A stretch of DNA of 64,000 bases, taken from positions 43,906 to 107,905 of the forward strand of contig CAJFHC010000001.1 of assembly GCA_904378045.1 (NCBI GenBank). Reading direction: 5' to 3'. Each line of letters opens with the position of its first letter. Position 1 is the first letter of the stretch. The translations under genes and the position numbers were made by a program. Below are positions 1-64,000 of this stretch, piece after piece. The notes under the pieces are model-generated. The model did not search any database. It was not told the origin of the DNA and saw only the letters and a program-made list of their open reading frames with translations. This DNA is from Candidatus Metalachnospira gallinarum (lineage in GTDB: Bacteria; Bacillota; Clostridia; Lachnospirales; Anaerotignaceae).

Positions 1-99
1 GGGATTTTCCTCGGCGGAAATGAATTCCGCCTGCGGATTAAATTCAGGAAACGCTTCGTTTCCCGAACCCTTCCGCTCACAATGGATTAGTTTTTTGAC
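1..99. repeat. 99-bp intergenic repeat, copy 1 (truncated by window edge)
   Basis: These 99 bases match 6305-6403 with a single mismatch (G at 14, A at 6318), in the same orientation. The unit contains a perfect short hairpin, GGAAACG-CTT-CGTTTCC at 47-63, and a looser stem built from TGAATTCCGC and GCGGATTAAATTCA. It ends 8 bases before the stop of the HNH gene. Because the other copy is one module of a larger element, this copy probably continues to the left of the window. Confidence 0.9.
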
Positions 100-107
100 G
101 TCAGTAT

Positions 108-716
108 TTAATTTTTCGGAACAAGGTGTCTTTTGAATTCCAGAGGATCGTACCAGTAACAGCCCACGCAGGCGTCCTCCTCGAAATTATGGGTCTTTCC
201 TCCGGCATAATAGGACATCGGGTACCCAAGCAGTTTCGCGTCGAATCTTATGCCCGTGCGGCGGCATTCCTTGCAGAACTGCCTTTTTGCGTCGTTGGCC
301 GCCTTGCTCAGCGGCTGGAAATCGGAAAGACGCTGGTTTTCGTTTCTCATTACCCTTGACTCGTTTTTCATGCCGTTTTTATGATCCACTTCGGGATTTG
401 ACGTGCCAAGGACTACGCATCTTCTCGATTTTATCGTTCTTTTTATCTCAGCGTTGATATGCTGGGAAAAGTCGTTGTCATTAAAGCCATTGAGCCTTAT
501 CCTGTCTATGCCGTTCCCCGGAGTTATGCTCTTGTCAAACTCTATTATGTATTTTTTAGCCAGGGTAGATTCCTTCCTCGCCCAGGAGGCGCCGTTGCCG
601 AATTTGAGCTCTGCGTATTCTCCGGTAAATTCCGAGACGTTTACCCAACGGCTTATACCGTTTTTGTCGGGAGAAGCCAATTTAAGAAAAAGATCGGTCT
701 TTGTCATCTTAGCCAT
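108..716 (-). CDS. HNH-type restriction endonuclease-like protein
   Basis: This encodes a 202-residue soluble protein. Residues about 109-115 read EVDHKNG, the first metal-binding strand of a beta-beta-alpha (HNH) nuclease, followed by a conserved-looking NQRLSDFQPLSKAAND segment. Two CxxC pairs (C148/C151 and C183/C186) probably hold a structural zinc. The layout resembles HNH-type type II restriction enzymes. That is family resemblance by eye, and the recognition site cannot be predicted. The ATG at 716 is chosen over an in-frame TTG at 722 because GGAGG lies six bases upstream of the ATG. No methyltransferase gene is visible to the right, so a partner would have to lie left of position 1 or be absent. 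A homing-type or solitary HNH nuclease is the alternative. Confidence 0.6.
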   Translation of the reverse strand: MAKMTKTDLFLKLASPDKNGISRWVNVSEFTGEYAELKFGNGASWARKESTLAKKYIIEFDKSITPGNGIDRIRLNGFNDNDFSQHINAEIKRTIKSRRCVVLGTSNPEVDHKNGMKNESRVMRNENQRLSDFQPLSKAANDAKRQFCKECRRTGIRFDAKLLGYPMSYYAGGKTHNFEEDACVGCYWYDPLEFKRHLVPKN

Positions 717-834
717 ATTCAACCTCCGTATTATTACATATATTGCTCTATTATTTATAATAACACATATTTGTCCTAAGGTCGATTATATGTTTAAATT
801 TTGTTTAACTAAAAAAACATATATTTTTTTGCCT

Positions 835-880
835 TGAAATTTCATAAAAGAGTTGAAATTTCAAAAATTCCTGTTATAAT
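835..880 (+). promoter_or_regulatory. Promoter of the aminotransferase gene with paired palindromes
   Basis: A -35 box TTGAAA (853-858), a 16-base spacer and a perfect -10 TATAAT (875-880) precede the gene. The 10-base palindrome TGAAATTTCA occurs twice, at 835-844 and 854-863, 19 bases apart. The second copy overlaps the -35 box, so the pair could be an operator for a dimeric repressor. Transcription would begin near 887, which excludes the earlier in-frame ATG at 883 as the start of translation. Confidence 0.7.
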
Positions 881-924
881 AGTTGACATATCAAATACAT
901 TTGTCCACGACAGGAGGAATTTAT

Positions 925-2145
925 ATGCCATTATCATCGGCCGCGCCGTCATATATAGCTGAAAGAGTTACAAGACTTAACGGAGAATCCGCCTTTGCCA
1001 TACTTTCAAAGGCTAAAGCCCTTGAGGCTCAGGGGATGGACGTTATTCATCTTGAAATTGGGCAGCCGGATTTTCAGACTCCTTCCAACATAATGGAGGC
1101 CGCGGACAGGGCTATGGCCAACGGCTGCACGGGATACAGCCCGACGCTGGGCTTTAACGAGCTGAGACAGGCCGTGGCTGATTATGTGAAAAAATATAAA
1201 AATGTGGACGCTGGGCTGGAAAACGTAGCCATCGTTCCCGGAGGAAAGCCTACCATGTTTTTTACGATGATGACACTTGTAAGGCCGGGAGACGAGGTCA
1301 TTTACCCGAACCCGGGCTTCCCCATATACGAAAGCTGTATAAAGTTCGCTGAAGGCGTACCGGTGCCGCTTCCCATCACCGCCGAAAACGATTTCAGGCT
1401 GGACATAGAGAAATTCAAAAGCCTCATAACTCCTAAAACAAAGCTGATAATCATAAACAGCCCCGGAAATCCGACGGGCGGAGTGTTTGAGAAGGAGGAC
1501 ATACTGGCTATGGCCGAGGTGCTCAGGGACAGGCCGGACATATTTATTCTTTCCGACGAGATATATGACAGGCTCGTTTTTGACGGAAAGACGTTTTCCA
1601 TAGCTTCCCTTCCCGAATTCAGGGACAGGACTCTGGTGCTGGACGGCTTTTCAAAAAGCTATTCCATGACCGGATGGAGAATAGGCTACTGCGTGGCCAA
1701 TGAGGAAATAATAAAACGGTTTGAACTGCTTATGGTAAATTCCGTTTCCTGTACATGCTCGTTTACACAGATGGGAGCTTTGGAAGCGCTTACCGGCTCT
1801 CAGGATTCCGTTGACAGAATGAGAGAGGAATTCAGAAAAAGAAGGGACTGGCTCGTTGAGGCGCTCAACAATATCGACGGCATTAAGTGCCGCCTGCCGA
1901 GGGGAGCGTTTTACGCTTTCCCTGATATATCGTCCTTTGGGCTCACAAGCAAAGAGTTTGCCGACAGGCTCCTTAACGAGGAGGGCGTAGCCCTTGCGTG
2001 GGGAACATCCTTCGGAGAGTATGGAGAGGGACACATAAGAATATCCTACGCGACAAGCCTTGAAAATCTTAAGGAGGCTGTAAAGAGGATAAGGAGATTC
2101 ACTCAGAGACTGAGAATGGAAAAACTTAAGACCGTATCAGCGTAA
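925..2145 (+). CDS. Class I/II PLP-dependent aminotransferase, aspartate aminotransferase-like
   Basis: This 406-residue cytoplasmic enzyme belongs to fold-type I aminotransferases and probably moves the amino group between an amino acid such as aspartate and 2-oxoglutarate. Visible family marks are the NSPGNPTG segment, the LSDEIYD segment with the PLP-contacting Asp, the Schiff-base lysine K244 in FSKSYSMTGWR, and the C-terminal GHIRISYA arginine that binds the substrate carboxylate. The ATG at 925 is preceded by AGGAGG at normal spacing. The gene is monocistronic, with its own promoter and a terminator at 2155-2186. The exact substrate cannot be read from sequence; aspartate, alanine and broad-specificity enzymes share these motifs. 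Confidence 0.88.
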   Translation: MPLSSAAPSYIAERVTRLNGESAFAILSKAKALEAQGMDVIHLEIGQPDFQTPSNIMEAADRAMANGCTGYSPTLGFNELRQAVADYVKKYKNVDAGLENVAIVPGGKPTMFFTMMTLVRPGDEVIYPNPGFPIYESCIKFAEGVPVPLPITAENDFRLDIEKFKSLITPKTKLIIINSPGNPTGGVFEKEDILAMAEVLRDRPDIFILSDEIYDRLVFDGKTFSIASLPEFRDRTLVLDGFSKSYSMTGWRIGYCVANEEIIKRFELLMVNSVSCTCSFTQMGALEALTGSQDSVDRMREEFRKRRDWLVEALNNIDGIKCRLPRGAFYAFPDISSFGLTSKEFADRLLNEEGVALAWGTSFGEYGEGHIRISYATSLENLKEAVKRIRRFTQRLRMEKLKTVSA

Positions 2146-2154
2146 GCATTAAAA

Positions 2155-2186
2155 AAATCCTGCCGGGCATTACCATGACAGGATTT
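2155..2186. terminator. Bidirectional terminator between the aminotransferase gene and lrgB
   Basis: AAATCCTG (2155-2162) pairs with CAGGATTT (2179-2186). A T-rich run follows on the plus strand, and seven T residues follow on the minus strand. It sits between two convergent genes. Confidence 0.75.
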
Positions 2187-2198
2187 ATTTTTGTTGGA

Positions 2199-2903
2199 TC
2201 AGTACAGTCCGGCCATTACCGGCGCGATGACTACCGTAAGCACTCCGGCTATGACGATGGCAAGGGAACCCATGGCGCCCACAAGCTCGTCAAGCTGTAT
2301 GGCTCTGGACGTTCCTATGGCATGGGACGCCGTGCCAACCGAAAGGCCAAGGGCAATGGGGTTTGTTATTTTGAATATTTTTGAGAACACGGTGACAAAA
2401 GCCGCTCCTATGATTCCGGAAACGACAACGGCCACGCAGGTGACGCCGGCTATTCCGCCAAGTTCCTCGGTTATTCCCAGGGCGATGGCGAGAGTGACAG
2501 ATTTGGAAGTGAGTCCGAAATATACCTCGTCGGAAAGACTGAAAGCCTTTGCCAGCGCGAACATAGTAACGGCGCAGGCGATGGAGCCGGAAAGTATGGC
2601 GCATATTATGGCTTTAAAGTTCTTTTTAAGCACCTCGGTCTGCCTGTAAAGAGGCACGGCGAGGGCGATGGTGGCTGGGGTGAGCAGAAACTGTACCATA
2701 GAGCCGCCGACATTATAGGTATCATAGCTTATTCCGCTCAGTGCGAGAAAAGCTATTACGATTATAATGGATATTAAAAGCGGGTTGCATATTACCAGCT
2801 TTGTTTTCTGATTTATTATCATTCCGATCTTAAACGCGGCTATGGTGAGGACGATGCCGAAAAAGGCGGTCCCGAAAAGTCCGCTGTATAGGTTTTCAAG
2901 CAT
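2199..2903 (-). CDS. lrgB: LrgB/CidB family membrane protein
   Basis: This 234-residue, very hydrophobic protein has several membrane segments across its whole length and the family signature of LrgB: VGGSMVQFLLTPATIALAVPLY near residues 65-86, split here by normal family spacing, and SVGTASHAIGTSRA near residues 188-201. LrgB works with LrgA; the pair is linked in other Firmicutes to control of murein hydrolase activity and to export of small metabolites such as pyruvate. It starts 3 bases after the lrgA stop, with its ribosome-binding site inside the end of lrgA, so the two are co-transcribed. No LytSR regulator is adjacent. The family call is firm; the transported substrate is unknown. Confidence 0.92.
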   Translation of the reverse strand: MLENLYSGLFGTAFFGIVLTIAAFKIGMIINQKTKLVICNPLLISIIIVIAFLALSGISYDTYNVGGSMVQFLLTPATIALAVPLYRQTEVLKKNFKAIICAILSGSIACAVTMFALAKAFSLSDEVYFGLTSKSVTLAIALGITEELGGIAGVTCVAVVVSGIIGAAFVTVFSKIFKITNPIALGLSVGTASHAIGTSRAIQLDELVGAMGSLAIVIAGVLTVVIAPVMAGLY

Positions 2904-2906
2904 TTG

Positions 2907-3272
2907 TCATTCCTCCTTTGATTTCTTTTCACCGCTGTCGATTATCTTCTGGGCTACCTTGCCCGTAACAAAGAAGCATACGAGGGTGGAAATGATGATA
3001 ATGGCGAAAATTCCGACGATCTCGTCCCTGATGGCGGGAAAACTGGTCAAAAGGCTGGCTCCTACGGGAACGAAGGTTATAGTCATGATGCTGAGAAGAA
3101 AGTCCGCCGCGTCAGATACCTGATCCAGCTTTATGACCTTCATACAAAGAAGGATGAAAAGAAGAACCATGCCCCATACGCTTGCCGGAACGGGAAGCGG
3201 TATCACCGAATTAAGCACCTCTCCGACAAGGGAAAGGGCGGCGATTATGCCAAACTGCATTATGTATTTCAT
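2907..3272 (-). CDS. lrgA: LrgA/CidA family holin-like protein
   Basis: This 121-residue protein has four predicted membrane helices and a charged C-terminal tail (SGEKKSKEE), as is typical of CidA/LrgA. The segment IPLPVPASVWGMVLLFILL near residues 25-43 matches the family's conserved motif. It is the first gene of an lrgAB operon read leftward. The ATG at 3272 has AGGAGG a few bases upstream. A plausible minus-strand promoter lies at 3327-3354. Functionally it is presumed to act with LrgB in the cytoplasmic membrane. Confidence 0.92.
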   Translation of the reverse strand: MKYIMQFGIIAALSLVGEVLNSVIPLPVPASVWGMVLLFILLCMKVIKLDQVSDAADFLLSIMTITFVPVGASLLTSFPAIRDEIVGIFAIIIISTLVCFFVTGKVAQKIIDSGEKKSKEE

Positions 3273-3326
3273 AAAATTGCCCTCCTGTAATTACTGACAA
3301 CATCTAAAATCATTGACCTACCAATT

Positions 3327-3354
3327 ATTATATAGTATTGAACAAAAATTACAA
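3327..3354 (-). promoter_or_regulatory. Candidate lrgAB promoter
   Basis: Read on the minus strand, TTGTAA (3354-3349), a 16-base spacer and a perfect TATAAT (3332-3327) lie about 55 bases before the lrgA start. The rest of the 317-base gap (3273-3589) is AT-rich and otherwise holds only the terminator at 3537-3570. Confidence 0.5.
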
Positions 3355-3536
3355 TATTTTTTTGAGATAATACAGCAGTAAGTTCATAATTTTAATGAAG
3401 AGCGATTTTTTGTATATAATATATGCAATATAATAGGTAGAAACAGATATAAAATATTAAAAAAGAGGATGACAGGTAAGCGGGATATACGCCTGAAAAA
3501 CGGTATATGCAAAAAGAAATCAACACTTATGTCTGA

Positions 3537-3570
3537 CAAAAAAATCCGGCGCGAATATTCCCGCCGGATA
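3537..3570 (-). terminator. Terminator of the DUF4317 gene
   Basis: Read leftward, ATCCGGCG (3569-3562) and CGCCGGAT (3551-3544) form an 8-base stem with a 10-base loop, followed by a run of T residues (A's at 3538-3543 on the plus strand). Confidence 0.8.
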
Positions 3571-3589
3571 AAAATTATGAATCTTTTGA

Positions 3590-4834
3590 TCAAAGCTCGG
3601 TCTCAACGCCGTTTATTATGGCCGTCTCGTCGCCTTCTATGGGAATGACGATAAAACGTCTGCCATCGATTATCCTTGTTTCTATTTCCTCCACTTTCTC
3701 ATCGCTGACATTAAGGACGATGCTTTCACCGCCGCTGCTCTCCCAGGGCAGACTGAGCGAGGAGTCGGACGATGATTTTGCCTCGGCAAGCTGAGTTTTA
3801 AGCTCGGCCACTTCCTTTTGCAGCTCGGCTTCTCGCTGCTTTTTAGCGCTTCCCTCGAGTATTTTGCCGTCTATGATGTTTTCCAGAACCGGAGGTTCTT
3901 CGCCGAATTCCTCCCGGCAGGCGGATTCGATTTTTTCCGCCGTATCCTCGGATATGTAGCCGTTGGTCAGCATTGACTCTATTGTCCTGCTGTCGAGTAC
4001 CGTCGGTTCTGAGGATGTGGACGTGTCAAGCTCCTGCGACATGGCACTTAACGCCTGATGTATTCCGGTTACAAGATCGTCGCTTCCGTCCTCCGAGGCA
4101 ATGGCCTTCACGATCTCGCCAAAGGCTGTTTTTTCTTCCGCCGCGGTGCGCTTGGGAACGCAGCCAAAGGCCGCTTGGGCAAAATCCGTTTTAGGCTCCT
4201 TGGGCGTTTTCGTATAGAACATAAGGGAATGAATGTCGCTGCTCCTGTCCGTGAAGGCGGGAAAAACAAAACCGTTTTCAGGCATGGAAACAACCCAATC
4301 CCTTATCCTTGAGCCTATCCTGTGCTCGTCCTCCCTGTAGCCGAGAGCCGCCTTCGTAAGCTCGACAGGACAGATGGCGCAGATTATGTATTTATATACT
4401 TCCTCCGATTCGTCCAGCTTGTTATTGTCGTTCGTCTTTACGATAACGTCGTAGGCGTCGTTAAAAAGAAGTATGAGATAATTTCCGTCATAGTCGTAAT
4501 TGTCGATTATAAGCTCGAAAAGCCTGTCGGCAAGAGCGTCGTTTTTAAGCTCGCTGTCCCTGAGCCCCAGAAGAAAGTTCTGCTTTCCTCCGGATAACTC
4601 CTCGCCGGGCTCAAAGCCAAGCTCCAGAAGATTGTTGCCAACGGTGCCGGAAAGGACTTTTTTGGCGATATCAAGATATTTAAAAAATTCATCGTCAGCG
4701 AGATTCAAAAAAGTTTCGTTTATGTTTACGATGATTTCCTTGTGTGAGTCAACATAGCAGCCGCGCATTTTGGTAAAGGTGCATTCGCCTTTTTTCAGCC
4801 TGCGCTTAAGCTCAAGAATGTCTTTTTTATTCAT
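3590..4834 (-). CDS. DUF4317 family protein
   Basis: This 414-residue acidic soluble protein has no signal peptide or membrane segment. Its N-terminus (MNKKDILELKRRLKKGECTF) and overall length match the clostridial DUF4317 family, whose function is unknown. Residues about 325-350 form a short charged coiled coil (QREAELQKEVAELKTQLAEA), and the C-terminal 50 residues look like a separate small beta-rich domain. It is monocistronic, with its own terminator at 3537-3570. The neighbours (lrgAB downstream on the same strand, spoIVB divergent) give no clear functional clue. Confidence 0.75.
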   Translation of the reverse strand: MNKKDILELKRRLKKGECTFTKMRGCYVDSHKEIIVNINETFLNLADDEFFKYLDIAKKVLSGTVGNNLLELGFEPGEELSGGKQNFLLGLRDSELKNDALADRLFELIIDNYDYDGNYLILLFNDAYDVIVKTNDNNKLDESEEVYKYIICAICPVELTKAALGYREDEHRIGSRIRDWVVSMPENGFVFPAFTDRSSDIHSLMFYTKTPKEPKTDFAQAAFGCVPKRTAAEEKTAFGEIVKAIASEDGSDDLVTGIHQALSAMSQELDTSTSSEPTVLDSRTIESMLTNGYISEDTAEKIESACREEFGEEPPVLENIIDGKILEGSAKKQREAELQKEVAELKTQLAEAKSSSDSSLSLPWESSGGESIVLNVSDEKVEEIETRIIDGRRFIVIPIEGDETAIINGVETEL

Positions 4835-4949
4835 ATTTATTTTCCTTTCATATATCTGTCGTTTATATCAAATAATATTATAAATTTAAAAAAACCGTGC
4901 CGCAAGGCGAACGGAAAAATTTTATGCTTCTTTCGTTTCTAAATTCCCA

Positions 4950-4979
4950 GTATAGGTTTACGCCGGAAAGGTTAAATTA
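4950..4979 (+). promoter_or_regulatory. Weak candidate sigma-G/F-type promoter for spoIVB
   Basis: GTATA (4950-4954) is followed after 18 bases by TAAATTA (4973-4979). This compares with the forespore sigma-G pattern GHATR-N18-CATWHTA: the -35 fits fully and the -10 fits at five of seven positions. Forespore expression is expected for spoIVB. The -10 match is too weak to rely on alone. Confidence 0.35.
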
Positions 4980-5028
4980 AATTCTGCGAAAGGATATTTC
5001 GCAAGCCGATGTTCAGGGAAGTGAGATT

Positions 5029-6078
5029 TTGAAAAAAGTCGGAAGATTTTTGATTTTGCCTTTATTCGCGGCGGCGGTATCTTTCTTTCCGGTTTCTCTG
5101 AACGGAGGGGAAAGCGAGGCTGTCGCGGCTGCCGTCAATACGGATGAAAGGCTGCTCATACCGGGCGGACAGGCCGTAGGCATAACGCTTGAGAGCGAAG
5201 GCGTGCTTGTTCTTGGCACGGGAAACGTCACCGGAAGCGACAGACGCATATATACTCCGGCAAAACAGCTTCTTAAGGAGGGAGACCTCATACTTGAGGC
5301 CAACGGCGCGCATATGGACGACAAGGAGGCTCTGGAGACGGCCATCAGGGAATGCGGAGACGTTCTTGAGCTTACCGTCGTAAGAGACAACAGGGAAATA
5401 AGCGTCGAATTGAGCCCGGTAAAAAGCCTTGAGGATGGAAGCAATAAAATAGGCGTATGGGTAAGGGACAGCACCCAGGGAATAGGGACACTTACCTATA
5501 TCGACCCGGAGGACAACAGTTTCGGAGCCCTCGGCCATGGAATATATGACGCCGACACGGGCAGCCTTATGGCGCTCAAAAGCGGAGAGGTCGTTGAAAG
5601 CCGTATTACGGGCATCGTAAAAAGCGAGAAGGGTTCTCCCGGAGAGCTGAAGGGTGTCCTTAACAAGGAGAGCGTACTCGGCGAGATAGCCGAAAACAAT
5701 GAATGCGGCATATACGGCAGTCTTGAGTCATCAGCGGCTGAAAGCCTTTATACCGAGGCGATACCGATAGCGGAGGCCGAGGATGTCAGAACCGGAGACG
5801 CCGTCATACTGTGCTCCGACGGAGACGGGAATATCGGGGAATACGCCATAGAGATAGAAAGCGTTGACCCGAACTATTCCAGCGACGACAAGGGCATGGT
5901 GATCCGGATAACCGATGACAGGCTTAAGGACAGCTCCGGCGGCATAGTACAGGGCATGAGCGGCTCGCCCATAATCCAGGACGGTAGACTTGTGGGGGCG
6001 GTGACACATGTTTTCATAAGGGAGCCGGATAAGGGTTATGGTATATTTATTGAAAACATGCTAAAAAACGATATTTAA
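5029..6078 (+). CDS. spoIVB: SpoIVB sporulation serine peptidase
   Basis: SpoIVB is secreted from the forespore into the intermembrane space, where it signals through the SpoIVFA/SpoIVFB complex to start pro-sigma-K processing in the mother cell. This 349-residue protein has an N-terminal signal/anchor helix (residues about 5-24), a PDZ domain (about 50-125) and an S55 peptidase domain. The catalytic His lies in GALGHGIYD and the Ser in QGMSGSPIIQDG near the C-terminus. The start is a TTG at 5029 preceded by a GGAAGTGAG-like ribosome-binding site. No spo0A gene follows, although the two are adjacent in many Firmicutes; a long repeat element and mmuM come next instead. Confidence 0.93.
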   Translation: MKKVGRFLILPLFAAAVSFFPVSLNGGESEAVAAAVNTDERLLIPGGQAVGITLESEGVLVLGTGNVTGSDRRIYTPAKQLLKEGDLILEANGAHMDDKEALETAIRECGDVLELTVVRDNREISVELSPVKSLEDGSNKIGVWVRDSTQGIGTLTYIDPEDNSFGALGHGIYDADTGSLMALKSGEVVESRITGIVKSEKGSPGELKGVLNKESVLGEIAENNECGIYGSLESSAAESLYTEAIPIAEAEDVRTGDAVILCSDGDGNIGEYAIEIESVDPNYSSDDKGMVIRITDDRLKDSSGGIVQGMSGSPIIQDGRLVGAVTHVFIREPDKGYGIFIENMLKNDI

Positions 6079-6151
6079 AATCGCAGTCGCAAAAGGAATC
6101 CGCAGTACCTTTTCGATACGGGGCGGGGCGGCGGAAGCCGCCCTCAGCGTG

Positions 6152-6179
6152 TCGAAAAAGTCCTTCGGGACTTTTTCGA
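6152..6179. terminator. UUCG-loop hairpin, probable spoIVB terminator
   Basis: TCGAAAAAGTCC (6152-6163) and GGACTTTTTCGA (6168-6179) form a perfect 12-base stem closed by TTCG, an exceptionally stable RNA tetraloop. The T-rich 3' arm could serve as a terminator for spoIVB, and the symmetry would let it work on both strands. Confidence 0.6.
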
Positions 6180-6185
6180 GTTTAA

Positions 6186-6299
6186 ATTAAGGCAATAAAT
6201 CCCTATTTCTGCGGAAAGCCCTGAACTTTGTCAGGGCGCAGAATTAAGGCAATAAATCCCTATTTCTGCGGAAAGCCCTGAACTTTGTCAGGGCGCAGA
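6186..6299. repeat. Two tandem copies of a 57-bp hairpin unit
   Basis: Units at 6186-6242 and 6243-6299 are identical. Each contains nested inverted repeats: GCCCTGA-actttg-TCAGGGC inside, with TTCTGC and GCAGAA outside. The transcript of each unit would form a long, nearly continuous stem. Confidence 0.9.
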
Positions 6300-6304
6300 A
6301 ATAC

Positions 6305-6403
6305 GGGATTTTCCTCGACGGAAATGAATTCCGCCTGCGGATTAAATTCAGGAAACGCTTCGTTTCCCGAACCCTTCCGCTCACAATGGATTAGTTTTTT
6401 GAC
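6305..6403. repeat. 99-bp intergenic repeat, copy 2
   Basis: This is 98/99 identical to positions 1-99, in the same orientation. It includes the GGAAACG-CTT-CGTTTCC hairpin (6351-6367). The identity ends abruptly at TTTTTTGAC on the right, where this copy runs into the GGGCGGC hairpin module and copy 1 runs into the HNH gene's 3' end. Confidence 0.92.
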
Positions 6404-6499
6404 AGTCTGGGGGCGGCGGAAGCCGCCCTGTACATAATGACGGTTCGCTGTTATTATTATATTAATACTCTGATAATAATATCATCGGGGAGGACGGAT

Positions 6500-7429
6500 A
6501 TGGACAGATTTTCAAAGCTCATTGAGAAGAAAGGACTGGCGGTACTTGACGGGGCTATGGCCACCCAGCTTGAGGCGAGGGGATGCGACATAAACGACGA
6601 GCTTTGGTCGGCTAAAATGCTCGCGGAAGCTCCCGAGCTCATAGAAGCCGTGCATCTTGATTATTTTGAGGCCGGAGCGGATATAGGAACATCGGCAAGC
6701 TATCAGGCCACGGTGCCGGGATTTATGAAAAAAGGCTTTTCCAGAGAGGCGAGCGAGGCTCTCATAAAGAGGTCTATGGAGCTTCTTATAAGCGCCAGAG
6801 ATAAATATCAGAAAGAGCATCCGGAGAAGGAGCTGCTCACGGCCGCGGCCGCTGTAGGCCCTTATGGGGCATATCTTGCCGACGGCTCGGAATACAGGGG
6901 AGACTACAGAGTGGACAGGGGCGCCATAGAGGCGTTCCACAGGGAAAGAATGAGCCTCCTGACGGAGGCAGGAGCGGATATACTTGCCTGCGAGACACTG
7001 CCCTGCCTTTGGGAGGCGGAGATAATACTTGACGTGGCTAAGGAGCTTGACGCGCCCTGCTGGTTCAGTTTCAGCTGCCGCGACGGAGCGCATATAAGCG
7101 ATGGAACGCCCATATCAGAGTGCGCCAAAAGGCTTGACGGCGAGGACATTGTTAAGGCTGTGGGCGTAAACTGCACAAGGCCGGAATACATTTCTGAGCT
7201 TATAGAAAACATAAGATCGTCCTGCTCAAAGCCGGTCGTTGTCTATCCAAACAGGGGAGAGGAATACGATCCGGTCAGAAAAATATGGCTCGGAGCGAAA
7301 AACGCCAAGGATTTCGGAGCGTGGACGGAGGAATGGTACGGCAGGGGAGCGTCCGTAATAGGCGGATGCTGCCGGACAACGCCCGGTGACATCGCTAAGG
7401 CCGCGGCTTTCAGAAACAGAATAATATAA
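6500..7429 (+). CDS. mmuM: Homocysteine S-methyltransferase
   Basis: This 309-residue (beta/alpha)8-barrel enzyme transfers a methyl group from S-methylmethionine or S-adenosylmethionine to homocysteine, giving methionine. The three zinc-binding cysteines of the family are present: C225 in VNCTRP, and C290 and C291 in GGCCRTTP. The N-terminal LDGAMATQLEARG segment is also typical. The ATG at 6500 follows GGGGAGG; an upstream in-frame ATG at 6437 would add 21 unlike residues and has no good ribosome-binding site. It is monocistronic, ending in a terminator at 7469-7511. No S-methylmethionine permease (mmuP) is adjacent. Confidence 0.92.
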   Translation: MDRFSKLIEKKGLAVLDGAMATQLEARGCDINDELWSAKMLAEAPELIEAVHLDYFEAGADIGTSASYQATVPGFMKKGFSREASEALIKRSMELLISARDKYQKEHPEKELLTAAAAVGPYGAYLADGSEYRGDYRVDRGAIEAFHRERMSLLTEAGADILACETLPCLWEAEIILDVAKELDAPCWFSFSCRDGAHISDGTPISECAKRLDGEDIVKAVGVNCTRPEYISELIENIRSSCSKPVVVYPNRGEEYDPVRKIWLGAKNAKDFGAWTEEWYGRGASVIGGCCRTTPGDIAKAAAFRNRII

Positions 7430-7468
7430 TTCAATAAGACAACGGATAGTCTATCCGTTTGTGCCATC

Positions 7469-7511
7469 AAAGGATCTCTATTTGGCTAAGGCGAAACAGA
7501 GGTCCTTTTTT
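7469..7511 (+). terminator. mmuM terminator
   Basis: AAAGGATCTCT (7469-7479) pairs over 11 bases with AGAGGTCCTTT (7498-7508), with one G-T pair, and is followed by TTT. A smaller hairpin, AACGGATA-GTC-TATCCGTT, lies just upstream at 7441-7459. Confidence 0.75.
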
Positions 7512-7673
7512 AAATTTTAAGCATAACAGGCCATGAAAAAATCTTTTGCAAATATAGCGCGGATTTAACTTTGATTCGCGATTTTATAAGTAAAACGGCT
7601 GTAAGAAGTCTGGGATTTTAAATTTTTGGGGATAATATAAAATATAGGTTAAATAAAATCAAAAAGAAATCGG

Positions 7674-7729
7674 TTTAACGAAGATTTAACATAAATTTGG
7701 TTGGGAATTTAACCGAAACTTTATATACT
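7674..7729 (+). promoter_or_regulatory. Pho-box-like array and promoter of the pst operon
   Basis: TTTAAC occurs at 7674-7679 and 7685-7690 (11-base period) and again at 7708-7713, two helical turns further on; another copy lies upstream at 7564-7569. Direct repeats of TT-A-AC type at about 11 bases are how PhoP/PhoB-type regulators bind. A -10 TATACT (7724-7729) follows a weak TTGGGA at 7701-7706, fitting an activator-dependent promoter. The PhoB-type regulator is encoded at the end of the same cluster, so autoregulation is likely. The remaining bases between 7512 and 7673 are AT-rich with no gene. Confidence 0.65.
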
Positions 7730-7803
7730 GTACCCGTACCTCAAAAGGGGCAGCAAAATAAAGATTGTAAAAACATTTTATTAAATTAAAGGAGTATTTG
7801 AAA

Positions 7804-8706
7804 ATGAAGAAGAAAATTTTAGCTTTACTTACAGCATCTGTGATGGTACTTGGCGTTGCGGCTTGCTCATCATCAACAGAGGAAACGACAACAGAAGGAG
7901 AAACAACAGAAGAAACAACTGAAGAGGGTTCGGGAATGACAGGCGCTATCTCGGTTATCTCCCGTGAGGAAGGTTCAGGAACAAGAGGAGCTTTCGTAGA
8001 GCTCATGGGCGTTGTTGACGAGGATGACAACGATATTACTACGGTAAACGCTGAGATCACAAACTCAACATCAGTTATGCTTACAACTGTTGCAGGAAAC
8101 CCCGCTGCAATCGGATATGTTTCACTTGGCTCACTTTCAGATGACGTTAAGGCTGTTAAGGTTGACGGAGTTGCCGCTACAGTAGAAGACATCAACAACG
8201 GAACATACAAAGTAGCAAGACCTTTCCTTGTTGCTTACAAAGACGGAAGCCTTACAGACGTTGCTCAGGACTTCCTCAACTTCATCATGAGTGATGACGG
8301 ACAGGCTATCATTAATGAAGAAGGTTACATCAGCGTTGCAGAAGGAAACACATATACGGCAAGCGGAATGACAGGAAGAATCGTTCTTGCAGGCTCAACA
8401 TCAGTTTCACCTGTAATGGAAGTTCTTGCTGACGCTTACAAAGCTCTTAACCCCGATGTAACAATCGAGATTCAGCAGACAGGTTCAGGCGCAGGTATCA
8501 CATCAGCAATCGAGGGAGTTTGCGACTTCGGTATGTCATCTCGTGCCCTTACGGATGAAGAGGCTGCTGAGCTTGTAAACACTCAGATCGCTACAGACGG
8601 TATTGCGGTTATAGTAAACAACGAGAATCCCGTTGAGGATATGACATCAGACCAGATCAAGGGAATCTACCTTGGAGAAATCACAGACTGGTCAGAGATC
8701 CAGTAA
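7804..8706 (+). CDS. pstS: Phosphate-binding lipoprotein PstS, circularly permuted order
   Basis: This 300-residue lipoprotein (lipobox VAAC, then a Thr/Glu-rich linker) captures phosphate for the PstCAB importer. The two halves of the usual PstS fold are in swapped order. The segment that normally comes late (ISREEGSGTRGAF through ARPFLVAYKDG to DDGQAIINEEGYI, residues about 45-180) comes first. The normally early segment (AGSTSVSPVMEVL, TGSGAGITSAIEG, then IATDGIAVIVNNENP and ITDWSEIQ, about 195-300) follows. The phosphate-binding SGTRG and GSTSV/SGAG loops are all kept, so the protein should work. The ATG at 7804 sits 9 bases after AGGAG. Codons are mostly GTT, ATC and CTT types, suggesting very high expression. 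Confidence 0.9.
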   Translation: MKKKILALLTASVMVLGVAACSSSTEETTTEGETTEETTEEGSGMTGAISVISREEGSGTRGAFVELMGVVDEDDNDITTVNAEITNSTSVMLTTVAGNPAAIGYVSLGSLSDDVKAVKVDGVAATVEDINNGTYKVARPFLVAYKDGSLTDVAQDFLNFIMSDDGQAIINEEGYISVAEGNTYTASGMTGRIVLAGSTSVSPVMEVLADAYKALNPDVTIEIQQTGSGAGITSAIEGVCDFGMSSRALTDEEAAELVNTQIATDGIAVIVNNENPVEDMTSDQIKGIYLGEITDWSEIQ

Positions 8707-8732
8707 TCAAAACAGAACATAAAATAAAAAAG

Positions 8733-8765
8733 ATTAAACCGCCCGGATCGACCCGGCGGTTTAAT
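8733..8765 (+). terminator. Hairpin between pstS and pstC
   Basis: ATTAAACCGCC (8733-8743) and GGCGGTTTAAT (8755-8765) form a perfect 11-base stem but lack a long T tract. It is probably a partial terminator or 3' stabiliser that keeps pstS mRNA in excess over the membrane components. Confidence 0.7.
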
Positions 8766-8812
8766 TTGCGAAAAACGGACTTCTTTGTTTTTACTTGATA
8801 GGAGAGAACTTT

Positions 8813-9658
8813 ATGAGAGCAAGAGAAGAAATAATGCGAATAGTGTTCCTGCTCTGCGCCTGCATGTCCATTGTGGCGGTAGCGGCGATATGCTTGTTTA
8901 TGTTCGCCAACGGATTCCCGGCGATGGCGGAGATCGGCTTCGGCAAATTCCTTCTTGGAACCGAATGGAGACCCGGCCAGGAACTCTTCGGAATATTCCC
9001 GATGATAATCGGAAGCATTTATGTAACGGCCGGAGCAATTATATTCGGAGTTCCCGTCGGCATACTGTGCGCCGTATTCCTCGCGCATTACTGTCCCAAA
9101 GGGCTTTATACGATATTAAAACCCGCCGTTGACCTGCTCGCCGGCATACCTTCAATAGTGTACGGCTTCTTCGGCCTCGTCGTGATCGTTCCTGCGATGC
9201 AGGCTGTTTTCAGAACCAGCGGAAAGGGAATACTTACAGCGTCCCTGCTTCTTGGAATAATGATACTTCCCACGATCATAAGCGTTACGGAGGCGTCGCT
9301 CAGAGCCGTGCCCGAGGCATACTTCGAGGGCTCCCTCGCCCTTGGCGCGACAAAGGAGAGAACTATTTTCAGATCGGTAATGGTTGCGGCTAAATCCGGA
9401 GTAATGAGCGGCGTTATACTTGGAGTTGGACGCGCCATCGGAGAGACAATGGCCGTTATCATGGTTGCCGGAAACCAGGCGGCCATACCGGACAGCGTTC
9501 TCAAGGGAGTAAGGACTCTTACGGCAAACATCGTTCTTGAGATGGGTTACGCTTCAGGACTTCACAGGGAGGCGCTTATTGCCACGGCTGTTGTGCTTTT
9601 CGTGTTCATACTTATTATAAACGTGTGCTTTTCACTTGTTAAAAGGAGGAACGGATAA
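8813..9658 (+). CDS. pstC: Phosphate ABC transporter permease PstC
   Basis: This 281-residue membrane protein has about six helices. The AGIPSIVYGFFGL motif near residue 110 and the coupling-loop sequence EGSLALGATKERTIF near residue 175 are characteristic of PstC. It pairs with PstA to form the phosphate channel. The ATG at 8813 is preceded by AGGAGAG; an in-frame TTG at 8795 lies before that site and is rejected. The last codon overlaps the pstA start (TAATG), indicating translational coupling. Confidence 0.95.
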   Translation: MRAREEIMRIVFLLCACMSIVAVAAICLFMFANGFPAMAEIGFGKFLLGTEWRPGQELFGIFPMIIGSIYVTAGAIIFGVPVGILCAVFLAHYCPKGLYTILKPAVDLLAGIPSIVYGFFGLVVIVPAMQAVFRTSGKGILTASLLLGIMILPTIISVTEASLRAVPEAYFEGSLALGATKERTIFRSVMVAAKSGVMSGVILGVGRAIGETMAVIMVAGNQAAIPDSVLKGVRTLTANIVLEMGYASGLHREALIATAVVLFVFILIINVCFSLVKRRNG

Positions 9659-10497
9659 TGCAGAAGTTAAAGGAATACACAAAACATCCCGGTTCCTTCA
9701 TCGTATTTATACTTATTATTCTGGCGACGATCATAACGGTCGGAACAATGCTTTTCCTTGTGGCCTATATACTTTTAAAAGGCATACCGAACATAACGCC
9801 CCAGCTTTTTGAATGGGAATATAATTCGGATAACGTCTCAATGATGCCGGCCATAATCAACACGGTCCTTATGACCGGGGCAACACTGCTTATGGCAGTC
9901 CCCATTGGAGTTTTTTCCGCTGTATATCTTGCGGAGTACGCAAAAAAAGGATCAAAATTAGTTAAGCTCATAAGGGTGACGGTGGAGACGCTTTCCGGTA
10001 TACCGTCCATCGTATACGGCCTTTTTGGATTCCTTGCCTTTGTTGTGGCGCTCAAATGGGAATATTCGTTCATATCCGGATCGATTACGCTCGCGATAAT
10101 GGTTCTTCCTCTCATAATGAGGACTACGGAGGAAGCGATTATGGCTGTACCGGATTCTTATAGAGAGGGCTCCTTCGGACTGGGAGCCGGCAAACTGAGA
10201 ACCGTGTTCAGGATAGTCGTTCCCACGGCTATGCCCGGTATACTTTCCGGAGTAATACTCGCCATAGGAAGGATCGTCGGAGAGACGGCCGCACTGATTT
10301 TTACGGCGGGAACAACGGCCGCTGTTCCGAAAGATATTTTCTCATCCACAAGAACGCTTGCCGTTCATATGTACTGCCTGCTTTCCGAGGGACTTTATAC
10401 GGAACAGGCCTATGCCACGGCTGTAATACTTCTTGCGATGGTAATTATAATCAACGCCTTGTCCAGTTTCTGCGCCAAGAAACTTACTAAGAAATAA
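9658..10497 (+). CDS. pstA: Phosphate ABC transporter permease PstA
   Basis: This 279-residue membrane protein has six predicted helices. It carries the same SGIPSIVYGLFGF motif as PstC (near residue 113) and the coupling loop REGSFGLGAGKLRTVF near residues 168-183 that contacts PstB. It is third in the pstSCAB-phoU operon, overlapping pstC by one base and followed by pstB after 12 bases. Confidence 0.95.
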   Translation: MQKLKEYTKHPGSFIVFILIILATIITVGTMLFLVAYILLKGIPNITPQLFEWEYNSDNVSMMPAIINTVLMTGATLLMAVPIGVFSAVYLAEYAKKGSKLVKLIRVTVETLSGIPSIVYGLFGFLAFVVALKWEYSFISGSITLAIMVLPLIMRTTEEAIMAVPDSYREGSFGLGAGKLRTVFRIVVPTAMPGILSGVILAIGRIVGETAALIFTAGTTAAVPKDIFSSTRTLAVHMYCLLSEGLYTEQAYATAVILLAMVIIINALSSFCAKKLTKK

Positions 10498-10509
10498 CGG
10501 AGGGACAAC

Positions 10510-11259
10510 ATGAGTAAGATAGAAATAGAAAATATGAAACTTTATTACGGCGACTTCGAGGCCATAAAGGGCATAGACCTTTCCATTCCCCCCAACGAGA
10601 TAACGGCCTTCATAGGACCGTCAGGATGCGGAAAGTCAACGGTGCTCAGATCGCTCAACAGAATGAACGACCTTATCGAGGACTGCAAAATAACGGGTAA
10701 AATAATGCTTGACGGCGAGGATATTTACGGAAATATGGACGTAAACCTTCTCAGGAAAAGAGTCGGAATGGTTTTCCAGAAGCCCAATCCTTTCCCCATG
10801 AGCATTTACGATAATATCGCCTACGGCCCCAGAACCCACGGCATACACTCAAAAGTAAAACTTGACGAGATAGTTGAGAAATCCTTAAGGGACGCGGCAT
10901 TGTGGGACGACGTTAAGGACAGGCTCAAAAAGAGCGCCCTTGACATGAGCGGAGGCCAGCAGCAGAGACTTTGCATAGCCAGAGCGCTTGCGGTAGAGCC
11001 GGAAGTTCTGCTTATGGACGAGGCTACAAGCGCCCTCGACCCTATTTCCACATCAAAGATCGAAGACCTTGCTATGGAGCTTAAAAACAAGTATACTATA
11101 GTCATGGTAACGCATAATATGCAGCAGGCGGCCAGAGTATCGGACAAGACCGCGTTTTTCCTCCTCGGAGAGGTCATAGAGTTCAACGATACGGAAACAC
11201 TGTTCTCGATGCCAAGGGACAAGAGAACGGAGGACTATATAACAGGGAGGTTCGGCTAA
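10510..11259 (+). CDS. pstB: Phosphate ABC transporter ATP-binding protein PstB
   Basis: This 249-residue ATPase powers phosphate import. It shows Walker [10 protein letters not shown] (about residues 36-44), the signature [15 protein letters not shown] (about 145-160), Walker [14 protein letters not shown] and the switch His in [14 protein letters not shown]. The [13 protein letters not shown]-loop segment is specific to PstB. A good GGAGGG site precedes the ATG. The TAATG overlap with phoU couples the two genes. Confidence 0.97.
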
Positions 11260-11906
11260 TGAGAAACAAATTCGACGAGCAGCTTGAAAAACTGCACATA
11301 GAGCTCATAAAAATGGGCGCTTTATGCGAGGAAGCCGTTTCAACGGCGATACTTGCGCTTGAAAAAAACGACGTAAAAATACTTAATAAGGTTTTTGAGA
11401 CCGACAGCGAGATAGATCAGGCCGAAAGAGACATTGAAAGGCTCTGCATGAAGCTCCTTCTTCAGCAGCAGCCCGTCGCCACCGACCTGAGAGTTATTTC
11501 CTCGGCGCTTAAGATGATAACGGATATGGAACGTGTAGGAGATCAGGCTTCCGACATCGCGGAGATATCCAAGATCATAATTGAGGAAGGCAGAGGAATA
11601 AACGAGGATATGAAAAAAATGGCTCACGAGGCCGTTAAGATGGTTACGGACAGCGTTGATTCCTTCGTAAAGAGGGATCTTGATCTGGCAAGAAAGGTCA
11701 TTGCCTACGACGATGTTGTGGACGACTGGTTCACCAAGATGAAAAAAGAGGTCATCGACCTTATTACAAAGGACGGATCTTCCGGAGAATATTCCATTGA
11801 TCTGCTTATGATAGCTAAATATCTTGAGCGTATCGGCGACCATGCCACGAACATCGCCGAATGGGTGGAATATTCCATCACGGGAACAAGAAGCCATAAC
11901 AACTGA
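11259..11906 (+). CDS. phoU: Phosphate signalling protein PhoU
   Basis: This 215-residue all-helical protein is made of two three-helix bundles, each with the conserved ERxGDxAxNIAE-type metal-binding motif: MERVGDQASDIAE near residue 90 and LERIGDHATNIAEW near residue 190. PhoU links PstB to the PhoR sensor and keeps the regulon off when phosphate is plentiful. It overlaps pstB by one base and is followed after 11 bases by the HD-domain gene. Confidence 0.96.
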   Translation: MRNKFDEQLEKLHIELIKMGALCEEAVSTAILALEKNDVKILNKVFETDSEIDQAERDIERLCMKLLLQQQPVATDLRVISSALKMITDMERVGDQASDIAEISKIIIEEGRGINEDMKKMAHEAVKMVTDSVDSFVKRDLDLARKVIAYDDVVDDWFTKMKKEVIDLITKDGSSGEYSIDLLMIAKYLERIGDHATNIAEWVEYSITGTRSHNN

Positions 11907-11917
11907 GGTGAGCGGAT

Positions 11918-12577
11918 TTGGTATCTTATGAGGAAATAAAGAAAAATCCGGCCATAAACACATATATCAGGAAAGCTGACGAATCTCTGAGGGCGCTCGG
12001 TTACACCGAGCACTCCTTTGCCCATGTCGGAAATGTGGCGGCAACGGCGGAGTACATACTCAGAACAATGGGCTACAGCGAGCACGACATAGAGACGGCC
12101 AAGATCGCGGCGTATCTCCACGACATCGGAAATCTTGTCAATAGGGTGGATCATTCCCAGAGCGGAGCGGTAATGGCCTTCCGCCTTCTGACAAACCTTG
12201 AGATGGAGGCCGAGGACATTGCGACCATAACTACGGCCATCGGAAACCATGACGAGGGCAACGGAGTGCCTGTAAACGCAGTGGCGGCGGCGCTTATCCT
12301 GGCTGACAAGTCGGATGTAAGGCGCTCAAGGGTGAGAAACAACGATATTTCCACCTTTGACATCCACGACAGGGTAAATTATTCCGTTGTCAGCAGCAGG
12401 CTCGTAATAAATGAGGACAAGACGTTCATTACCCTGGTGCTTTCCATTGATACGAATTACGGCTCGGTAATGGATTATTTTGAGATATTTCTCGGCCGTA
12501 TGATACTTTGCAGAAAAGCGGCCGAAAGGCTTGGGCTTCAGTTTAAGCTGATGATAAACGACCAGCCTTTAATTTGA
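11918..12577 (+). CDS. HD-domain phosphohydrolase in the pst-pho cluster
   Basis: This 219-residue soluble protein carries an HD metal-dependent phosphohydrolase core: HSFAHV (first His), AAYLHDIGN (the HD pair), IGNHDEGNG, and LILADKSDVRR (the distal Asp). Proteins of this group hydrolyse nucleotides or cyclic nucleotides, but the substrate here is unknown. The C-terminal 85 residues are a separate alpha/beta region with no family I recognise. The start is TTG at 11918 behind GAGGTGAG. Its position between phoU and phoB, with gaps of 11 and 21 bases, implies co-regulation by phosphate. Confidence 0.85.
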   Translation: MVSYEEIKKNPAINTYIRKADESLRALGYTEHSFAHVGNVAATAEYILRTMGYSEHDIETAKIAAYLHDIGNLVNRVDHSQSGAVMAFRLLTNLEMEAEDIATITTAIGNHDEGNGVPVNAVAAALILADKSDVRRSRVRNNDISTFDIHDRVNYSVVSSRLVINEDKTFITLVLSIDTNYGSVMDYFEIFLGRMILCRKAAERLGLQFKLMINDQPLI

Positions 12578-12598
12578 TCTACAGGAAGGGAAAAACTG

Positions 12599-13267
12599 AT
12601 GATATATTTGCTTGAAGATGATGAAAGCATCCGCAGCTTTGTGGAATACGCTCTTAACAATTCGGGACTTGAGTCCAAAGGATTTGAAAAACCGTCCGAT
12701 TTCTGGAAGGGCATAGGCGAGGAGATACCTTCCCTCGTCATTCTTGACGTTATGCTTCCTGAGGAGGACGGCCTTGAAGTGCTTAAAAAGCTGAGAAACA
12801 GAAGCGAGACGAAAAAGGTGCCGGTAATAATGCTTACGGCAAAAGATTCGGAATATGATAAGGTTATCGGACTTGATTCCGGAGCCGACGACTATGTTTC
12901 AAAGCCCTTCGGAATGATGGAGCTTATATCAAGGATAAAGGCGCTCCTCAGAAGAACGGCCGAGGAGACGAAAAAGGATGAATATACGGTCGGCGGACTT
13001 TATGTATGCCCTTCAAAGCATATAGTCAGGGCAAACGGAAACGACGTCGTCCTGACATATAAGGAATTTGAACTGCTCTGCCTGCTCATATCAAACAGGG
13101 GAACGGTTTTCAACAGGGATCAGATACTCCAGAGGATATGGGGATTCGAGTTTGACGGAGAAAACAGAACCGTAGACGTCCACATAAGAACTCTCAGGAC
13201 AAAACTCGGAGACTGCGGACGGCTTGTTGAGACGGTGAGAGGAATAGGCTATAAAATAGGAGGGTAA
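12599..13267 (+). CDS. phoB: PhoB/PhoP-type response regulator
   Basis: This 222-residue OmpR-family regulator has a receiver domain (residues 1-118) with acidic pocket EDD, phospho-acceptor D50 in VILDVMLP and lysine in SKPFG, followed by a winged-helix DNA-binding domain (about 128-222, ending VETVRGIGYKIGG). It is three bases from the kinase gene and shares a transcript with pst genes or a close downstream promoter. The Pho-box-like repeats upstream of pstS are its likely targets. The phosphate role is inferred from context; the OmpR family itself is certain. Confidence 0.92.
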   Translation: MIYLLEDDESIRSFVEYALNNSGLESKGFEKPSDFWKGIGEEIPSLVILDVMLPEEDGLEVLKKLRNRSETKKVPVIMLTAKDSEYDKVIGLDSGADDYVSKPFGMMELISRIKALLRRTAEETKKDEYTVGGLYVCPSKHIVRANGNDVVLTYKEFELLCLLISNRGTVFNRDQILQRIWGFEFDGENRTVDVHIRTLRTKLGDCGRLVETVRGIGYKIGG

Positions 13268-13270
13268 AAG

Positions 13271-14923
13271 ATGACCGGAAAAATATTCCGCAGTATAATC
13301 TGTGCTTCACTGGTCACCCTTATTGCCTGCTTTGTGCTGATCATGGGGATACTCTATGAGTATTTCAACGGCAGCCTTCTGCGGGAGCTCAAAAACGAGG
13401 CGGATATTATTCAGCAGGGCATAGAGCTTTACGGCGAGGAATATCTTGAGGATACGGATTTCGCCAACCGCATCACATGGATAGACACGGACGGAACGGT
13501 TATTTACGACAGCATGGTAGAGGCTGACGAGCTTGAAAACCATCTTGAGAGAGAAGAGGTAAGAGAGGCCTTTGATGAAGGAAGCGGATCCAGCCAAAGA
13601 TATTCGGCGACCATAGCCGAAAGAAACGTATATTACGCTAAGCTGATGGACAACGATACCGTTATAAGGATCTCAAGCTCCCAGTATACGGTATGGACGC
13701 TTCTGCTTGCGATGCTGGAACCCATAATATTCGTGTTTGTCATCGTGGCGGCCCTGTCGGTATTCCTGGCCGTAAAGCTCTCGAAAAAAATAATAGAGCC
13801 TCTGAACGGAATGGATCTTGACAACCCGGACGTGGACGGAAAATATCCGGAGATAGCGCCGCTTCTGAAAAAAATAAGCCGTCAGAATATGCTTATCGAC
13901 AGACAGATGCGGGCGCTGAAAAAGAACGAGGAAGAATTTATGACCATAACCTCAAATATGAGCGAAGGCCTTGTCATAATAGATAATAAAACAAACGTGC
14001 TGTCCTATAACAAGGGCGTACTGAACCTTTTGAACAGAGAGAACGCCGAGATAGGCGACAGCGTTTTTGTCCTTAACCGCTCGGAGGGCTTCAGAGACGC
14101 CGTAGATAAAGCTATAGACGGAGAGCATGGAGAGGGCAGTTTTGAGGTTGACGGCCGTATATGCCAGGTGCTCGCCAATCCCGTTTTTGACGGCGGAAGC
14201 GTAAGGGGAGCGGTAATACTTGTTATGGATGTGACGGAAAAGGAAAGCCGAGAGGCTCTCAGACGGGAGTTTACGGCAAATGTTTCCCACGAGCTTAGGA
14301 CGCCGCTCACGTCAATATACGGAATATCGGAAATGATGATGAACAACATCGTAAAGCCCGAGGACATAAACCGTTTCGCGGAGAACATACACAGCGAAAG
14401 CGGAAGGCTCATAAATCTTGTGAACGATATTATACGTCTTTCTCAGCTTGACGAGCTTTCAAACGGTGTGGAAAAAACGCCCGTTGATTTGTATGAATCG
14501 GCAAAAAGCGTGGCGCTGAGACTTTGCGAGCTCGCGGCAAAAAACGAGGTGACTATTGAAGTCACCGGAGAAAGCGCCGTAGTAAACGGAGTGCCGTCCA
14601 TGATAGACGAGATAATATACAACCTCTGCGAAAACGCCGTGAAGTATAATAAGCCCGGCGGAAAGGTCACCATATTCACCGGCGAGGAAAACGGCAAAAA
14701 AGTTATAAAGGTTTCCGACACAGGCATAGGTATACCAAAGGAACATCTTAACAGGATTTTTGAGAGGTTTTACAGGGTTGACAAAAGCCACTCCAGAAAG
14801 ATAGGAGGCACGGGTCTCGGCCTGTCTATAGTAAAGCATGGCGCGGCCTATAACGGAGCCCATGTCACCGTGGACAGCAGGGAAGGAGAAGGCTCGACGT
14901 TTACCGTTATATTTGAGAAATAA
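13271..14923 (+). CDS. phoR: PhoR-type sensor histidine kinase
   Basis: This 550-residue membrane kinase has a first helix at about 8-30, an extracytoplasmic sensor region to about 145, a second helix at about 148-172, a PAS domain (about 220-320), then the H-box NVSHELRTPLTSIYG (His near 339) and the ATPase domain with NLCENAVKYN, DTGIGIP and GGTGLGLSIV. The linker after the second helix is short and HAMP-like. The layout matches PhoR of Gram-positive bacteria. It ends the phosphate cluster at a strong terminator (14958-15001). Confidence 0.92.
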   Translation: MTGKIFRSIICASLVTLIACFVLIMGILYEYFNGSLLRELKNEADIIQQGIELYGEEYLEDTDFANRITWIDTDGTVIYDSMVEADELENHLEREEVREAFDEGSGSSQRYSATIAERNVYYAKLMDNDTVIRISSSQYTVWTLLLAMLEPIIFVFVIVAALSVFLAVKLSKKIIEPLNGMDLDNPDVDGKYPEIAPLLKKISRQNMLIDRQMRALKKNEEEFMTITSNMSEGLVIIDNKTNVLSYNKGVLNLLNRENAEIGDSVFVLNRSEGFRDAVDKAIDGEHGEGSFEVDGRICQVLANPVFDGGSVRGAVILVMDVTEKESREALRREFTANVSHELRTPLTSIYGISEMMMNNIVKPEDINRFAENIHSESGRLINLVNDIIRLSQLDELSNGVEKTPVDLYESAKSVALRLCELAAKNEVTIEVTGESAVVNGVPSMIDEIIYNLCENAVKYNKPGGKVTIFTGEENGKKVIKVSDTGIGIPKEHLNRIFERFYRVDKSHSRKIGGTGLGLSIVKHGAAYNGAHVTVDSREGEGSTFTVIFEK

Positions 14924-14957
14924 CTGATAAAAATAATTGATAAAAATAATTGATGCA

Positions 14958-15001
14958 AAGCCCGGACGCGACACGAAAAATGAAGCTCTCCGGGCTTTTT
15001 T
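14958..15001 (+). terminator. Terminator of the pst-pho cluster
   Basis: AAGCCCGGA (14958-14966) pairs with TCCGGGCTT (14989-14997) and is followed by TTTTT. Just before it, the sequence TGATAAAAATAAT is repeated directly (near 14924-14951). Confidence 0.85.
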
Positions 15002-15071
15002 GTCGCTCGTTTGCGAGTGTAAAAATATGGATATTATGAAATAATAGACATATACGCAAAGGAGTGATTCT

Positions 15072-15830
15072 ATGAAAAAACTGATAGCCTTGCTTACGGC
15101 CGCCATCGCTTTGATAATTGCGTTTCCGCAGACCATATACGCTGAATATATAGGGAAGGGAGTACACGAGGCATATATTTACGGCTATCCGGACGGAACG
15201 ATAAGGCCGGAGGAAAGCCTGACAAGGGAGGAGGCCGCCTCCATGCTCTTCGCTGTGTTTAAAGAAAGCCTTTCCGCCGATGGAAAAAGCGTTCCCGTAT
15301 TTGCGGACGTGCCCCGCGAAAGATGGTCGTTTCAAACGGTGAACGCCCTTTACGCCAATGGGGCCTTGAGCGGAAACGAAGGGAAGTTCCGTCCGGACGA
15401 TAAAATAACGAGGGCGGAGATGGCCTCAATTATATACCGTCTGGCCGATTACGAGCCAGGAACAAAAAAATTTACGGATATTGACGGACACTGGGCGCAG
15501 AAAGCCATAGAGAATACCGCTGCGAGAGGATGGCTTGCCGGATATACCGACGGAACATTCCGACCGGACGGGAATATTACAAGGGCGGAAGCCGTATTCC
15601 TAATAAACGGCGCTTTGGACAGAAGGCCGGAAAGCGAGGACGCGCTTCTTAACGATATGAAAATATGGACTGATAACACGGACACCGGCAAGTGGTATTA
15701 TATAGCCATACAGGAGGCGTCAAACAGCCACGAATACTCCCTTAAGGACAACGGATACGAGATATGGGATCTGGTGACGGATAAATCTGAAAAAAAGGAA
15801 ATAAGAGGATATGATTTGCTTGGTTATTGA
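15072..15830 (+). CDS. Secreted protein with three S-layer homology domains
   Basis: This 252-residue protein has a signal peptide (MKKLIALLTAAIALIIAF, cleavage probably after IYA at residue 24). It is made almost entirely of three SLH repeats, recognised by YGYPDGTIRPEESLTREEAA, FRPDDKITRAEMASIIYRLA and YTDGTFRPDGNITRAEAVFL. SLH modules hold proteins to the cell-wall secondary polymer. The last 55 residues are a short polar tail with no recognised domain. It is monocistronic, with AAGGAG upstream and a terminator at 15835-15870. A cargo or enzymatic domain is absent, so it may be an adaptor or a small S-layer component. Confidence 0.88.
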   Translation: MKKLIALLTAAIALIIAFPQTIYAEYIGKGVHEAYIYGYPDGTIRPEESLTREEAASMLFAVFKESLSADGKSVPVFADVPRERWSFQTVNALYANGALSGNEGKFRPDDKITRAEMASIIYRLADYEPGTKKFTDIDGHWAQKAIENTAARGWLAGYTDGTFRPDGNITRAEAVFLINGALDRRPESEDALLNDMKIWTDNTDTGKWYYIAIQEASNSHEYSLKDNGYEIWDLVTDKSEKKEIRGYDLLGY

Positions 15831-15834
15831 AAAA

Positions 15835-15870
15835 AAGCTGCCAGCCGGTATATAAGGCTGGCGGCTTTTT
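15835..15870. terminator. Terminator after the SLH gene
   Basis: GCCAGCC (15840-15846) pairs with GGCTGGC (15856-15862) around a 9-base loop, with flanking A's and a run of T's on the plus strand. It separates convergent genes and can serve both. Confidence 0.85.
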
Positions 15871-15880
15871 TCGTAACGAA

Positions 15881-16537
15881 TTACTTAAGAGTAAATTTGT
15901 TTTTATTAAAATCTATTATTCCTTCGCTTTTCAGCTTTCCAAGCACCGATGACAGCGCGCTCCTGTCAACGGCGAGATAATCGGCAAGCTCCCTGCGGTC
16001 AAAGGGGATAAAAAACGTGCGGCTGCCCGTTCTGGAAGAAACGGAGGAAAGGTAGGAAAGCACTTTTTCTTTTATTGATCGCTTTGAAAGATGTTCCACA
16101 CGTCCGGTTAGAAAGATGTTTTTTTCGGCGAGTATCCTTATAAGATTCGCGGAAATATCAAAATGGAAGCCGCAGGCCGATGGGCAGGGGGTAACGGTTC
16201 GGTCTTTATCTATAAAAAGGACATCGCTTTTTTCCGGGGCGAAAACAGACAGGGGTATGCGGCCGACGCCGCCAAGAACAAAGGCTTCGCCAAAGAGCAT
16301 GCCTTCTGTCAGCTCGGCGACTATGGTGACGCTCCCCCAGGCGTCTTCTTTTATTATTTGCAGTCTGCCCGAAAGAACTATGCCGATCTCTTTTATGGGA
16401 TCTCCGGTATGATATACATATTCGTTTTTGCCGTAATGTCTTTCCCTTGCTCTGAGACATCCCATAACGGCAGTAATGCTGTATTCGGGAACCCCTTTGA
16501 ACAGAGGGCATTTTTTTAAAGCCTCGATGTTGTTCAT
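15881..16537 (-). CDS. Crp/Fnr family transcriptional regulator
   Basis: This 218-residue protein has an N-terminal cyclic-nucleotide-type sensor barrel (about 5-125; GDPIKEIGIVLSGRL is the typical turn), a dimer helix, and a C-terminal winged helix (about 145-218; recognition region DRRELADYLAVDRSALSSVL). A CPSAC pair sits where this clostridial subfamily often has cysteines, so a redox or Fe-S input is possible but unproven. The ATG at 16537 is six bases from GGAGG. It is divergent from a ferredoxin gene with a 20-bp palindrome between them, suggesting it regulates both. Confidence 0.88.
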   Translation of the reverse strand: MNNIEALKKCPLFKGVPEYSITAVMGCLRARERHYGKNEYVYHTGDPIKEIGIVLSGRLQIIKEDAWGSVTIVAELTEGMLFGEAFVLGGVGRIPLSVFAPEKSDVLFIDKDRTVTPCPSACGFHFDISANLIRILAEKNIFLTGRVEHLSKRSIKEKVLSYLSSVSSRTGSRTFFIPFDRRELADYLAVDRSALSSVLGKLKSEGIIDFNKNKFTLK

Positions 16538-16570
16538 ATTCATCCTCCTGTCTTAAAATATTTATAAGTT

Positions 16571-16590
16571 TATGTTGTATTTGCAACATA
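16571..16590. promoter_or_regulatory. Palindromic Crp/Fnr-type operator
   Basis: TATGTTG-TATTTG-CAACATA is a perfect 7-6-7 inverted repeat. It overlaps a -35 TTGCAA (16581-16586) of a plus-strand promoter whose -10 TATATT lies at 16605-16610 (18-base spacer). It lies in the divergent gap between the regulator and the ferredoxin gene, where a Crp/Fnr dimer would be expected to bind. Confidence 0.7.
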
Positions 16591-16648
16591 CAATACAACT
16601 CAATTATATTAAAATAAGGTCACAAAGTCAAATAAGGAGGAAACGAAT

Positions 16649-17338
16649 ATGATAAGAAAGATAATAAAAATAGATGAAAGCAAATGCGATGGATGCGGAC
16701 TGTGCGCGGAGGCCTGCCACGAGGGAGCCATAGGAATGGTTGACGGAAAGGCAAAACTTCTCAGAGAGGACTATTGCGACGGACTGGGCGACTGCCTTCC
16801 CGCCTGCCCGCAAAACGCCATATCTTTCGAGGAGAGGGAGGCTCCAGAATACAACGAGCAGGCCGTTTTGGCGGCCAAAGCGGCAAAGGGCAGACCGGCG
16901 CACGCCTGCCCTGGAAGTATGATGAAGAGGATGGAAAGGACAAACTCCGCCGAGATATCCGTGTCCGGGCCTGTAAGTCAGCTTTCCCAGTGGCCGGTGC
17001 AGATAAAGCTCGTGCCGGTAAACGCGCCATATTTTGACGGAGCAAACCTTCTTGTGGCTGCCGACTGCACGGCCTATGCCTTCGGCGACTTCCATAACAG
17101 GTTCATAAAAAACAGGATAACCCTCATCGGCTGTCCTAAACTTGACGAGGGAGATTATACGGAAAAGCTTACGGAGATAATAAAAAACAACGATATAAAG
17201 AGCCTTACTATAGTAAGGATGGAAGTGCCCTGCTGTGGAGCGCTGGAAAGAGCCGCTGTCAACGCGCTTAAAAACAGCGGAAAATTCATTCCCTGGCAGG
17301 TATATACGATAACTACGGACGGAAGGATAAAGGAATAA
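16649..17338 (+). CDS. Ferredoxin-like protein with two 4Fe-4S clusters
   Basis: This 229-residue protein starts with two 4Fe-4S motifs: CDGCGLCAEAC (from about residue 13) and CDGLGDCLPACP (from about residue 43). A roughly 150-residue C-terminal domain follows, with further cysteines in HACPG, DCTAYAFGDFH, IGCPKLD and VPCCGALE. Homologues of this architecture are common beside Crp/Fnr genes in anaerobes. The protein probably transfers electrons or senses redox state; its partner is unknown. GGAGG precedes the ATG. No hcp (hybrid cluster protein) gene is adjacent. Confidence 0.82.
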   Translation: MIRKIIKIDESKCDGCGLCAEACHEGAIGMVDGKAKLLREDYCDGLGDCLPACPQNAISFEEREAPEYNEQAVLAAKAAKGRPAHACPGSMMKRMERTNSAEISVSGPVSQLSQWPVQIKLVPVNAPYFDGANLLVAADCTAYAFGDFHNRFIKNRITLIGCPKLDEGDYTEKLTEIIKNNDIKSLTIVRMEVPCCGALERAAVNALKNSGKFIPWQVYTITTDGRIKE

Positions 17339-17390
17339 TAACAATAATCCGAAAAAAAGCAAAATATTTTTCCTATTAATTTGATAGGGA

Positions 17391-17419
17391 TTGACAAAGT
17401 GCCCGCGAACAATTAAAAT
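17391..17419 (+). promoter_or_regulatory. Promoter of the SufC/SufB-like pair
   Basis: A perfect -35 TTGACA (17391-17396), a 17-base spacer and -10 TAAAAT (17414-17419) lie about 70 bases before the gene. The leader contains GCCTAAAAAAGGC just before the ribosome-binding site. Confidence 0.75.
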
Positions 17420-17489
17420 TATAAAGCGTACGGAATAGATAAATGTTTAGTGCCCTGCCTAAAAAAGGCGGAGCAAGGAGGTTTTTTAT

Positions 17490-18233
17490 ATGCTGGAACT
17501 TAAAAATATACGCTGGCGCCTTCCTGACGGAGAAGAAATACTTAAGGACATAAGCCTTCAGGTGCCCGACGGACAGCTTACGGTAATAACAGGACCTAAC
17601 GGAGGAGGAAAGACCTCTCTGGCCAAACTCATAGCAGGAATAGAAAAACCGTCCGGAGGACAGATAATCCTTGACGGTGAGGATATAACGGAGTGGGACA
17701 TAACAAAGAGAGCCAAAAACGGCATAGGCTACGCTTTTCAGCAGCCCGTGCGCTTTAAGGGGCTTGCCGTAAAAGATCTTTTAGAGCTTGCCGCCGGAGA
17801 AAAGATGCCGGAGGGAAATATGTGCGATATCCTCGGCGAGGTCGGACTCTGCGCAAAGGATTATATAAACAGGGATGTGGACGCTTCTCTTTCCGGAGGA
17901 GAAAGCAAGAGGATCGAGATCGCCACGGTGCTTGCGAGAAAGAATGTCAGAATACTCGTGTTTGACGAGCCGGAGGCGGGAATAGATCTCTGGAGTTTCG
18001 CCGGACTTATCGACGCTTTCCAGAGAATAAAGAGCAGACATTCCGAGGCGCTGCTCATCATTTCCCATCAGGAAAGAATACTTGAGATCGCCGACAAAAT
18101 AGTAGTTATCGCCGACGGAAAGATACGCACGGAGGGAAATAAGGACGAAGTGCTTCCCCAGCTTCTTTCCGGAGAAAAGGGAGCAAGGTGTCCGCTCGGA
18201 AAAGACAGAAAGGAAGTGCCTGTAAATGAATAA
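17490..18233 (+). CDS. SufC-like ABC ATPase of a minimal SUF system
   Basis: This 247-residue ATPase resembles SufC. It shows Walker A GPNGGGKTS (about residues 35-43), the signature LSGGESKRIEIA, Walker B LVFDEPEAGIDLWS and the switch His in ISHQERI. The E-A-G-I-D arrangement after Walker B matches SufC rather than transporter ATPases (usually E-A-T-S-A-L-D). It overlaps the SufB-like gene by 8 bases. The pair lacks SufD, SufS and SufU nearby, matching the two-gene SMS (SUF-like minimal system) described in anaerobes and archaea. Its role would be Fe-S cluster assembly in the cytoplasm. Confidence 0.87.
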   Translation: MLELKNIRWRLPDGEEILKDISLQVPDGQLTVITGPNGGGKTSLAKLIAGIEKPSGGQIILDGEDITEWDITKRAKNGIGYAFQQPVRFKGLAVKDLLELAAGEKMPEGNMCDILGEVGLCAKDYINRDVDASLSGGESKRIEIATVLARKNVRILVFDEPEAGIDLWSFAGLIDAFQRIKSRHSEALLIISHQERILEIADKIVVIADGKIRTEGNKDEVLPQLLSGEKGARCPLGKDRKEVPVNE

Positions 18234-19146
18234 TATAACACGGTCTCTTCTTAGCATACTTTCGGACTGGAAGGGAGAATTTAAGGGAGCCTTCAATATA
18301 AGGGAGGACGGAGGCTGCGCCGGAAGGCAGTCATCGGCCAACATAAAAATAGAGTCAAAGAAGGATCTTCCCGGACTTGATATACACATCAAACCCGGCA
18401 CAAAGGGCGAGACCGTATATATACCCGCCTGCGTTACCCATGGAAACATCGATGATGTCGTTTATAATGATTTCTTCGTAGGAGAAGGAGCGGACGTCGT
18501 TATCGTTGCCGGATGCGGCGTTCACACGGATAACGAGGAAGAGGCACGCCACAATGGAATCCATAGATTTTTCCTTGACAAGGGAGCCAAGGTGCTTTAT
18601 AAGGAAAAACATATCGGAACCGGAAACGGCGAGGGAATAAAGAGAATAGACCCCGTTACGGATATAGAGCTCGGCGAGGACTCCGTGCTTGAGATGGATA
18701 CGGTACAGCTTTCCGGAGTCGACAAAACAACAAGGACGACAAGAGGAAAACTCGGAGCGAGGGCAAAGCTCATAATCAAGGAGCGTATAATGACCGACGA
18801 CGATGAAACGGCTACAACGGATTTCGAGGTATCCCTTGACGGAGAGGACTCGGGAGTTGATCTTATATCCCGTTCCGTTGCCAGGGATAATTCCTATCAG
18901 GAATATCATTCCGTTATAAAGGGCAACTGCCGCTGCACCGGACATTCGGAATGTGACGCCATCCTTGTCGGAAACGGAAGGGTAAACGCCGTTCCCGAGC
19001 TTTACGCCGGAAACATCGACGCGTCCCTTATACATGAGGCCGCCATCGGAAAGATCGCCGGAGAACAGATAACAAAACTTCGCACTCTTGGACTTACAGA
19101 GGAAGAAGCAGAGGCAAAGATAATAGAAGGATTTTTAAAAGCCTGA
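18226..19146 (+). CDS. SufB/SufD-like scaffold protein of a minimal SUF system
   Basis: This 306-residue protein consists mainly of the beta-helix core of SufB/SufD. The C-terminal signature SLIHEAAIGKIAGEQITKL (about residues 264-282) is diagnostic. Candidate cluster or metal ligands are cysteines in VAGCGVH, GNCRCTGHSECDA and the His/Glu of the signature. At 306 residues it is far shorter than canonical SufB (about 465), lacking the N-terminal region. It is translationally coupled to the ATPase and ends at a terminator (19153-19187). Confidence 0.87.
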   Translation: MNNITRSLLSILSDWKGEFKGAFNIREDGGCAGRQSSANIKIESKKDLPGLDIHIKPGTKGETVYIPACVTHGNIDDVVYNDFFVGEGADVVIVAGCGVHTDNEEEARHNGIHRFFLDKGAKVLYKEKHIGTGNGEGIKRIDPVTDIELGEDSVLEMDTVQLSGVDKTTRTTRGKLGARAKLIIKERIMTDDDETATTDFEVSLDGEDSGVDLISRSVARDNSYQEYHSVIKGNCRCTGHSECDAILVGNGRVNAVPELYAGNIDASLIHEAAIGKIAGEQITKLRTLGLTEEEAEAKIIEGFLKA

Positions 19147-19152
19147 AAACGA

Positions 19153-19187
19153 TTCCCCATTTGCGTATACCGCAGATGGGGATTTTT
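19153..19187 (+). terminator. Terminator of the SUF-like pair
   Basis: CCCCAT (19155-19160) and ATGGGG (19176-19181), with an inner TGCG/CGCA stem, are followed by ATTTTTG. Confidence 0.8.
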
Positions 19188-19263
19188 GTGTATCTCCGGG
19201 GACTCTTTTTGTCTTGTGCCAGCACTTGCAGATTAATTTTTTATTAATATTCCATATGAAAAT

Positions 19264-19292
19264 TTGACGATAGGGCCGGGCAATGATATACT
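19264..19292 (+). promoter_or_regulatory. Promoter of the large membrane protein gene
   Basis: TTGACG (19264-19269), a 17-base spacer and TATACT (19287-19292) form a near-consensus housekeeping promoter 66 bases before the start codon. Confidence 0.75.
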
Positions 19293-19357
19293 AAAAAGGC
19301 AGTGTTTTTTTAACCGGACACGCTTATAAAGACAAAATAAGATCAAAAGGTGATACA

Positions 19358-21700
19358 ATGGATAATGAATTTGAAAAGGAAAATAAACAGGGGGCTTCAC
19401 CGGAGAATAACGGAGAAACGGTGAACGGCGGCGAAACCGCCGAAAAGCCAGAAACCGCGGAGACGGCGGCCGAAGCCATGGAAAACGGCGATACCGCTTA
19501 CGTTCAAAACGACGGAGCCGAAGAAATCAAAGACGACGGCACGGCGTCGGACAGTGGGGAAGCCGATGAGCCTTCCGAGGAAAAAACAGAGGAAGCCGAA
19601 GAAATCAAAGACGACGGCACGGCACCGGACAGTGGGGAAGCCGATGAGCCTTCCGAGGAAAAAACAGAGGAAGCCGGAGAAACCGAGACGAAAGACGGCG
19701 AGAAAGCCGAAAATAGCGAATCGGCCGAAGTTACGCCTGAAAACGGAGGAGAACAGGCGAAAAAAGGCTTTGTAGCCAGATACAAGGAAAGATATTACGC
19801 TAAGGAGGCGGCGAAGCGCGAGAGACAGAGGCTCAGCGATGAGAACATCAGACGAATAAGAGCGGAACGCCGCGCGGAAATGATGGCCAGGGAGGATGAG
19901 CTCAACTGGTTCCAGAAATTCCTCATGTCCGAGGGCAAATACATCAACTATGAGAACAAGCAGGCCATAGTGCTTATCACGTCTCTCATACTTGGAATCG
20001 TGCTTTTTATCGTAGTTATCAAGGCGGGCTTCATAACAAAGGAGAAGTTTGGCCTTGGCGGAGACGCTACGAAAGCTATAGTATATTCAAAGGACAACGA
20101 GCTTTACTGCTATGACCTTAAAAACGAGCCGGTTATGATATCCGATAACATTTCGTCCGGCGGAGCGGTATCCTACAGCTATGTTGGAAGCGGCACAACG
20201 GTGGCCGAGGACGGCGAAAGCGTTTACTTTATTGACAACGCAGCGTCAGACGGCTCGTTCAGCCTTAATTTCTATGAGGCCGGAGGAAACGCCGAGCCTT
20301 CTCTCATCAGCGACAGCGTTATCGACTATGAGATAAGCTATAAGGGCGAGGGATGCGTTTATGTTGTCCACGACGCTGAAACAAACGGGCTTACCCTTTA
20401 CGCCTATGACAGGGACGGTGGAAAGACAGCGAAGATAGTTGACGGAATCGGTTCCGGAAATTCCAACTACGCTCTTTCATCCGACGGAGAAAAGGTAATT
20501 TACATTACCCGCGATGACAATGGAACAGCTCTCAACATATGCAATATCGACGGTACGGACGCTGAGGTGATCGATACGGACGTGGCTCAGTACATCGTGA
20601 CAGAGGAAAGAGAGTTTTTATATTACATCAAGTCGGTTGTGGATGACAGCATGACAAGCAGCTACAGCGTTTATGAATACAATCTTAAGAAGGGCACGTC
20701 TCAGCTCATTGACGAGAATGTCATAACGGTGGCGCTTCCTTCACAGGAGAACGCTCTTATATATTATAAGCTCAACGGAAACAAGATAAAGGCTTCCGAC
20801 ATAGTCAATGATGACGGAGACGACTCCGAGGAAACAAACGCTCTCAGGGAGCAGATAGCGGAATATGAGTTCAACGACATCGTCTGCTCGGCTTACCGAT
20901 ATGAGGACGGAGAAAAAACTCTTATAAGCGACTGTGTATTCACGGCGGTTCCCATGGATGACGAGGGCAAATTCATCGCTTATACGGAGCCGCAGAAACT
21001 TGACGAGATAAGCATAAATCTTTCCGAAATCTCATCCGTCGGCGAAGTATCCGCGCTCTACTATATGGAGGCAATGCAGGCCGAATGTGACACTTATATT
21101 TATAAATTAAACGGCTTTACGGATTATGTGGTATTCGAGAACCCTTATGTGTACTCATTCGCCAACGCCGAAAACAACAAGCAGTTTGCCTGCTTCACAA
21201 ACTATGATCAGAATACCGGCGAGGGCAAGCTCATACTTGCGTCATTTAATGAGGATGGCGTAAGCTCATACGGAGAGCTTGAGGATGATGTAGTTTCCTT
21301 CCAGTTCGCGGGAGAAGGCTCACGAATCGCGTATATGAGAGGCGTCCAGGATGACGGAAGCGGAACGCTTATGTATGTGGAGAGCAACATCGCCGATGAG
21401 ATAAGCGATTCGGCATATTATTACGAAGTGGCCGACGATTACTTCAGAAGGGTATTCTACCTTGAAGACTACAATCCTGATACATATGGAGGAACATTCC
21501 ATTACTATCAGCAGGCGAAGGACGAAGTAATTGACGAGAATGTATATATGTTTGCCTACAGGAAGAACAATAACGCTCTTTATATGAAGGACTATGACGT
21601 CCTTACGGGCAAGGGAGACCTCTATTATCTGGACAACAAGAAATCCGTGCTTGTTGACGAGGACGTTTCCAGCGTATTTGATTTTTACGATATGGCTTAA
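19358..21700 (+). CDS. Large membrane-anchored protein with a propeller-like outer domain
   Basis: I do not recognise a named family for this 780-residue protein. An acidic, low-complexity cytoplasmic N-terminus (residues 1-140, with a 26-residue repeat) is followed by a basic coiled segment (about 145-185, KERQRLSDENIRRIRAERRAEMM) and one membrane helix (about 204-226). An extracytoplasmic domain of about 550 residues follows. Repeated blade-like strands such as YSKDNELYCYDLKNE, KVIYITRDDNGTALNICNIDG and YYLDNKKSVLVDEDV resemble TolB or DPP-IV type beta-propellers. It has its own promoter and lies directly upstream of tsaE. A surface-sensing or wall-associated role is only a guess. Confidence 0.7.
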   Translation: MDNEFEKENKQGASPENNGETVNGGETAEKPETAETAAEAMENGDTAYVQNDGAEEIKDDGTASDSGEADEPSEEKTEEAEEIKDDGTAPDSGEADEPSEEKTEEAGETETKDGEKAENSESAEVTPENGGEQAKKGFVARYKERYYAKEAAKRERQRLSDENIRRIRAERRAEMMAREDELNWFQKFLMSEGKYINYENKQAIVLITSLILGIVLFIVVIKAGFITKEKFGLGGDATKAIVYSKDNELYCYDLKNEPVMISDNISSGGAVSYSYVGSGTTVAEDGESVYFIDNAASDGSFSLNFYEAGGNAEPSLISDSVIDYEISYKGEGCVYVVHDAETNGLTLYAYDRDGGKTAKIVDGIGSGNSNYALSSDGEKVIYITRDDNGTALNICNIDGTDAEVIDTDVAQYIVTEEREFLYYIKSVVDDSMTSSYSVYEYNLKKGTSQLIDENVITVALPSQENALIYYKLNGNKIKASDIVNDDGDDSEETNALREQIAEYEFNDIVCSAYRYEDGEKTLISDCVFTAVPMDDEGKFIAYTEPQKLDEISINLSEISSVGEVSALYYMEAMQAECDTYIYKLNGFTDYVVFENPYVYSFANAENNKQFACFTNYDQNTGEGKLILASFNEDGVSSYGELEDDVVSFQFAGEGSRIAYMRGVQDDGSGTLMYVESNIADEISDSAYYYEVADDYFRRVFYLEDYNPDTYGGTFHYYQQAKDEVIDENVYMFAYRKNNNALYMKDYDVLTGKGDLYYLDNKKSVLVDEDVSSVFDFYDMA
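19517..19672 (+). repeat. In-frame 78-bp tandem duplication inside the large membrane protein gene
   Basis: Units 19517-19594 and 19595-19672 differ at only two bases (GCGTCG against GCACCG) and encode a 26-residue acidic unit beginning AEEIKDDGTA; a third, degenerate unit begins after it. Near identity at the DNA level suggests a recent duplication by slippage or recombination. Confidence 0.93.
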
Positions 21701-21706
21701 GACAGG

Positions 21707-22159
21707 ATGAAGAAAATGATTATAGAAACCTATTCTCAGGATGAGACGGAAAAAATCGGATATGATACGGCCATAAAGGCGCTGCCGGGGCAGATATACT
21801 GCCTCAGCGGCGATCTTGGCGTCGGAAAGACCGTATTCACAAGGGGATTTGCCCGCGGCCTTGGCATTGACGAGCATATAACAAGCCCGACCTTCACCAT
21901 TATAAACGAATATGAGGGAAGGCTTCCGCTTTATCATTTTGACGTATACAGGGTGGCGGATCCGGAGGAGATGGATTATATCGGCTGCGACGAGTATTTC
22001 TTTGGAAACGGGGTATGCCTGATAGAGTGGGCGGAGCTGATAGAAGATATTATTCCGGAAAACGCGGTATGGATAAAAATAGAGAAGGACCTTGAGAAGG
22101 GTACGGATTACAGGAAGATAACGATCGGGGAGGATAAGGATGAAAATACTGGCTGTTGA
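21707..22159 (+). CDS. tsaE: tRNA threonylcarbamoyladenosine biosynthesis ATPase TsaE
   Basis: This 150-residue P-loop protein has Walker A GDLGVGKTVFTRGFARGLG (about residues 35-53), the TSPTFTIINEYEG switch segment, the LYHFDVYR strand and the ECAEL-like IEWAELIED motif. TsaE drives turnover of the TsaBD complex, which makes t6A37 in ANN-decoding tRNAs. It is followed by tsaB with a 20-base overlap. A second ATG at 21716 is an alternative start. Confidence 0.95.
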   Translation: MKKMIIETYSQDETEKIGYDTAIKALPGQIYCLSGDLGVGKTVFTRGFARGLGIDEHITSPTFTIINEYEGRLPLYHFDVYRVADPEEMDYIGCDEYFFGNGVCLIEWAELIEDIIPENAVWIKIEKDLEKGTDYRKITIGEDKDENTGC

Positions 22160-22850
22160 GACGTCTGGAGCGGTGGCCGGAACGGCTGTCGTTGAGGACG
22201 GCGTTTTAAAGGCGGAATTTACGCTTAATCATAAAATGACACATTCGCAGACAATAATGCCCCTCATAGACGATATGAAGAGATATCTTGACCTCGATCT
22301 TAATGACGTGGATTACATTGCCTGCTCGGCCGGACCCGGCTCGTTTACGGGTCTCAGGATCGGAGCGGCCACGGCAAAGGGACTTGCCATGGGCGTCAAA
22401 AAGCCTATTGTACCAGTTTCGACCCTTAAGAGCCTCGCATACAATGTTTATATGACTGACGCGGTTATATGCCCGATCATTGACGCCAGGAGAGGGCAGG
22501 TGTACACCGCTTTCTGCGAGTGGAAGGACGGAAGGCTGACGGATGTTGTTACAGACAGAATAGCGATGATGGACGATGTGCTTAGCGAGGCGGAGGCCTT
22601 CGGAAGGGCAGTGATATTCGTCGGAGACGGAATATTCATCCACGGCGAAAAGATAAAAAGCCATGAAAACTTCGTTATTGCTCCGGCGTCCTGCAATATG
22701 CCCAGGGCGGCCAGCGTGGCGTCTTTGGCTGAGGAGTTTGTAAAGGAAGGAAAATTTATCGACGGAAGCGGTTTCGCTCCCGTGTATCTCAGAAAATCCC
22801 AGGCTGAGAGAGAGCTTGAGGAAAAAATGCGGGGAGCGGAAAAAGCATGA
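22140..22850 (+). CDS. tsaB: tRNA threonylcarbamoyladenosine biosynthesis protein TsaB
   Basis: This 236-residue protein has the ASKHA-type fold of TsaB: MKILAVETSGAVAGTAVV at the N-terminus, then CSAGPGSFTGLRIGAATAKGLA near residue 62. TsaB is the inactive paralogue that dimerises with TsaD. tsaD itself is not in the window. It overlaps tsaE by 20 bases and rimI by 4 bases, the common tsaE-tsaB-rimI order of Firmicutes. Confidence 0.95.
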   Translation: MKILAVETSGAVAGTAVVEDGVLKAEFTLNHKMTHSQTIMPLIDDMKRYLDLDLNDVDYIACSAGPGSFTGLRIGAATAKGLAMGVKKPIVPVSTLKSLAYNVYMTDAVICPIIDARRGQVYTAFCEWKDGRLTDVVTDRIAMMDDVLSEAEAFGRAVIFVGDGIFIHGEKIKSHENFVIAPASCNMPRAASVASLAEEFVKEGKFIDGSGFAPVYLRKSQAERELEEKMRGAEKA

Positions 22851-23320
22851 TAAAGGTCATTCCTATGACGGAAGAATATATTGACGACGTGGCCGAAATA
22901 GATGAGCATTGCTTCCATGTGCCCTGGACGAGGACGGACTTTGAAAGGGAGATAAGGGAAAACAAGCTGGCGATCTATTTTGTTGCCGTAAATGAAGATA
23001 ATAAAGCCGTGGGCTACGCGGGAATGTGGCATGTCGTAAACGAGGGCCATATTACAAATGTGGCTGTGCTTGAGAGCTACAGGAGAATGGGCATAGGCGA
23101 TATGCTTATGGAAGCCCTTGAGGAAAGAGGACTTGAACTGGAAATGATAGGCATTACCCTTGAGGTAAGAATATCAAACTACGGCGCTCAAAAGCTGTAT
23201 ACGAAGCACGGCTATAAGCCCGAGGGCTTCAGAAAAAAATATTATACAGACACAAATGAGGACGCGATCATAATGTGGAAGTACTTTCCCAATTATGAGA
23301 ATTACAGTGAGACGCTGTGA
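22847..23320 (+). CDS. rimI: Ribosomal protein S18-alanine N-acetyltransferase RimI
   Basis: This 157-residue GNAT-fold enzyme carries the acetyl-CoA loop ESYRRMGIGDMLMEAL near residue 75 and the RimI-typical segment LEVRISNYGAQKLYTKHGYK near residue 110. It acetylates the N-terminus of a ribosomal or other protein. The operon context with tsaE and tsaB supports RimI over a generic GNAT. It overlaps tsaB by 4 bases (ATGA). Confidence 0.92.
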   Translation: MIKVIPMTEEYIDDVAEIDEHCFHVPWTRTDFEREIRENKLAIYFVAVNEDNKAVGYAGMWHVVNEGHITNVAVLESYRRMGIGDMLMEALEERGLELEMIGITLEVRISNYGAQKLYTKHGYKPEGFRKKYYTDTNEDAIIMWKYFPNYENYSETL

Positions 23321-23334
23321 ATGGGAGGTGTCCA

Positions 23335-25725
23335 ATGAAAGAACTTAGCTATGAAGAACTGAAAAATGTATATGATCCCGAGAGCCTTGGATTTGACACA
23401 ACGGAGAGCGTGGAGCCGTTCGACGGCATAATCGGACAGGAGAGGGCGGTAAAGGCCTTTGAGTTTGGGCTCAGCGTCAAAACAAAGGGATATAATATTT
23501 ATGTCGCCGGACCGTCAGGCTCCGGAAAAACGACATACGCAAGACAGAGCGCCCAAAAAAAAGCCAAGGGCGAAAGGGTGCCCTATGACTGGTGCTATGT
23601 TTATAACTTTGACGATCCCAGGATGCCGCTTTCCCTCAGATTTGAACCGGGAGGAGGCAGGCAATTCAGGGACGATATGAACGAGCTCATCGCCTTTTTC
23701 AAAACCGAGCTTTCCAAGGCGTTCTCTTCGGAGGACTACGACAGACAGAAAACGGATCTTTCCCGTGTATATGACGAGAAAAGGGACGAATTGATAAAAA
23801 GGCTTGATGACATTGCCACCAACAACGGATTTTCGCTGAAAACATCCAGCGCGGGCATTATTTTTCAGCCCCTTGTCGATGGGAAGCTCATTGACGAGGA
23901 GGAATATGACAAGCTGGATGAGGCCGTTAAGGAAGGCATAAACGAAAGGCTCGAGTCCATGCAGGACGACGTAAATTCCATAATGAGGGACATCAAAGGA
24001 GTGGATAAGGAGTACCGTCAAAAGATGGACGATCTTGACTACAAGATAGGTATGTTCGCCATAGGGCACTATGTCAGTTCCCTCCAGGAAAAATATAAAA
24101 ACAGCGAGAGAGTCATAAAATATCTGGAGGCCGTTCAGGAGGACGTTCTGGAAAACATAGACCAGTTTGCCGAAAACGAGCCCGACGAAGAGGATCCTAT
24201 TATGGCTCTTATACCGAAAATAGGCGGAAACAAGACCGAGGACGCCACCCTTAAGTACAGGGTAAATCTCATTGTGGATAATTCACGGGCAGAGGGAGCT
24301 CCGGTGATCGTTGACTACAATCCGACGTATTACAATCTGGTCGGAGAAGTGGAATATGACAACGAATACGGAAATCTCACTACGGATTTTATGAAGATAA
24401 AGCCCGGCCTTATGCATAAGGCCAACGGAGGATATCTCATCCTTCAGGTGCAGGATCTGCTTAACAACGTGCAGTCCTGGGAGGCTCTGCGAAGGATCAT
24501 AAAGACCCGTGAGATAGCTATAGAAAATTTAAGGGATCAGCTTGGAGGCATAGCGGTCACAACTCTTAAGCCAGAGCCCATACCGGCCGACGTTAAGGTC
24601 ATACTGATCGGAGGAGCATATTATTACGATCTTCTGCGCAGCTATGACGATGATTTTTCAAAGCTCTTTAAAATAAGGGCGGATTTTGACTATGAGATGG
24701 ACAGAAGCGGCGGCAATATAGATAAGATAGCGGGATTTATAAGCGCTTTCAGTAAAAACGAGGGAACGGCTCCATTTGACAGTTCCGCTGTTGCCGCTGT
24801 TATAGGATATTCATCAAGAATAGTGGAGAGCCGTAAAAAAATGTCCACAAGGCTCAATCTTATAAGCGAGATACTGGCCGAGGCCGCAGCTTGGGCGGAA
24901 ATGGACGGCGCGAAGATCGTTACGGCCGAATATATAAAAAAGGCTGAAAAAGAAAGGGAGTACCGCCTTTCCATGTATCAGGAAAAAATGAACGAAATGC
25001 TTGATGACGGCACGGTTATGATAGCCACCGATGGAAAATGCGTCGGAAAGATAAACGGCCTTGCCGTGCTTGATATGGGAGACTATGCTTTCGGAAGCCC
25101 CACAAGAATAACGGCAACAACATATATGGGAAAATCAGGCATAGTGAACATCGAGAAAGAGGCGGAAATGAGCGGCCCTACGCATAATAAGGGAGTGCAG
25201 ATCATAACGGGCTATCTTGGAAGCATGTATGCTCAGGATATGCCTCTGTCATTAAGCTGCCGTATAGCTTTTGAGCAGAATTACAACGGCATAGACGGCG
25301 ACAGCGCGTCAAGCACCGAGCTATACTGTATTATTTCCAGCCTTTCGGGAATACCTGTGGATCAGTCCCTTGCCGTGACCGGTTCGGTGAACCAGTACGG
25401 AGAGATACAGGCCATCGGAGGAGTTACCTATAAGGTTGAGGGATACTTTGACCTGTGCAAAAGAAGAGGACTTACGGGACGGCAGGGCGTAGTCATACCT
25501 ATGTCAAACGTGAGGGATCTTGTGCTTAAGGATGAGGTAATAGAAGCCGTTAAGGACGGAATGTTCCATATATATCCCATATCCACCATAGACGAAGGGC
25601 TTGAGATACTTCTTGGCGCCGAGGCCGGAAAAAGGGATGAGAACGGAGAATATCCTCCGGAAACGATCCATGGCAGGGTAATGGCGAAACTCAGGGAGTT
25701 TAATGAGCTAAATGATGAAGAGTGA
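23335..25725 (+). CDS. Lon-related ATP-dependent protease (AAA plus S16 domains)
   Basis: This 796-residue protein has an AAA-type domain with Walker A GPSGSGKTT (about residues 59-67), a long coiled insertion (about 110-270) and a C-terminal Lon protease domain. The catalytic Ser is in GDSASSTELY (about 655) and the Lys in GGVTYKVEGYFD (about 698). There is no classical Lon N-domain, which matches the YcbZ/LonH-type or AAA_32 family. The ATG at 23335 is chosen because GGGAGG lies just before it; an in-frame GTG at 23317 lies before that site. The gene follows rimI by 14 bases and ends at a terminator (25776-25803). Confidence 0.9.
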   Translation: MKELSYEELKNVYDPESLGFDTTESVEPFDGIIGQERAVKAFEFGLSVKTKGYNIYVAGPSGSGKTTYARQSAQKKAKGERVPYDWCYVYNFDDPRMPLSLRFEPGGGRQFRDDMNELIAFFKTELSKAFSSEDYDRQKTDLSRVYDEKRDELIKRLDDIATNNGFSLKTSSAGIIFQPLVDGKLIDEEEYDKLDEAVKEGINERLESMQDDVNSIMRDIKGVDKEYRQKMDDLDYKIGMFAIGHYVSSLQEKYKNSERVIKYLEAVQEDVLENIDQFAENEPDEEDPIMALIPKIGGNKTEDATLKYRVNLIVDNSRAEGAPVIVDYNPTYYNLVGEVEYDNEYGNLTTDFMKIKPGLMHKANGGYLILQVQDLLNNVQSWEALRRIIKTREIAIENLRDQLGGIAVTTLKPEPIPADVKVILIGGAYYYDLLRSYDDDFSKLFKIRADFDYEMDRSGGNIDKIAGFISAFSKNEGTAPFDSSAVAAVIGYSSRIVESRKKMSTRLNLISEILAEAAAWAEMDGAKIVTAEYIKKAEKEREYRLSMYQEKMNEMLDDGTVMIATDGKCVGKINGLAVLDMGDYAFGSPTRITATTYMGKSGIVNIEKEAEMSGPTHNKGVQIITGYLGSMYAQDMPLSLSCRIAFEQNYNGIDGDSASSTELYCIISSLSGIPVDQSLAVTGSVNQYGEIQAIGGVTYKVEGYFDLCKRRGLTGRQGVVIPMSNVRDLVLKDEVIEAVKDGMFHIYPISTIDEGLEILLGAEAGKRDENGEYPPETIHGRVMAKLREFNELNDEE

Positions 25726-25775
25726 TCTAAAAAATAATTTTTGCCAAAAACTGTTCTGCGCTTTTTGACATATAT

Positions 25776-25803
25776 AACCGGCTTGGCAGCAAGCCGGTTT
25801 TTA
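25776..25803 (+). terminator. Terminator of the tsaE-to-protease operon
   Basis: AACCGGCTT (25776-25784) and AAGCCGGTT (25791-25799) form a perfect 9-base stem with a 6-base loop, followed by TTTT. Confidence 0.88.
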
Positions 25804-25830
25804 ACTATAAAAGGAGCCGGGAGTGATATT

Positions 25831-26481
25831 ATGCTTGACGAATATAATACCATACTTGAGACGGCTGAGGCGGAGCTCATTGAAAAAAAATCAAGATTTA
25901 TCGCCACGGTCCGTCCGGTAAAAAGCGAGGATGAGGCGCGGTCCTTTATTGCGGAAATGAGAAAAAAATACTGGGACGCGACACATAACGTATTCGCCTA
26001 TCAGATAGGCGACAGAAACGAGATACAGCGCTCAAGCGACGATGGAGAACCCCAGGGAACGGCGGGGAAGCCGGTGCTTGACGTGCTTATGGGCGACGAC
26101 ATAAAAAACACGGCCGTTGTTGTTACAAGATATTTCGGAGGCACCCTGCTTGGAACGGGAGGTCTTGTGCGCGCCTACGGACGGTGCGCGAGACTTGGGA
26201 TAGAGGCCGCCGGCATAGCGAGGGTAAAGCATTATAAGGAATGTTCCGTATCGACTGATTATACGACATCCGGGAAAATACAGTATGAGATAACAAAGGG
26301 CGAATATATACTGGAGGATACGGTATACACGGACAAGGTGGAATTTATAGTCCTTCTTGACAGCGACAACGAAAAGAAATTCTCAGATATGATAAGCGAG
26401 GCGACCCTTGGCCGGTCGGATGTGATAACCTTAAGAGAAATATACGGAGCTTGGGTCAACGGAGAGCTTAAAGAGGTATGA
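25831..26481 (+). CDS. YigZ/IMPACT family protein
   Basis: This 216-residue protein of the UPF0029 (IMPACT) family has a typical N-terminal domain including KKSRFIATVRPVKSEDEA, WDATHNVFAYQIG, DDGEPQGTAGKPVLDVL and VVTRYFGGTLLGTGGLVRAY, followed by a small C-terminal ferredoxin-like domain. Bacterial members have no settled function; eukaryotic IMPACT regulates Gcn2. The ATG at 25831 has GGGAGTGA before it; an upstream in-frame ATG at 25741 lies before the preceding operon's terminator and is rejected. Confidence 0.9.
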   Translation: MLDEYNTILETAEAELIEKKSRFIATVRPVKSEDEARSFIAEMRKKYWDATHNVFAYQIGDRNEIQRSSDDGEPQGTAGKPVLDVLMGDDIKNTAVVVTRYFGGTLLGTGGLVRAYGRCARLGIEAAGIARVKHYKECSVSTDYTTSGKIQYEITKGEYILEDTVYTDKVEFIVLLDSDNEKKFSDMISEATLGRSDVITLREIYGAWVNGELKEV

Positions 26482-26568
26482 CACTTTGATATAAATGTAG
26501 GACAACAGACAGGGTGTTATCTGACAATGATAGTTTATCTGACATGTTTATGTTTTTTATGTTTTTAG

Positions 26569-26627
26569 ATAAATACCTTATATAGATTTTGCACAAAAAA
26601 CACTTTTTTATTTAGCAAGGTATTTAT
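26569..26627. repeat. 11-bp inverted repeat, possible terminator of the YigZ gene
   Basis: ATAAATACCTT (26569-26579) and AAGGTATTTAT (26617-26627) are exact inverses separated by 37 AT-rich bases. Just upstream, TTATCTGACA occurs twice, near 26518 and 26535. The rest of 26482-26689 shows no gene. Confidence 0.6.
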
Positions 26628-26689
26628 AAAAAATAAGTATATATTATTATGTCATTACATTACAAAATGTAGATTGTTATAAGCCTATA

Positions 26690-26718
26690 TTGACAAAAAG
26701 GACGGATAATAGTATATT
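26690..26718 (+). promoter_or_regulatory. Strong promoter of the YkvI-like transporter gene
   Basis: A perfect -35 TTGACA (26690-26695), a 17-base spacer and -10 TATATT (26713-26718) are close to consensus, giving an mRNA start near 26725. Confidence 0.8.
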
Positions 26719-26724
26719 CTTTAC

Positions 26725-26961
26725 ATAAGTATTTGCCAATATTATATATTATACTTAATTGATTTTACATAAGTCAGACATTGTTGTATGACATCGGAAT
26801 CATCTTCGGCAAATATTTATTTACAGGTTGTATGACGTATGTCAATGCAGCCGGAATTATTCATACGAAGGGAGAGAGCTTTAACCGCGGGCCGTTTTTG
26901 GGAGAACACGGCCAAAAAAATTAAATCATCGATACATAAAAGAAAAAGGGGGACTTTCTTT
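26725..26961 (+). promoter_or_regulatory. Long structured 5' leader of the transporter gene
   Basis: About 235 bases separate the predicted start of transcription from the ATG. The leader contains TTTACATAAGT twice (near 26721 and 26763), GTTGTATGAC twice (near 26783 and 26826), a long-range ATTTGCC/GGCAAAT pairing, and a GGCCGT/ACGGCC hairpin near 26890-26914. I recognise no known riboswitch class. It may be a regulatory leader RNA or an operator-rich region. Confidence 0.45.
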
Positions 26962-28098
26962 ATGGCAGAATCATCAACAGCTAAAGTTGCCGGCTGGGGA
27001 ACAGCGTTCAGCGTTGCTTCAGTTTGGTTCGGAACTCATGTAGGAGGAGGATTTGCAACAGGTAACCAGGCCATCCAGTACTATGTACAGTTTGGTTGGT
27101 GGGCAGCTTTCCTTCCTATCGTAGCTATGGGTATCCTTGCTCTCGTTCTTAAAGAGGCAATGACAATGGCTACAACAAGAAATATGTATACATACAAGGA
27201 AGTATTTGCAGAACTCTGGGCTCCTTATACAAAGCTCGAGCTCACAATGGAAGTATTCAACTTCGTTATCATCCTCGCAGCCGTTGGAGCAGCCGTAGCC
27301 GGCGCCGCAACTCTGCTTACAAGCTTTGGTATTCCTTACGGATTATCAGTAATCATCATCGGAATTATCCTCGTATTCCTCGTTATCTTCGGTGTAGGCC
27401 TTATCATCAAGGCTTCAGCCGTTATGACGATCGTAATACTTGTTTCATCATTCACGATGTATTTTATCGGTATCGCAAACCATTGGGATGCTGTTGCTGA
27501 AGCATTCACAAGACCTCAGACACAGATCGGACGTTCAATCCTTCAGACGATCGTTTACTCAGGATTCCAGTGCGTTGCCGTACCTTCGATGATCGCCGCT
27601 GCTTCTGTACTTAACGTAAAGGGCGTAAACAGAACATCATTACTTGGATGGATCATGAACGGCGCTGCTCTTGCCGTATCATGCGTACTCCTTCTTGGAT
27701 GGTATCCCGACGTTGTTGCAGCTGAACAGCTCACACTTCCTAACCTTTATGTATGTAACACTCTTGGAATCGGTATCCTTGGTGTTTGCTACCAGGTATC
27801 ACTGTTCTTCGCATTCATCTCAACCTGCGTTACAACAATCTTCACAATGGTTCAGAAATTCGAGAACAAAATGCTTGTTAACACAGTTAAGAACCTTAAG
27901 GTTAGACGTGTAATCGTTGCTATCATCGTTATCGCTGTTTGCCTCTGCGTATCAATGGTTGGTCTTGACAACATCATCAAATACGCTTACGGATACTGCG
28001 GATATCTCGGAATCATCGTTATCACGATTCCTATGCTCACAATCGGACGCAGCAAGAACAAAAAATATATTGCTGAGCATCCCGAGTGCGTAAAATAA
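26962..28098 (+). CDS. YkvI-like membrane transporter (APC-type fold)
   Basis: This 378-residue protein has about ten membrane helices. The N-terminus (FSVASVWFGTHVGGGFATGNQ) with its glycine-rich unwound first helix resembles APC-superfamily carriers and the uncharacterised YkvI group. The substrate is unknown. The ATG at 26962 follows AAGGGGGAC; an earlier in-frame ATG at 26839 would add 41 mostly polar residues and lacks a ribosome-binding site. Codon choice (ATC, GTT, CTT, GCT) differs sharply from neighbouring genes, which use ATA, and resembles that of pstS, implying very strong expression. It is monocistronic, with its own promoter and terminator. Confidence 0.8.
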   Translation: MAESSTAKVAGWGTAFSVASVWFGTHVGGGFATGNQAIQYYVQFGWWAAFLPIVAMGILALVLKEAMTMATTRNMYTYKEVFAELWAPYTKLELTMEVFNFVIILAAVGAAVAGAATLLTSFGIPYGLSVIIIGIILVFLVIFGVGLIIKASAVMTIVILVSSFTMYFIGIANHWDAVAEAFTRPQTQIGRSILQTIVYSGFQCVAVPSMIAAASVLNVKGVNRTSLLGWIMNGAALAVSCVLLLGWYPDVVAAEQLTLPNLYVCNTLGIGILGVCYQVSLFFAFISTCVTTIFTMVQKFENKMLVNTVKNLKVRRVIVAIIVIAVCLCVSMVGLDNIIKYAYGYCGYLGIIVITIPMLTIGRSKNKKYIAEHPECVK

Positions 28099-28146
28099 TA
28101 AAGTAAAGCGGTTAAATTTCTCCCGGCACTATATGTGCCACAACTG

Positions 28147-28177
28147 AGCTCCGGCCTTAGGGCCGGGGTTCTTTTTT
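28147..28177 (+). terminator. Terminator of the transporter gene
   Basis: AGCTCCGGCC (28147-28156) pairs with GGCCGGGGTT (28161-28170) around TTAG, including G-T pairs, followed by C and six T's. Confidence 0.88.
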
Positions 28178-28817
28178 GCGTAAAATCAATATCTGTTATA
28201 TAAATTTTATCCACCCTGTAAGTTGCCGGAAACAACTTAAAACCGCTGCATCCATTGATATTTCAATGTTTGTAGCGGTTTTTACCAACATTTTTTGTCC
28301 TATAACCCAAGGAATCACATACAAAAAGCGGCTAAGACACTCATTTTAACCGCTTTTTTCAGCCGAAAACGTGACTCGATTCTAAAACAGACCCGGAACA
28401 GATCAAATAAGTCCGGCGCCTGACAAAGCGATGGAGTTGGCGGAAATTCTGAAAGACATGGACATTTTTGATGGGAACTAATAAATAAAATATAATGATA
28501 CAATATTTAACAGCGCATTAAATTTTGCCTGTATTTGGGTAAGGAAATGCCATACAGCGAGCTTATAAAAATTTTAACTGCATACGGGAATATAACGCCG
28601 CATTTTATTTTGATAAAAACGAAGGCATTACGCAGACGCTTGATGCCGAAGCCCCAGCTCTAAGTCGTCCGAAACGAATTCTGCTTCTCTGCCTTCTGAT
28701 TATATTATACCACAAGCCTCCGAAATATCAATCTCAGCCAAAAGGTTTTAATAGAAACATATAAGGCATAGCTCTGGGAGCAGGGCTATGCCAGCAAAAA
28801 AATCAATGAAATTTTAA
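28178..28817. other. 640-base gene-poor region with hairpins and possible gene remnants
   Basis: No convincing gene is present. Three hairpins lie in a row: AAGTTG/CAACTT (28220-28238), AAAACCGCT/AGCGGTTTTT with an inner ATTGA/TCAAT stem (28239-28283), and AAAAAGCGG/CCGCTTTTTT (28323-28359). Two of them share the AAACCGC/GCGGTTT core and look like terminators. Beyond them, short open stretches read like ends of lost genes: PDKAMELAEILKDMDIFDGN then stop near 28480, and CIREYNAAFYFDKNEGITQT near 28577-28640. Neither has a start signal. Confidence 0.5.
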
Positions 28818-29372
28818 TCAGTCATCCATAAGCCGGCTCACATTCTCATACAGTTCTTTTTCCTCATCGGCTCCGGTGGTTTTATCGATTATAAGCGATA
28901 AAACGATTATACCTAAAATGTTTGATAAGAATCTGACAACGGTAAATTTTATACCGAGCTGAGACGCCTCGAAAAGAGTCATAGGTATTTTTACAGCCGA
29001 CCATGCTCCTAAAAACATAAACACATTAAAAAGAGAAACGCCCTTTTTTATGAACATTCCGGCGATTGGAAAAGCGGCGTAAAGAGGACCGGACGAGAAG
29101 GAGCCGAGGGCAAAGGCAATCAGTCCACCCATAAATCCGGAGCCTTTGCCAAGATATTTCATCATCGCGCTTTTGGGTATCCATACGTCCATAAGCCCCA
29201 TGAGCATAAAAATCGGAGGAACTACGCAAAGCATTTCCAATATATAATCCGCGGTCAGCGAAAATGATTCTTTTCCCGTGCCGGGGCTGATCAAAAGCAA
29301 AGAAGCGTCAAAAATAAATATAAAAATAAGAAATTTGTGCTTTAAAAGTTTATCCTCAAATTTTTTTATCAT
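28818..29372 (-). CDS. UPF0718-type permease, second half-size subunit
   Basis: This 184-residue membrane protein has about five helices. Segments GGLIAFALGSFSSGPLYAAFPIAG and the preceding ILEMLCVVPPIFMLMGLMDVW are typical of the UPF0718/DUF318 permease group, whose studied members include the organoarsenical exporter ArsP. It overlaps the upstream subunit by four bases (ATGA), so the two are translationally coupled and probably form one transporter. The ATG at 29372 is supported by that overlap; a longer in-frame extension to 29507 lies wholly inside the upstream gene and is rejected. The substrate is not deducible. Confidence 0.8.
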   Translation of the reverse strand: MIKKFEDKLLKHKFLIFIFIFDASLLLISPGTGKESFSLTADYILEMLCVVPPIFMLMGLMDVWIPKSAMMKYLGKGSGFMGGLIAFALGSFSSGPLYAAFPIAGMFIKKGVSLFNVFMFLGAWSAVKIPMTLFEASQLGIKFTVVRFLSNILGIIVLSLIIDKTTGADEEKELYENVSRLMDD

Positions 29373-29845
29373 ATGATCACTCCAATAATGCATGAAGCAG
29401 CGACAGAGGCTGCAAGTGACAGCAGGTTCCTTTTTAAAGATATTCTTTTCCCGAAGTATTTTGACTCCAAAGGAAATGTCGCTATACCGACCATCATTAA
29501 CGTGCAAATAAACAGAGCTATCTGCGCGTATCCGGCTCCGGCGCCGATTAAAGAGGCGGCAAGCGGAAAGGCGACAAAACCGGGTATGAGGGTTATGCAG
29601 CCTGCCGCCCCGGCTATGATCATTCCTTTTACCCCGGATTTTGAACCAAGTAACGTTGAAATCATTTCTTCATCGAAAACGGAGAGCAATATCCCTATAA
29701 GAAGCAGGATGGAAAGCATTGACGGAAGTATATTTATGAAAGCTTTACCCGCTTTTATCAATGAGGCTCTTGTTTTCTGCCTGTCTTTGCAAAAAGATAC
29801 GCAGAGGGATATGGCTGCCGCCAAATATAAAAATATTGCGAACAT
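29369..29845 (-). CDS. UPF0718-type permease, first half-size subunit
   Basis: This 158-residue membrane protein has four helices. The central LIPGFVAFPLAASLIGAGAGY segment (about 97-118) parallels the SSGPLYAAFPIAG segment of its partner, consistent with an inverted or duplicated permease fold split over two genes. A GGAGGTG ribosome-binding site precedes the ATG at 29845. It is divergent from a Crp/Fnr regulator (30004), with about 160 bases between them. Related full-length permeases in other bacteria are about 300 residues in one chain. Confidence 0.8.
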   Translation of the reverse strand: MFAIFLYLAAAISLCVSFCKDRQKTRASLIKAGKAFINILPSMLSILLLIGILLSVFDEEMISTLLGSKSGVKGMIIAGAAGCITLIPGFVAFPLAASLIGAGAGYAQIALFICTLMMVGIATFPLESKYFGKRISLKRNLLSLAASVAASCIIGVII

Positions 29846-30003
29846 TCAATTTTCACCTCCATATTTTGATTGACGAAACACTGCCGCCATTCAAATGACT
29901 ATAAAAAAGTGGTATACTTTTACTGTATAAATTATATCAGACAGGAATGTTCATACTGTGTATCCGCAGATACAGTTACCAATATAATTAAGGAGTGGCG
30001 GAA

Positions 30004-30681
30004 ATGGAACGGCTTATATCAACACTATCAAAATGTCCTGTTTTCAATAATATGTCTGAAAACGAGATAGAGAGCGTCCTGAAAGAATACAAATATATGA
30101 CGGAGGCCTTTGAAAGGGGAGAGGTTATATTCCGCGCGGGGGATAAGTCCAGAAGAATAGGGATTATAATTTACGGTTGTCTGGAAATGCGAAAATATCT
30201 TCCGTCAGGCAATATTTTAAGCATGTTTCACAGAAAAGAAGGGGAAATGACAGGCGGAAGCATCGCGTTTTCAGGAAGCCCGAAATATCCCTGCGATGTT
30301 ATTGCGAAGGAGCAGAGCCGGATTTTATGGATAGACAGGGACGAAATATTTGAGATGGTTTCAAAAAACAGGAAGATAGCGACAAATATTTTGAGAATAT
30401 CGGCTGACAGGATAATGTGTCTGGAAAAGAGGATAGAACTGTTTTCCTTTTACTCCATTCGGGATAAAATAGCTTTTTCCCTTATTAACGACCTTTCAGC
30501 CCGCGAAGGCGTGGAAATAATTTTACCGTTCACGAAAACAGCCTGGGCGGAATACTTAAATGTGTCACGCACGTCTTCAAGCAGGGAGCTGAAGTCAATG
30601 GAACTTGACGGAATAATAAAGGTAAACGGAAATAAAATAATTCCGCTTGATATCGGAGAGCTTAACAAAGTGATGTGGTAA
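30004..30681 (+). CDS. Crp/Fnr family transcriptional regulator
   Basis: This 225-residue regulator has a sensor barrel (about 10-125; GDKSRRIGIIIYGCLEM) and a C-terminal winged helix (about 145-225; FTKTAWAEYLNVSRTSSSRELKSME). The ATG at 30004 is 8 bases after AGGAG; a GTG at 29995 overlaps that site and is rejected. It is divergent from the split permease and may control it. It is only distantly similar to the Crp/Fnr protein at 15881-16537; both lack the N-terminal Cys cluster of classical FNR. Confidence 0.88.
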   Translation: MERLISTLSKCPVFNNMSENEIESVLKEYKYMTEAFERGEVIFRAGDKSRRIGIIIYGCLEMRKYLPSGNILSMFHRKEGEMTGGSIAFSGSPKYPCDVIAKEQSRILWIDRDEIFEMVSKNRKIATNILRISADRIMCLEKRIELFSFYSIRDKIAFSLINDLSAREGVEIILPFTKTAWAEYLNVSRTSSSRELKSMELDGIIKVNGNKIIPLDIGELNKVMW

Positions 30682-30711
30682 AATTTAATACACATAATGA
30701 ATGACATATAA

Positions 30712-30748
30712 AAATTCCGCCGCTGAAGTCATATCCAGGGCGGAATTT
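30712..30748. terminator. Bidirectional terminator between crp-like and M23 genes
   Basis: AAATTCCGCC (30712-30721) and GGCGGAATTT (30739-30748) form a perfect 10-base stem between two convergent genes. Confidence 0.8.
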
Positions 30749-30761
30749 GTTATATAATTTA

Positions 30762-31955
30762 TCAATATGCTACATTCGGAACTCCGAGGTACGATTCGGG
30801 ACTGACGGGCGAGCCGTTTACACGAACCTCAAAATGACAGTGGTTTCCGGTGGAGTTTCCGGTACTTCCTATTTTGGCTATCTGCTGGCCTCGGCTTACG
30901 CTGTCTCCCTTTGAGCAGGTAAGACTGGAGTTATGTCCATAGAGCGTAACAAGATTATTACCGTGGTTGATCATTACAGTATTTCCGTAGCCGTTCATCC
31001 ATCCGGCATAGATTACCGTTCCGGCCTCGGCCGCTACTACAGCGGAACCATAGCTTGCGGGAATATCATATCCTGTATGGAACTCGCTTCCGGTACCTAT
31101 GGGCCTGTCTCTGGTTACGAAACCGCTGGAAAGGCTTGAGCTTGAAGCGGAACGTGAAGGAACGGGCCAGTTGAGCTGTCCTCCGGTATATACGAAGGTC
31201 GTTGCCGACGAATCCTCAGCAAGGAGCTGATTGATCAGGGCGGCGGCTTCCTGGCTGGCTTTTTCGTTGCTTTCGATGAGCTCGGCATATTTTTCGGCGT
31301 CCTGAGCGTAAGAAGCGACAAGGGCTTCTTTTTCAGCGACAATAGCGTCAAGGCTGTCCATCTTTTCCTGAGCCACGCCAAGAAGGTACTCGGACATTTC
31401 CTTTTCTTCGGCTATTTCCTCTGTTCTTGTTTTTATCTCATTCTGGGTCTCCGTAAGCTGACTTAGTATGTTATTGTCATATGCCATAATATCCTCGATA
31501 TACTGCATACGTCTTACCATGTCCGTAAAGCTCTCGGAATTAAGAAGAATGTCAAGATAGCTTAACTGGCTGCTCTCATAGAAAAATCTCATTCGTCCGG
31601 AAAACGTGACAAACTGATCTTCCCTGCGCTGGGTAGCCTCCTCAAGGGCTCTTTCGGATTCCTCAAGTCTTGCCGTGACATCGTCCAAATCGGCCTGAGC
31701 CTCGTCAAGCTCGGCCTGAGCGGCATTCAAAACACCGTCCATAGCCGTTATCTCGGCCTCAACGTCGGCCTGCCTTTCTCTCGCTTCATCCAGCTTTTTC
31801 TGGGCTTCCCTTGTCTCTGCGGCAAGCTGTTCCCTCTCGTTTTGAAGCTCCGTGAGAGTTTTTGCCTCCGCGCTTCGTATGTCCGCCAGTGGAGAGGCGA
31901 GGGCGACTGCCGCCGTAAGGGCGAGAGCGGTTATATATTTTATGTGTTTTTTCAT
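30762..31955 (-). CDS. Secreted M23 peptidase with coiled-coil domain
   Basis: This 397-residue protein resembles EnvC/NlpD-type cell-wall hydrolases or their regulators. It has a signal peptide (to about residue 30, ending IRSAEA), a long coiled coil (about 32-245, rich in AELDEAQADLDD-type heptads) and a C-terminal LytM/M23 domain. The zinc ligands are H293 and D297 in HTGYDIP and H374 in NHCHFEV, so the domain should be catalytically active and cut peptidoglycan cross-bridges. The ATG at 31955 is chosen for spacing to AAGGGTG. Regulated cleavage during division or sporulation is a reasonable inference. Confidence 0.88.
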   Translation of the reverse strand: MKKHIKYITALALTAAVALASPLADIRSAEAKTLTELQNEREQLAAETREAQKKLDEARERQADVEAEITAMDGVLNAAQAELDEAQADLDDVTARLEESERALEEATQRREDQFVTFSGRMRFFYESSQLSYLDILLNSESFTDMVRRMQYIEDIMAYDNNILSQLTETQNEIKTRTEEIAEEKEMSEYLLGVAQEKMDSLDAIVAEKEALVASYAQDAEKYAELIESNEKASQEAAALINQLLAEDSSATTFVYTGGQLNWPVPSRSASSSSLSSGFVTRDRPIGTGSEFHTGYDIPASYGSAVVAAEAGTVIYAGWMNGYGNTVMINHGNNLVTLYGHNSSLTCSKGDSVSRGQQIAKIGSTGNSTGNHCHFEVRVNGSPVSPESYLGVPNVAY

Positions 31956-32165
31956 CATATCACCCTTATTATTCACATAATTTCTTGTGACATTATACTA
32001 CACAAAGGGACAAAATGCAATAAAAGCGGATAAAATCAACATTTTACTATGTAAAATTAATAAACTGTTCAATATTTTTTAATTTTGCTCTAATTAAAAA
32101 CGGGCTTAATAAACGGCGGCTCATTCAAATCCATCAGCGCCTTTTTGAACAGAGTACAATAAAGA

Positions 32166-32195
32166 GGAGGGCAGCCGTATATACAGCCGCTCTCC
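32166..32195 (-). terminator. Terminator of the TRAP/nitrilase operon
   Basis: Read leftward, a 30-base near-perfect inverted repeat GGAGAGCGGCTG...CGGCTGCCCTCC lies 35 bases beyond the last gene of the operon. The T tract after it is modest. Confidence 0.65.
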
Positions 32196-32229
32196 TAAAA
32201 AAGGGGAAGAATTAAATATGGAGAATTAT

Positions 32230-33138
32230 TTACAGATCTTTTTTCAGGAAACATCCATACATCCATGGACGCCTGTCTTTGAGCATGGGATATGCCGCCC
32301 TTCCGAGCCTTAGGTCGGAAGCCTTAAGCGTTCCGATAACAAGATCCTCGCTGTCAAGAACGCTTTCGGAGATTATATCGCCGAAATTGTTGATTATCTT
32401 ACTATGGCCGGCTCTCTGCCAGAGTCCTGTGTTTCCGCCCATATCGTGCTTTCCGCCGGCGGTGCAGGCAACAAAGCACATCTGGTTTTCAAGGGCTCTG
32501 ATCCTGGGAGCGGTATTAAAGAGATATTGCTTCTCCTCGCCGATGCCTACTCCGCCGCCCTTGCCCTCGGCTGTTTCCTTAGCGTCTCTTACAGCGACGA
32601 ATCCAATAAATACGCAAATTTCCGCGCCGTTTATGGCAATCATTCTTGATGACTCGGGGAAGAAGAGCTCATAACAGATTATCATTCCGATCTTTCCGAT
32701 GGATGTGTTATAAACCTTCGGCTCGGTTCCCTGTATAAAATAATCCTTTTCTATGAGCGGAAGGTGAATTTTCCTCGCTACTCCGACGAATCCTTCCGGG
32801 CCGACAAGCACGGCCGAGTTATAGGGAACCATGGTGGCCGGAGTCCTTTCGGCTATACCGAAGATAACATAGCAGCCGACTTCTTTAGCGGCCTCGATGA
32901 TCCTGTTTGTGGCCGGGCCGGGGACGGGCTCCGCTCCGAGATTCCAGTAATCGCGCCTGTTTTCCGGATTGCTTTCGCGAATATATCCGCTAATGGAAAG
33001 CTCGGGGAAAACAACGAGGTCAGGATGCTCTGACTTAAGCGAGAGAATTTTGTCAACATGATACTGAATATTCCTTTCCTTTTCATATACAGAATAAGTT
33101 TCCGCCTGTACACAAACAACCTTAAGATTTTCTTTCAT
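32230..33138 (-). CDS. Nitrilase-superfamily carbon-nitrogen hydrolase (paralogue 1)
   Basis: This 302-residue cytoplasmic hydrolase shows the Glu-Lys-Cys triad of the nitrilase superfamily: Glu in VFPELSISGY (about 50), Lys in ARKIHLPLIEKD (about 126), and Cys in GMIICYELFFPE (about 163). The superfamily cleaves amides or nitriles to acids and ammonia; the exact substrate is unknown. The ATG at 33138 is 8 bases from GGAGG. It is the last gene of the minus-strand TRAP operon and is clearly related to the hydrolase that opens it (37731-38612), sharing the E-x-x-SGY/QGYxRE and RDYW/RYWE segments. Confidence 0.88.
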   Translation of the reverse strand: MKENLKVVCVQAETYSVYEKERNIQYHVDKILSLKSEHPDLVVFPELSISGYIRESNPENRRDYWNLGAEPVPGPATNRIIEAAKEVGCYVIFGIAERTPATMVPYNSAVLVGPEGFVGVARKIHLPLIEKDYFIQGTEPKVYNTSIGKIGMIICYELFFPESSRMIAINGAEICVFIGFVAVRDAKETAEGKGGGVGIGEEKQYLFNTAPRIRALENQMCFVACTAGGKHDMGGNTGLWQRAGHSKIINNFGDIISESVLDSEDLVIGTLKASDLRLGRAAYPMLKDRRPWMYGCFLKKDL

Positions 33139-33156
33139 ATGGCAAACCTCCAATGC

Positions 33157-34428
33157 TTATTTGACAAATACCGTACATAACGAGGGAACGTATGTAAGCA
33201 CGAAGAGTATGACTATGGACGCTATGATAAACGGTATAGCCTTAGGAATGATCTCCGAGAACTTACATTTGGCAATATCGGCCGCAACATAAAGGTTTGG
33301 TCCTACAGGAGGCGTTACCTGACCGATGGAAAGGTTAACAACCGTGATAACACCGAGGTGGAGCAGGTCGATATTCAGGGCCTGAGCTATGGGGATAATA
33401 ATCGGGAGCAGTATATACATCGCCGATACACCGTCCATAAGACATCCGGCAATAAGGAATACAATGTTTATTACAAAGAGCATCACATACTTGTTGTCCG
33501 TGAGCTGGAGAGCCATGTTCGTGAGAGCCGTGGCGATTCCCTGATGGGCGAGAACGTAGGAGAAAACTCCGGCGCAGGCAACAATGAGCATGATAACTCC
33601 TGTGGTCGCTACGGATCTTTTGAGGGTTCTGATGAGCCCTTTGAAGTTCATATCTTTATAAATAAACATTCCGACGATAATGCTGTATACGGACGCTACG
33701 GCAGCGGCTTCGGTCGCCGTGAAGATGCCTCCGTAAATGCCGCCGAGGACGATAACGGGGCTCAATATTCCCCAGAAAGCGTCTCCAAGAGCCTTAAGTT
33801 TCTCTTTTTTAGTATATTTTGTTAAACTGCCTCTCCATTTGTATTTCCTTGAGTAATAGAAAACGATAACGCAGAGAGCAAGGGCGTAAAGTATACCGGG
33901 GATAAAGCCTGATATAAACAGATCGCCAATCGAAAGCCCGGTTATCATACCGTATACGACAAATGAAATACTGGGCGGTATGATCGTTCCAAGCGAGCCC
34001 GAGATGGCTGACAGAGCTCCGGAGAATGATTTATCATAACCCTCGGAGATCATGGCGGGAATAAGTATGGAGCCGACGGCGGCTACCGTAGCGGTTCCGG
34101 AACCTGATATAGCCGCGAAGAAGAGGGCAACGACGATCATAACGTATCCGAGGCCGCCGTATACCGATCCGATAAACATCTTAGCCACATTTATCAATCG
34201 CTTTGATATTCCGCCCTCGTCCATCGCCGTTCCGGCAAGAACGAAAAGGGGAATGGTAAGCAGTGTGAATTTTTCAACCGTTGATTGTAAGATCGACGGT
34301 ATTGATGTGATGGGGAACCCCGCCGTAAGCAGGGTGAAGGCGCTTGAAAGGCCGAGAGCAATGGCTATGGGTACATTCAGCACTATCAAAGCCGCAAGGG
34401 TCACAAAAAGAATTACGGTACTTGTCAT
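33157..34428 (-). CDS. dctM: TRAP transporter large membrane subunit (DctM type)
   Basis: This 423-residue protein has about twelve helices. Family marks include VPIAIALGLSSAF near the N-terminus, AISGSGTATVAAVGSILIPAM (about 107-127), the second half-repeat, and LIAGCLMDGVSAMYILLPI late in the chain. DctM is the ion-driven channel subunit of TRAP importers. It overlaps the small subunit gene by four bases and is followed by nitrilase 1 after 18 bases. Confidence 0.95.
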   Translation of the reverse strand: MTSTVILFVTLAALIVLNVPIAIALGLSSAFTLLTAGFPITSIPSILQSTVEKFTLLTIPLFVLAGTAMDEGGISKRLINVAKMFIGSVYGGLGYVMIVVALFFAAISGSGTATVAAVGSILIPAMISEGYDKSFSGALSAISGSLGTIIPPSISFVVYGMITGLSIGDLFISGFIPGILYALALCVIVFYYSRKYKWRGSLTKYTKKEKLKALGDAFWGILSPVIVLGGIYGGIFTATEAAAVASVYSIIVGMFIYKDMNFKGLIRTLKRSVATTGVIMLIVACAGVFSYVLAHQGIATALTNMALQLTDNKYVMLFVINIVFLIAGCLMDGVSAMYILLPIIIPIAQALNIDLLHLGVITVVNLSIGQVTPPVGPNLYVAADIAKCKFSEIIPKAIPFIIASIVILFVLTYVPSLCTVFVK

Positions 34429-34922
34429 TTCGCCTCACTCTCCTTTTCCTTTTCAGCCTTTTTCTTTTTGAAATATCCCTGGTAGTATCTTATTACGCAG
34501 AGTATACCCGAAAGAGGTATCATAAGACCTATGATCCAGGAGGGCATAAGAAGCACGGCGCTTCTAAGCCCAATCTGTATTTTGCTGGCGACCATTTCAA
34601 ATCCATAAATGATCATTATGGCGAAGAATATGGTGCAGAGTATATTTCTTATCCATTCAAGGACGAGACGAACCTTTCCATGCGTTCTCTCAACTATATA
34701 CTCGAAGCCGATATGGCCGTCGTCTTTAAAAACGTTGGCCGCCGCGAACATTGACACAAGCACGAAGGATGATGTAACTATCTCGTATGACCAGGCAGCG
34801 TCAAGCCCGGCTATATACCGCGCCATAGCGTTAATGAATACGATAATCATCATTATAAAGACGAATAAAGAGGCTATATCGCATTCAATATCCGATAAAA
34901 AATTCATCAGTTTTTTCTTCAT
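34425..34922 (-). CDS. dctQ: TRAP transporter small membrane subunit (DctQ type)
   Basis: This 165-residue protein has four helices. The first-helix segment FVFIMMIIVFINAMARYIAGL and ENANLxW-like AAWSYEIVTSSFVL are typical of DctQ. It pairs with DctM. The ATG at 34922 is preceded by AGGTG; a GTG at 34931 lies in that site and is rejected. The stop overlaps the dctM start (ATGA). Confidence 0.93.
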   Translation of the reverse strand: MKKKLMNFLSDIECDIASLFVFIMMIIVFINAMARYIAGLDAAWSYEIVTSSFVLVSMFAAANVFKDDGHIGFEYIVERTHGKVRLVLEWIRNILCTIFFAIMIIYGFEMVASKIQIGLRSAVLLMPSWIIGLMIPLSGILCVIRYYQGYFKKKKAEKEKESEAK

Positions 34923-34946
34923 TATTTTCACCTGCCCTTATGTAGG

Positions 34947-34969
34947 AAAGAGGGCACGAAGCCCTCTTT
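34947..34969 (-). terminator. Intra-operon hairpin after the TRAP binding-protein gene
   Basis: AAAGAGGGC (34947-34955) and GCCCTCTTT (34961-34969) form a perfect 9-base stem with a 5-base loop immediately after the dctP stop. Such hairpins often stabilise or partly terminate the binding-protein message so that it is made in excess. Confidence 0.75.
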
Positions 34970-34971
34970 AT

Positions 34972-36015
34972 TTAGTTTTTACCGGCATACGCGAGGAATG
35001 AGTCAACAACGTCAGCTCCGATAACGCCCCTGTAATCCTCATAGATCTTTTCAGCTCTCTCACGGAATGGAGCGAGTTCTTCCTCTGTAAGATCCGTTAC
35101 GGTAACGCCTTCCTCAACGAGGGACTGCTCAAGGGCTGTGTCTTCTTCGATAGAAAGCTCGTCGTAGTAATCAGCCGCTTCTTTAGCGCTTTCTGTAATG
35201 GCAGCCTGATCCTCCGCGCTTAAGCTGTTGAATTTCTCGTTATTCATAAACCATATTGTTGTATCGTAAACCATATCGTAGAGAGTGACATAAGGCTGAA
35301 CCTCGTCAAGAGCCGCTGAAGCGTAGGTCGAAAGAGGGTTCTCCTGTCCGTCGATGGTACCCTGCTGGGAAGCCGTATAAACCTCGGAGAAGTCCATAGC
35401 TACGGGGCTCGCTCCAAGTTCCTGGAACATATCGATGAACATATTGACCGAGGGAACTCTTATTACAAGGCCTTCCATATCCTCAACGGTCCTTACTTCG
35501 CGTTTGGAGTTTGAAAGCTGTCTTGCTCCGGCGTAAGCGATACAGAGGACTTTCATATTTCTTTCCTCCGACCAGGAGCTGACTTCGTCTGTCATACCGC
35601 CGTCGATGGCAGCGGCGAGAGTTTCGTAGTCATCGAAAAGCCAGGGGAGCCAAAAGGCGTTGAACCTGGGGTCAAAGTTTGCCGCCGTAACGGGTGATGA
35701 ACCGTGGATATCAATATCGCCGGCGATAAGCATTTCAAACGCTTTTACAAGGTCACCGCCGGAAAGACCACAGTTAGGATAGAGCTCAATATTGATCCTT
35801 CCGTCGGTTTTTTCGGAAACAAGTTCTTTGAATCTCTGAGCCGCCACGTCACAGGGGGAGTTCGGCGGAAGCGAATAGCTCATTCTGAGGGTAATGGATT
35901 CGCCCGATGCCGTATCGGCGCCATCGTTTGTTGTTGTCGAACCGCCTGATGAGCAGCCTGCGATACAAAGAACCGAGATGATTGCTATACTCAATAGTTT
36001 TTTAAATTTCTTCAT
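34972..36015 (-). CDS. dctP: TRAP transporter solute-binding lipoprotein (DctP type)
   Basis: This 347-residue lipoprotein (lipobox CIAGC at about residues 17-21) is the extracytoplasmic receptor. Visible DctP features are the arginine-bearing strand GLVIRVPSVNMFIDMFQELGASPVAMDFSEVY, split by normal spacing (about 165-197; the Arg binds a substrate carboxylate), and the GTIDGQENPLSTY segment (about 203-215). This implies that the ligand is an organic acid anion. GGAGG lies before the ATG at 36015. Confidence 0.93.
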   Translation of the reverse strand: MKKFKKLLSIAIISVLCIAGCSSGGSTTTNDGADTASGESITLRMSYSLPPNSPCDVAAQRFKELVSEKTDGRINIELYPNCGLSGGDLVKAFEMLIAGDIDIHGSSPVTAANFDPRFNAFWLPWLFDDYETLAAAIDGGMTDEVSSWSEERNMKVLCIAYAGARQLSNSKREVRTVEDMEGLVIRVPSVNMFIDMFQELGASPVAMDFSEVYTASQQGTIDGQENPLSTYASAALDEVQPYVTLYDMVYDTTIWFMNNEKFNSLSAEDQAAITESAKEAADYYDELSIEEDTALEQSLVEEGVTVTDLTEEELAPFRERAEKIYEDYRGVIGADVVDSFLAYAGKN

Positions 36016-36030
36016 AGTTTTTCCTCCTTT

Positions 36031-36345
36031 TTAGATATCTACGGTAATATCCATGAGCGGCATATGCTGCTGAGCGCCATAGACGTCCGTGTCACAACTG
36101 CTTCCTGATGATATTCTTCTTGGAATCGTGACTTTTATACCACTGGCTTTGTCATAATAATAAATTTTTACGCTCTCGGGATTTACTTTGTAATATCCGG
36201 CGATTTCTTTCTCATCCAGGGAACCGGAGCTTTTTACCGTTTCATATACGCCCTTGTCGTTGAAAAGAAAGTCAACCGTTAAAGTATAGGGTCCCGCGTT
36301 TTTGCTTCTTAAAATATCAGCTAAATCGGAAAGTTTCTTTTTCAT
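36031..36345 (-). CDS. DUF4387 family protein
   Basis: This 104-residue small protein starts KKKLSDLADILRSKNAGPYTLTVDFLF, which is the typical opening of DUF4387, and ends with GAQQHMPLMDITVDI. The family is usually encoded next to, or fused to, AtuA-like (DUF1446) proteins, as here, where it starts three bases after the AtuA-like gene. It therefore probably forms a complex with that protein or acts as its second domain. No catalytic motif is recognisable. Confidence 0.82.
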   Translation of the reverse strand: MKKKLSDLADILRSKNAGPYTLTVDFLFNDKGVYETVKSSGSLDEKEIAGYYKVNPESVKIYYYDKASGIKVTIPRRISSGSSCDTDVYGAQQHMPLMDITVDI

Positions 36346-36348
36346 CGT

Positions 36349-37716
36349 TTACACCTCCACTTCTTCTATGGGGAACAACTCGTTCGGATCGTCAACATCT
36401 ATCAGATGGTATATGCCGAATTTATAAACGGGCCCCATAGGAATGTCGGACGGCGAGAAGGGGATGGCTATATTTCCGCCGGTCGTACGTCTTTCGGGAT
36501 AAGGATAGTGGAGCAGGAACGACCTTGTAATGGCGCAGATGGCGTTGGCCGTTTTCTGATCCTTAGCTACAACGTCAATAACAACGCCAAGCTCGCTGGA
36601 TGTGCAGGGAACATACTCAAGATCTCCCATAACGGCGTTCTTTCCGTATACTCTGAAGTTGAGGGTATATCCGACATCTTTGCCGCTGCCCATTGTTGTT
36701 TCGGTATTTTTGGTGACACCGGCTATTACCTCGTCGATATGCTTGATCATATAAGGGTCTCTGATACCGGCGATGGAAATTGTTCTGTAGCCCTCGAGGA
36801 CGGCACCCTCCAGTTTGATTGTCCATTTGCCTTTGGCGGGATCGAACCTGGTTCCCTCGACCCTGACTTTTTTGGGATCGTTTTCATACTGTTCAAATTC
36901 ACAGTCGGTGCATATAACGGCTCCGTCGGGCTCATAGAATACGGATGGATGACCCTGTTCGTATAACGTATGAGCGGCAACGGAAACGGGGGATACGTTT
37001 CTGTCTTTGTTTACGGATTCAAGGATAAAGTCGTCCTTTCTTATGGTGGCGAACATTCCGTCGGCGCCTTCTCCCGGGGTGCAGCAGTAGGCTCCGCATT
37101 CGATGACCTTTGCCGCGTGGAATGAAAGGGCGGGGTCAAAGCCGAGCTTGATGGGAAGGCAGGCATAAATGGCCGTGTCGCAGCTTCTTCCGCCAACTAT
37201 AACGTCGGCTCCGGAGTCAAGGGCTTTGATGAAGGGGGTAACACCCATCTGTCCGACTATTCTCACGGCTTTATCGATGGTTTCTTCCGTAAGTTCGGGA
37301 ACGAAATCTCCCAGAGGATGCACTTTGCCTTCCTTAAGTTTTTTCTTTATATATTCTTTGGGAACCTCGCTGTGGATTATGGCCATTTTAAAATGGAGGT
37401 CATGTTCTTTGGCAAGTTCTTTAATAAGCCTTACTTCTCTGGCGATATGGGGCTCGCCGCCGGATGTTCCGGCCGAGCCGATGATGAAAGGTATTTTTCT
37501 GTTCACAGCGTCGGCTAAAACAAATTCCAAATCTCTTTTTACGGCCTTTTCGTCCGTAAGGGATGTGCCGCTTCCGAGAAACGCCGGGCCTCCGTCACTG
37601 GATCCGGCGTCAACGCCGATAACGTCCGGATTTTTCGCTATTCCGTTTTTATAGGAATCCGCGGGAAAGCCGTAGCCAAGCTGACCATTAAGAGCGAATA
37701 TTTTGATTTCATCCAT
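36349..37716 (-). CDS. AtuA-like (DUF1446) protein
   Basis: This 455-residue soluble protein matches the DUF1446/AtuA family, named from acyclic terpene utilisation in Pseudomonas. Family marks are DVIGVDAGSSDGGPAFLGSG near residues 32-51, SAGTSGGEPHIAREV near 81-95, VGGRSCDTAIYA near 170-181 and ECGAYCCTPGEGADG near 202-216. The biochemical reaction of the family is not established. The position between a hydrolase gene and DUF4387-TRAP genes points to metabolism of the TRAP-imported compound; no terpene-pathway genes are nearby. GAGGTGATTC precedes the ATG at 37716. Confidence 0.83.
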   Translation of the reverse strand: MDEIKIFALNGQLGYGFPADSYKNGIAKNPDVIGVDAGSSDGGPAFLGSGTSLTDEKAVKRDLEFVLADAVNRKIPFIIGSAGTSGGEPHIAREVRLIKELAKEHDLHFKMAIIHSEVPKEYIKKKLKEGKVHPLGDFVPELTEETIDKAVRIVGQMGVTPFIKALDSGADVIVGGRSCDTAIYACLPIKLGFDPALSFHAAKVIECGAYCCTPGEGADGMFATIRKDDFILESVNKDRNVSPVSVAAHTLYEQGHPSVFYEPDGAVICTDCEFEQYENDPKKVRVEGTRFDPAKGKWTIKLEGAVLEGYRTISIAGIRDPYMIKHIDEVIAGVTKNTETTMGSGKDVGYTLNFRVYGKNAVMGDLEYVPCTSSELGVVIDVVAKDQKTANAICAITRSFLLHYPYPERRTTGGNIAIPFSPSDIPMGPVYKFGIYHLIDVDDPNELFPIEEVEV

Positions 37717-37730
37717 TTTGAATCACCTCT

Positions 37731-38612
37731 TTAAATATCGACTTTTGTAAGCCTTTCATAATTTTTCGGATTTCTGTCAAGAAGGAGAGGATATACCGAT
37801 CGACCTGACATAAGATCGGCGTTGGTGAGCTCGCCGAAAATAACGTCCTCCTCTCCGTATTTTGCCTGAGCGAGAACTACACCGTAATTGTTAACGATTT
37901 TAGCAAGGCCCATAGGGCTCCACGTTCCGAGTTTAGGCCCCATATAGTGGGTTCCGACCCTGTCTCCGCCAACATAGTGAACCTGGTTTTCGATAGCTCT
38001 GCAAATTCCGGCTGTATCGAAAAATCTTCTTTTGTCTTCGCTTACTCCAACGCCGCCTCTTGAGCCTCCGCCCATTGCCGCAGCGATGTGAATAATGATT
38101 TCAGCGCCCTTAAGGGCAAGGATTCTCGCGGTTTCGGGGAAGAAAAGGTCATAGCATATCATAAGACCGATTTTTCCGAGTTTTGTCTGATATACGTTTG
38201 ATTCCTCTCCTAAAAGGAAGTAATCCTTTTCAATAGAAGCCAGATGCATTTTTCTGCTGGAGCCTACAAATCCCTCAGGCCCGACAAGGGCGATGGAATT
38301 GTATAGAAGGCCGGGAGTATTGGCTTTTTCTGCTATTCCAAAGGCTACATAGCAGTCATATTCTTTGGCCAGAGCCGCTACAAGATCGGTTGTAGGTCCG
38401 GGAAGGGTTTCCGCGGCTTCCCAGTAACGGATCTCAAAATCGAGATCCTTTTCACGAACATAGCCCTGGATGACAAGTTCCGGGAACACGATAAGATCAT
38501 TGTCCGCGCCGTATTTTTTTATGTTTTCCACAACGTGCGCGATGTTCTTTTCCCTGTCCTCAAGGCCGCCGGTTGATCCTTGAACGACAACCGTCTTAAC
38601 AACATCTTTCAT
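37731..38612 (-). CDS. Nitrilase-superfamily carbon-nitrogen hydrolase (paralogue 2)
   Basis: This 293-residue enzyme has the triad Glu in VFPELVIQGY (about 45), Lys in SRKMHLASIEKD (about 121), and Cys in GLMICYDLFFPE (about 158). It is the first gene of the minus-strand operon, starting 45 bases from the 24-bp palindrome. AAGGAGG lies 7 bases before the ATG. It is a diverged paralogue of the operon's last gene, so the two probably act on related amides, or one has changed specificity. Confidence 0.88.
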   Translation of the reverse strand: MKDVVKTVVVQGSTGGLEDREKNIAHVVENIKKYGADNDLIVFPELVIQGYVREKDLDFEIRYWEAAETLPGPTTDLVAALAKEYDCYVAFGIAEKANTPGLLYNSIALVGPEGFVGSSRKMHLASIEKDYFLLGEESNVYQTKLGKIGLMICYDLFFPETARILALKGAEIIIHIAAAMGGGSRGGVGVSEDKRRFFDTAGICRAIENQVHYVGGDRVGTHYMGPKLGTWSPMGLAKIVNNYGVVLAQAKYGEEDVIFGELTNADLMSGRSVYPLLLDRNPKNYERLTKVDI

Positions 38613-38656
38613 AACATTACCTCCTTTTAGCTTACATTAATTTCCTATATAATATT

Positions 38657-38680
38657 TTATATATTGTATACAATATATAA
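38657..38680. promoter_or_regulatory. Perfect 24-bp palindrome, likely GntR operator
   Basis: The half-site TTATATATTGTA (38657-38668) is mirrored exactly at 38669-38680, giving a TTGTATACAA core. It lies in the divergent gap between the hydrolase operon and the GntR gene and overlaps where the operon promoter should be. Short palindromes with a GTATAC-type core are typical of FadR/FCD-class GntR regulators. The rest of this 244-base gap is extremely AT-rich and probably holds promoters in both directions. Confidence 0.7.
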
Positions 38681-38856
38681 TTGTTAAATTTATTATAGAA
38701 TAATTTAAAAAATAATACTATTGCTTTTATAGATAAAAATTGTTTTTATTTTTGAACACAATTCACAATTTTTATATTATATATAATATGGTATAATAAA
38801 GTTGTAAAAATTTTGTAGGGAAATTTTTGGAATTTGTTGCTGAAAGGTGAGTTTAT

Positions 38857-39591
38857 ATGCAGTCTAATCTAGGCAGAACAAGAATCGAACATACGTCTAT
38901 AACAGAAAAAGTGTCAAACTGGCTTAGAATTTCTATAATAAATGGAGATCTTAAATCAGGTACAAAGCTTACTGAGCAGAAGGTGAGCAAGATGCTTAAT
39001 GTCAGCACGACGCCAGTAAGGGAGGCGTTCAGGACTCTTGAGGCCGAGAATTTACTTATACATAATCCTTATTCCGGCGTATGCGTAGCCGAGATCTCAC
39101 CTAAATATTTGGTTGATATATGCGAGATGAGAAGATTTTTGGATATTGGAAGCTCTGATACCATAATGGAAAACGCCACGGAAGCGCATATAGAGGAACT
39201 GTATGAAATCATCGACGGACTCAGAAACTTTGACCCGATGGGCATCGGGATGGAAAAAATAGACGAGACGGAGAGATTCATAAAGGAAGAAGAAAAATTC
39301 CATCTTGGTGTCGCCAGGATAACAGGAAATATGGAGCTTGAGAATATGGAGAAAATATTGCTCAAAAAGGCTCATGTTTTCCGACTGATGCTTGTAAGCA
39401 CCTTCCCGAGCACAAACCAGATGGAACTTACTCTCAACGAGCTTGTCAGAATAACCGAGGCCATAGAAAAAAAGGACAAAAAAGCCTTTATTGACGGAGT
39501 AACCGAACATTATGGAAGGTCGGAAAGCAAAAACAGGGAGCTTATCAATCTCTTGAAGGACTACAGCGGAAAAAACGTGCTGTCGGATTGA
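38857..39591 (+). CDS. GntR-family (FCD domain) transcriptional regulator
   Basis: This 244-residue regulator has an N-terminal winged helix (about 10-80; LTEQKVSKMLNVSTTPVREAFRTLE is the GntR recognition region) and a C-terminal all-helical FCD domain (about 85-225). The metal or ligand site is suggested by the Asp of FLDIGSSD and the His residues of EEKFHLGVARITGN and TEHYGR. FCD regulators usually respond to small organic acids. Divergent orientation and the palindrome at 38657-38680 suggest it controls the TRAP/nitrilase operon. Confidence 0.9.
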   Translation: MQSNLGRTRIEHTSITEKVSNWLRISIINGDLKSGTKLTEQKVSKMLNVSTTPVREAFRTLEAENLLIHNPYSGVCVAEISPKYLVDICEMRRFLDIGSSDTIMENATEAHIEELYEIIDGLRNFDPMGIGMEKIDETERFIKEEEKFHLGVARITGNMELENMEKILLKKAHVFRLMLVSTFPSTNQMELTLNELVRITEAIEKKDKKAFIDGVTEHYGRSESKNRELINLLKDYSGKNVLSD

Positions 39592-39727
39592 AGCGGAGAA
39601 AAGGCGTAAACAGATGCGATCCCTGATTATTAGTATTCTCAGAGCTTTTTAATCGTAAAATCATTTTAAATTGCTTTGTCTTGTGATATAATACACTTTT
39701 AAACAGAAGATTATCGGAGGTAATAAA

Positions 39728-40180
39728 ATGGCGTTAAGAAAAATAAGAACCGGAAATGACGAATGTCTCAGAAAGGTTTGCAAACCGGTCAAAGAGATCA
39801 ATAATACAATGCTTACACTTTTAGACGATATGGCTGATACAATGTATGACGCGGACGGAGTCGGACTTGCCGCTCCCCAGGTCGGAATACTCAGGAGAGC
39901 CGTTGTTATCGACGTCGGAGATGGTCTTGTGGAACTCATTAATCCGGAGATACTTGAGACCGAAGGAAGCGTAAAGGATTCCGAGGGCTGTCTGAGCATT
40001 CCCGGAGCCACGGCCGAGGTAATAAGACCGGCATACGCAAAGGTAAAGGCGCTCAACAGAAACGGAGAAGAGATAACGGTTGAGGGCAGAGGTCTTATGG
40101 CAAGGGCTCTTTGCCATGAGATAGACCACCTTGACGGAATACTTTATATTGATAAAGCCGTTGGGGACATAATGTATTGA
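39728..40180 (+). CDS. def: Peptide deformylase
   Basis: This 150-residue metalloenzyme removes the N-formyl group from new proteins. All three family motifs are present: GVGLAAPQVG (about 42-51), EGCLSIPG (about 87-94, metal Cys) and the metal-binding HEIDHLDG (about 130-137). A perfect TATAAT (39687-39692) with a weak -35 precedes it. It is followed after 19 bases by fmt, the usual def-fmt order. Confidence 0.96.
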   Translation: MALRKIRTGNDECLRKVCKPVKEINNTMLTLLDDMADTMYDADGVGLAAPQVGILRRAVVIDVGDGLVELINPEILETEGSVKDSEGCLSIPGATAEVIRPAYAKVKALNRNGEEITVEGRGLMARALCHEIDHLDGILYIDKAVGDIMY

Positions 40181-40199
40181 TAAAAGGAGAATTGCTTTT

Positions 40200-41126
40200 A
40201 TGAATGTTGTTTTTATGGGAACGCCTGAATTTGCCGTTCCCACCCTTGAAGCCCTTGTTAAGGAGCATAATGTGACGGCTGTCGTTACTCAGCCTGATAA
40301 GCCTAAGGGCAGAGGAAAAAAAATGATGTTTTCCGCCGTTAAGGAAAAGGCTCTTGAATATGGCCTTACGGTATATCAGCCTGAAAAAGTAAAAGACAGC
40401 GATTTTGTCCAGGTGCTTAAGGAGCTTGCGCCGGACATAATGGTTGTTGTCGCCTTTGGCCAGATTTTATCCGAGGAGATTCTCAACATTCCGAAATACG
40501 GATGTATAAATGTCCATGGCTCGCTTCTTCCGGAATACAGAGGAGCCGCTCCCATACAGTGGTCGATAATCCATGGAAGGGAGTATGGCGGGGTAACCAC
40601 GATGTATATGGCGAAAGGGCTTGACAGCGGGGATATGATACTCAAAGCTCAGGAAAAAATCCGAGACGACGATACATACGGAAGTCTGTATGACAGGCTT
40701 TCCGTAATAGGAGCGGATCTGCTCATAAAGACTCTTGAGCTTATCGAGAGCGGAGAGGCTCCAAGAACGCCCCAGAACGAGGCCGAAGCTACGGCCGCCC
40801 CTATGATAACAAGGGAGATGGAGCGCATCAACTGGAACGACAGAGCTGATAATATAGTAAATCTGATCAAGGGATTAAATCCTCAGCCGGTAGCGCATAC
40901 GCTTTTAAAAGGGGAAAAGCTGAAAATATGGTTCGCCGAGAAGGAAGGAAAGGGATATACGGGAACTCCCGGAGAGATAGTTGACGTCAGGAAAAAGGAT
41001 TTTGTCGTTATGACTGCCGACGGAGCGGTAGCCGTTAAGGAAGTACAGGCTCAGGGCGGCAAAAAAATGACAACCGACGCTTATATGAGGGGACACGCCA
41101 TTGATAAGGGGACGATTTTAGAATAA
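40200..41126 (+). CDS. fmt: Methionyl-tRNA formyltransferase
   Basis: This 308-residue enzyme formylates initiator Met-tRNA using 10-formyl-tetrahydrofolate. The N-terminal MGTPEFAVPTLEAL, the catalytic region INVHGSLLPEYRGAAPIQW (about 105-123) and the loop TTMYMAKGLDSGDM are typical, followed by the smaller C-terminal tRNA-binding domain. It is in an operon with def and a zinc peptidase gene (15 bases apart). Confidence 0.96.
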   Translation: MNVVFMGTPEFAVPTLEALVKEHNVTAVVTQPDKPKGRGKKMMFSAVKEKALEYGLTVYQPEKVKDSDFVQVLKELAPDIMVVVAFGQILSEEILNIPKYGCINVHGSLLPEYRGAAPIQWSIIHGREYGGVTTMYMAKGLDSGDMILKAQEKIRDDDTYGSLYDRLSVIGADLLIKTLELIESGEAPRTPQNEAEATAAPMITREMERINWNDRADNIVNLIKGLNPQPVAHTLLKGEKLKIWFAEKEGKGYTGTPGEIVDVRKKDFVVMTADGAVAVKEVQAQGGKKMTTDAYMRGHAIDKGTILE

Positions 41127-41141
41127 ACAGGAGGTAATTAT

Positions 41142-41855
41142 ATGCCATTCTATTATTATTTTGACTGGAGCTATATCGTTCTTGTTTTGCCGGCGCTCAT
41201 ACTCGCGTTAGCGGCTCAGGGAAAGGTGTCGTCGGCGTTTAATAAATACTCAAGGGTGCCAAGCAGGGTAGGTATGACCGGAGCGGAGGCCGCCAGACGC
41301 ATTATGGAGTTAAACGGGATATATGATGTGAGAATAGAGAGGGTAGCCGGAAATCTTACGGATCACTATGACCCCACGAAAAAGGTTCTGCGCCTGTCGG
41401 ACAGCGTATATTCAAGCAGTTCCATAGCCGCTATCGGAGTGGCTGCCCACGAAAGCGGCCATGCCATACAGCATGCCAACGGATACGCTCCTCTTGTGCT
41501 GAGAAGCATTATGGTTCCTGTGGCGAACATAGGCTCAAGACTTGCCATGCCGCTCATACTTCTTGGAATAATTTTCAGCTTTACATCTGTTATGGGAAAC
41601 TCGCTCATAACATTTGGAATACTGCTCTTTGGGCTTTCCGTTCTGTTTACGCTTATAACCCTTCCTGTGGAGTTCAACGCGTCCAGAAGAGCGATAAAAT
41701 GTCTTGAAAGCAGCAGGATATTATATGATGACGAGCTTGCGGGCACAAAAAAGGTGCTGAGCGCGGCGGCTATGACCTATGTCGCTTCGGCCGCTGTGGC
41801 GCTTGCCAACTTCATAAGGCTGATCGTTATTTTCGGCGGCAGAAGGAGAGACTGA
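41142..41855 (+). CDS. YugP-type membrane zinc metallopeptidase
   Basis: This 237-residue membrane protein has an N-terminal helix, the zinc motif AAHESGHAIQH (HExxH-like HESGH, about residues 105-111), and further helices at about 130-180 and 205-230. The third ligand is probably the Glu of LPVEFNASRRA (about 175), as in the family. The target is unknown. It follows fmt in the common def-fmt-peptidase arrangement of Firmicutes. A possible terminator, AAGGACGGCG...CGCCGTTTTT, lies at about 41869-41906. Confidence 0.9.
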   Translation: MPFYYYFDWSYIVLVLPALILALAAQGKVSSAFNKYSRVPSRVGMTGAEAARRIMELNGIYDVRIERVAGNLTDHYDPTKKVLRLSDSVYSSSSIAAIGVAAHESGHAIQHANGYAPLVLRSIMVPVANIGSRLAMPLILLGIIFSFTSVMGNSLITFGILLFGLSVLFTLITLPVEFNASRRAIKCLESSRILYDDELAGTKKVLSAAAMTYVASAAVALANFIRLIVIFGGRRRD

Positions 41856-42022
41856 TATAAATAAAATTAAGGACGGCGGAGAGCGGATCGCTCACGCCGT
41901 TTTTTATGCGGATATTTATAAACATAATGACCGGAAAGAGCCTAAAAATATGATAACAAATCTTCATATATCAAAAAAGGAGGAAATATATTTAACAAGA
42001 TAATACTTATGGAGAGATCCTT

Positions 42023-43771
42023 TTGGACAAACTGAGTTTCAGAAGCAGGAAAAGGCTTTTTATAGTGCTTGTCTGTTTTGCGCTGTCGCTGGCCGTGCTG
42101 AGTATGCGGGTAGGATATATAATGCTCTTTAAGGCCGAGGAATATCAAAAGATGGCCTATGAACAACAGACAAGAGACCGGCTGATAACGCCTAAAAGGG
42201 GGAGCATACTGGACAGAAACGGAAAGGGCATGGCGGTCACGGAATCGGTAAGCGCAGTATCGGTCATACATGCTCAGATAGAAAACGAGGAGGAAACGGC
42301 TGAGGCTCTCGCGGAAATACTTGATCTTGATTATGAGGAAGTGCTTGAGGACATCAGTGAAAACGTGGCTCTTAAAAGAATAAAATCCAAGGTGGATAAG
42401 GAAACCGCGTCAAAGCTGAGAGAATTGGAACTGCCGGGGGTTATGATAGATGAGGACGTGGAGAGAACATATCCTTATTATACGCTGGCGGCAAGCGTTA
42501 TAGGATTCGTAGGAAAGGATAATCAGGGAATAATAGGCTTGGAGAGCAAATACGAGGAATATCTTAAGGGCGAGGCCGGAAAGCTGCTTACGCTTACGGA
42601 CTCCAAAGGAAGAAGGGTAAGTGACTCGGAGGAAAGAATCGAGCCGGTAGACGGCGAAAACCTTGTGACAAGCATTGACGTGGTAATACAGCAGTATGCC
42701 GAGCAGGAGATCGCGGCCGCCGTGGAGGCTAAAAACGCGAAAAGCGGACTGATAATCGTTATGAATCCTCAAAACGGTGAGATCTACGCTATGGCAAATT
42801 ATCCGACATTCGACCTGAATGAGCCTTTTACTATCAATGACGTTGAGCTGGCGGCCATTTGGGATACATTTACGGCTGAGGAAAAAAACGATTATCTTAA
42901 CCATATGTGGAGGAACAAGGCGATAAACGATACATACGAGCCGGGAAGCACGTTTAAGATCGTAACGGCCTCAACCGGACTTGAGGAGGGGGTAATTACG
43001 CCTGAAAGCAAATTTACATGCACCGGCTCAATGGTCGTCGGAGGAAGAACAATAAAATGCTGGCGCTATCCCAGAACCCATGGCGAGCAGACGTTTGCCG
43101 AGGGAGTAAGAAATTCCTGCAATCCGGTGTTTATGGCCGTGGCCGAACGCATAGGCGCGGATACGTTCTATGATTATATGGTGAAATTCGGATTCGCAGA
43201 GAAAACCGGCATAGACTTAAACGGCGAAGCCGTCGGCATACTCCATGACAAGGAGGGTATCGGCCCCGTGGAGCTTGCCACCATGAGCTTTGGACAGACA
43301 TTCCAGATAACGCCGATACAGCTTTTGAGAGCGGCGGCGGCCGTGGTCAACGGCGGCAGACTCGTAACACCGCATTTTGCCCTAAAAACCGTGGACGACG
43401 AGGGCTTTACCGTAAATACTTTTGACTGGCCGCAGGGCGAGCGTGTCATAAGTGAGGAAACGAGCGAGGAAATGAGAGAAATACTTGAATCGGTCGTCGC
43501 GGAGGGAACAGGAAACAAAGCTCAGGTGCCGGGCTACAGGATAGGAGGGAAAACGGCCACAAGCCAGAAACTCCCCAGAGGAAGCGGAAAATATATCGCC
43601 AGCTTTATGGCATTCGCTCCGGCCGATGATCCGCAGGTAATGGCGCTTGTGCTCATAGACGAGCCTGAAGGCGTATATTACGGAGGAACCGTGGCCGGAC
43701 CGGTGATGAAGGATCTGCTTTCAAATATCCTGCCATATCTGAATATAGAAAAAACGGCGGAAATTGAATGA
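42023..43771 (+). CDS. Class B penicillin-binding protein (FtsI/SpoVD type)
   Basis: This 582-residue transpeptidase cross-links peptidoglycan at the septum or in the spore cortex. It has a membrane anchor (about 12-32), a dimerisation domain with PKRGSILDRNGK (about 56-67), and a transpeptidase domain with catalytic S309 in GSTFK, SCN in RNSCNPVF, and GGKTATSQ where most PBPs have KTG. There are no PASTA domains. The start is TTG at 42023 behind GGAGAG. It opens the cell-wall cluster but is separated from murE by its own promoter. No ftsL, mraW or mraZ precedes it. FtsI and SpoVD cannot be told apart here. Confidence 0.92.
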   Translation: MDKLSFRSRKRLFIVLVCFALSLAVLSMRVGYIMLFKAEEYQKMAYEQQTRDRLITPKRGSILDRNGKGMAVTESVSAVSVIHAQIENEEETAEALAEILDLDYEEVLEDISENVALKRIKSKVDKETASKLRELELPGVMIDEDVERTYPYYTLAASVIGFVGKDNQGIIGLESKYEEYLKGEAGKLLTLTDSKGRRVSDSEERIEPVDGENLVTSIDVVIQQYAEQEIAAAVEAKNAKSGLIIVMNPQNGEIYAMANYPTFDLNEPFTINDVELAAIWDTFTAEEKNDYLNHMWRNKAINDTYEPGSTFKIVTASTGLEEGVITPESKFTCTGSMVVGGRTIKCWRYPRTHGEQTFAEGVRNSCNPVFMAVAERIGADTFYDYMVKFGFAEKTGIDLNGEAVGILHDKEGIGPVELATMSFGQTFQITPIQLLRAAAAVVNGGRLVTPHFALKTVDDEGFTVNTFDWPQGERVISEETSEEMREILESVVAEGTGNKAQVPGYRIGGKTATSQKLPRGSGKYIASFMAFAPADDPQVMALVLIDEPEGVYYGGTVAGPVMKDLLSNILPYLNIEKTAEIE

Positions 43772-43790
43772 TTTTAAACCGGCTGAATTA

Positions 43791-43819
43791 TTTACATAAG
43801 CTAAGGCCTGTGATATAAT
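43791..43819 (+). promoter_or_regulatory. Promoter of the murE-to-ftsW cluster
   Basis: TTTACA (43791-43796), a 17-base spacer and a perfect TATAAT (43814-43819) lie 41 bases before the murE start. Confidence 0.8.
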
Positions 43820-43860
43820 CAATTAGTTATAGAAACAGATAGTTTGGGGAGGTCTTTGAA

Positions 43861-45333
43861 TTGAGACTGGAAAGTCTGCTTAAAAATATAGATCATAAAA
43901 TTGTAAGTGGTTCTGCCGATACTGAAATAAAGTCCGTCAGATACGACTCGAGAAAGGTGGAAAAGGGAGATCTGTTCGTATGTATAACCGGTTTTCAGAC
44001 CGACGGACACAAATATGCCGCCTCCGCCGTTGAAAAAGGAGCCGCGGCCATTGTCTGCGAGCATGAGATCGAAGAGATAAAAAACAGCGGAGTTACTGTA
44101 GTCGTGACGGATAACACAAGAAAGGCTCTGGCGCTTATTTCCTCGGCATATTACGGTCATCCGGCGGATAAGATAAATGTTATAGGAGTGACCGGAACCA
44201 ACGGAAAAACGACTACGACCTATCTTATAAAAACAATACTTGACAATCTCGGACATAAGACAGGCGTTATAGGCACAATAGGCAATATGATCGGCTCGAA
44301 AAAACTCCATGCCGACAGAACGACGCCGGAAAGCCTTGAGCTTCAGGAGCTTTTCCATGAGATGGCCGAGGACGGAGTGGAGTATGCCGTAATGGAAGTA
44401 TCAAGCCATTCGCTTTCCCTTGACAGGGTCGCCGGCGTAAATTACAGCACGGCCGTGTTTACGAATCTGACACAGGATCATCTTGATTATCATAAAACCA
44501 TGGAAAACTATATGAAGGCCAAGGGGATACTTTTCTCCATGGCCGATAAAGCCGTCATAAACATCGACGACCCTGCCGGAGCTTATATGAGAAGCGTATC
44601 AAAGGGCAGCGTGATGACAACCGGAATTGACAGCGAAGACGCCGACCTGAGAGCGGAGAACATATCCGTAACGGCTCAGGGAGTAAGCTATACTCTTGAC
44701 TACGATGGAAAGCAGTATCCTGTAAAGCTCAACATACCGGGAAGGTTCAGCATATATAATTCCCTTGGAGCCATCGGAGCCTGCCTTATGAACGGAGTGG
44801 CGATGGATGATATAATCAGCGGCCTTGCCCTCAATGAGGGAGTGCCCGGAAGATTCCAGTCAGTGCCCAACTCCCTTGGAATAACCGTAATAGTAGATTA
44901 CGCCCATACGCCCGATGGCCTTGAGAATATACTTGAGACGGCTCATGAGTTCGCTGAAAAAAGGATAATTACAGTATTCGGCTGCGGAGGAGACAGGGAC
45001 AGGACAAAACGTCCGCTTATGGCCGGGATAGTCGGAAAACTCTCGGACTTTGCCATAATCACCAGCGATAATCCGAGGACAGAGGATCCTGAAGCCATAC
45101 TCAACGACGTTGAGGCCGGTATGATACCGACGAAATGCCCGTATCATAAAATAGTCGACAGACGTGAGGCCATAAACGAGGCCATAAAAATGGCCGAAAA
45201 AGATGATGTTGTCATAATAGCCGGCAAGGGACACGAGGACTATCAGATATTTGCTGACAGGACGATACATTTTGACGATGTGGAGGAAGTCAGCAGGGCT
45301 TTGGCGGAATTGGAAAAACAGGAGAGAAAATAA
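43861..45333 (+). CDS. murE: UDP-MurNAc-tripeptide synthetase MurE
   Basis: This 490-residue ATP-dependent ligase adds the third residue of the peptidoglycan stem. The nucleotide loop GVTGTNGKTTTTYL (about 109-122), the carbamylated-Lys region and the motif TSDNPRTEDPEAI (about 401-413) are visible. The DNPR form binds meso-diaminopimelate rather than lysine, so this organism probably has mDAP cell wall. The start is TTG at 43861 behind GGGGAGG. It overlaps murF by one base. Confidence 0.95.
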   Translation: MRLESLLKNIDHKIVSGSADTEIKSVRYDSRKVEKGDLFVCITGFQTDGHKYAASAVEKGAAAIVCEHEIEEIKNSGVTVVVTDNTRKALALISSAYYGHPADKINVIGVTGTNGKTTTTYLIKTILDNLGHKTGVIGTIGNMIGSKKLHADRTTPESLELQELFHEMAEDGVEYAVMEVSSHSLSLDRVAGVNYSTAVFTNLTQDHLDYHKTMENYMKAKGILFSMADKAVINIDDPAGAYMRSVSKGSVMTTGIDSEDADLRAENISVTAQGVSYTLDYDGKQYPVKLNIPGRFSIYNSLGAIGACLMNGVAMDDIISGLALNEGVPGRFQSVPNSLGITVIVDYAHTPDGLENILETAHEFAEKRIITVFGCGGDRDRTKRPLMAGIVGKLSDFAIITSDNPRTEDPEAILNDVEAGMIPTKCPYHKIVDRREAINEAIKMAEKDDVVIIAGKGHEDYQIFADRTIHFDDVEEVSRALAELEKQERK

Positions 45334-46706
45334 TGATAGCTTTGAATATATCCGAGGCGGCAAAACTCGCCGAAGGAAAAATGATTGGACGTGACGGCAT
45401 TATAAAGCGCGTGTCCACCGATTCCAGAGATGTTGACGGAGACTGCCTTTTCGCGGCTATAAAGGGCGAAAGGTTTGACGGCCATGACTTTGTGGAAAAA
45501 GCATGGGAAAACGGCGCTGCCTGCGTTTTATCATCAAGAGAGATAACGGTTCCTGAAGGGAAAAGCGCCATAATAGTTGAGGATACGAGAAAGGCGCTTC
45601 TTGATTTGGCGGGCGGCTATAGGAATATGTTTGATATTCCGGTGTGCGCCGTGACAGGAAGCGTTGGAAAGACGACAACTAAGGACATAATAGCCGCCGT
45701 GCTTTCCCAAAAATACAGCGTGCTTAAGACAAGCGGAAATTTCAATAACGACATCGGAGTGCCGAAGACGATATTCTCGATCGGGGAGGAGCATACCGCC
45801 GCCGTCATTGAAATGGGAATGAACCACAGATGGGAGATAGACGCGCTTGCCTCGGCGGTTACTCCGAACATCGGAGTAATAACTAATGTTGGAGTTTCAC
45901 ATATTGAAAATCTCGGCTCAAGGGACGGAATACTGGCGGCGAAATGCGAAATGCTTCCCCATATAAGAAGGGGAGGGTACGCCGTATTGAACGGAGACGA
46001 CGATATGCTCACCAAAATAAAAGGAAACGAGAGCCTCTATGGACTTCCCGCCGGCGTGAAAATACTTTGGTACGGCACGTCTCCCGAGATGGACGTTTAC
46101 GCCGAAAATATAGAACTCCTTGGAATTGACGGCGTAAAATGCGTGATACATACGCCTAAAGGAGCCTTTGAGACGGTCATTCCCGTTCCGGGAAGGCATA
46201 TGGTTTATAACGCCATGGCCGCGGCGGCAGTGGGCGTCATAAACGATATGGAACTTGAGGACATTAAAAACGGAATAGAGGGATTTTCTCCAACGGGAAT
46301 GAGAATGGAGAGGATAGCCCTTTCAAACGGAGCCGTAGTAATTGACGATTCCTATAACGCAAACCCCGTTTCCGTAAAGGCGGCGCTTGACGTTCTGGCT
46401 TCCTGTGACGGAAAAAAATACGCCGTTTTAGGCGATATGCTGGAGCTTGGTTCCTTCGCGGCCGAGATGCACAGAGAAGTCGGAAGCTACGCGGCGGAGA
46501 AAAATATTGACGGGCTTGCGGCCATCGGAGCTCATTCCGCCGATATATGCGCAGGGGCTTCCGAAGGCGGTATGGAAAACGTCACAGGGTATTTAACGGT
46601 GGATGAATTTATAGGCTCGGGATTTGTTCCCGAAGGTACGGTGCTCATAAAAGCGTCCCACAGTATGAATTTCGGCAGGATTGCCGACTATTTCAAGACG
46701 TTCTGA
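45333..46706 (+). CDS. murF: UDP-MurNAc-tripeptide:D-Ala-D-Ala ligase MurF
   Basis: This 457-residue ligase adds D-Ala-D-Ala to the stem peptide. The nucleotide loop AVTGSVGKTTTKDIIAA (about 109-125), the EMGMNHRWEID segment (about 157-167) and DDSYNANPVSVKAAL (about 336-350) are characteristic of MurF. It starts within the last base of murE (TAATG) and is followed by mraY. Confidence 0.96.
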   Translation: MIALNISEAAKLAEGKMIGRDGIIKRVSTDSRDVDGDCLFAAIKGERFDGHDFVEKAWENGAACVLSSREITVPEGKSAIIVEDTRKALLDLAGGYRNMFDIPVCAVTGSVGKTTTKDIIAAVLSQKYSVLKTSGNFNNDIGVPKTIFSIGEEHTAAVIEMGMNHRWEIDALASAVTPNIGVITNVGVSHIENLGSRDGILAAKCEMLPHIRRGGYAVLNGDDDMLTKIKGNESLYGLPAGVKILWYGTSPEMDVYAENIELLGIDGVKCVIHTPKGAFETVIPVPGRHMVYNAMAAAAVGVINDMELEDIKNGIEGFSPTGMRMERIALSNGAVVIDDSYNANPVSVKAALDVLASCDGKKYAVLGDMLELGSFAAEMHREVGSYAAEKNIDGLAAIGAHSADICAGASEGGMENVTGYLTVDEFIGSGFVPEGTVLIKASHSMNFGRIADYFKTF

Positions 46707-46736
46707 GCCGCTTGAAACAACAAAGGAGTAATATTG

Positions 46737-47702
46737 ATGAATCTGCTTACAAAAGGAATATACACATTAATAATCGCGTTCATACTCGGCGTGCTTGCCT
46801 GCCCGGCGCTCATACCGTTTCTGCACAGGCTGAAATTCGGACAGACTGTCCGCGACGACGGCCCCCAGACACATTTGCAGAAAACCGGTACGCCGACCAT
46901 GGGAGGGCTGGCGTTTCTGGCCGCATTTGCCCTTTCGGCTCTGTTTATGACGCCGACCCATGAGACCATCGCGGTCATACTCGTTACCATGGGATTTGGG
47001 CTTATCGGATTTGTTGACGATTATATAAAGGTCGTAAAAAAACGCTCCCTTGGCTTAAGACCTATGCAGAAGATAATTGGGCAGCTTGTGATATGCGCTC
47101 TTTTCATTGTCTATCTTTACGGTTCCGGAGTAGGAACGGAGATATATGTTCCGTTCGGCGGAGGAATGACGTGGGATCTTGGCGTGCTTTTCATACCGTT
47201 TTGCGTCATAGCCGTTCTGGCAACGGTAAACGGAGTAAACCTGACGGACGGTCTTGACGGCCTTGCCGACGGCGTAACTCTTATAGTGGCAGTATTTTTC
47301 ACCATGTGCGCCTACGCGGCCGGAAACGGCATTGTTACGGCCGGCGGAGCGATGATAGGCGGACTTTTGGCCTTTCTTATTTTTAATTCGTATCCCGCGA
47401 AAGTATTTATGGGCGATACGGGCTCTCTTGCTCTGGGAGGATTTATCGTTTCCTGCGCCTTTATACTCAAGATGCCGCTTTTCATACTCATAGCGGGCAT
47501 AATCTATGTTATAGAGACGCTTTCCGTGGCCATACAGGTAACGGTTTATAAAAAGACAAAGAAGCGTGTTTTCAAGATGGCTCCGATCCATCATCATTTT
47601 GAGCTTTGCGGATGGAAGGAGACAAAGGTCGTAACACTCTTTTATATAATAACAGCCATTGCCTGCCTTGTGGCATATCTCGGGGCACAGGCGATATTCT
47701 GA
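46737..47702 (+). CDS. mraY: Phospho-MurNAc-pentapeptide transferase MraY
   Basis: This 321-residue enzyme with about ten helices makes lipid I. Signature segments are FLHRLKFGQTVRDDGPQTH, split here as normal (about 28-47), KTGTPTMGGL (about 50-59), NGVNLTDGLDGLADG and the histidine motif APIHHHFELCGW near residue 284. The ATG at 46737 is 8 bases from AGGAG and is preferred to the adjacent TTG. Confidence 0.97.
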   Translation: MNLLTKGIYTLIIAFILGVLACPALIPFLHRLKFGQTVRDDGPQTHLQKTGTPTMGGLAFLAAFALSALFMTPTHETIAVILVTMGFGLIGFVDDYIKVVKKRSLGLRPMQKIIGQLVICALFIVYLYGSGVGTEIYVPFGGGMTWDLGVLFIPFCVIAVLATVNGVNLTDGLDGLADGVTLIVAVFFTMCAYAAGNGIVTAGGAMIGGLLAFLIFNSYPAKVFMGDTGSLALGGFIVSCAFILKMPLFILIAGIIYVIETLSVAIQVTVYKKTKKRVFKMAPIHHHFELCGWKETKVVTLFYIITAIACLVAYLGAQAIF

Positions 47703-47729
47703 TACTTTTGCTGAAAGGAAGAAATAACA

Positions 47730-49088
47730 ATGTATTCAAATAAAAAAGTAATAGTCTGCGGGATGGCGAGAAGCGGAATTTCCGCGGCCGAGCTTTTGGC
47801 ATCGGTTGGAGCCGACGTAACGATACAGGATATCAAGCCTCTTGACGCCCTTGAAAAAATACATGATCTGGACGAGATGAGGAATAAGGGAATAAAAATA
47901 TACGCAGGAGCCAATCCCGACGATATAATAGGGCAGTTTGACTATGCCGTTATGAGTCCCGGAGTGCCCTGCGACCTGCCGTTTGTCAAAAAGGCGGAGG
48001 AACTCAATGTAAATGTCATAAGCGAAGTTGAACTCGCTTATACGCTTACAAAATGCCCCGTCTGCGCCATAACAGGCACAAACGGAAAGACGACGACAAC
48101 GACCCTTGCCGGACTTTTGCTTGAAAGAAAATATAAAAACACGGCCGTTGTCGGCAATATTGGAGTGGCATATTCCGAAAAAGCGCTCTCGCTTACAAAA
48201 AACGATTATGTCTGCGCCGAGATCAGCAGTTTCCAGCTTGAAACGTCACATACGTTCAGACCGCATATAGCGGCGGTTTTAAATATTACCCCGGATCATC
48301 TCAACAGACATAAGACAATGGAAAATTATGTTGCCGTGAAGGAAAAAATATTCGCAAACCAGGGACAGGATGATTTTACGATATTAAATAAAAATGATCC
48401 CTACTGCATCAGGATGGCGGATAAAACTGACGGCAGAGTATTTTTCTTCTCCAGCGGGGAGAAGCTCGATGAAGGAATATATCTTGACGGGGACGAGATA
48501 CATATAAAATGGGACGGCCTTGACGAGGACGTTATAAACGTAAACGAACTTAAAATACTCGGTGTACACAACTATGAGAATGTTATGGCCGCCGTTGCCT
48601 GCGCGGTATGCGCCGGAGTCGAAATGGATGAGATTAGAGATGTGCTCAGAGAATTTAACGGAGTGGAGCACAGGATAGAATACTGCGGGACATTTGACGG
48701 GGTCGATTATTATAACGACTCCAAGGGAACGAATCCGGACGCGTCCATAAGAGCCGTGCTCGCCATGAGAAAACCGATAGTGCTTATCGGCGGAGGATAT
48801 GACAAGGGATCCGACTACGACGAGTGGGTAAGGCTTTTTGAGGGAAGAGTAAAACGCCTTGTTCTTATCGGCGTAACGGCGGAAAAAATAGCCGCCTGCT
48901 GTGATAAATACGGATTTAAAAACTATGAGTTTGCCGAAACATTTGAGGAATGCGTTGAAAAATGCAAAGCAGCGGCAAAGGACGGGGACTGCGTGCTTCT
49001 TTCACCGGCCTGCGCGAGCTGGGGAATGTTTGAGGATTACGAGCAGAGAGGAAGAGTGTTCAAGGAACTCATAAAAAAGGGACGCTGA
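47730..49088 (+). CDS. murD: UDP-MurNAc-L-alanine:D-glutamate ligase MurD
   Basis: This 452-residue ligase adds D-glutamate to UDP-MurNAc-L-Ala. It shows the N-terminal Rossmann segment VCGMARSGISAAELL, the nucleotide loop ITGTNGKTTTTTLAG (about 112-126), ISSFQLETS, NITPDHLNRH and YYNDSKGTNPDAS. Its position between mraY and ftsW is the standard cell-wall cluster order. Confidence 0.97.
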   Translation: MYSNKKVIVCGMARSGISAAELLASVGADVTIQDIKPLDALEKIHDLDEMRNKGIKIYAGANPDDIIGQFDYAVMSPGVPCDLPFVKKAEELNVNVISEVELAYTLTKCPVCAITGTNGKTTTTTLAGLLLERKYKNTAVVGNIGVAYSEKALSLTKNDYVCAEISSFQLETSHTFRPHIAAVLNITPDHLNRHKTMENYVAVKEKIFANQGQDDFTILNKNDPYCIRMADKTDGRVFFFSSGEKLDEGIYLDGDEIHIKWDGLDEDVINVNELKILGVHNYENVMAAVACAVCAGVEMDEIRDVLREFNGVEHRIEYCGTFDGVDYYNDSKGTNPDASIRAVLAMRKPIVLIGGGYDKGSDYDEWVRLFEGRVKRLVLIGVTAEKIAACCDKYGFKNYEFAETFEECVEKCKAAAKDGDCVLLSPACASWGMFEDYEQRGRVFKELIKKGR

Positions 49089-49173
49089 AAACAGTCTGCG
49101 CGTAAGGCGCTGTTGTTAAACGGCATAAAAACCGGATATAATTCAGGCGCGATGAATAAACAGGAGGTAAAGC

Positions 49174-50370
49174 ATGGCCGACTATAAAAAGAAAGACGGC
49201 AACGTCTACCAACTGAACAGAAGAATAGAAGAGGATATTCCCGACAGAAGCAGAATGAGACTGAGAGACATAATCAATCCGCACCCGTTCAGGGGCATAG
49301 ACTATACGGTTCTCATTATCGTGCTTATACTTGTTATGTTCGGACTGGTTATGGTTTTTTCATCCAGCTATTATTACGCCATGACAGAACCGAAATTCAA
49401 CGATAAGTTTTACTTTTTCAGCAGACAGCTCAGATGGGCCATAGTCGGGCTTGTGGCAATGGTTATGTGTATGAGTATAAACACGGAATTTTTCAGGCGT
49501 GTGTCGGTCTTGGCCTATGTCGCCATCATTGGCATACTTGTGGCGGTTCTTGCCATAGGAGTTGCGACCAAGGGCTCGCAGAGATGGCTTGAGATATTGG
49601 GAACGTCCTTCCAGCCATCCGAGTTTGCGAAATTCATAATAATAATATTTATGAGCGGTTTTGTCATAAAGCACCGGAATCTGCTGAACGGCAATTTCAT
49701 TATGTTTATAAAATGCGCCCTGCCGGTAATCGTCGCCGCCGGACTTATCGCTATGGAGAACCTTTCCACGGGTATAGTAGTTATGGTCGTGGGACTGATG
49801 ATAATGTTCGTGTCGAGCAAAAAAGTGATGAACTTCGTTGTTTTCGTCGTTGTAGGATTTATCGGATTCGTAATAATGGTTGCCATTGAGCCGTACAGAA
49901 GGGCGAGAATAATGGGATGGCTCGATCCTTGGAGCGATACGATCGACAACGGATATCAGATAGTGCAGTCACTTTTTGCCGTGGCGTCGGGAGGCCTTTT
50001 CGGGCTGGGAATAGGCCAGAGCAGACAAAAGACATTCATACCGGAGAGTTATAATGACATTATTTTCGCAATTATATGCGAGGAGCTCGGGCTTGTCGGA
50101 GCTATAGTCGTTATACTGCTTTTCCTTATTCTCATATGGAGAGGAATCAAAATAGCGATGAACGCCAGAGACAAATATTCTTCCTACGCCGCGACGGGAA
50201 TAATAACCATGATCGCTGTGCAGGTCATAATAAATATAGCGGTTGTTACAAATACCATGCCAAACACAGGTATGCCTATGCCGTTCATAAGCTACGGAGG
50301 AACATCTCTTGTAGTAACTATGGCGTCTATGGGGCTCCTGCTCAATATTTCGAGAAACTGCAGAAAATAA
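49174..50370 (+). CDS. SEDS-family glycosyltransferase, FtsW/SpoVE type
   Basis: This 398-residue membrane protein has ten helices. Typical SEDS marks are GVATKGSQRWLEILGTSFQPSE, split by normal spacing (about 128-149), IGQSRQKTFIPESYNDIIFAIICEELG (about 283-309, two adjoining motifs), and PFISYGGTS (about 370-378). SEDS proteins polymerise glycan from lipid II together with a class B PBP such as that at 42023. FtsW and SpoVE paralogues cannot be separated on sequence alone. Neither murG nor ftsQ follows; the cluster ends at a terminator. Confidence 0.93.
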   Translation: MADYKKKDGNVYQLNRRIEEDIPDRSRMRLRDIINPHPFRGIDYTVLIIVLILVMFGLVMVFSSSYYYAMTEPKFNDKFYFFSRQLRWAIVGLVAMVMCMSINTEFFRRVSVLAYVAIIGILVAVLAIGVATKGSQRWLEILGTSFQPSEFAKFIIIIFMSGFVIKHRNLLNGNFIMFIKCALPVIVAAGLIAMENLSTGIVVMVVGLMIMFVSSKKVMNFVVFVVVGFIGFVIMVAIEPYRRARIMGWLDPWSDTIDNGYQIVQSLFAVASGGLFGLGIGQSRQKTFIPESYNDIIFAIICEELGLVGAIVVILLFLILIWRGIKIAMNARDKYSSYAATGIITMIAVQVIINIAVVTNTMPNTGMPMPFISYGGTSLVVTMASMGLLLNISRNCRK

Positions 50371-50401
50371 AACCAATAAATATATAAATCATAAATACAT
50401 A

Positions 50402-50466
50402 AAAATGCTCCGGAGGGAGCGGACTTTCAATTACCAAAGACCGCCGCCTGTCCGGAGCTTTTATTA
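50402..50466 (+). terminator. Terminator of the cell-wall cluster
   Basis: GCTCCGG (50407-50413) pairs with CCGGAGC (50453-50459) and a second inner stem CGGaCTTT/AAAGaCCG, followed by TTTTATT. Confidence 0.75.
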
Positions 50467-50530
50467 TTTAATCGCCAAAAACTATCAATAAAAAACTATC
50501 AGTAAAAAGGAGGATCCCAAAAGTTTTATA

Positions 50531-51289
50531 TCAATAGACGAAAAACTGGCTCCAATAGATGGTGTTTCCGCTTTTATAATATCCCACGCCGATGCGGGTG
50601 AAATTTTCGTTTAATATATTTGCTCTGTGACCGGAGGAATCCATCCAGGCCTTTACTACTTCGGCGGGAGTTTTTTGACCGTAGGCGATATTTTCTCCGG
50701 CTCCGGAATATGTAACGCCGGCCTCCGAAAGGGCGGTGAAGCAGCTCCTTCCGTCGGGGCGGGTATGAGAAAAGCTGATTTCGCTTTCCTTCGCTCTTAC
50801 CTGCGCTGCCGATTGGACAAGAGAGTCGCTTTCAAGCTCGCTAAGACCGTATTTTTCCCTTTCGGCGTTCACAAGACGGACGACCTCAGCCGTGTATTCG
50901 GTTTCGTTGGATATTTGCCCTTCGCCGGATGTGTCGCCGTCAGACGTACCCGGGTTCTCCGGAAAAACAGGGAAATCAGGCTCGGTCGGAGCGCAGGGGT
51001 CATACACAGTTTCGGCATCGCAAAAACAAAAGCAGTTTTCCGGCATAGGACATAATAAATTTTCGCTGTTATCGCAATTATCGGTATAATACGGAGCTGT
51101 AAAAGACCAGCGGCCATAGAGGCTTCCGTCGGACTTAATAATTGAATTACAGTTTAAACGGTTTAAAGAGCCGTTTTTATAGCTGTTTACGCGAAAATTC
51201 CCATCTCCGGCATAAACACTTGCCGGAAAGACGGAAATAATCGCCGCAGTAATAATTGGCACAATTCTCTTTTTCATCTGTCTTTTCAT
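50531..51289 (-). CDS. Secreted CAP-domain protein with Cys-rich linker
   Basis: This 252-residue protein has a signal peptide (to about residue 27, ending SVYA). An unusual region follows, with seven cysteines between residues about 45 and 100 (in NCN, NCDN, LLCPM, ENCFCFC and DPCAP). After a Pro/Gly linker comes a CAP/SCP-PR1 domain (about 130-252) with NAEREKYGLSEL, SFSHTRPDG, GENIAYG, and SSGHRANILNENFTRIGVG. The CAP family is widespread in sporeformers (YkwD type), with roles proposed in wall or lipid binding. AAGGAG lies upstream of the ATG at 51289. The gene is monocistronic. Confidence 0.88.
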   Translation of the reverse strand: MKRQMKKRIVPIITAAIISVFPASVYAGDGNFRVNSYKNGSLNRLNCNSIIKSDGSLYGRWSFTAPYYTDNCDNSENLLCPMPENCFCFCDAETVYDPCAPTEPDFPVFPENPGTSDGDTSGEGQISNETEYTAEVVRLVNAEREKYGLSELESDSLVQSAAQVRAKESEISFSHTRPDGRSCFTALSEAGVTYSGAGENIAYGQKTPAEVVKAWMDSSGHRANILNENFTRIGVGYYKSGNTIYWSQFFVY

Positions 51290-51538
51290 TCTAACATCTC
51301 CTTAATTATTAAATTTATATTACAAATATATTACGGTTATATGTTAATACTTCCTATGTGTGTTATCAATGGTATATTGTGGTTAAACGAATGATAGAAA
51401 ATGATAAATTATTTAAAAAGTCCCTGAAAATGGGCGTTTCCGAAAGATCAATATATGGAAACCGATTTGACAGTAACATTTTTCCAGCGGAATAATGAAA
51501 GCCGAAAGGGTGACATAATGAGATATGGACTGTTTACA

Positions 51539-51567
51539 TTGACTGAAAGATTATGCTATCATATAAA
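51539..51567 (+). promoter_or_regulatory. Promoter of the M16 peptidase-dut operon
   Basis: TTGACT (51539-51544), a 17-base spacer and TATAAA (51562-51567) lie 19 bases before the start codon, giving a short leader. The 296-base gap before the gene is otherwise AT-rich with no other feature seen. Confidence 0.75.
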
Positions 51568-51585
51568 GATAGAGGGTGATTTACT

Positions 51586-52869
51586 ATGATAGAAACTGTT
51601 ACTTTGGATAATGGACTGAAAATAGTTTTTGAGAAAATACCATATGTCCGCTCGGCAGCTTTCGGCATATGGATAAAGACCGGAACAAGGTATGAAAAAC
51701 CGGAGGAAAACGGGGTTTCTCATTTCATAGAGCATATGATGTTCAAGGGAACAAAAAAGAGAAGCGCAAGGCAGATAGCCGAGGAAATGGACGCCATGGG
51801 AGGGCAGATAAACGCCTACACGACCAAGGAGTACACATGCTACTATACAAGGGTGCTGGACAGAAATTTTGACGCCGTTCTTGATGTTTTAAGTGATATG
51901 ATACTCAATTCTAAATTTGACGCCGGCGACATCGAAAGAGAAAAGGACGTTATAGATGAAGAGATAGATATGTATCTTGACGCTCCCGAGGAGCTTGTGC
52001 ATGACGCCCTTGAGGAAGCCGTATGGAGAGAGACGAGCATGGGCATGCCCATATGCGGCACAAAGGACTCCCTTGCCGGACTAAACAGAGAAGTTATAAA
52101 AAGTTATTATGAAAAAAATTACAGGCCTCAGAACGCTGTAGCTGCCTTTGTAGGTAATTTTGACAGAGACGCGGCAGTCGAAAAGATAAAGAAAGCGTTT
52201 GGAGGCTGGAGCGGAGACAAATACGAGAAAACGGAGTACGGCAAGGCCATATATGTTCCCTCAAAAGTAATGATCGAAAAAAATGTAGAGCAGATACATC
52301 TTTGCTTTACATTTAAAGCTCCCGAAAGGGACAGCAGGCATAAGTACGCCCTCGCGGTTTTAAACACCCTTTTCGGCGGAGGAATGAGCTCAAGGCTTTT
52401 CCAGAAAATAAGGGAAGACGAGGGACTTGTATATACGATATACAGCTATACTTCGGCCTACAGCGACACGGGAGTAATGACGGTTTACGCCTGCACAAGC
52501 CCCCAGAAAGCTGAAGCCGTTATAAAAAGCGTTTTCAGGGAAATATCCGCGATAAAAAACGAGAAAATAGAGGACAGGATAATAGACGTAACAAGGGAGC
52601 AGATAATAAGCAACTATATTATCGGCGGCGAGAGCACGGCCGGAAGGCTGACGACAAACGGCGGATCAATGGCGCTGACCGGAAAAGTGCCTGAGGTGGA
52701 AGAGGTGCTTGAACAGATGGACAGAGTTGATTACGCTTCCGTCAAGGCTGCCGTAGACGAGGTGTTCGACCCGGATAATTTCAGCTTTTCGGCGGTTGGA
52801 AATATTGAAGGAATAGATATAGAGGGAATGATGAACGATGGAAAACAGATTTTATATAGCAAGAACTGA
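51586..52869 (+). CDS. M16 family zinc peptidase (YmxG/processing-peptidase type)
   Basis: This 427-residue peptidase has the inverted zinc motif HFIEH (residues 46-50), with the third ligand in [16 protein letters not shown] (about 115-130), and two homologous halves. Members of this group (YmxG, related to mitochondrial processing peptidase) sit next to dut or spoVF genes in many sporeformers, but their substrates are not settled. Its last 32 bases overlap dut. Confidence 0.92.
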
Positions 52870-53284
52870 GGATGCGGCGGATCTTCCGCTACCGGCATAT
52901 ATGTCAGAGGGAGCGGCCGGTATGGATCTTTATGCCAACGTGAAGGAAGAAGTGACCGTTGAAAAGGGTTCCATAAAGCTGATTCCGACGGGCATAAGAA
53001 TAGCCCTGCCAGAGGGCTTTGAGGCGCAGATAAGGCCAAGAAGCGGACTTGCCCTTAAAAACGGCATAAGTCTTGTCAATTCTCCTGGAACGATAGACTC
53101 GGACTACAGGGGCGAGATAGGCGTTATTGTCATAAATCTCGGTGAAAACGATTTTGTTGTAAAAAGGGGCGACAGGATAGCGCAGATGGTCATAAACCGT
53201 TATGAAAAAGTTGAATGGACGGAATGTGCCGATCTTGATGAAACTGAGAGAGGCGAAGGAGGATTTGGACATTCCGGCGTATAA
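52838..53284 (+). CDS. dut: dUTP diphosphatase
   Basis: This 148-residue trimeric dUTPase converts dUTP to dUMP, keeping uracil out of DNA. All five motifs are visible: [42 protein letters not shown] and [10 protein letters not shown]. It starts inside the M16 gene (32-base overlap in another frame), so the two are translationally coupled. Confidence 0.96.
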
Positions 53285-53349
53285 AAAAACGGCTTTGAGA
53301 AATACTTATTCGGGGGAAGCGGTAAAATCTCTTGCGAAGGAGGAGTATT

Positions 53350-53562
53350 ATGAGCTCGAAAGCCTGGGATATTATCTGCCTTACTTTAATAATCATCGGG
53401 GCTCTCAACTGGGGTCTTGTTGGATTTTTTAACTTCGACCTTGTGTCGGCCGTTTTCGGCGGAGGGCTTAGCTGGATAGCGAGGATAATTTTTGCCGTTG
53501 TCGGCCTGGCGGGCATATACGGACTTTTTATGTACGGCCGGTTAAAACGCAGAACGGAATAA
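53350..53562 (+). CDS. DUF378 small membrane protein
   Basis: This 70-residue protein has two membrane helices. ALNWGLVGFFNFDLVSAVFG is the family's conserved core. The function is unknown. The ATG at 53350 has AAGGAGG six bases upstream; a longer in-frame start at 53332 lies before that site. It follows dut by 65 bases and ends at a terminator (53586-53612), so it may share the dut transcript. Confidence 0.85.
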   Translation: MSSKAWDIICLTLIIIGALNWGLVGFFNFDLVSAVFGGGLSWIARIIFAVVGLAGIYGLFMYGRLKRRTE

Positions 53563-53578
53563 TTTTATGAAATCAATT

Positions 53579-53612
53579 ATCTGCCGCCCTGACAAAAGGG
53601 CGGCAGAAACTT
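53579..53612 (+). terminator. Terminator after the DUF378 gene
   Basis: CTGCCGCCCT and AGGGCGGCAG form a perfect 10-base stem (53581-53606), followed by AAACTTTTT. Confidence 0.85.
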
Positions 53613-53738
53613 TTTATCGAATATTTAAGACCGCTTTTTGCAGTTTTTTTCTTACGAAATGATTAAAACTATTGTAGCCTGTCTAAGGTTTATGTATACT
53701 TTAATAGGATAAATCTGTTTTGGAAAGGCGGGGGAAAA

Positions 53739-54644
53739 ATGAAAAAGTCATTGATATACATCGCGGCGGCAGTTTTGACAGCCGTATCGCCATACAGCGC
53801 TTTGGCTGGGGACGGCACGGAAACAGCCGTTGACAATTTTGCTATGGAAGAAACCTCTTCGGAAGAGACTTCAGCGAATGAGACTGCCATTGATGAGGCA
53901 AAGACCGAACCGGAAGAAAATATGGAAGAATATAAAGAACCGGAAACCAATGTATCTGAGGAACAGGCGGATACAGCGGAAACATCGGACGATTCGGAAA
54001 TCAAAGGAGCGGATGAAAAGACGGAAACAGACGGCGAAGAAGTTAAAGACGAAGAACCGTCAGAAGCGGATGCCGAACCGTCAGAAGAAGGAGCGTTTTC
54101 CGATGTGGAGGCGGATATATGGTATGCCGATGCCGTTGATTTTGTTACATCAAGGGGAATAATGAGCGGAACATCGGAAACGACATTCAGCCCCGACGCT
54201 CCGGCGACGAGGGGAATGGTCGCGCTTATAATAAAAAATATAAATGGCACGGATGAAAAGGTATACTGGTCATATCTTGACGTTCCGGAGGACGCATGGT
54301 ATGCCGACGCCGTAGCGTGGTGCTCGGATAAGGACATAATGGAAGGATACGGAAACGGATATTTTGGCCCCAATGACAGCATAACGAGGGAACAGCTTGT
54401 CTCGATCCTTTACCGATATGCCCAGTACAGAAATTTCAGCAATCTGGACACAACGGGAGTTGAGCTGCTTAAATACGGAGATTACGGCGACATAAGCGGA
54501 TATGCAGGAGGCCCCATGCAGTGGGCGCTTAAAAACAGCATTTTAAGCGGCAGGGATAACAATCTTCTTGAACCAAAAGGAGTGGCCACAAGAGCCGAGA
54601 TCGCCCAGATAATAAGAAATTTTATGGTGTTTTATACAATCTGA
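53739..54644 (+). CDS. Secreted protein with acidic linker and S-layer homology domains
   Basis: This 301-residue protein has a signal peptide (to about residue 23, ending SALA). A very acidic, Glu/Thr-rich unstructured linker (about 25-115) follows, then three SLH-type repeats (about 117-300) with FSDVEADIWYADAV, YLDVPEDAWYADAVAW and YGDISGYAGGPMQWAL marking their starts. The SLH modules should attach it to the cell wall. The linker's DNA is repetitive in composition but not tandem. It is unrelated in linker to the SLH protein at 15072-15830. A GGGGGAA-type site precedes the ATG. Confidence 0.87.
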   Translation: MKKSLIYIAAAVLTAVSPYSALAGDGTETAVDNFAMEETSSEETSANETAIDEAKTEPEENMEEYKEPETNVSEEQADTAETSDDSEIKGADEKTETDGEEVKDEEPSEADAEPSEEGAFSDVEADIWYADAVDFVTSRGIMSGTSETTFSPDAPATRGMVALIIKNINGTDEKVYWSYLDVPEDAWYADAVAWCSDKDIMEGYGNGYFGPNDSITREQLVSILYRYAQYRNFSNLDTTGVELLKYGDYGDISGYAGGPMQWALKNSILSGRDNNLLEPKGVATRAEIAQIIRNFMVFYTI

Positions 54645-54663
54645 CATAATTAAAAACAACCCT

Positions 54664-54688
54664 TTGGAAAAAAGTCCAAAGGGCATTT
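54664..54688. terminator. Bidirectional terminator between the SLH and ABC exporter genes
   Basis: CCCTTTGGA and TCCAAAGGG form a perfect 9-base stem around a 6-7 base A-rich loop, followed by CATTTTTATT on the plus strand. Confidence 0.82.
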
Positions 54689-54692
54689 TTAT

Positions 54693-56471
54693 TCAGACGG
54701 CGAACTGACTGTTGTAAAGTTTGGCGTAAAATCCGTTTTTCTCAAGCAGCTCGCTATGGGTTCCACGCTCAATTATACGTCCGTCATTCATTACGAGTAT
54801 AAGGTCGGCGTCCTGTATGGTGGAAAGCCTGTGCGCGATAATAAAGCTCGTGCGGCCCTCCATCATCTGGTGAAACGCATGTTGGATTTTCATTTCGGTT
54901 CTGGTATCAATAGATGATGTGGCCTCGTCAAGTATGAGTATGGGCGGCAGGCAAAGCATTACCCTTGTTATGCAAAGGAGCTGTTTCTGACCCTGGGACA
55001 GGCTTCCGCCGTCCTCTGTTATAAACGTATTGTAGCCCTGGGGCAGCCTTTTTATAAAGCTGTGGGCGTGGGACGCTTTGGCGGCGGCAATGACCTCCTC
55101 GTCTGTGGCGTCCGGTTTTCCCATGACAATGTTTTCTCTTATGGTTCCGCTTTTAAGCCAGGTGTCCTGAAGAACCATTCCGTAGTTTGAGCGAAGGCTC
55201 TTTCTCGTAACATTTCTTATATCGTTGCCGTCCACGGATATGCTTCCGCTGTCGACATCGTAAAAACGCATAAGAAGGTTTATGAGAGTCGTCTTTCCGC
55301 ATCCGGTTGGGCCTACTATGGCTATTCTCTGACCTTTCGCCGCGCTAAGATTAAGATTTTCTATTAGGCTTCTGTCAGGAGAATAACTGAAATATACGTT
55401 TTTCAGTTCCACATTGCCGTCTGCCGTACCAAGAACAACGGCGTTATCGGAGTCCGGAGTCTGAGGCTCCTCCTCGATAAGCTCAAATATTCTCGCTGCG
55501 CAGGCGATGGCGTTCTGAAGCTCGGTGATAACGCCGGATATCTCGTTAAATGGCTTCGTATACTGGTTGGCATAGCTAAGAAATGCCGAAAGCTGTCCGA
55601 CGCTGAGATTCCCGCCTATTACCGAAAAGGCTCCGACTATGCCGACGCTCGTATATACAAGGCTGTTGACAAATCTTGTGGAAGGATTTGTGATTGACGA
55701 GAAGAAGGTTGACAGAAGGGACGCTTTTTCAAGACGCGAGTTTATTTCATCAAATTTTTTCATAGATTTATCTTCATGGCAAAATGCCTGAACAACTTTC
55801 TGATTACCTATCATTTCGTCTATAAACGCCGTTTCCTCGCCCCTTGTTTCTGATTGCAGGCGGAACAATCGGTATGTTCTTCCGGCGATGAAGGCGGCGA
55901 CAAATAGGGATATTGGTGTAGCAAGAAGCACAACTAAACTTATGACAGTGTTGATCCTGAACATAAAAAACAATGTGCCAAGTATGGTCAGAACACCTGT
56001 AAAAAGCTGTGTGAAGCCCATAAGCAGACCATCGGCGAACTGATCCACGTCCGCTATTACACGGCTGACTATGTCTCCGGCCGAGTGGTTATCTATATAT
56101 TTGAGGGGGAGTATTTCTATTTTTTTAAAGGCCTCGTCCCTTATATCTCTTGTCACGTTATAGGTTATACGGTTGTTGCATATATTCATAGCCCATTGAC
56201 TGAGGGCAGTAAGAGCCGCTATTACGGCCATTTTAACGGCTATGGGAGCTATGGCGGCAAAGTCTACCATACCTTCGCCTATTATACAGTCTACGGCTTC
56301 CCCTGTAAGCAGCGGAAAATAGAGAGTCAATATAACAGTTATTACCGCGAATATTAAAGAAAGCGCGAGGGTAAAACGATAGGGGCGTATTTTTTTGAGG
56401 ACTTTATTGATTGTCCTTATTTGATAAGAGCGATCTTTTTTTGCTTTTTCCAAATCTTTTCCAACAGCCAT
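54693..56471 (-). CDS. ABC exporter, subunit with intact ATPase site residues
   Basis: This 592-residue half-transporter has six helices (about 35-330) and a nucleotide-binding domain with Walker A GPTGCGKTT, a variant signature LSQGQKQ (in place of LSGGQ), Walker B ILILDEATSSID with the catalytic Glu, and IIAHRLSTI. It is the second gene of a two-gene operon and starts right after the partner's stop. Together they form a heterodimeric multidrug-type exporter; the substrate is unknown. Confidence 0.92.
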   Translation of the reverse strand: MAVGKDLEKAKKDRSYQIRTINKVLKKIRPYRFTLALSLIFAVITVILTLYFPLLTGEAVDCIIGEGMVDFAAIAPIAVKMAVIAALTALSQWAMNICNNRITYNVTRDIRDEAFKKIEILPLKYIDNHSAGDIVSRVIADVDQFADGLLMGFTQLFTGVLTILGTLFFMFRINTVISLVVLLATPISLFVAAFIAGRTYRLFRLQSETRGEETAFIDEMIGNQKVVQAFCHEDKSMKKFDEINSRLEKASLLSTFFSSITNPSTRFVNSLVYTSVGIVGAFSVIGGNLSVGQLSAFLSYANQYTKPFNEISGVITELQNAIACAARIFELIEEEPQTPDSDNAVVLGTADGNVELKNVYFSYSPDRSLIENLNLSAAKGQRIAIVGPTGCGKTTLINLLMRFYDVDSGSISVDGNDIRNVTRKSLRSNYGMVLQDTWLKSGTIRENIVMGKPDATDEEVIAAAKASHAHSFIKRLPQGYNTFITEDGGSLSQGQKQLLCITRVMLCLPPILILDEATSSIDTRTEMKIQHAFHQMMEGRTSFIIAHRLSTIQDADLILVMNDGRIIERGTHSELLEKNGFYAKLYNSQFAV

Positions 56472-56473
56472 AT

Positions 56474-58204
56474 TTAATCCTCCTTCCTGTTTTTAGGAAA
56501 CTGGGAATAATATATTTCCTGATATACCCCGCAGGACTCGAGGAGGCTGTCGTGGCTTCCAATTCCGGCGATTCTGCCGTCATCAAGAACGATTATCTTG
56601 TCGGCGTACTGTATCGACGATGCCCTTTGGGAGACAATAAATACAGTCGGGGAGTTTTCCATTTCTCTTATTGCCTTTCTTAACGCTGCGTCCGTGGCGA
56701 AATCCAGAGCCGACGCGCTGTCGTCAAGAATCAGTATTTCGGGTTTTCTGACAAGCGCGCGGGCTATGGTAAGCCTTTGCCTTTGTCCTCCGGAAAAGTT
56801 TTTGCCACCCTGAGCTACTTCTGAGTCAAGACCTTTTCTTCTTCCCTCAACAACATCTATAGCCTGGGAAATTTTAAGGGCTTCATAAATATCCTCATCG
56901 GAGGCGTTTTCGTTGCCCCAGAGCAGATTTTCCCTGATTGTTCCGTTAAAGAGAACGGCTTTCTGCGGGACAACGCCTATTTTACCGCGCAGAGCCTTAA
57001 TACTATAGTCTTTCACATTTTTTCCGTCAACAAGAACCTCGCCGGAGAAGGCGTCATAAAATCTTGGGATCATATTTACTATGGAGCTTTTGCCGGAACC
57101 TGTTCCGCCGATTATTCCGATGGTTTCCCCCTTTTTAGCGGAGAAGGTTATTTCCGAGAGCGAGTCGGTTTCCGACGAGCCGTACCGGAGGGACACATCC
57201 TTAAACTCCACCGCGTTGTCAGTTTCCGTATCTATGGACTGGTCAGGAGACTCCGACATTGATGAGCTTATCTCAAACACACTCTGAACACGGTTTCCGC
57301 AGGCGATGGCCTTATTTATTAGGACGATTAGATTAGCCAGCTTTATAAGCTCAACCAGTATCTGGGACATATAATTTATGAGCGCCACAACCTCGCCCTG
57401 GGATATGGCTCCGGTATTTACTCTTATGCCGCCGACCCATATTATGGCCACTATGGCCAGATTGACTACGGCGTAGGTAGCGGGATTCATAAGAGCGGAT
57501 ATTTTCCCGACGAATATCTGAAGTGAGGAAAGATCGCCGTTTGCTTCCTCAAAGCGTTCGGTCTCGCCTTCTTCCTTATGGAAGGCTCTTATTACCCTGG
57601 CGCCGGTAAGATTTTCACGGGTAATGCCAAGAACGGTATCAAGGCGGGACTGAACTTTTTTATATAAGGGTATGCTGACATACATTATTATGAAAACTAT
57701 AACGGAAAGCAGGGGGATGGCAACGGCAAAAATAATGGCGGATCTCACGTCAATGATGAACGCCGCCACCATCGCTCCCACAACGATAAAGGGTGAGCGC
57801 ATAAACAGCCTAAGAAACATATTGACGCCATTTTGGACCTGATTAATGTCGCTGGTCATCCTTGTGATAAGAGTCGAGGTTCCGACGGTGTCCATTTCCG
57901 TGAACGAAAGAGACTGTATGTGCTCAAAAAGAGAGTGCCTGAGCTTCGTGGCAAAACCACAGGCGGCTTTTGCCGAGAAATACTGGGCTGTTATGGAACA
58001 TACAAGACCGATTATGCCCAGCAGTATCATCACGAGACACATTCTTATTACATAACTCCTGTCTCCCGCCGGTATGCCAATATCGATTACCTTTGCCATA
58101 ACGATGGGAACAAACAGCTCGAAAAGAGCTTCAAGCATTTTGAACAGCGGGGCAAGGACGGATTCTATTTTATAATCCTTTAAATATATCAATAATTTTT
58201 TCAT
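56474..58204 (-). CDS. ABC exporter, subunit with degenerate catalytic residue
   Basis: This 576-residue half-transporter has six helices (about 15-300), Walker A GGTGSGKSS, the canonical signature FSGGQRQR, and a Walker B ending ILILDDSASALD, in which the catalytic Glu is Asp. VSQRASSI stands where AHR(L/V) usually has the switch His, so the His is replaced by Gln. Such asymmetry is normal in heterodimeric exporters (TM287/288, BmrCD), where one ATP site is inactive. Translation is coupled to the partner gene. The LysR regulator at 58319 is divergent. Confidence 0.92.
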   Translation of the reverse strand: MKKLLIYLKDYKIESVLAPLFKMLEALFELFVPIVMAKVIDIGIPAGDRSYVIRMCLVMILLGIIGLVCSITAQYFSAKAACGFATKLRHSLFEHIQSLSFTEMDTVGTSTLITRMTSDINQVQNGVNMFLRLFMRSPFIVVGAMVAAFIIDVRSAIIFAVAIPLLSVIVFIIMYVSIPLYKKVQSRLDTVLGITRENLTGARVIRAFHKEEGETERFEEANGDLSSLQIFVGKISALMNPATYAVVNLAIVAIIWVGGIRVNTGAISQGEVVALINYMSQILVELIKLANLIVLINKAIACGNRVQSVFEISSSMSESPDQSIDTETDNAVEFKDVSLRYGSSETDSLSEITFSAKKGETIGIIGGTGSGKSSIVNMIPRFYDAFSGEVLVDGKNVKDYSIKALRGKIGVVPQKAVLFNGTIRENLLWGNENASDEDIYEALKISQAIDVVEGRRKGLDSEVAQGGKNFSGGQRQRLTIARALVRKPEILILDDSASALDFATDAALRKAIREMENSPTVFIVSQRASSIQYADKIIVLDDGRIAGIGSHDSLLESCGVYQEIYYSQFPKNRKED

Positions 58205-58318
58205 TGGTTCACCTGCTTTTCGGTTGATAATTCATTGAAAATATATTACCATAAATTTAAGTATATTAAAAATATCATATAAATATATAAAATATATGTT
58301 TTTTATATAGGAGAGATT

Positions 58319-59200
58319 ATGGACATCAAACAGCTTATTTATTTTACCGCCATAGTCGACGAGGGCAATATTTCTTCGGCCGCGAAAAAACTTCATATAT
58401 CCCAGCCGCCGCTCAGCAGCCAGATACACAACCTGGAGCAAGAGCTCGGATGCGTGCTTTTCGAGAGAGGAGCGAGAAAAATACAGCTTACCGAGGCCGG
58501 TGAGATACTATACAGAAGGGCGCAGGCCATCATCGGCATGGCCGATACGGTCAAAAGGGAGCTTACGGATTACAGCAGCGGAATGAAGGGAGTGCTCAGG
58601 CTTGGAATGGTGTCCTCCGTTGGAAGCACGGCCCTCGAAACTTGGATAAAGCCTTTCTCGGCGAAATTCCCAGGCGTCAGATACGAGCTTTCCGAGGCGA
58701 ATACCTATGTCATAGCCGATATGCTCCGTTCCGATATTATAGATATGGCCTTTGTCAGAACCCCGTTCAACGGCGACGGCATGGATATAATTCCTCTTAA
58801 AAAAGAAAAAATGTACGCCGTCGGAAACAGAGACTTTTTCTTTGAAGCGGGAGAAAAGGCGTCTATAGAATTTTTAGTAAGGAAACCTCTTATCATCTAT
58901 AAGAGATGGGAAAAAATATTTATGGACATTTTTGAGGAAAAGGACATTCATCCGGAGATAGTCTGCCTTAACGAGGACGCCAGAACAACGGCCGCCTGGG
59001 CTGAGGCGGGTATGGGGATTGGCATAATGCCAAGCTCCGCTTTAAGTATGCTGAAAAAGGAAGATACCGTATCCGTTGAGATTGATGACAGCCGAATAGT
59101 GTCGGAGATATATCTCATTGCGCATAAAAACTCATATCGTTCGCCGATAGCGCTCGGTTTTTGGGACTTTGTAAGAGATTGGAAAAGCGCTGATTCTTAA
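58319..59200 (+). CDS. LysR-family transcriptional regulator
   Basis: This 293-residue regulator has an N-terminal winged helix (1-60; GNISSAAKKLHISQPPLSSQIHNLE) and a C-terminal periplasmic-binding-type effector domain (about 88-293). AGGAGA precedes the ATG. It is divergent from the ABC exporter operon with 114 AT-rich bases between, the classic arrangement for LysR control of the neighbouring operon. The effector is unknown. Confidence 0.92.
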   Translation: MDIKQLIYFTAIVDEGNISSAAKKLHISQPPLSSQIHNLEQELGCVLFERGARKIQLTEAGEILYRRAQAIIGMADTVKRELTDYSSGMKGVLRLGMVSSVGSTALETWIKPFSAKFPGVRYELSEANTYVIADMLRSDIIDMAFVRTPFNGDGMDIIPLKKEKMYAVGNRDFFFEAGEKASIEFLVRKPLIIYKRWEKIFMDIFEEKDIHPEIVCLNEDARTTAAWAEAGMGIGIMPSSALSMLKKEDTVSVEIDDSRIVSEIYLIAHKNSYRSPIALGFWDFVRDWKSADS

Positions 59201-59289
59201 GAATAAAGTAATTTATATATGGTTGATTTTAGTTTAAAATTATATAAGGAGGAATTGTCAGGAAAACATTTTATTTAGGAGATGATTCT

Positions 59290-59985
59290 ATGAAAAAACT
59301 AATAACATTGATTTTAGCGGCGTCACTTCTCACGGGGTGCGGTTCCAATACTTCAAACGGTGAGGAACAGCAGACAGAACAAAGTGTAAAAAACGAGGAG
59401 CAGCAGAATACAAACGCATTTGCCGCCGAAGCCGACAGCAATATAAATTCCGAGGAACCTCCGGAATTTCTATCGGACGAGAATAAAAAGCTTTTTGAGA
59501 GGGCCGAATATATAACCTTTTTCACCCTTGTTTCAACTGGATTTGACAGTACCGTTGATGAAAGCAGGCTTACAACGGATTTTGAGGGAAGCGACGGCTC
59601 TCTCTACGCTTACGAAACGGATTATATGTATTCGGATTTTGAGGACTATATTTCCTCAGTATTTACCGGGGAAGCGCTGGAAAAGGTAAAAAATGATCTT
59701 GGTTCATATTTTGAGACAAGCGACGGAAAGCTCTGCTGGGTCGACGCGGCAAGGGGAACAAATATTTTTTATGTAGATAAAACATTTGAACTGATTAGCG
59801 AAACCGACGATAAAATAGAATTTAAGGCCATAGCAAACTATTCCGGAGAGGCGGTTTACGGTTCAGAGGAAGCCTTCAACGAATCCGGCGACGGAGGCGA
59901 GTACGCTTGGAGTGAGGAATATAATTTTGAACTTGTCAACACGGACGACGGATGGAGAGTAAGCAAATTTGAATATTGGAAATAA
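59290..59985 (+). CDS. Putative lipoprotein with NTF2/IseA-like C-terminal domain
   Basis: This 231-residue lipoprotein (lipobox LLTGC, Cys 17) has a Gln/Glu/Asn-rich linker (18-60) and a globular domain (about 65-231) ending ELVNTDDGWRVSKFEYW. The helix-rich start with EDYISSVFTGEALEKV and the terminal beta strands resemble the small inhibitor or IseA-like and NTF2-like lipoproteins of Firmicutes. I am not sure of the family. It is 12 bases upstream of the MalY-type gene and may be co-transcribed with it. Confidence 0.6.
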   Translation: MKKLITLILAASLLTGCGSNTSNGEEQQTEQSVKNEEQQNTNAFAAEADSNINSEEPPEFLSDENKKLFERAEYITFFTLVSTGFDSTVDESRLTTDFEGSDGSLYAYETDYMYSDFEDYISSVFTGEALEKVKNDLGSYFETSDGKLCWVDAARGTNIFYVDKTFELISETDDKIEFKAIANYSGEAVYGSEEAFNESGDGGEYAWSEEYNFELVNTDDGWRVSKFEYWK

Positions 59986-59997
59986 GGACGGATAAAA

Positions 59998-61176
59998 ATG
60001 AACTTTGATTTTGACTGCATAATCGACAGAAGGAATACTTTGAGCTGTAAATGGGATATGGCTGAGAAGGACGTGCTTCCCATGTGGGTGGCTGACATGG
60101 ACTTTAAGACTTCTCCCCGAATTATCGAAGCGCTGGAAAAAAGAGCCCAAAGCGGTATATTTGGGTATTCAGTTTATATGGACGACATATATGAAGCCAT
60201 AATCGGATGGTTCAAAAGGAGACATGGCTGGGATATAAAAAAGGAATGGATAAATTTCAGCCCGGGAATTGTTCCGGCGCTCCACGCGTTTTCCAGGATT
60301 TTTACGAAGCCCGGAGAAAAAATACTTATGAATTCTCCGGTATATTATCCTTTTTTTAAGGCGGCGCAGAGAAACGGAGTCGAGCCCGTATACAGTCCGC
60401 TGATCATAAAAAACGGCAGGTATGAAATGGACTTTGAGGACATTGAGAAGAAGGCCGCCGACCCGCTGGTGAAAATATTTTATTTGTGTAGCCCCCAGAA
60501 TCCGGGCGGAAGGCTGTGGACAAGGGACGAGCTGGAAAGGCTGGGAAGGATATGCCTTGAAAACGATGTGCTTGTTGTTTCAGACGAGATACACTGCGAC
60601 CTTGTGTATCCGGGAAACAGGCATGTACCGTTTGGAACCCTTGACGATAAGCTGACAGACAACGCCATAATATGCACGGCTCCGACAAAGACATTCAATC
60701 TGGCCGGTTTGCAAATATCATCGGTAATAATAAAAAATCCCGATATAAGGAAAAAATATTCCGAGTATATGACAGCGTCCGGTTTTGATTACGGAGAGGC
60801 GGGAGTGTTCGGGCTTGAGGCGATGAGAGCGGCGTATAATTACGGAGGAGAATGGCTTGACAGCCTTATGGAGTACCTGAAGGGCAGCCTTGATTTCCTC
60901 TGTGATTATGTCGAAAAAAATATTCCAAAGGCAAAGGTAATGGTTCCGGAGGCCACATATTTGGTATGGATAGATTTGAGCGGTTACGGCGCGGATTGCG
61001 TAAAAATGCACGAGACTCTCAAAAACGAAGGCAAAATATGGCTTGACGAAGGCTATCTTTTCGGAACGGCCGGCGAGGGATTTGAGAGGATAAATATAGC
61101 CTGCCCGAGGGCTACCCTTGAGGACGGGCTGGACAGGATGAAAAACTGCCTTGAAAATATGTTGGACAAGCGGTAA
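59998..61176 (+). CDS. MalY/PatB-type PLP-dependent C-S lyase or aminotransferase
   Basis: This 392-residue fold-type I enzyme has the start LPMWVADMDFKTSPRI, the motif CSPQNPGGRLWTRDEL, VVSDEIHCDLVYPG, and the PLP lysine K231 in APTKTFNLAGLQ. This matches the MalY/PatB group, which cleave cystathionine or cysteine conjugates to give homocysteine or thiols. The A-P-T-K-T-F-N lysine context favours this group over aspartate aminotransferase (compare K244 of the protein at 925-2145). AGGACGG lies upstream. It is followed by a GNAT gene. Confidence 0.9.
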   Translation: MNFDFDCIIDRRNTLSCKWDMAEKDVLPMWVADMDFKTSPRIIEALEKRAQSGIFGYSVYMDDIYEAIIGWFKRRHGWDIKKEWINFSPGIVPALHAFSRIFTKPGEKILMNSPVYYPFFKAAQRNGVEPVYSPLIIKNGRYEMDFEDIEKKAADPLVKIFYLCSPQNPGGRLWTRDELERLGRICLENDVLVVSDEIHCDLVYPGNRHVPFGTLDDKLTDNAIICTAPTKTFNLAGLQISSVIIKNPDIRKKYSEYMTASGFDYGEAGVFGLEAMRAAYNYGGEWLDSLMEYLKGSLDFLCDYVEKNIPKAKVMVPEATYLVWIDLSGYGADCVKMHETLKNEGKIWLDEGYLFGTAGEGFERINIACPRATLEDGLDRMKNCLENMLDKR

Positions 61177-61199
61177 ATATGAGCCTATCAGGAGGAACG

Positions 61200-61574
61200 A
61201 TGGAATATAAAGCTGACGATAAACAACTTGACGCAGCAAAATTTTTGGATTTGGCTGAAAAGGTTTGGCCTGGCAGCTATGACATTGTAAAAACGGCGGA
61301 AGCTGTTTCAAAAACCGTAAACATAACGGCCTACGACGGGGAAAGGCTTGTCGGATGCCTGAGGGTGCTTACAGACGGGTATTTTTTCGGCACGATCACC
61401 GAATTGCTTGTTTTGCCGGAATATCAGGGCAGAGGAATAGGAAGCCGTCTATTGAAAATGGCTTCCGACAGCGCTCCGACAATGCTTTACTTTGGCTCTC
61501 AGCCGGGAGTTGAGGAATTTTACGAGAAAAACGGCTGTAAGAAAAGTTTGCAGTCATATATTATTGAAAAATAA
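61200..61574 (+). CDS. GNAT-family N-acetyltransferase
   Basis: This 124-residue protein has a small GNAT fold with the acetyl-CoA loop PEYQGRGIGSRLLKMA (about 73-88) and C-terminal EEFYEKNGCKK. The substrate is unknown. The ATG at 61200 is preceded by AGGAGG; an in-frame ATG at 61179 lies before that site and is rejected. It is 23 bases after the MalY-type gene, so an operon is likely. It ends at a terminator (61578-61634). Confidence 0.88.
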   Translation: MEYKADDKQLDAAKFLDLAEKVWPGSYDIVKTAEAVSKTVNITAYDGERLVGCLRVLTDGYFFGTITELLVLPEYQGRGIGSRLLKMASDSAPTMLYFGSQPGVEEFYEKNGCKKSLQSYIIEK

Positions 61575-61577
61575 AAA

Positions 61578-61634
61578 GAACCGGCCGTCAAAAGGTCAGA
61601 TTTTGAAACTGACGATTGGCGGGCCGGTTTTTTT
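61578..61634. terminator. Terminator between the GNAT and AraC genes
   Basis: AACCGGCC and GGCCGGTT form a perfect 8-base outer stem enclosing GTCA...TGAC pairing, followed by TTTTTT. It separates convergent genes. Confidence 0.82.
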
Positions 61635-61664
61635 ACTTATCCGATATTGTTTTCATACCTTTTT

Positions 61665-62522
61665 TTATTTATTGACGGAACTCTTTTTAACGGGTATCCA
61701 TATCTCGAAAACGGCGTTTTGCGGGTCCGGAGATATATAAAATTCCACGTCGGGCCACTGGTCATACTCGTATCCGGATGATGGCAGCCATTCGGTAAAA
61801 ATCCTTTTTTCAAGATCCTGTATGGCTTCGGGGCTTTTGCCGCTGCCGTCAAACACAGCCCATGTGCGGGACGGAATGTCCAGCGTCTCAAACCCTTCGC
61901 ATGATCCGCCGGCAAATACGGCTATATAATATTTCCATCCTTCATCGCATACGCATTTGCTTATGCCAAATACGCCCTTTCTGTTTTCATCCATTATGCC
62001 GCAAAGTTTTTCAATGGTGCCGTTGGACAGACATTTTTCCCAGAAAAGCGGTATAACGGAAAAATTCTTTTCCATATCAGTCTCCATAGGCGATGATACG
62101 CCGACAACACGAAAAGCGTCTTTTTTCTCGATTCTGTAATTCATCTCATACACTCCTTTGACCGTTATTTTAAATACGAGCGGAGGATAGGACTTCAGGA
62201 CAGTGCCGCACGATCTGGCGTCAGACGGAGCCACGCCGTGAACGCTTTTAAAGGCGCGGTTGAAAGCCGTAGGCGATGAATAGCCATATTTAACGGCCAC
62301 ATCTATTATTTTTTCACCGCCTATAATGTCCGCGGCCGCCAGGGACATTTTTCTTCTGCGCACATATTCAGAAAGCGGTATTCCCGAGATATACGAAAAC
62401 ATTCTTTGAAAATGATATAGGGAACAGCAGGCTCTTTGAGCCGCCAGAGAATAATCAATATCGCTGGAAAGGTTTTCCTCTATATATTTTACGGCGTCGT
62501 TAAGTCTTTCTATCCAATCCAT
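61665..62522 (-). CDS. AraC-family regulator with GyrI-like effector domain
   Basis: This 285-residue protein has an N-terminal AraC DNA-binding domain (about 5-105; two helix-turn-helix units, the second in KIIDVAVKYGYSSPTAFNRAFKSVHGVAPSDAR, split by normal spacing) and a C-terminal GyrI/BmrR-type ligand domain (about 125-285; EVxFYI-like DVEFYISPDPQNAVFEIWIPVKK). Proteins of this type respond to small aromatic or drug-like ligands. The ATG at 62522 is 8 bases from GGAG. It is divergent from the spoVA operon, with no obvious functional link. Confidence 0.9.
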   Translation of the reverse strand: MDWIERLNDAVKYIEENLSSDIDYSLAAQRACCSLYHFQRMFSYISGIPLSEYVRRRKMSLAAADIIGGEKIIDVAVKYGYSSPTAFNRAFKSVHGVAPSDARSCGTVLKSYPPLVFKITVKGVYEMNYRIEKKDAFRVVGVSSPMETDMEKNFSVIPLFWEKCLSNGTIEKLCGIMDENRKGVFGISKCVCDEGWKYYIAVFAGGSCEGFETLDIPSRTWAVFDGSGKSPEAIQDLEKRIFTEWLPSSGYEYDQWPDVEFYISPDPQNAVFEIWIPVKKSSVNK

Positions 62523-62633
62523 ACTATCAGCTCCACGATCAAAGTATAAACTGCGGAATTTTATTTTTCCTCTCTTTTGATGCCCTAAAAAGAGCGGATA
62601 AATCAAATATTATTATACCATGGTAAACAGTCC

Positions 62634-62663
62634 GTATAATACTTTTTTTATCTGCGCATACTT
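62634..62663 (+). promoter_or_regulatory. Sigma-G-like promoter of the spoVA operon
   Basis: GTATA (62634-62638), an 18-base spacer and CATACTT (62657-62663) match the sigma-G pattern GHATR-N18-CATWHTA at all -35 positions and six of seven -10 positions. The site lies 20 bases before spoVAA, the forespore-expressed gene expected to be under sigma-G. Confidence 0.75.
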
Positions 62664-62683
62664 TTTGTGCGGGAGGTGGCGAA

Positions 62684-63304
62684 GTGGAAATATTTATTAA
62701 GCCGCTGAAAAAGGCGTCCCTGACTCATAAAAGCTGCGTCCGTCTAAAAGACGCCGCGGAAGTATACGTTGCCGGCGGAGATCAGGCCAAGGTCGAAAAT
62801 ATAACAATGCTCAATATTGACGCCGACAGAAACGGCAGATATATTATTTCGGCTCTGGATATGGTAAAAAAGACGGCAAAATTATGCCCGGAAGCAGGCA
62901 TACAATGCATGGGAGAAACGGAGACGCTGATAGTCCACAAGGCGAAGAAAGAAAAATACAACAGGATTTTGGACATTATCAAGACGGGCTTTGTATGCGT
63001 CGTTCTTTTCGGCGGAGCCATGACAGCCATAATGAGTTTCCACTCCGACGCCCAGATGCCGGCCGTTTTCCAGAATATGTACCGTATTTTTTTCGGCATC
63101 GAGGCGACAAAGCCATATATAATTTATATTCCCTACAGCATTGGACTGGCTGTCGGAATAATAGTTTTCTTCAACCATTTTGGCTTGAAAAAGATAACCG
63201 AGGATCCCACGCCCATAGAAGTTGAAATGACGACATACGAAAAGGAGTCCGACGAAAGCGTGATAGACCGTCTTGAAAAGGAGAAAAACAATGGAAGCAG
63301 TTAA
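62684..63304 (+). CDS. spoVAA: Stage V sporulation protein AA
   Basis: This 206-residue protein matches SpoVAA: a short soluble N-terminal beta domain (about 1-88, KASLTHKSCVRLKDAAEVYV) and two membrane helices (about 96-118 and 145-167). The SpoVA proteins move dipicolinic acid into the developing spore and out at germination. The GTG start at 62684 is preceded by GGGAGG. It overlaps spoVAB by 14 bases. Confidence 0.88.
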   Translation: MEIFIKPLKKASLTHKSCVRLKDAAEVYVAGGDQAKVENITMLNIDADRNGRYIISALDMVKKTAKLCPEAGIQCMGETETLIVHKAKKEKYNRILDIIKTGFVCVVLFGGAMTAIMSFHSDAQMPAVFQNMYRIFFGIEATKPYIIYIPYSIGLAVGIIVFFNHFGLKKITEDPTPIEVEMTTYEKESDESVIDRLEKEKNNGSS

Positions 63305-63725
63305 GTACGCCGCGCTTATAATTTTCGGGCTTGGTTCAGGGGTAGTCGTTTCGGCCGGAGTATTCTCGCTTATAGCAACGGTGGCTCTCATACCGAGAAT
63401 GGCGGAGAAAACAAATACAGAAAACCGTATAATGCTTTACGAGGAAGCAATAACCCTCGGGGGAATAGCCGGAACGCTGGCCATGTATGTCAATTTTCAA
63501 ATTCCTGTCGGGCACATTATAGCCGCCTTGTTCAGCCTGTGTATCGGCATTTTTTTCGGCGAGCTGGCGGTGTCCATCGCCGAGGTGCTGAATGTATTTC
63601 CGATATTCGTAAAACGGCTTAAGCTAAGACGATGCGTAAGCGCCATTGTCGTTGCGTTCGCCCTTGGAAAAGCGGCCGGATCGCTTATGTATTTCCTTAT
63701 AAAGGGATTTTATTCAATGATATAG
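63291..63725 (+). CDS. spoVAB: Stage V sporulation protein AB
   Basis: This 144-residue membrane protein has four helices and the SpoVAB segments GLGSGVVVSAGVFSLIATVALIPRM, split as normal, and EEAITLGGIAGTLAMY. It works with SpoVAA and SpoVAC in dipicolinate transport. The ATG at 63291 sits behind AAGGAG, overlapping the end of spoVAA; an earlier in-frame ATG at 63273 is unlikely. The stop is 10 bases before spoVAC. Confidence 0.9.
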   Translation: MEAVKYAALIIFGLGSGVVVSAGVFSLIATVALIPRMAEKTNTENRIMLYEEAITLGGIAGTLAMYVNFQIPVGHIIAALFSLCIGIFFGELAVSIAEVLNVFPIFVKRLKLRRCVSAIVVAFALGKAAGSLMYFLIKGFYSMI

Positions 63726-63735
63726 GAGGAATGAC

Positions 63736-64000
63736 ATGGATTCTTCAAAAGAATTTGAACGCCGCAGAGAATACAGCGAAATGGTGAAAAAAGCCTCGCC
63801 GCCCAGCGCGCTTCTTTCCGACTGTGTGAGAGCGTTTGTCTCGGGAGGTTTTATATGCTCCATCGGGCAGATCCTAAGAAATTTTTTCCTGTCGAAGGGT
63901 TTTTCAGCGGACGAGGCGGGACTTTGCGTGTCTCTAATACTTATTGCCGCCGCCGTGCTTTTGACTGGATTCGGCCTTTTCGGAAAAATAGGAAAATTCT
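63736..64000 (+). CDS. spoVAC: Stage V sporulation protein AC (partial, runs off the window)
   Basis: Eighty-eight codons are present before the edge. The N-terminus (EFERRREYSEMVKKASPPS) and first helices (LLSDCVRAFVSGGFICSIGQ, then LCVSLILIAAAVLLTGFG) match SpoVAC, the mechanosensitive-type channel component of the SpoVA system. AGGAGG is six bases before the ATG. The order spoVAA-AB-AC is standard. Confidence 0.9.
   Translation, partial: MDSSKEFERRREYSEMVKKASPPSALLSDCVRAFVSGGFICSIGQILRNFFLSKGFSADEAGLCVSLILIAAAVLLTGFGLFGKIGKF

Follow-up and report, generated by a model that had tools for sequence, protein, structure and literature searches.

An operon joining a TRAP transporter, a citramalate-lyase-type AtuA/DUF4387 pair and two nitrilase-superfamily hydrolases in a lachnospiral genome

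Glutamate fermentation by the methylaspartate pathway combines glutamate mutase, methylaspartase, mesaconase and citramalate lyase. One step of the pathway converts (S)-citramalate to acetate and pyruvate (PMC8473912). Two protein chains deposited under PDB entries 9erq and 9evf carry the names 'Citramalate lyase, subunit A (cmlA)' and 'subunit B (cmlB)', the title of 9evf being 'Citramalate lyase - ADP - pyruvate complex'; they are homologues of proteins otherwise annotated as AtuA-family and DUF4387, respectively. We take DUF1446 to be an older name for AtuA-type proteins. A DUF1446 gene, given there as of unknown function, lies downstream of methylaspartase (PMC4682846).

The operon analyzed here, in a 64-kb stretch of DNA (hereafter the window), has the AtuA/DUF4387 pair in common with the methylaspartate pathway, but glutamate mutase and methylaspartase are missing from it and a tripartite TRAP transporter and two nitrilase-superfamily hydrolases stand in their place. 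TRAP transporters take up organic-acid anions, and the two hydrolases belong to the same CN_hydrolase family, with the same Glu-Lys-Cys residues, as PaNit/PH0642, N-carbamoylputrescine amidase and formamidase. The initial annotation was aware of no described pathway with this content, and we likewise found none in the literature searched. The seven-gene combination occurred nowhere else among the sampled genomes and loci.

Operon layout and DNA elements

Seven minus-strand genes run from 38612 down to 32230 in the order nit2, atuA, duf4387, dctP, dctQ, dctM, nit1, opposite a divergent GntR-family gene. The features are as follows:

38857..39591, plus strand: GntR-family regulator with FCD ligand domain, divergent (Pfam GntR 2e-13, FCD 8.8e-12)
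38657..38680, no strand: perfect 24-bp palindrome TTATATATTGTA/TACAATATATAA in the divergent promoter gap, candidate operator
37731..38612, minus strand: nitrilase-superfamily hydrolase 2 (nit2, first operon gene; Pfam CN_hydrolase 2.1e-43)
36349..37716, minus strand: AtuA-family protein, homologue of citramalate lyase subunit A (9erq_A, E 1.4e-116; Pfam AtuA 5.8e-23)
36031..36345, minus strand: DUF4387 protein, homologue of citramalate lyase subunit B (9erq_B, E 6.9e-26; Pfam DUF4387 2.4e-34)
34972..36015, minus strand: DctP TRAP solute-binding lipoprotein (Pfam 2.4e-75)
34947..34969, minus strand: hairpin of 9 pairs between dctP and dctQ (folding z -1.8)
34425..34922, minus strand: DctQ TRAP small membrane subunit (Pfam 9.2e-24)
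33157..34428, minus strand: DctM TRAP large membrane subunit (Pfam 7.7e-114)
32230..33138, minus strand: nitrilase-superfamily hydrolase 1 (nit1, last operon gene; Pfam CN_hydrolase 1.7e-38)
About 32166..32196, minus strand: terminal hairpin followed by T-rich CTCTTTATT (folding z -2.9)

Gene content, order, tight spacing and the divergent regulator all matched the initial annotation, with Pfam naming all seven operon products and gaps ranging from -4 to +49 bp. Measured from the best start codons, the gaps were 14 bp (nit2-atuA), 3 bp (atuA-duf4387), 15 bp (duf4387-dctP), 49 bp (dctP-dctQ) and 18 bp (dctM-nit1), with a 4-bp overlap between dctQ and dctM; nit1 probably starts at 33138, not at 33153. 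This spacing suggests that the seven genes are co-transcribed. Both secondary structures described earlier, one after dctP and one at the operon end, were also present. The first carries no strong T tract on the operon strand and, with a folding z of -1.8, is therefore just modestly better than shuffled sequences; it may adjust dctP expression relative to dctQM. The second is the probable operon terminator.

The gap between gntR and nit2 measures 244 bp and is AT-rich (17% GC). Within it, the 24-bp palindrome TTATATATTGTATACAATATATAA, absent from the initial annotation, ends 44 bp ahead of the nit2 start. When 20,000 first-order random sequences were drawn with matching composition, 22 contained a palindrome of this length. 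The core TTGTATACAA occurs a single time in the window. Because T.GT...AC.A cores are typical operators of FadR-type GntR regulators, we read the palindrome as the probable operator of the GntR/FCD protein. The core was not found in the GntR-linked AtuA/DUF4387 relatives.

Elsewhere in the window, two overlapping minus-strand frames (28818-29845) resemble, by eye, a small integral membrane nucleoside-recognition (YjiG/YjiH) pair, and a regulator that by eye looks Crp/Fnr-like (29995-30681) adjoins them.

The AtuA/DUF4387 pair and its relatives

AtuA-like and DUF4387 proteins had at first been described as having no settled reaction, a view that was not borne out. Both window subunits aligned over their full length with the deposited citramalate lyase chains (5-451 of 455 residues for AtuA against 9erq_A, 1-103 of 104 for DUF4387 against 9erq_B), at about 41-43% identity to 9erq/9evf. 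The window AtuA was modeled with AlphaFold2 (pLDDT 84), and the model matched 9evf_A with a Foldseek TM of 0.92 over 457 columns and a VIA-align Z of 45 (rmsd 2.6, 442 aligned); besides 9evf, VIA-align returned just a common ferredoxin-like arrangement over AtuA residues 308-430. Given the full-length homology, the same subunit A fold and the entry title, there is a C-C lyase reaction assigned to the AtuA/DUF4387 family; according to PDB names and titles, it yields pyruvate and involves a nucleotide. As in CmlAB, the two window subunits are adjacent; unlike in the methylaspartate-linked systems, no methylaspartate genes lie alongside.

We rejected the terpene reading of the name AtuA, as the Pfam score is weak and no partner genes were recognized in the operon. 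With the Pseudomonas acyclic-terpene Atu cluster the window protein shares only the Pfam name: it scores 82 bits against the Pfam AtuA model versus 393 bits against the citramalate lyase chain. Pfam recognized no other Atu/Liu-type genes in the operon, and none was recognized by eye among window ORFs of at least 250 aa. Glutamate fermentation in the source genome was likewise rejected as far as tested, a methylaspartase search having given just partial enolase-superfamily matches.

A sample of 398 genomes from the phylum included 93 with DUF4387. We took the DNA around 96 DUF4387 sites from this sample and queried it with the window genes and with neighbors from E. coli, Prevotella, Klebsiella and Variovorax. 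Methylaspartate ammonia-lyase adjoined the pair in 49 of the 96 neighborhoods, accompanied in 46 by glutamate mutase and in many by fumarase (subunits); Prevotella nigrescens and E. coli provide annotated examples. These neighbors independently support a citramalate lyase function for that group. Some of the remaining 47 neighborhoods end early at contig ends. Among these 47, two (L131, L128) paired AtuA/DUF4387 with a 2-hydroxycarboxylate transporter, L131 also with a Cache-domain histidine kinase and a response regulator; another (L142) placed PrpF and an aconitase-type hydratase beside it. In L151, a Na+-pumping oxaloacetate decarboxylase beta subunit, a glycyl-radical enzyme and an aldehyde:ferredoxin oxidoreductase accompanied the pair. 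Four loci (L067, L069, L087, L102) showed the order GntR regulator-AtuA-DUF4387-tripartite tricarboxylate (TTT) binding protein, and plasmid-borne pairs occurred with RraA-type and fumarase genes. The common theme of these contexts, that of L151 with its oxaloacetate decarboxylase included, is 2-hydroxy acids. Based on the methylaspartate, 2-hydroxycarboxylate transporter and PrpF/aconitase neighbors, the family looks like one of 2-hydroxy-acid lyases.

One locus (L108) has the order DctP-DctQ-DctM-AtuA-DUF4387 and is a precedent for a TRAP transporter with an AtuA/DUF4387 enzyme. Nitrilase relatives were found in 0 of 115 AtuA loci by phmmer and by a profile of both window proteins and one relative; the seven-gene set is therefore not a conserved pathway unit in this sample, and one refuting outcome named in the initial annotation, homologous clusters that never keep the nitrilases, applies in part. 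Scans of viral contigs found nothing.

In L142 (666-8361), a PrpF-type isomerase and an aconitase-type hydratase stand in line with AtuA/DUF4387, in what looks like a pathway that would finish by cleaving a methylated or tricarboxylic 2-hydroxy acid (cf. dimethylmalate or 2-methylcitrate chemistry). The transporter adjoining the pair at L131 (6649-12364, with the Cache-domain two-component system) and L128 (6684-9737) is CitS-like, making these loci a candidate module for fermentation of citrate, malate or citramalate without citrate lyase. The L151 cluster (1028-10900) also includes the activase of its glycyl-radical enzyme, and the latter enzyme falls below every NCBIfam equivalog cut-off.

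To place the window protein, we built a tree of 115 AtuA proteins by a quick method. The window AtuA paired with that of L151, its closest relative (50% identity, support 92), and both fell outside a 74-row clade (support 94) that contained all 59 methylaspartate-linked rows. The window branch is long (0.92), and with a quick tree its exact position is unsure. Independently of the tree, we compared 134 positions that are at least 95% invariant among methylaspartate-linked AtuA proteins. Of these, 103 are retained in the window copy and 111 in L151, set against 131 in the TRAP-linked L108 and 129-133 in L108 and plasmid members in other contexts (L018, L019). The 31 changes in the window copy include the cluster T10N, A11G, I12Q, P181T, A208G, I210Y, S216E and G262E; at the level of strongly conserved segments, TAILGYGFP becomes NGQLGYGFP, GGR..DPA becomes GGRSCDTA and a TPGSG-type segment becomes CCTPGEG. 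As the window copy lies outside the methylaspartate-linked clade and retains this share of invariant positions, the pair has probably kept its chemistry while acting on a substrate different from citramalate. A separate clade of 21 rows without methylaspartate genes (L103, L104, L111, L116, L118 and others) was also seen, in which many fewer of the positions invariant in the citramalate-lyase set are retained (76 of 134 in L103).

These comparisons bear on two other explanations. In the first, the operon would serve plain use of citramalate or a close C5 acid: the TRAP transporter would import citramalate for an ordinary citramalate lyase, and the nitrilases would be nitrogen scavengers sharing the promoter. 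The homology to CmlAB and the near-complete set of invariant positions in TRAP-linked L108 speak for it, but the window copy itself is depleted in these positions and sits outside the methylaspartate-linked clade. Moreover, the nitrilases are the first and last genes of the operon, a bracketing which suggests that they belong to the pathway; we regard this explanation as unlikely. In the second, AtuA/DUF4387 would have shifted to other nucleotide-dependent chemistry on a nitrogen-containing molecule, such as opening the ring of a cyclic amide, with the nitrilases finishing ammonia release. Such a shift would suit the ADP held with pyruvate in the solved relative, the several distant subclades in unlike contexts and the two C-N hydrolases in the operon. 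However, most of the strictly conserved citramalate-lyase-clade positions are kept (103 of 134) and the nameable contexts of other subclades are still hydroxy-acid ones, and we consider it quite improbable.

Transporter, hydrolases and origin of the block

DctP, DctQ and DctM, recognized together by Pfam, make up a complete TRAP set; DctM scored 409.7 bits against TIGR00786 (cut-off 268), and no second DctP was found in the source genome (a single genome match). The carboxylate-type arginine segment first noted in DctP is indeed there: its LVIRVPS stretch aligns with the arginine segment of solved binding proteins. According to PMC4646407, the conserved arginine of TRAP binding proteins binds carboxylate. 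DctP aligns with the carboxylate binders 4p8b, 8t9t and 7bbr, but no binding protein of close identity was found, and its ligand is therefore not transferable from known TRAP binders. Deriving the ligand from a single-sequence structure prediction was rejected (pLDDT 36).

The two flanking hydrolases are paralogues, as originally proposed, with 46% identity in an end-to-end alignment. Both keep E45, K121, E128 and C153 (Glu-Lys-Cys plus the second Glu), and these retained catalytic residues argue for C-N bond hydrolysis, be it of an amide, a carbamoyl or a nitrile group. Unlike the named members of the superfamily, the window proteins form a paralogous pair with a common loop, GGVG...RAxENQ. 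Compared with aguB, formamidase, aliphatic amidase and nitrilase, they fall far below every named-enzyme cut-off: the highest NCBIfam equivalog score was 123 bits, where the cut-off is 500. Past its catalytic Cys, nit1 carries an insertion of 7 residues, located in a loop with a possible role in shaping the pocket.

Searches for relatives of nit2 were negative for the other genomes of an order sample (392 genomes; E 1e-60), for a class sample (391 genomes; profile, 1e-50) and for the 57 other family genomes (1e-45). The phylum sample of 398 held one (44%, G393), the sole genome-search match above 40%. Its neighbors are an M20 peptidase on one side and an asparaginase on the other, with no AtuA in the adjoining stretch; this context fits amide hydrolysis, though not the window pathway in particular. 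Plasmid nitrilases were 27-35% identical among the matches listed, and no AtuA was annotated on the one such plasmid examined.

DUF4387 was found in 0 of 35 family relatives sampled. In a congener (G002), the flanking M23 peptidase and peptide deformylase genes are adjacent, with about 257 bp between them, while the same spacing is 7,751 bp in the window. As the flanking genes are adjacent in the congener and the hydrolases occur in no other family genome, the block was probably gained by the window's lineage through horizontal transfer. Direct repeats of at least 9 bp were not found at the block borders, nor was a tRNA, and no donor of the block was found. That unrelated genes came together by chance in a metagenome bin, or that the assembly is chimeric, might be suspected from the 73-contig source assembly and the absence of the hydrolases from all 57 other family genomes, but is highly improbable, as the block is internal to its contig, is flanked by genes that adjoin each other in the congener, has single-operon spacing with its own regulator, palindrome and terminator, and resembles the rest of the window in GC content.

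A tentative route and its meaning

Our preferred reading, which comes close to an even call, is a substrate-induced cassette in which TRAP uptake is followed by amide or carbamoyl hydrolysis and by a C-C cleavage that gives pyruvate or a comparable oxo-acid. The GntR/FCD protein would bind the palindrome, with the pathway acid releasing repression. The transporter, whose genes are all in place, would import a presumed organic-acid anion, and one or both hydrolases, judging from their catalytic residues, would act on an amide of the acid to liberate ammonia or a carbamoyl group. As a divergent CmlAB member, AtuA/DUF4387 would split a 2-hydroxy-di- or tricarboxylate between C2 and C3, yielding pyruvate, or some other 2-oxo acid, together with acetate or some other acid, with involvement of an adenine nucleotide. 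Pyruvate could then pass to pyruvate:ferredoxin oxidoreductase, the gene for which is present in the source genome; with this enzyme present and no other DctP in the genome, pyruvate would feed fermentation.

Of these steps, the one with the strongest support is the C-C lyase class, which homology, structure and genome context all favor; which of the amidase and lyase steps comes first is a guess. The first substrates to consider would be branched 2-hydroxy acids in the form of amides or carbamoyl derivatives. That the cassette encodes an undescribed pathway, in which such a compound is taken up, stripped of nitrogen stepwise by the two amidases and cleaved by an AtuA/DUF4387 lyase of new specificity, is a more doubtful proposition, though a plausible one. 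The dedicated route for import and processing of an organic acid outlined in the initial annotation thus stands in its uptake operon, its AtuA/DUF4387 complex and its two C-N hydrolases, and falls in leaving the reaction unassigned.

AtuA/DUF4387 genes are common (93 of 398 phylum genomes) and still annotated as terpene utilization or unknown. The evidence ties many of these pairs to 2-hydroxy-acid cleavage, and about half occur apart from the glutamate pathway, alongside different transporters and partners. The window cassette is a compact test case: with one transporter, one regulator and two amidases, it should reveal the substrate of a lyase subfamily.
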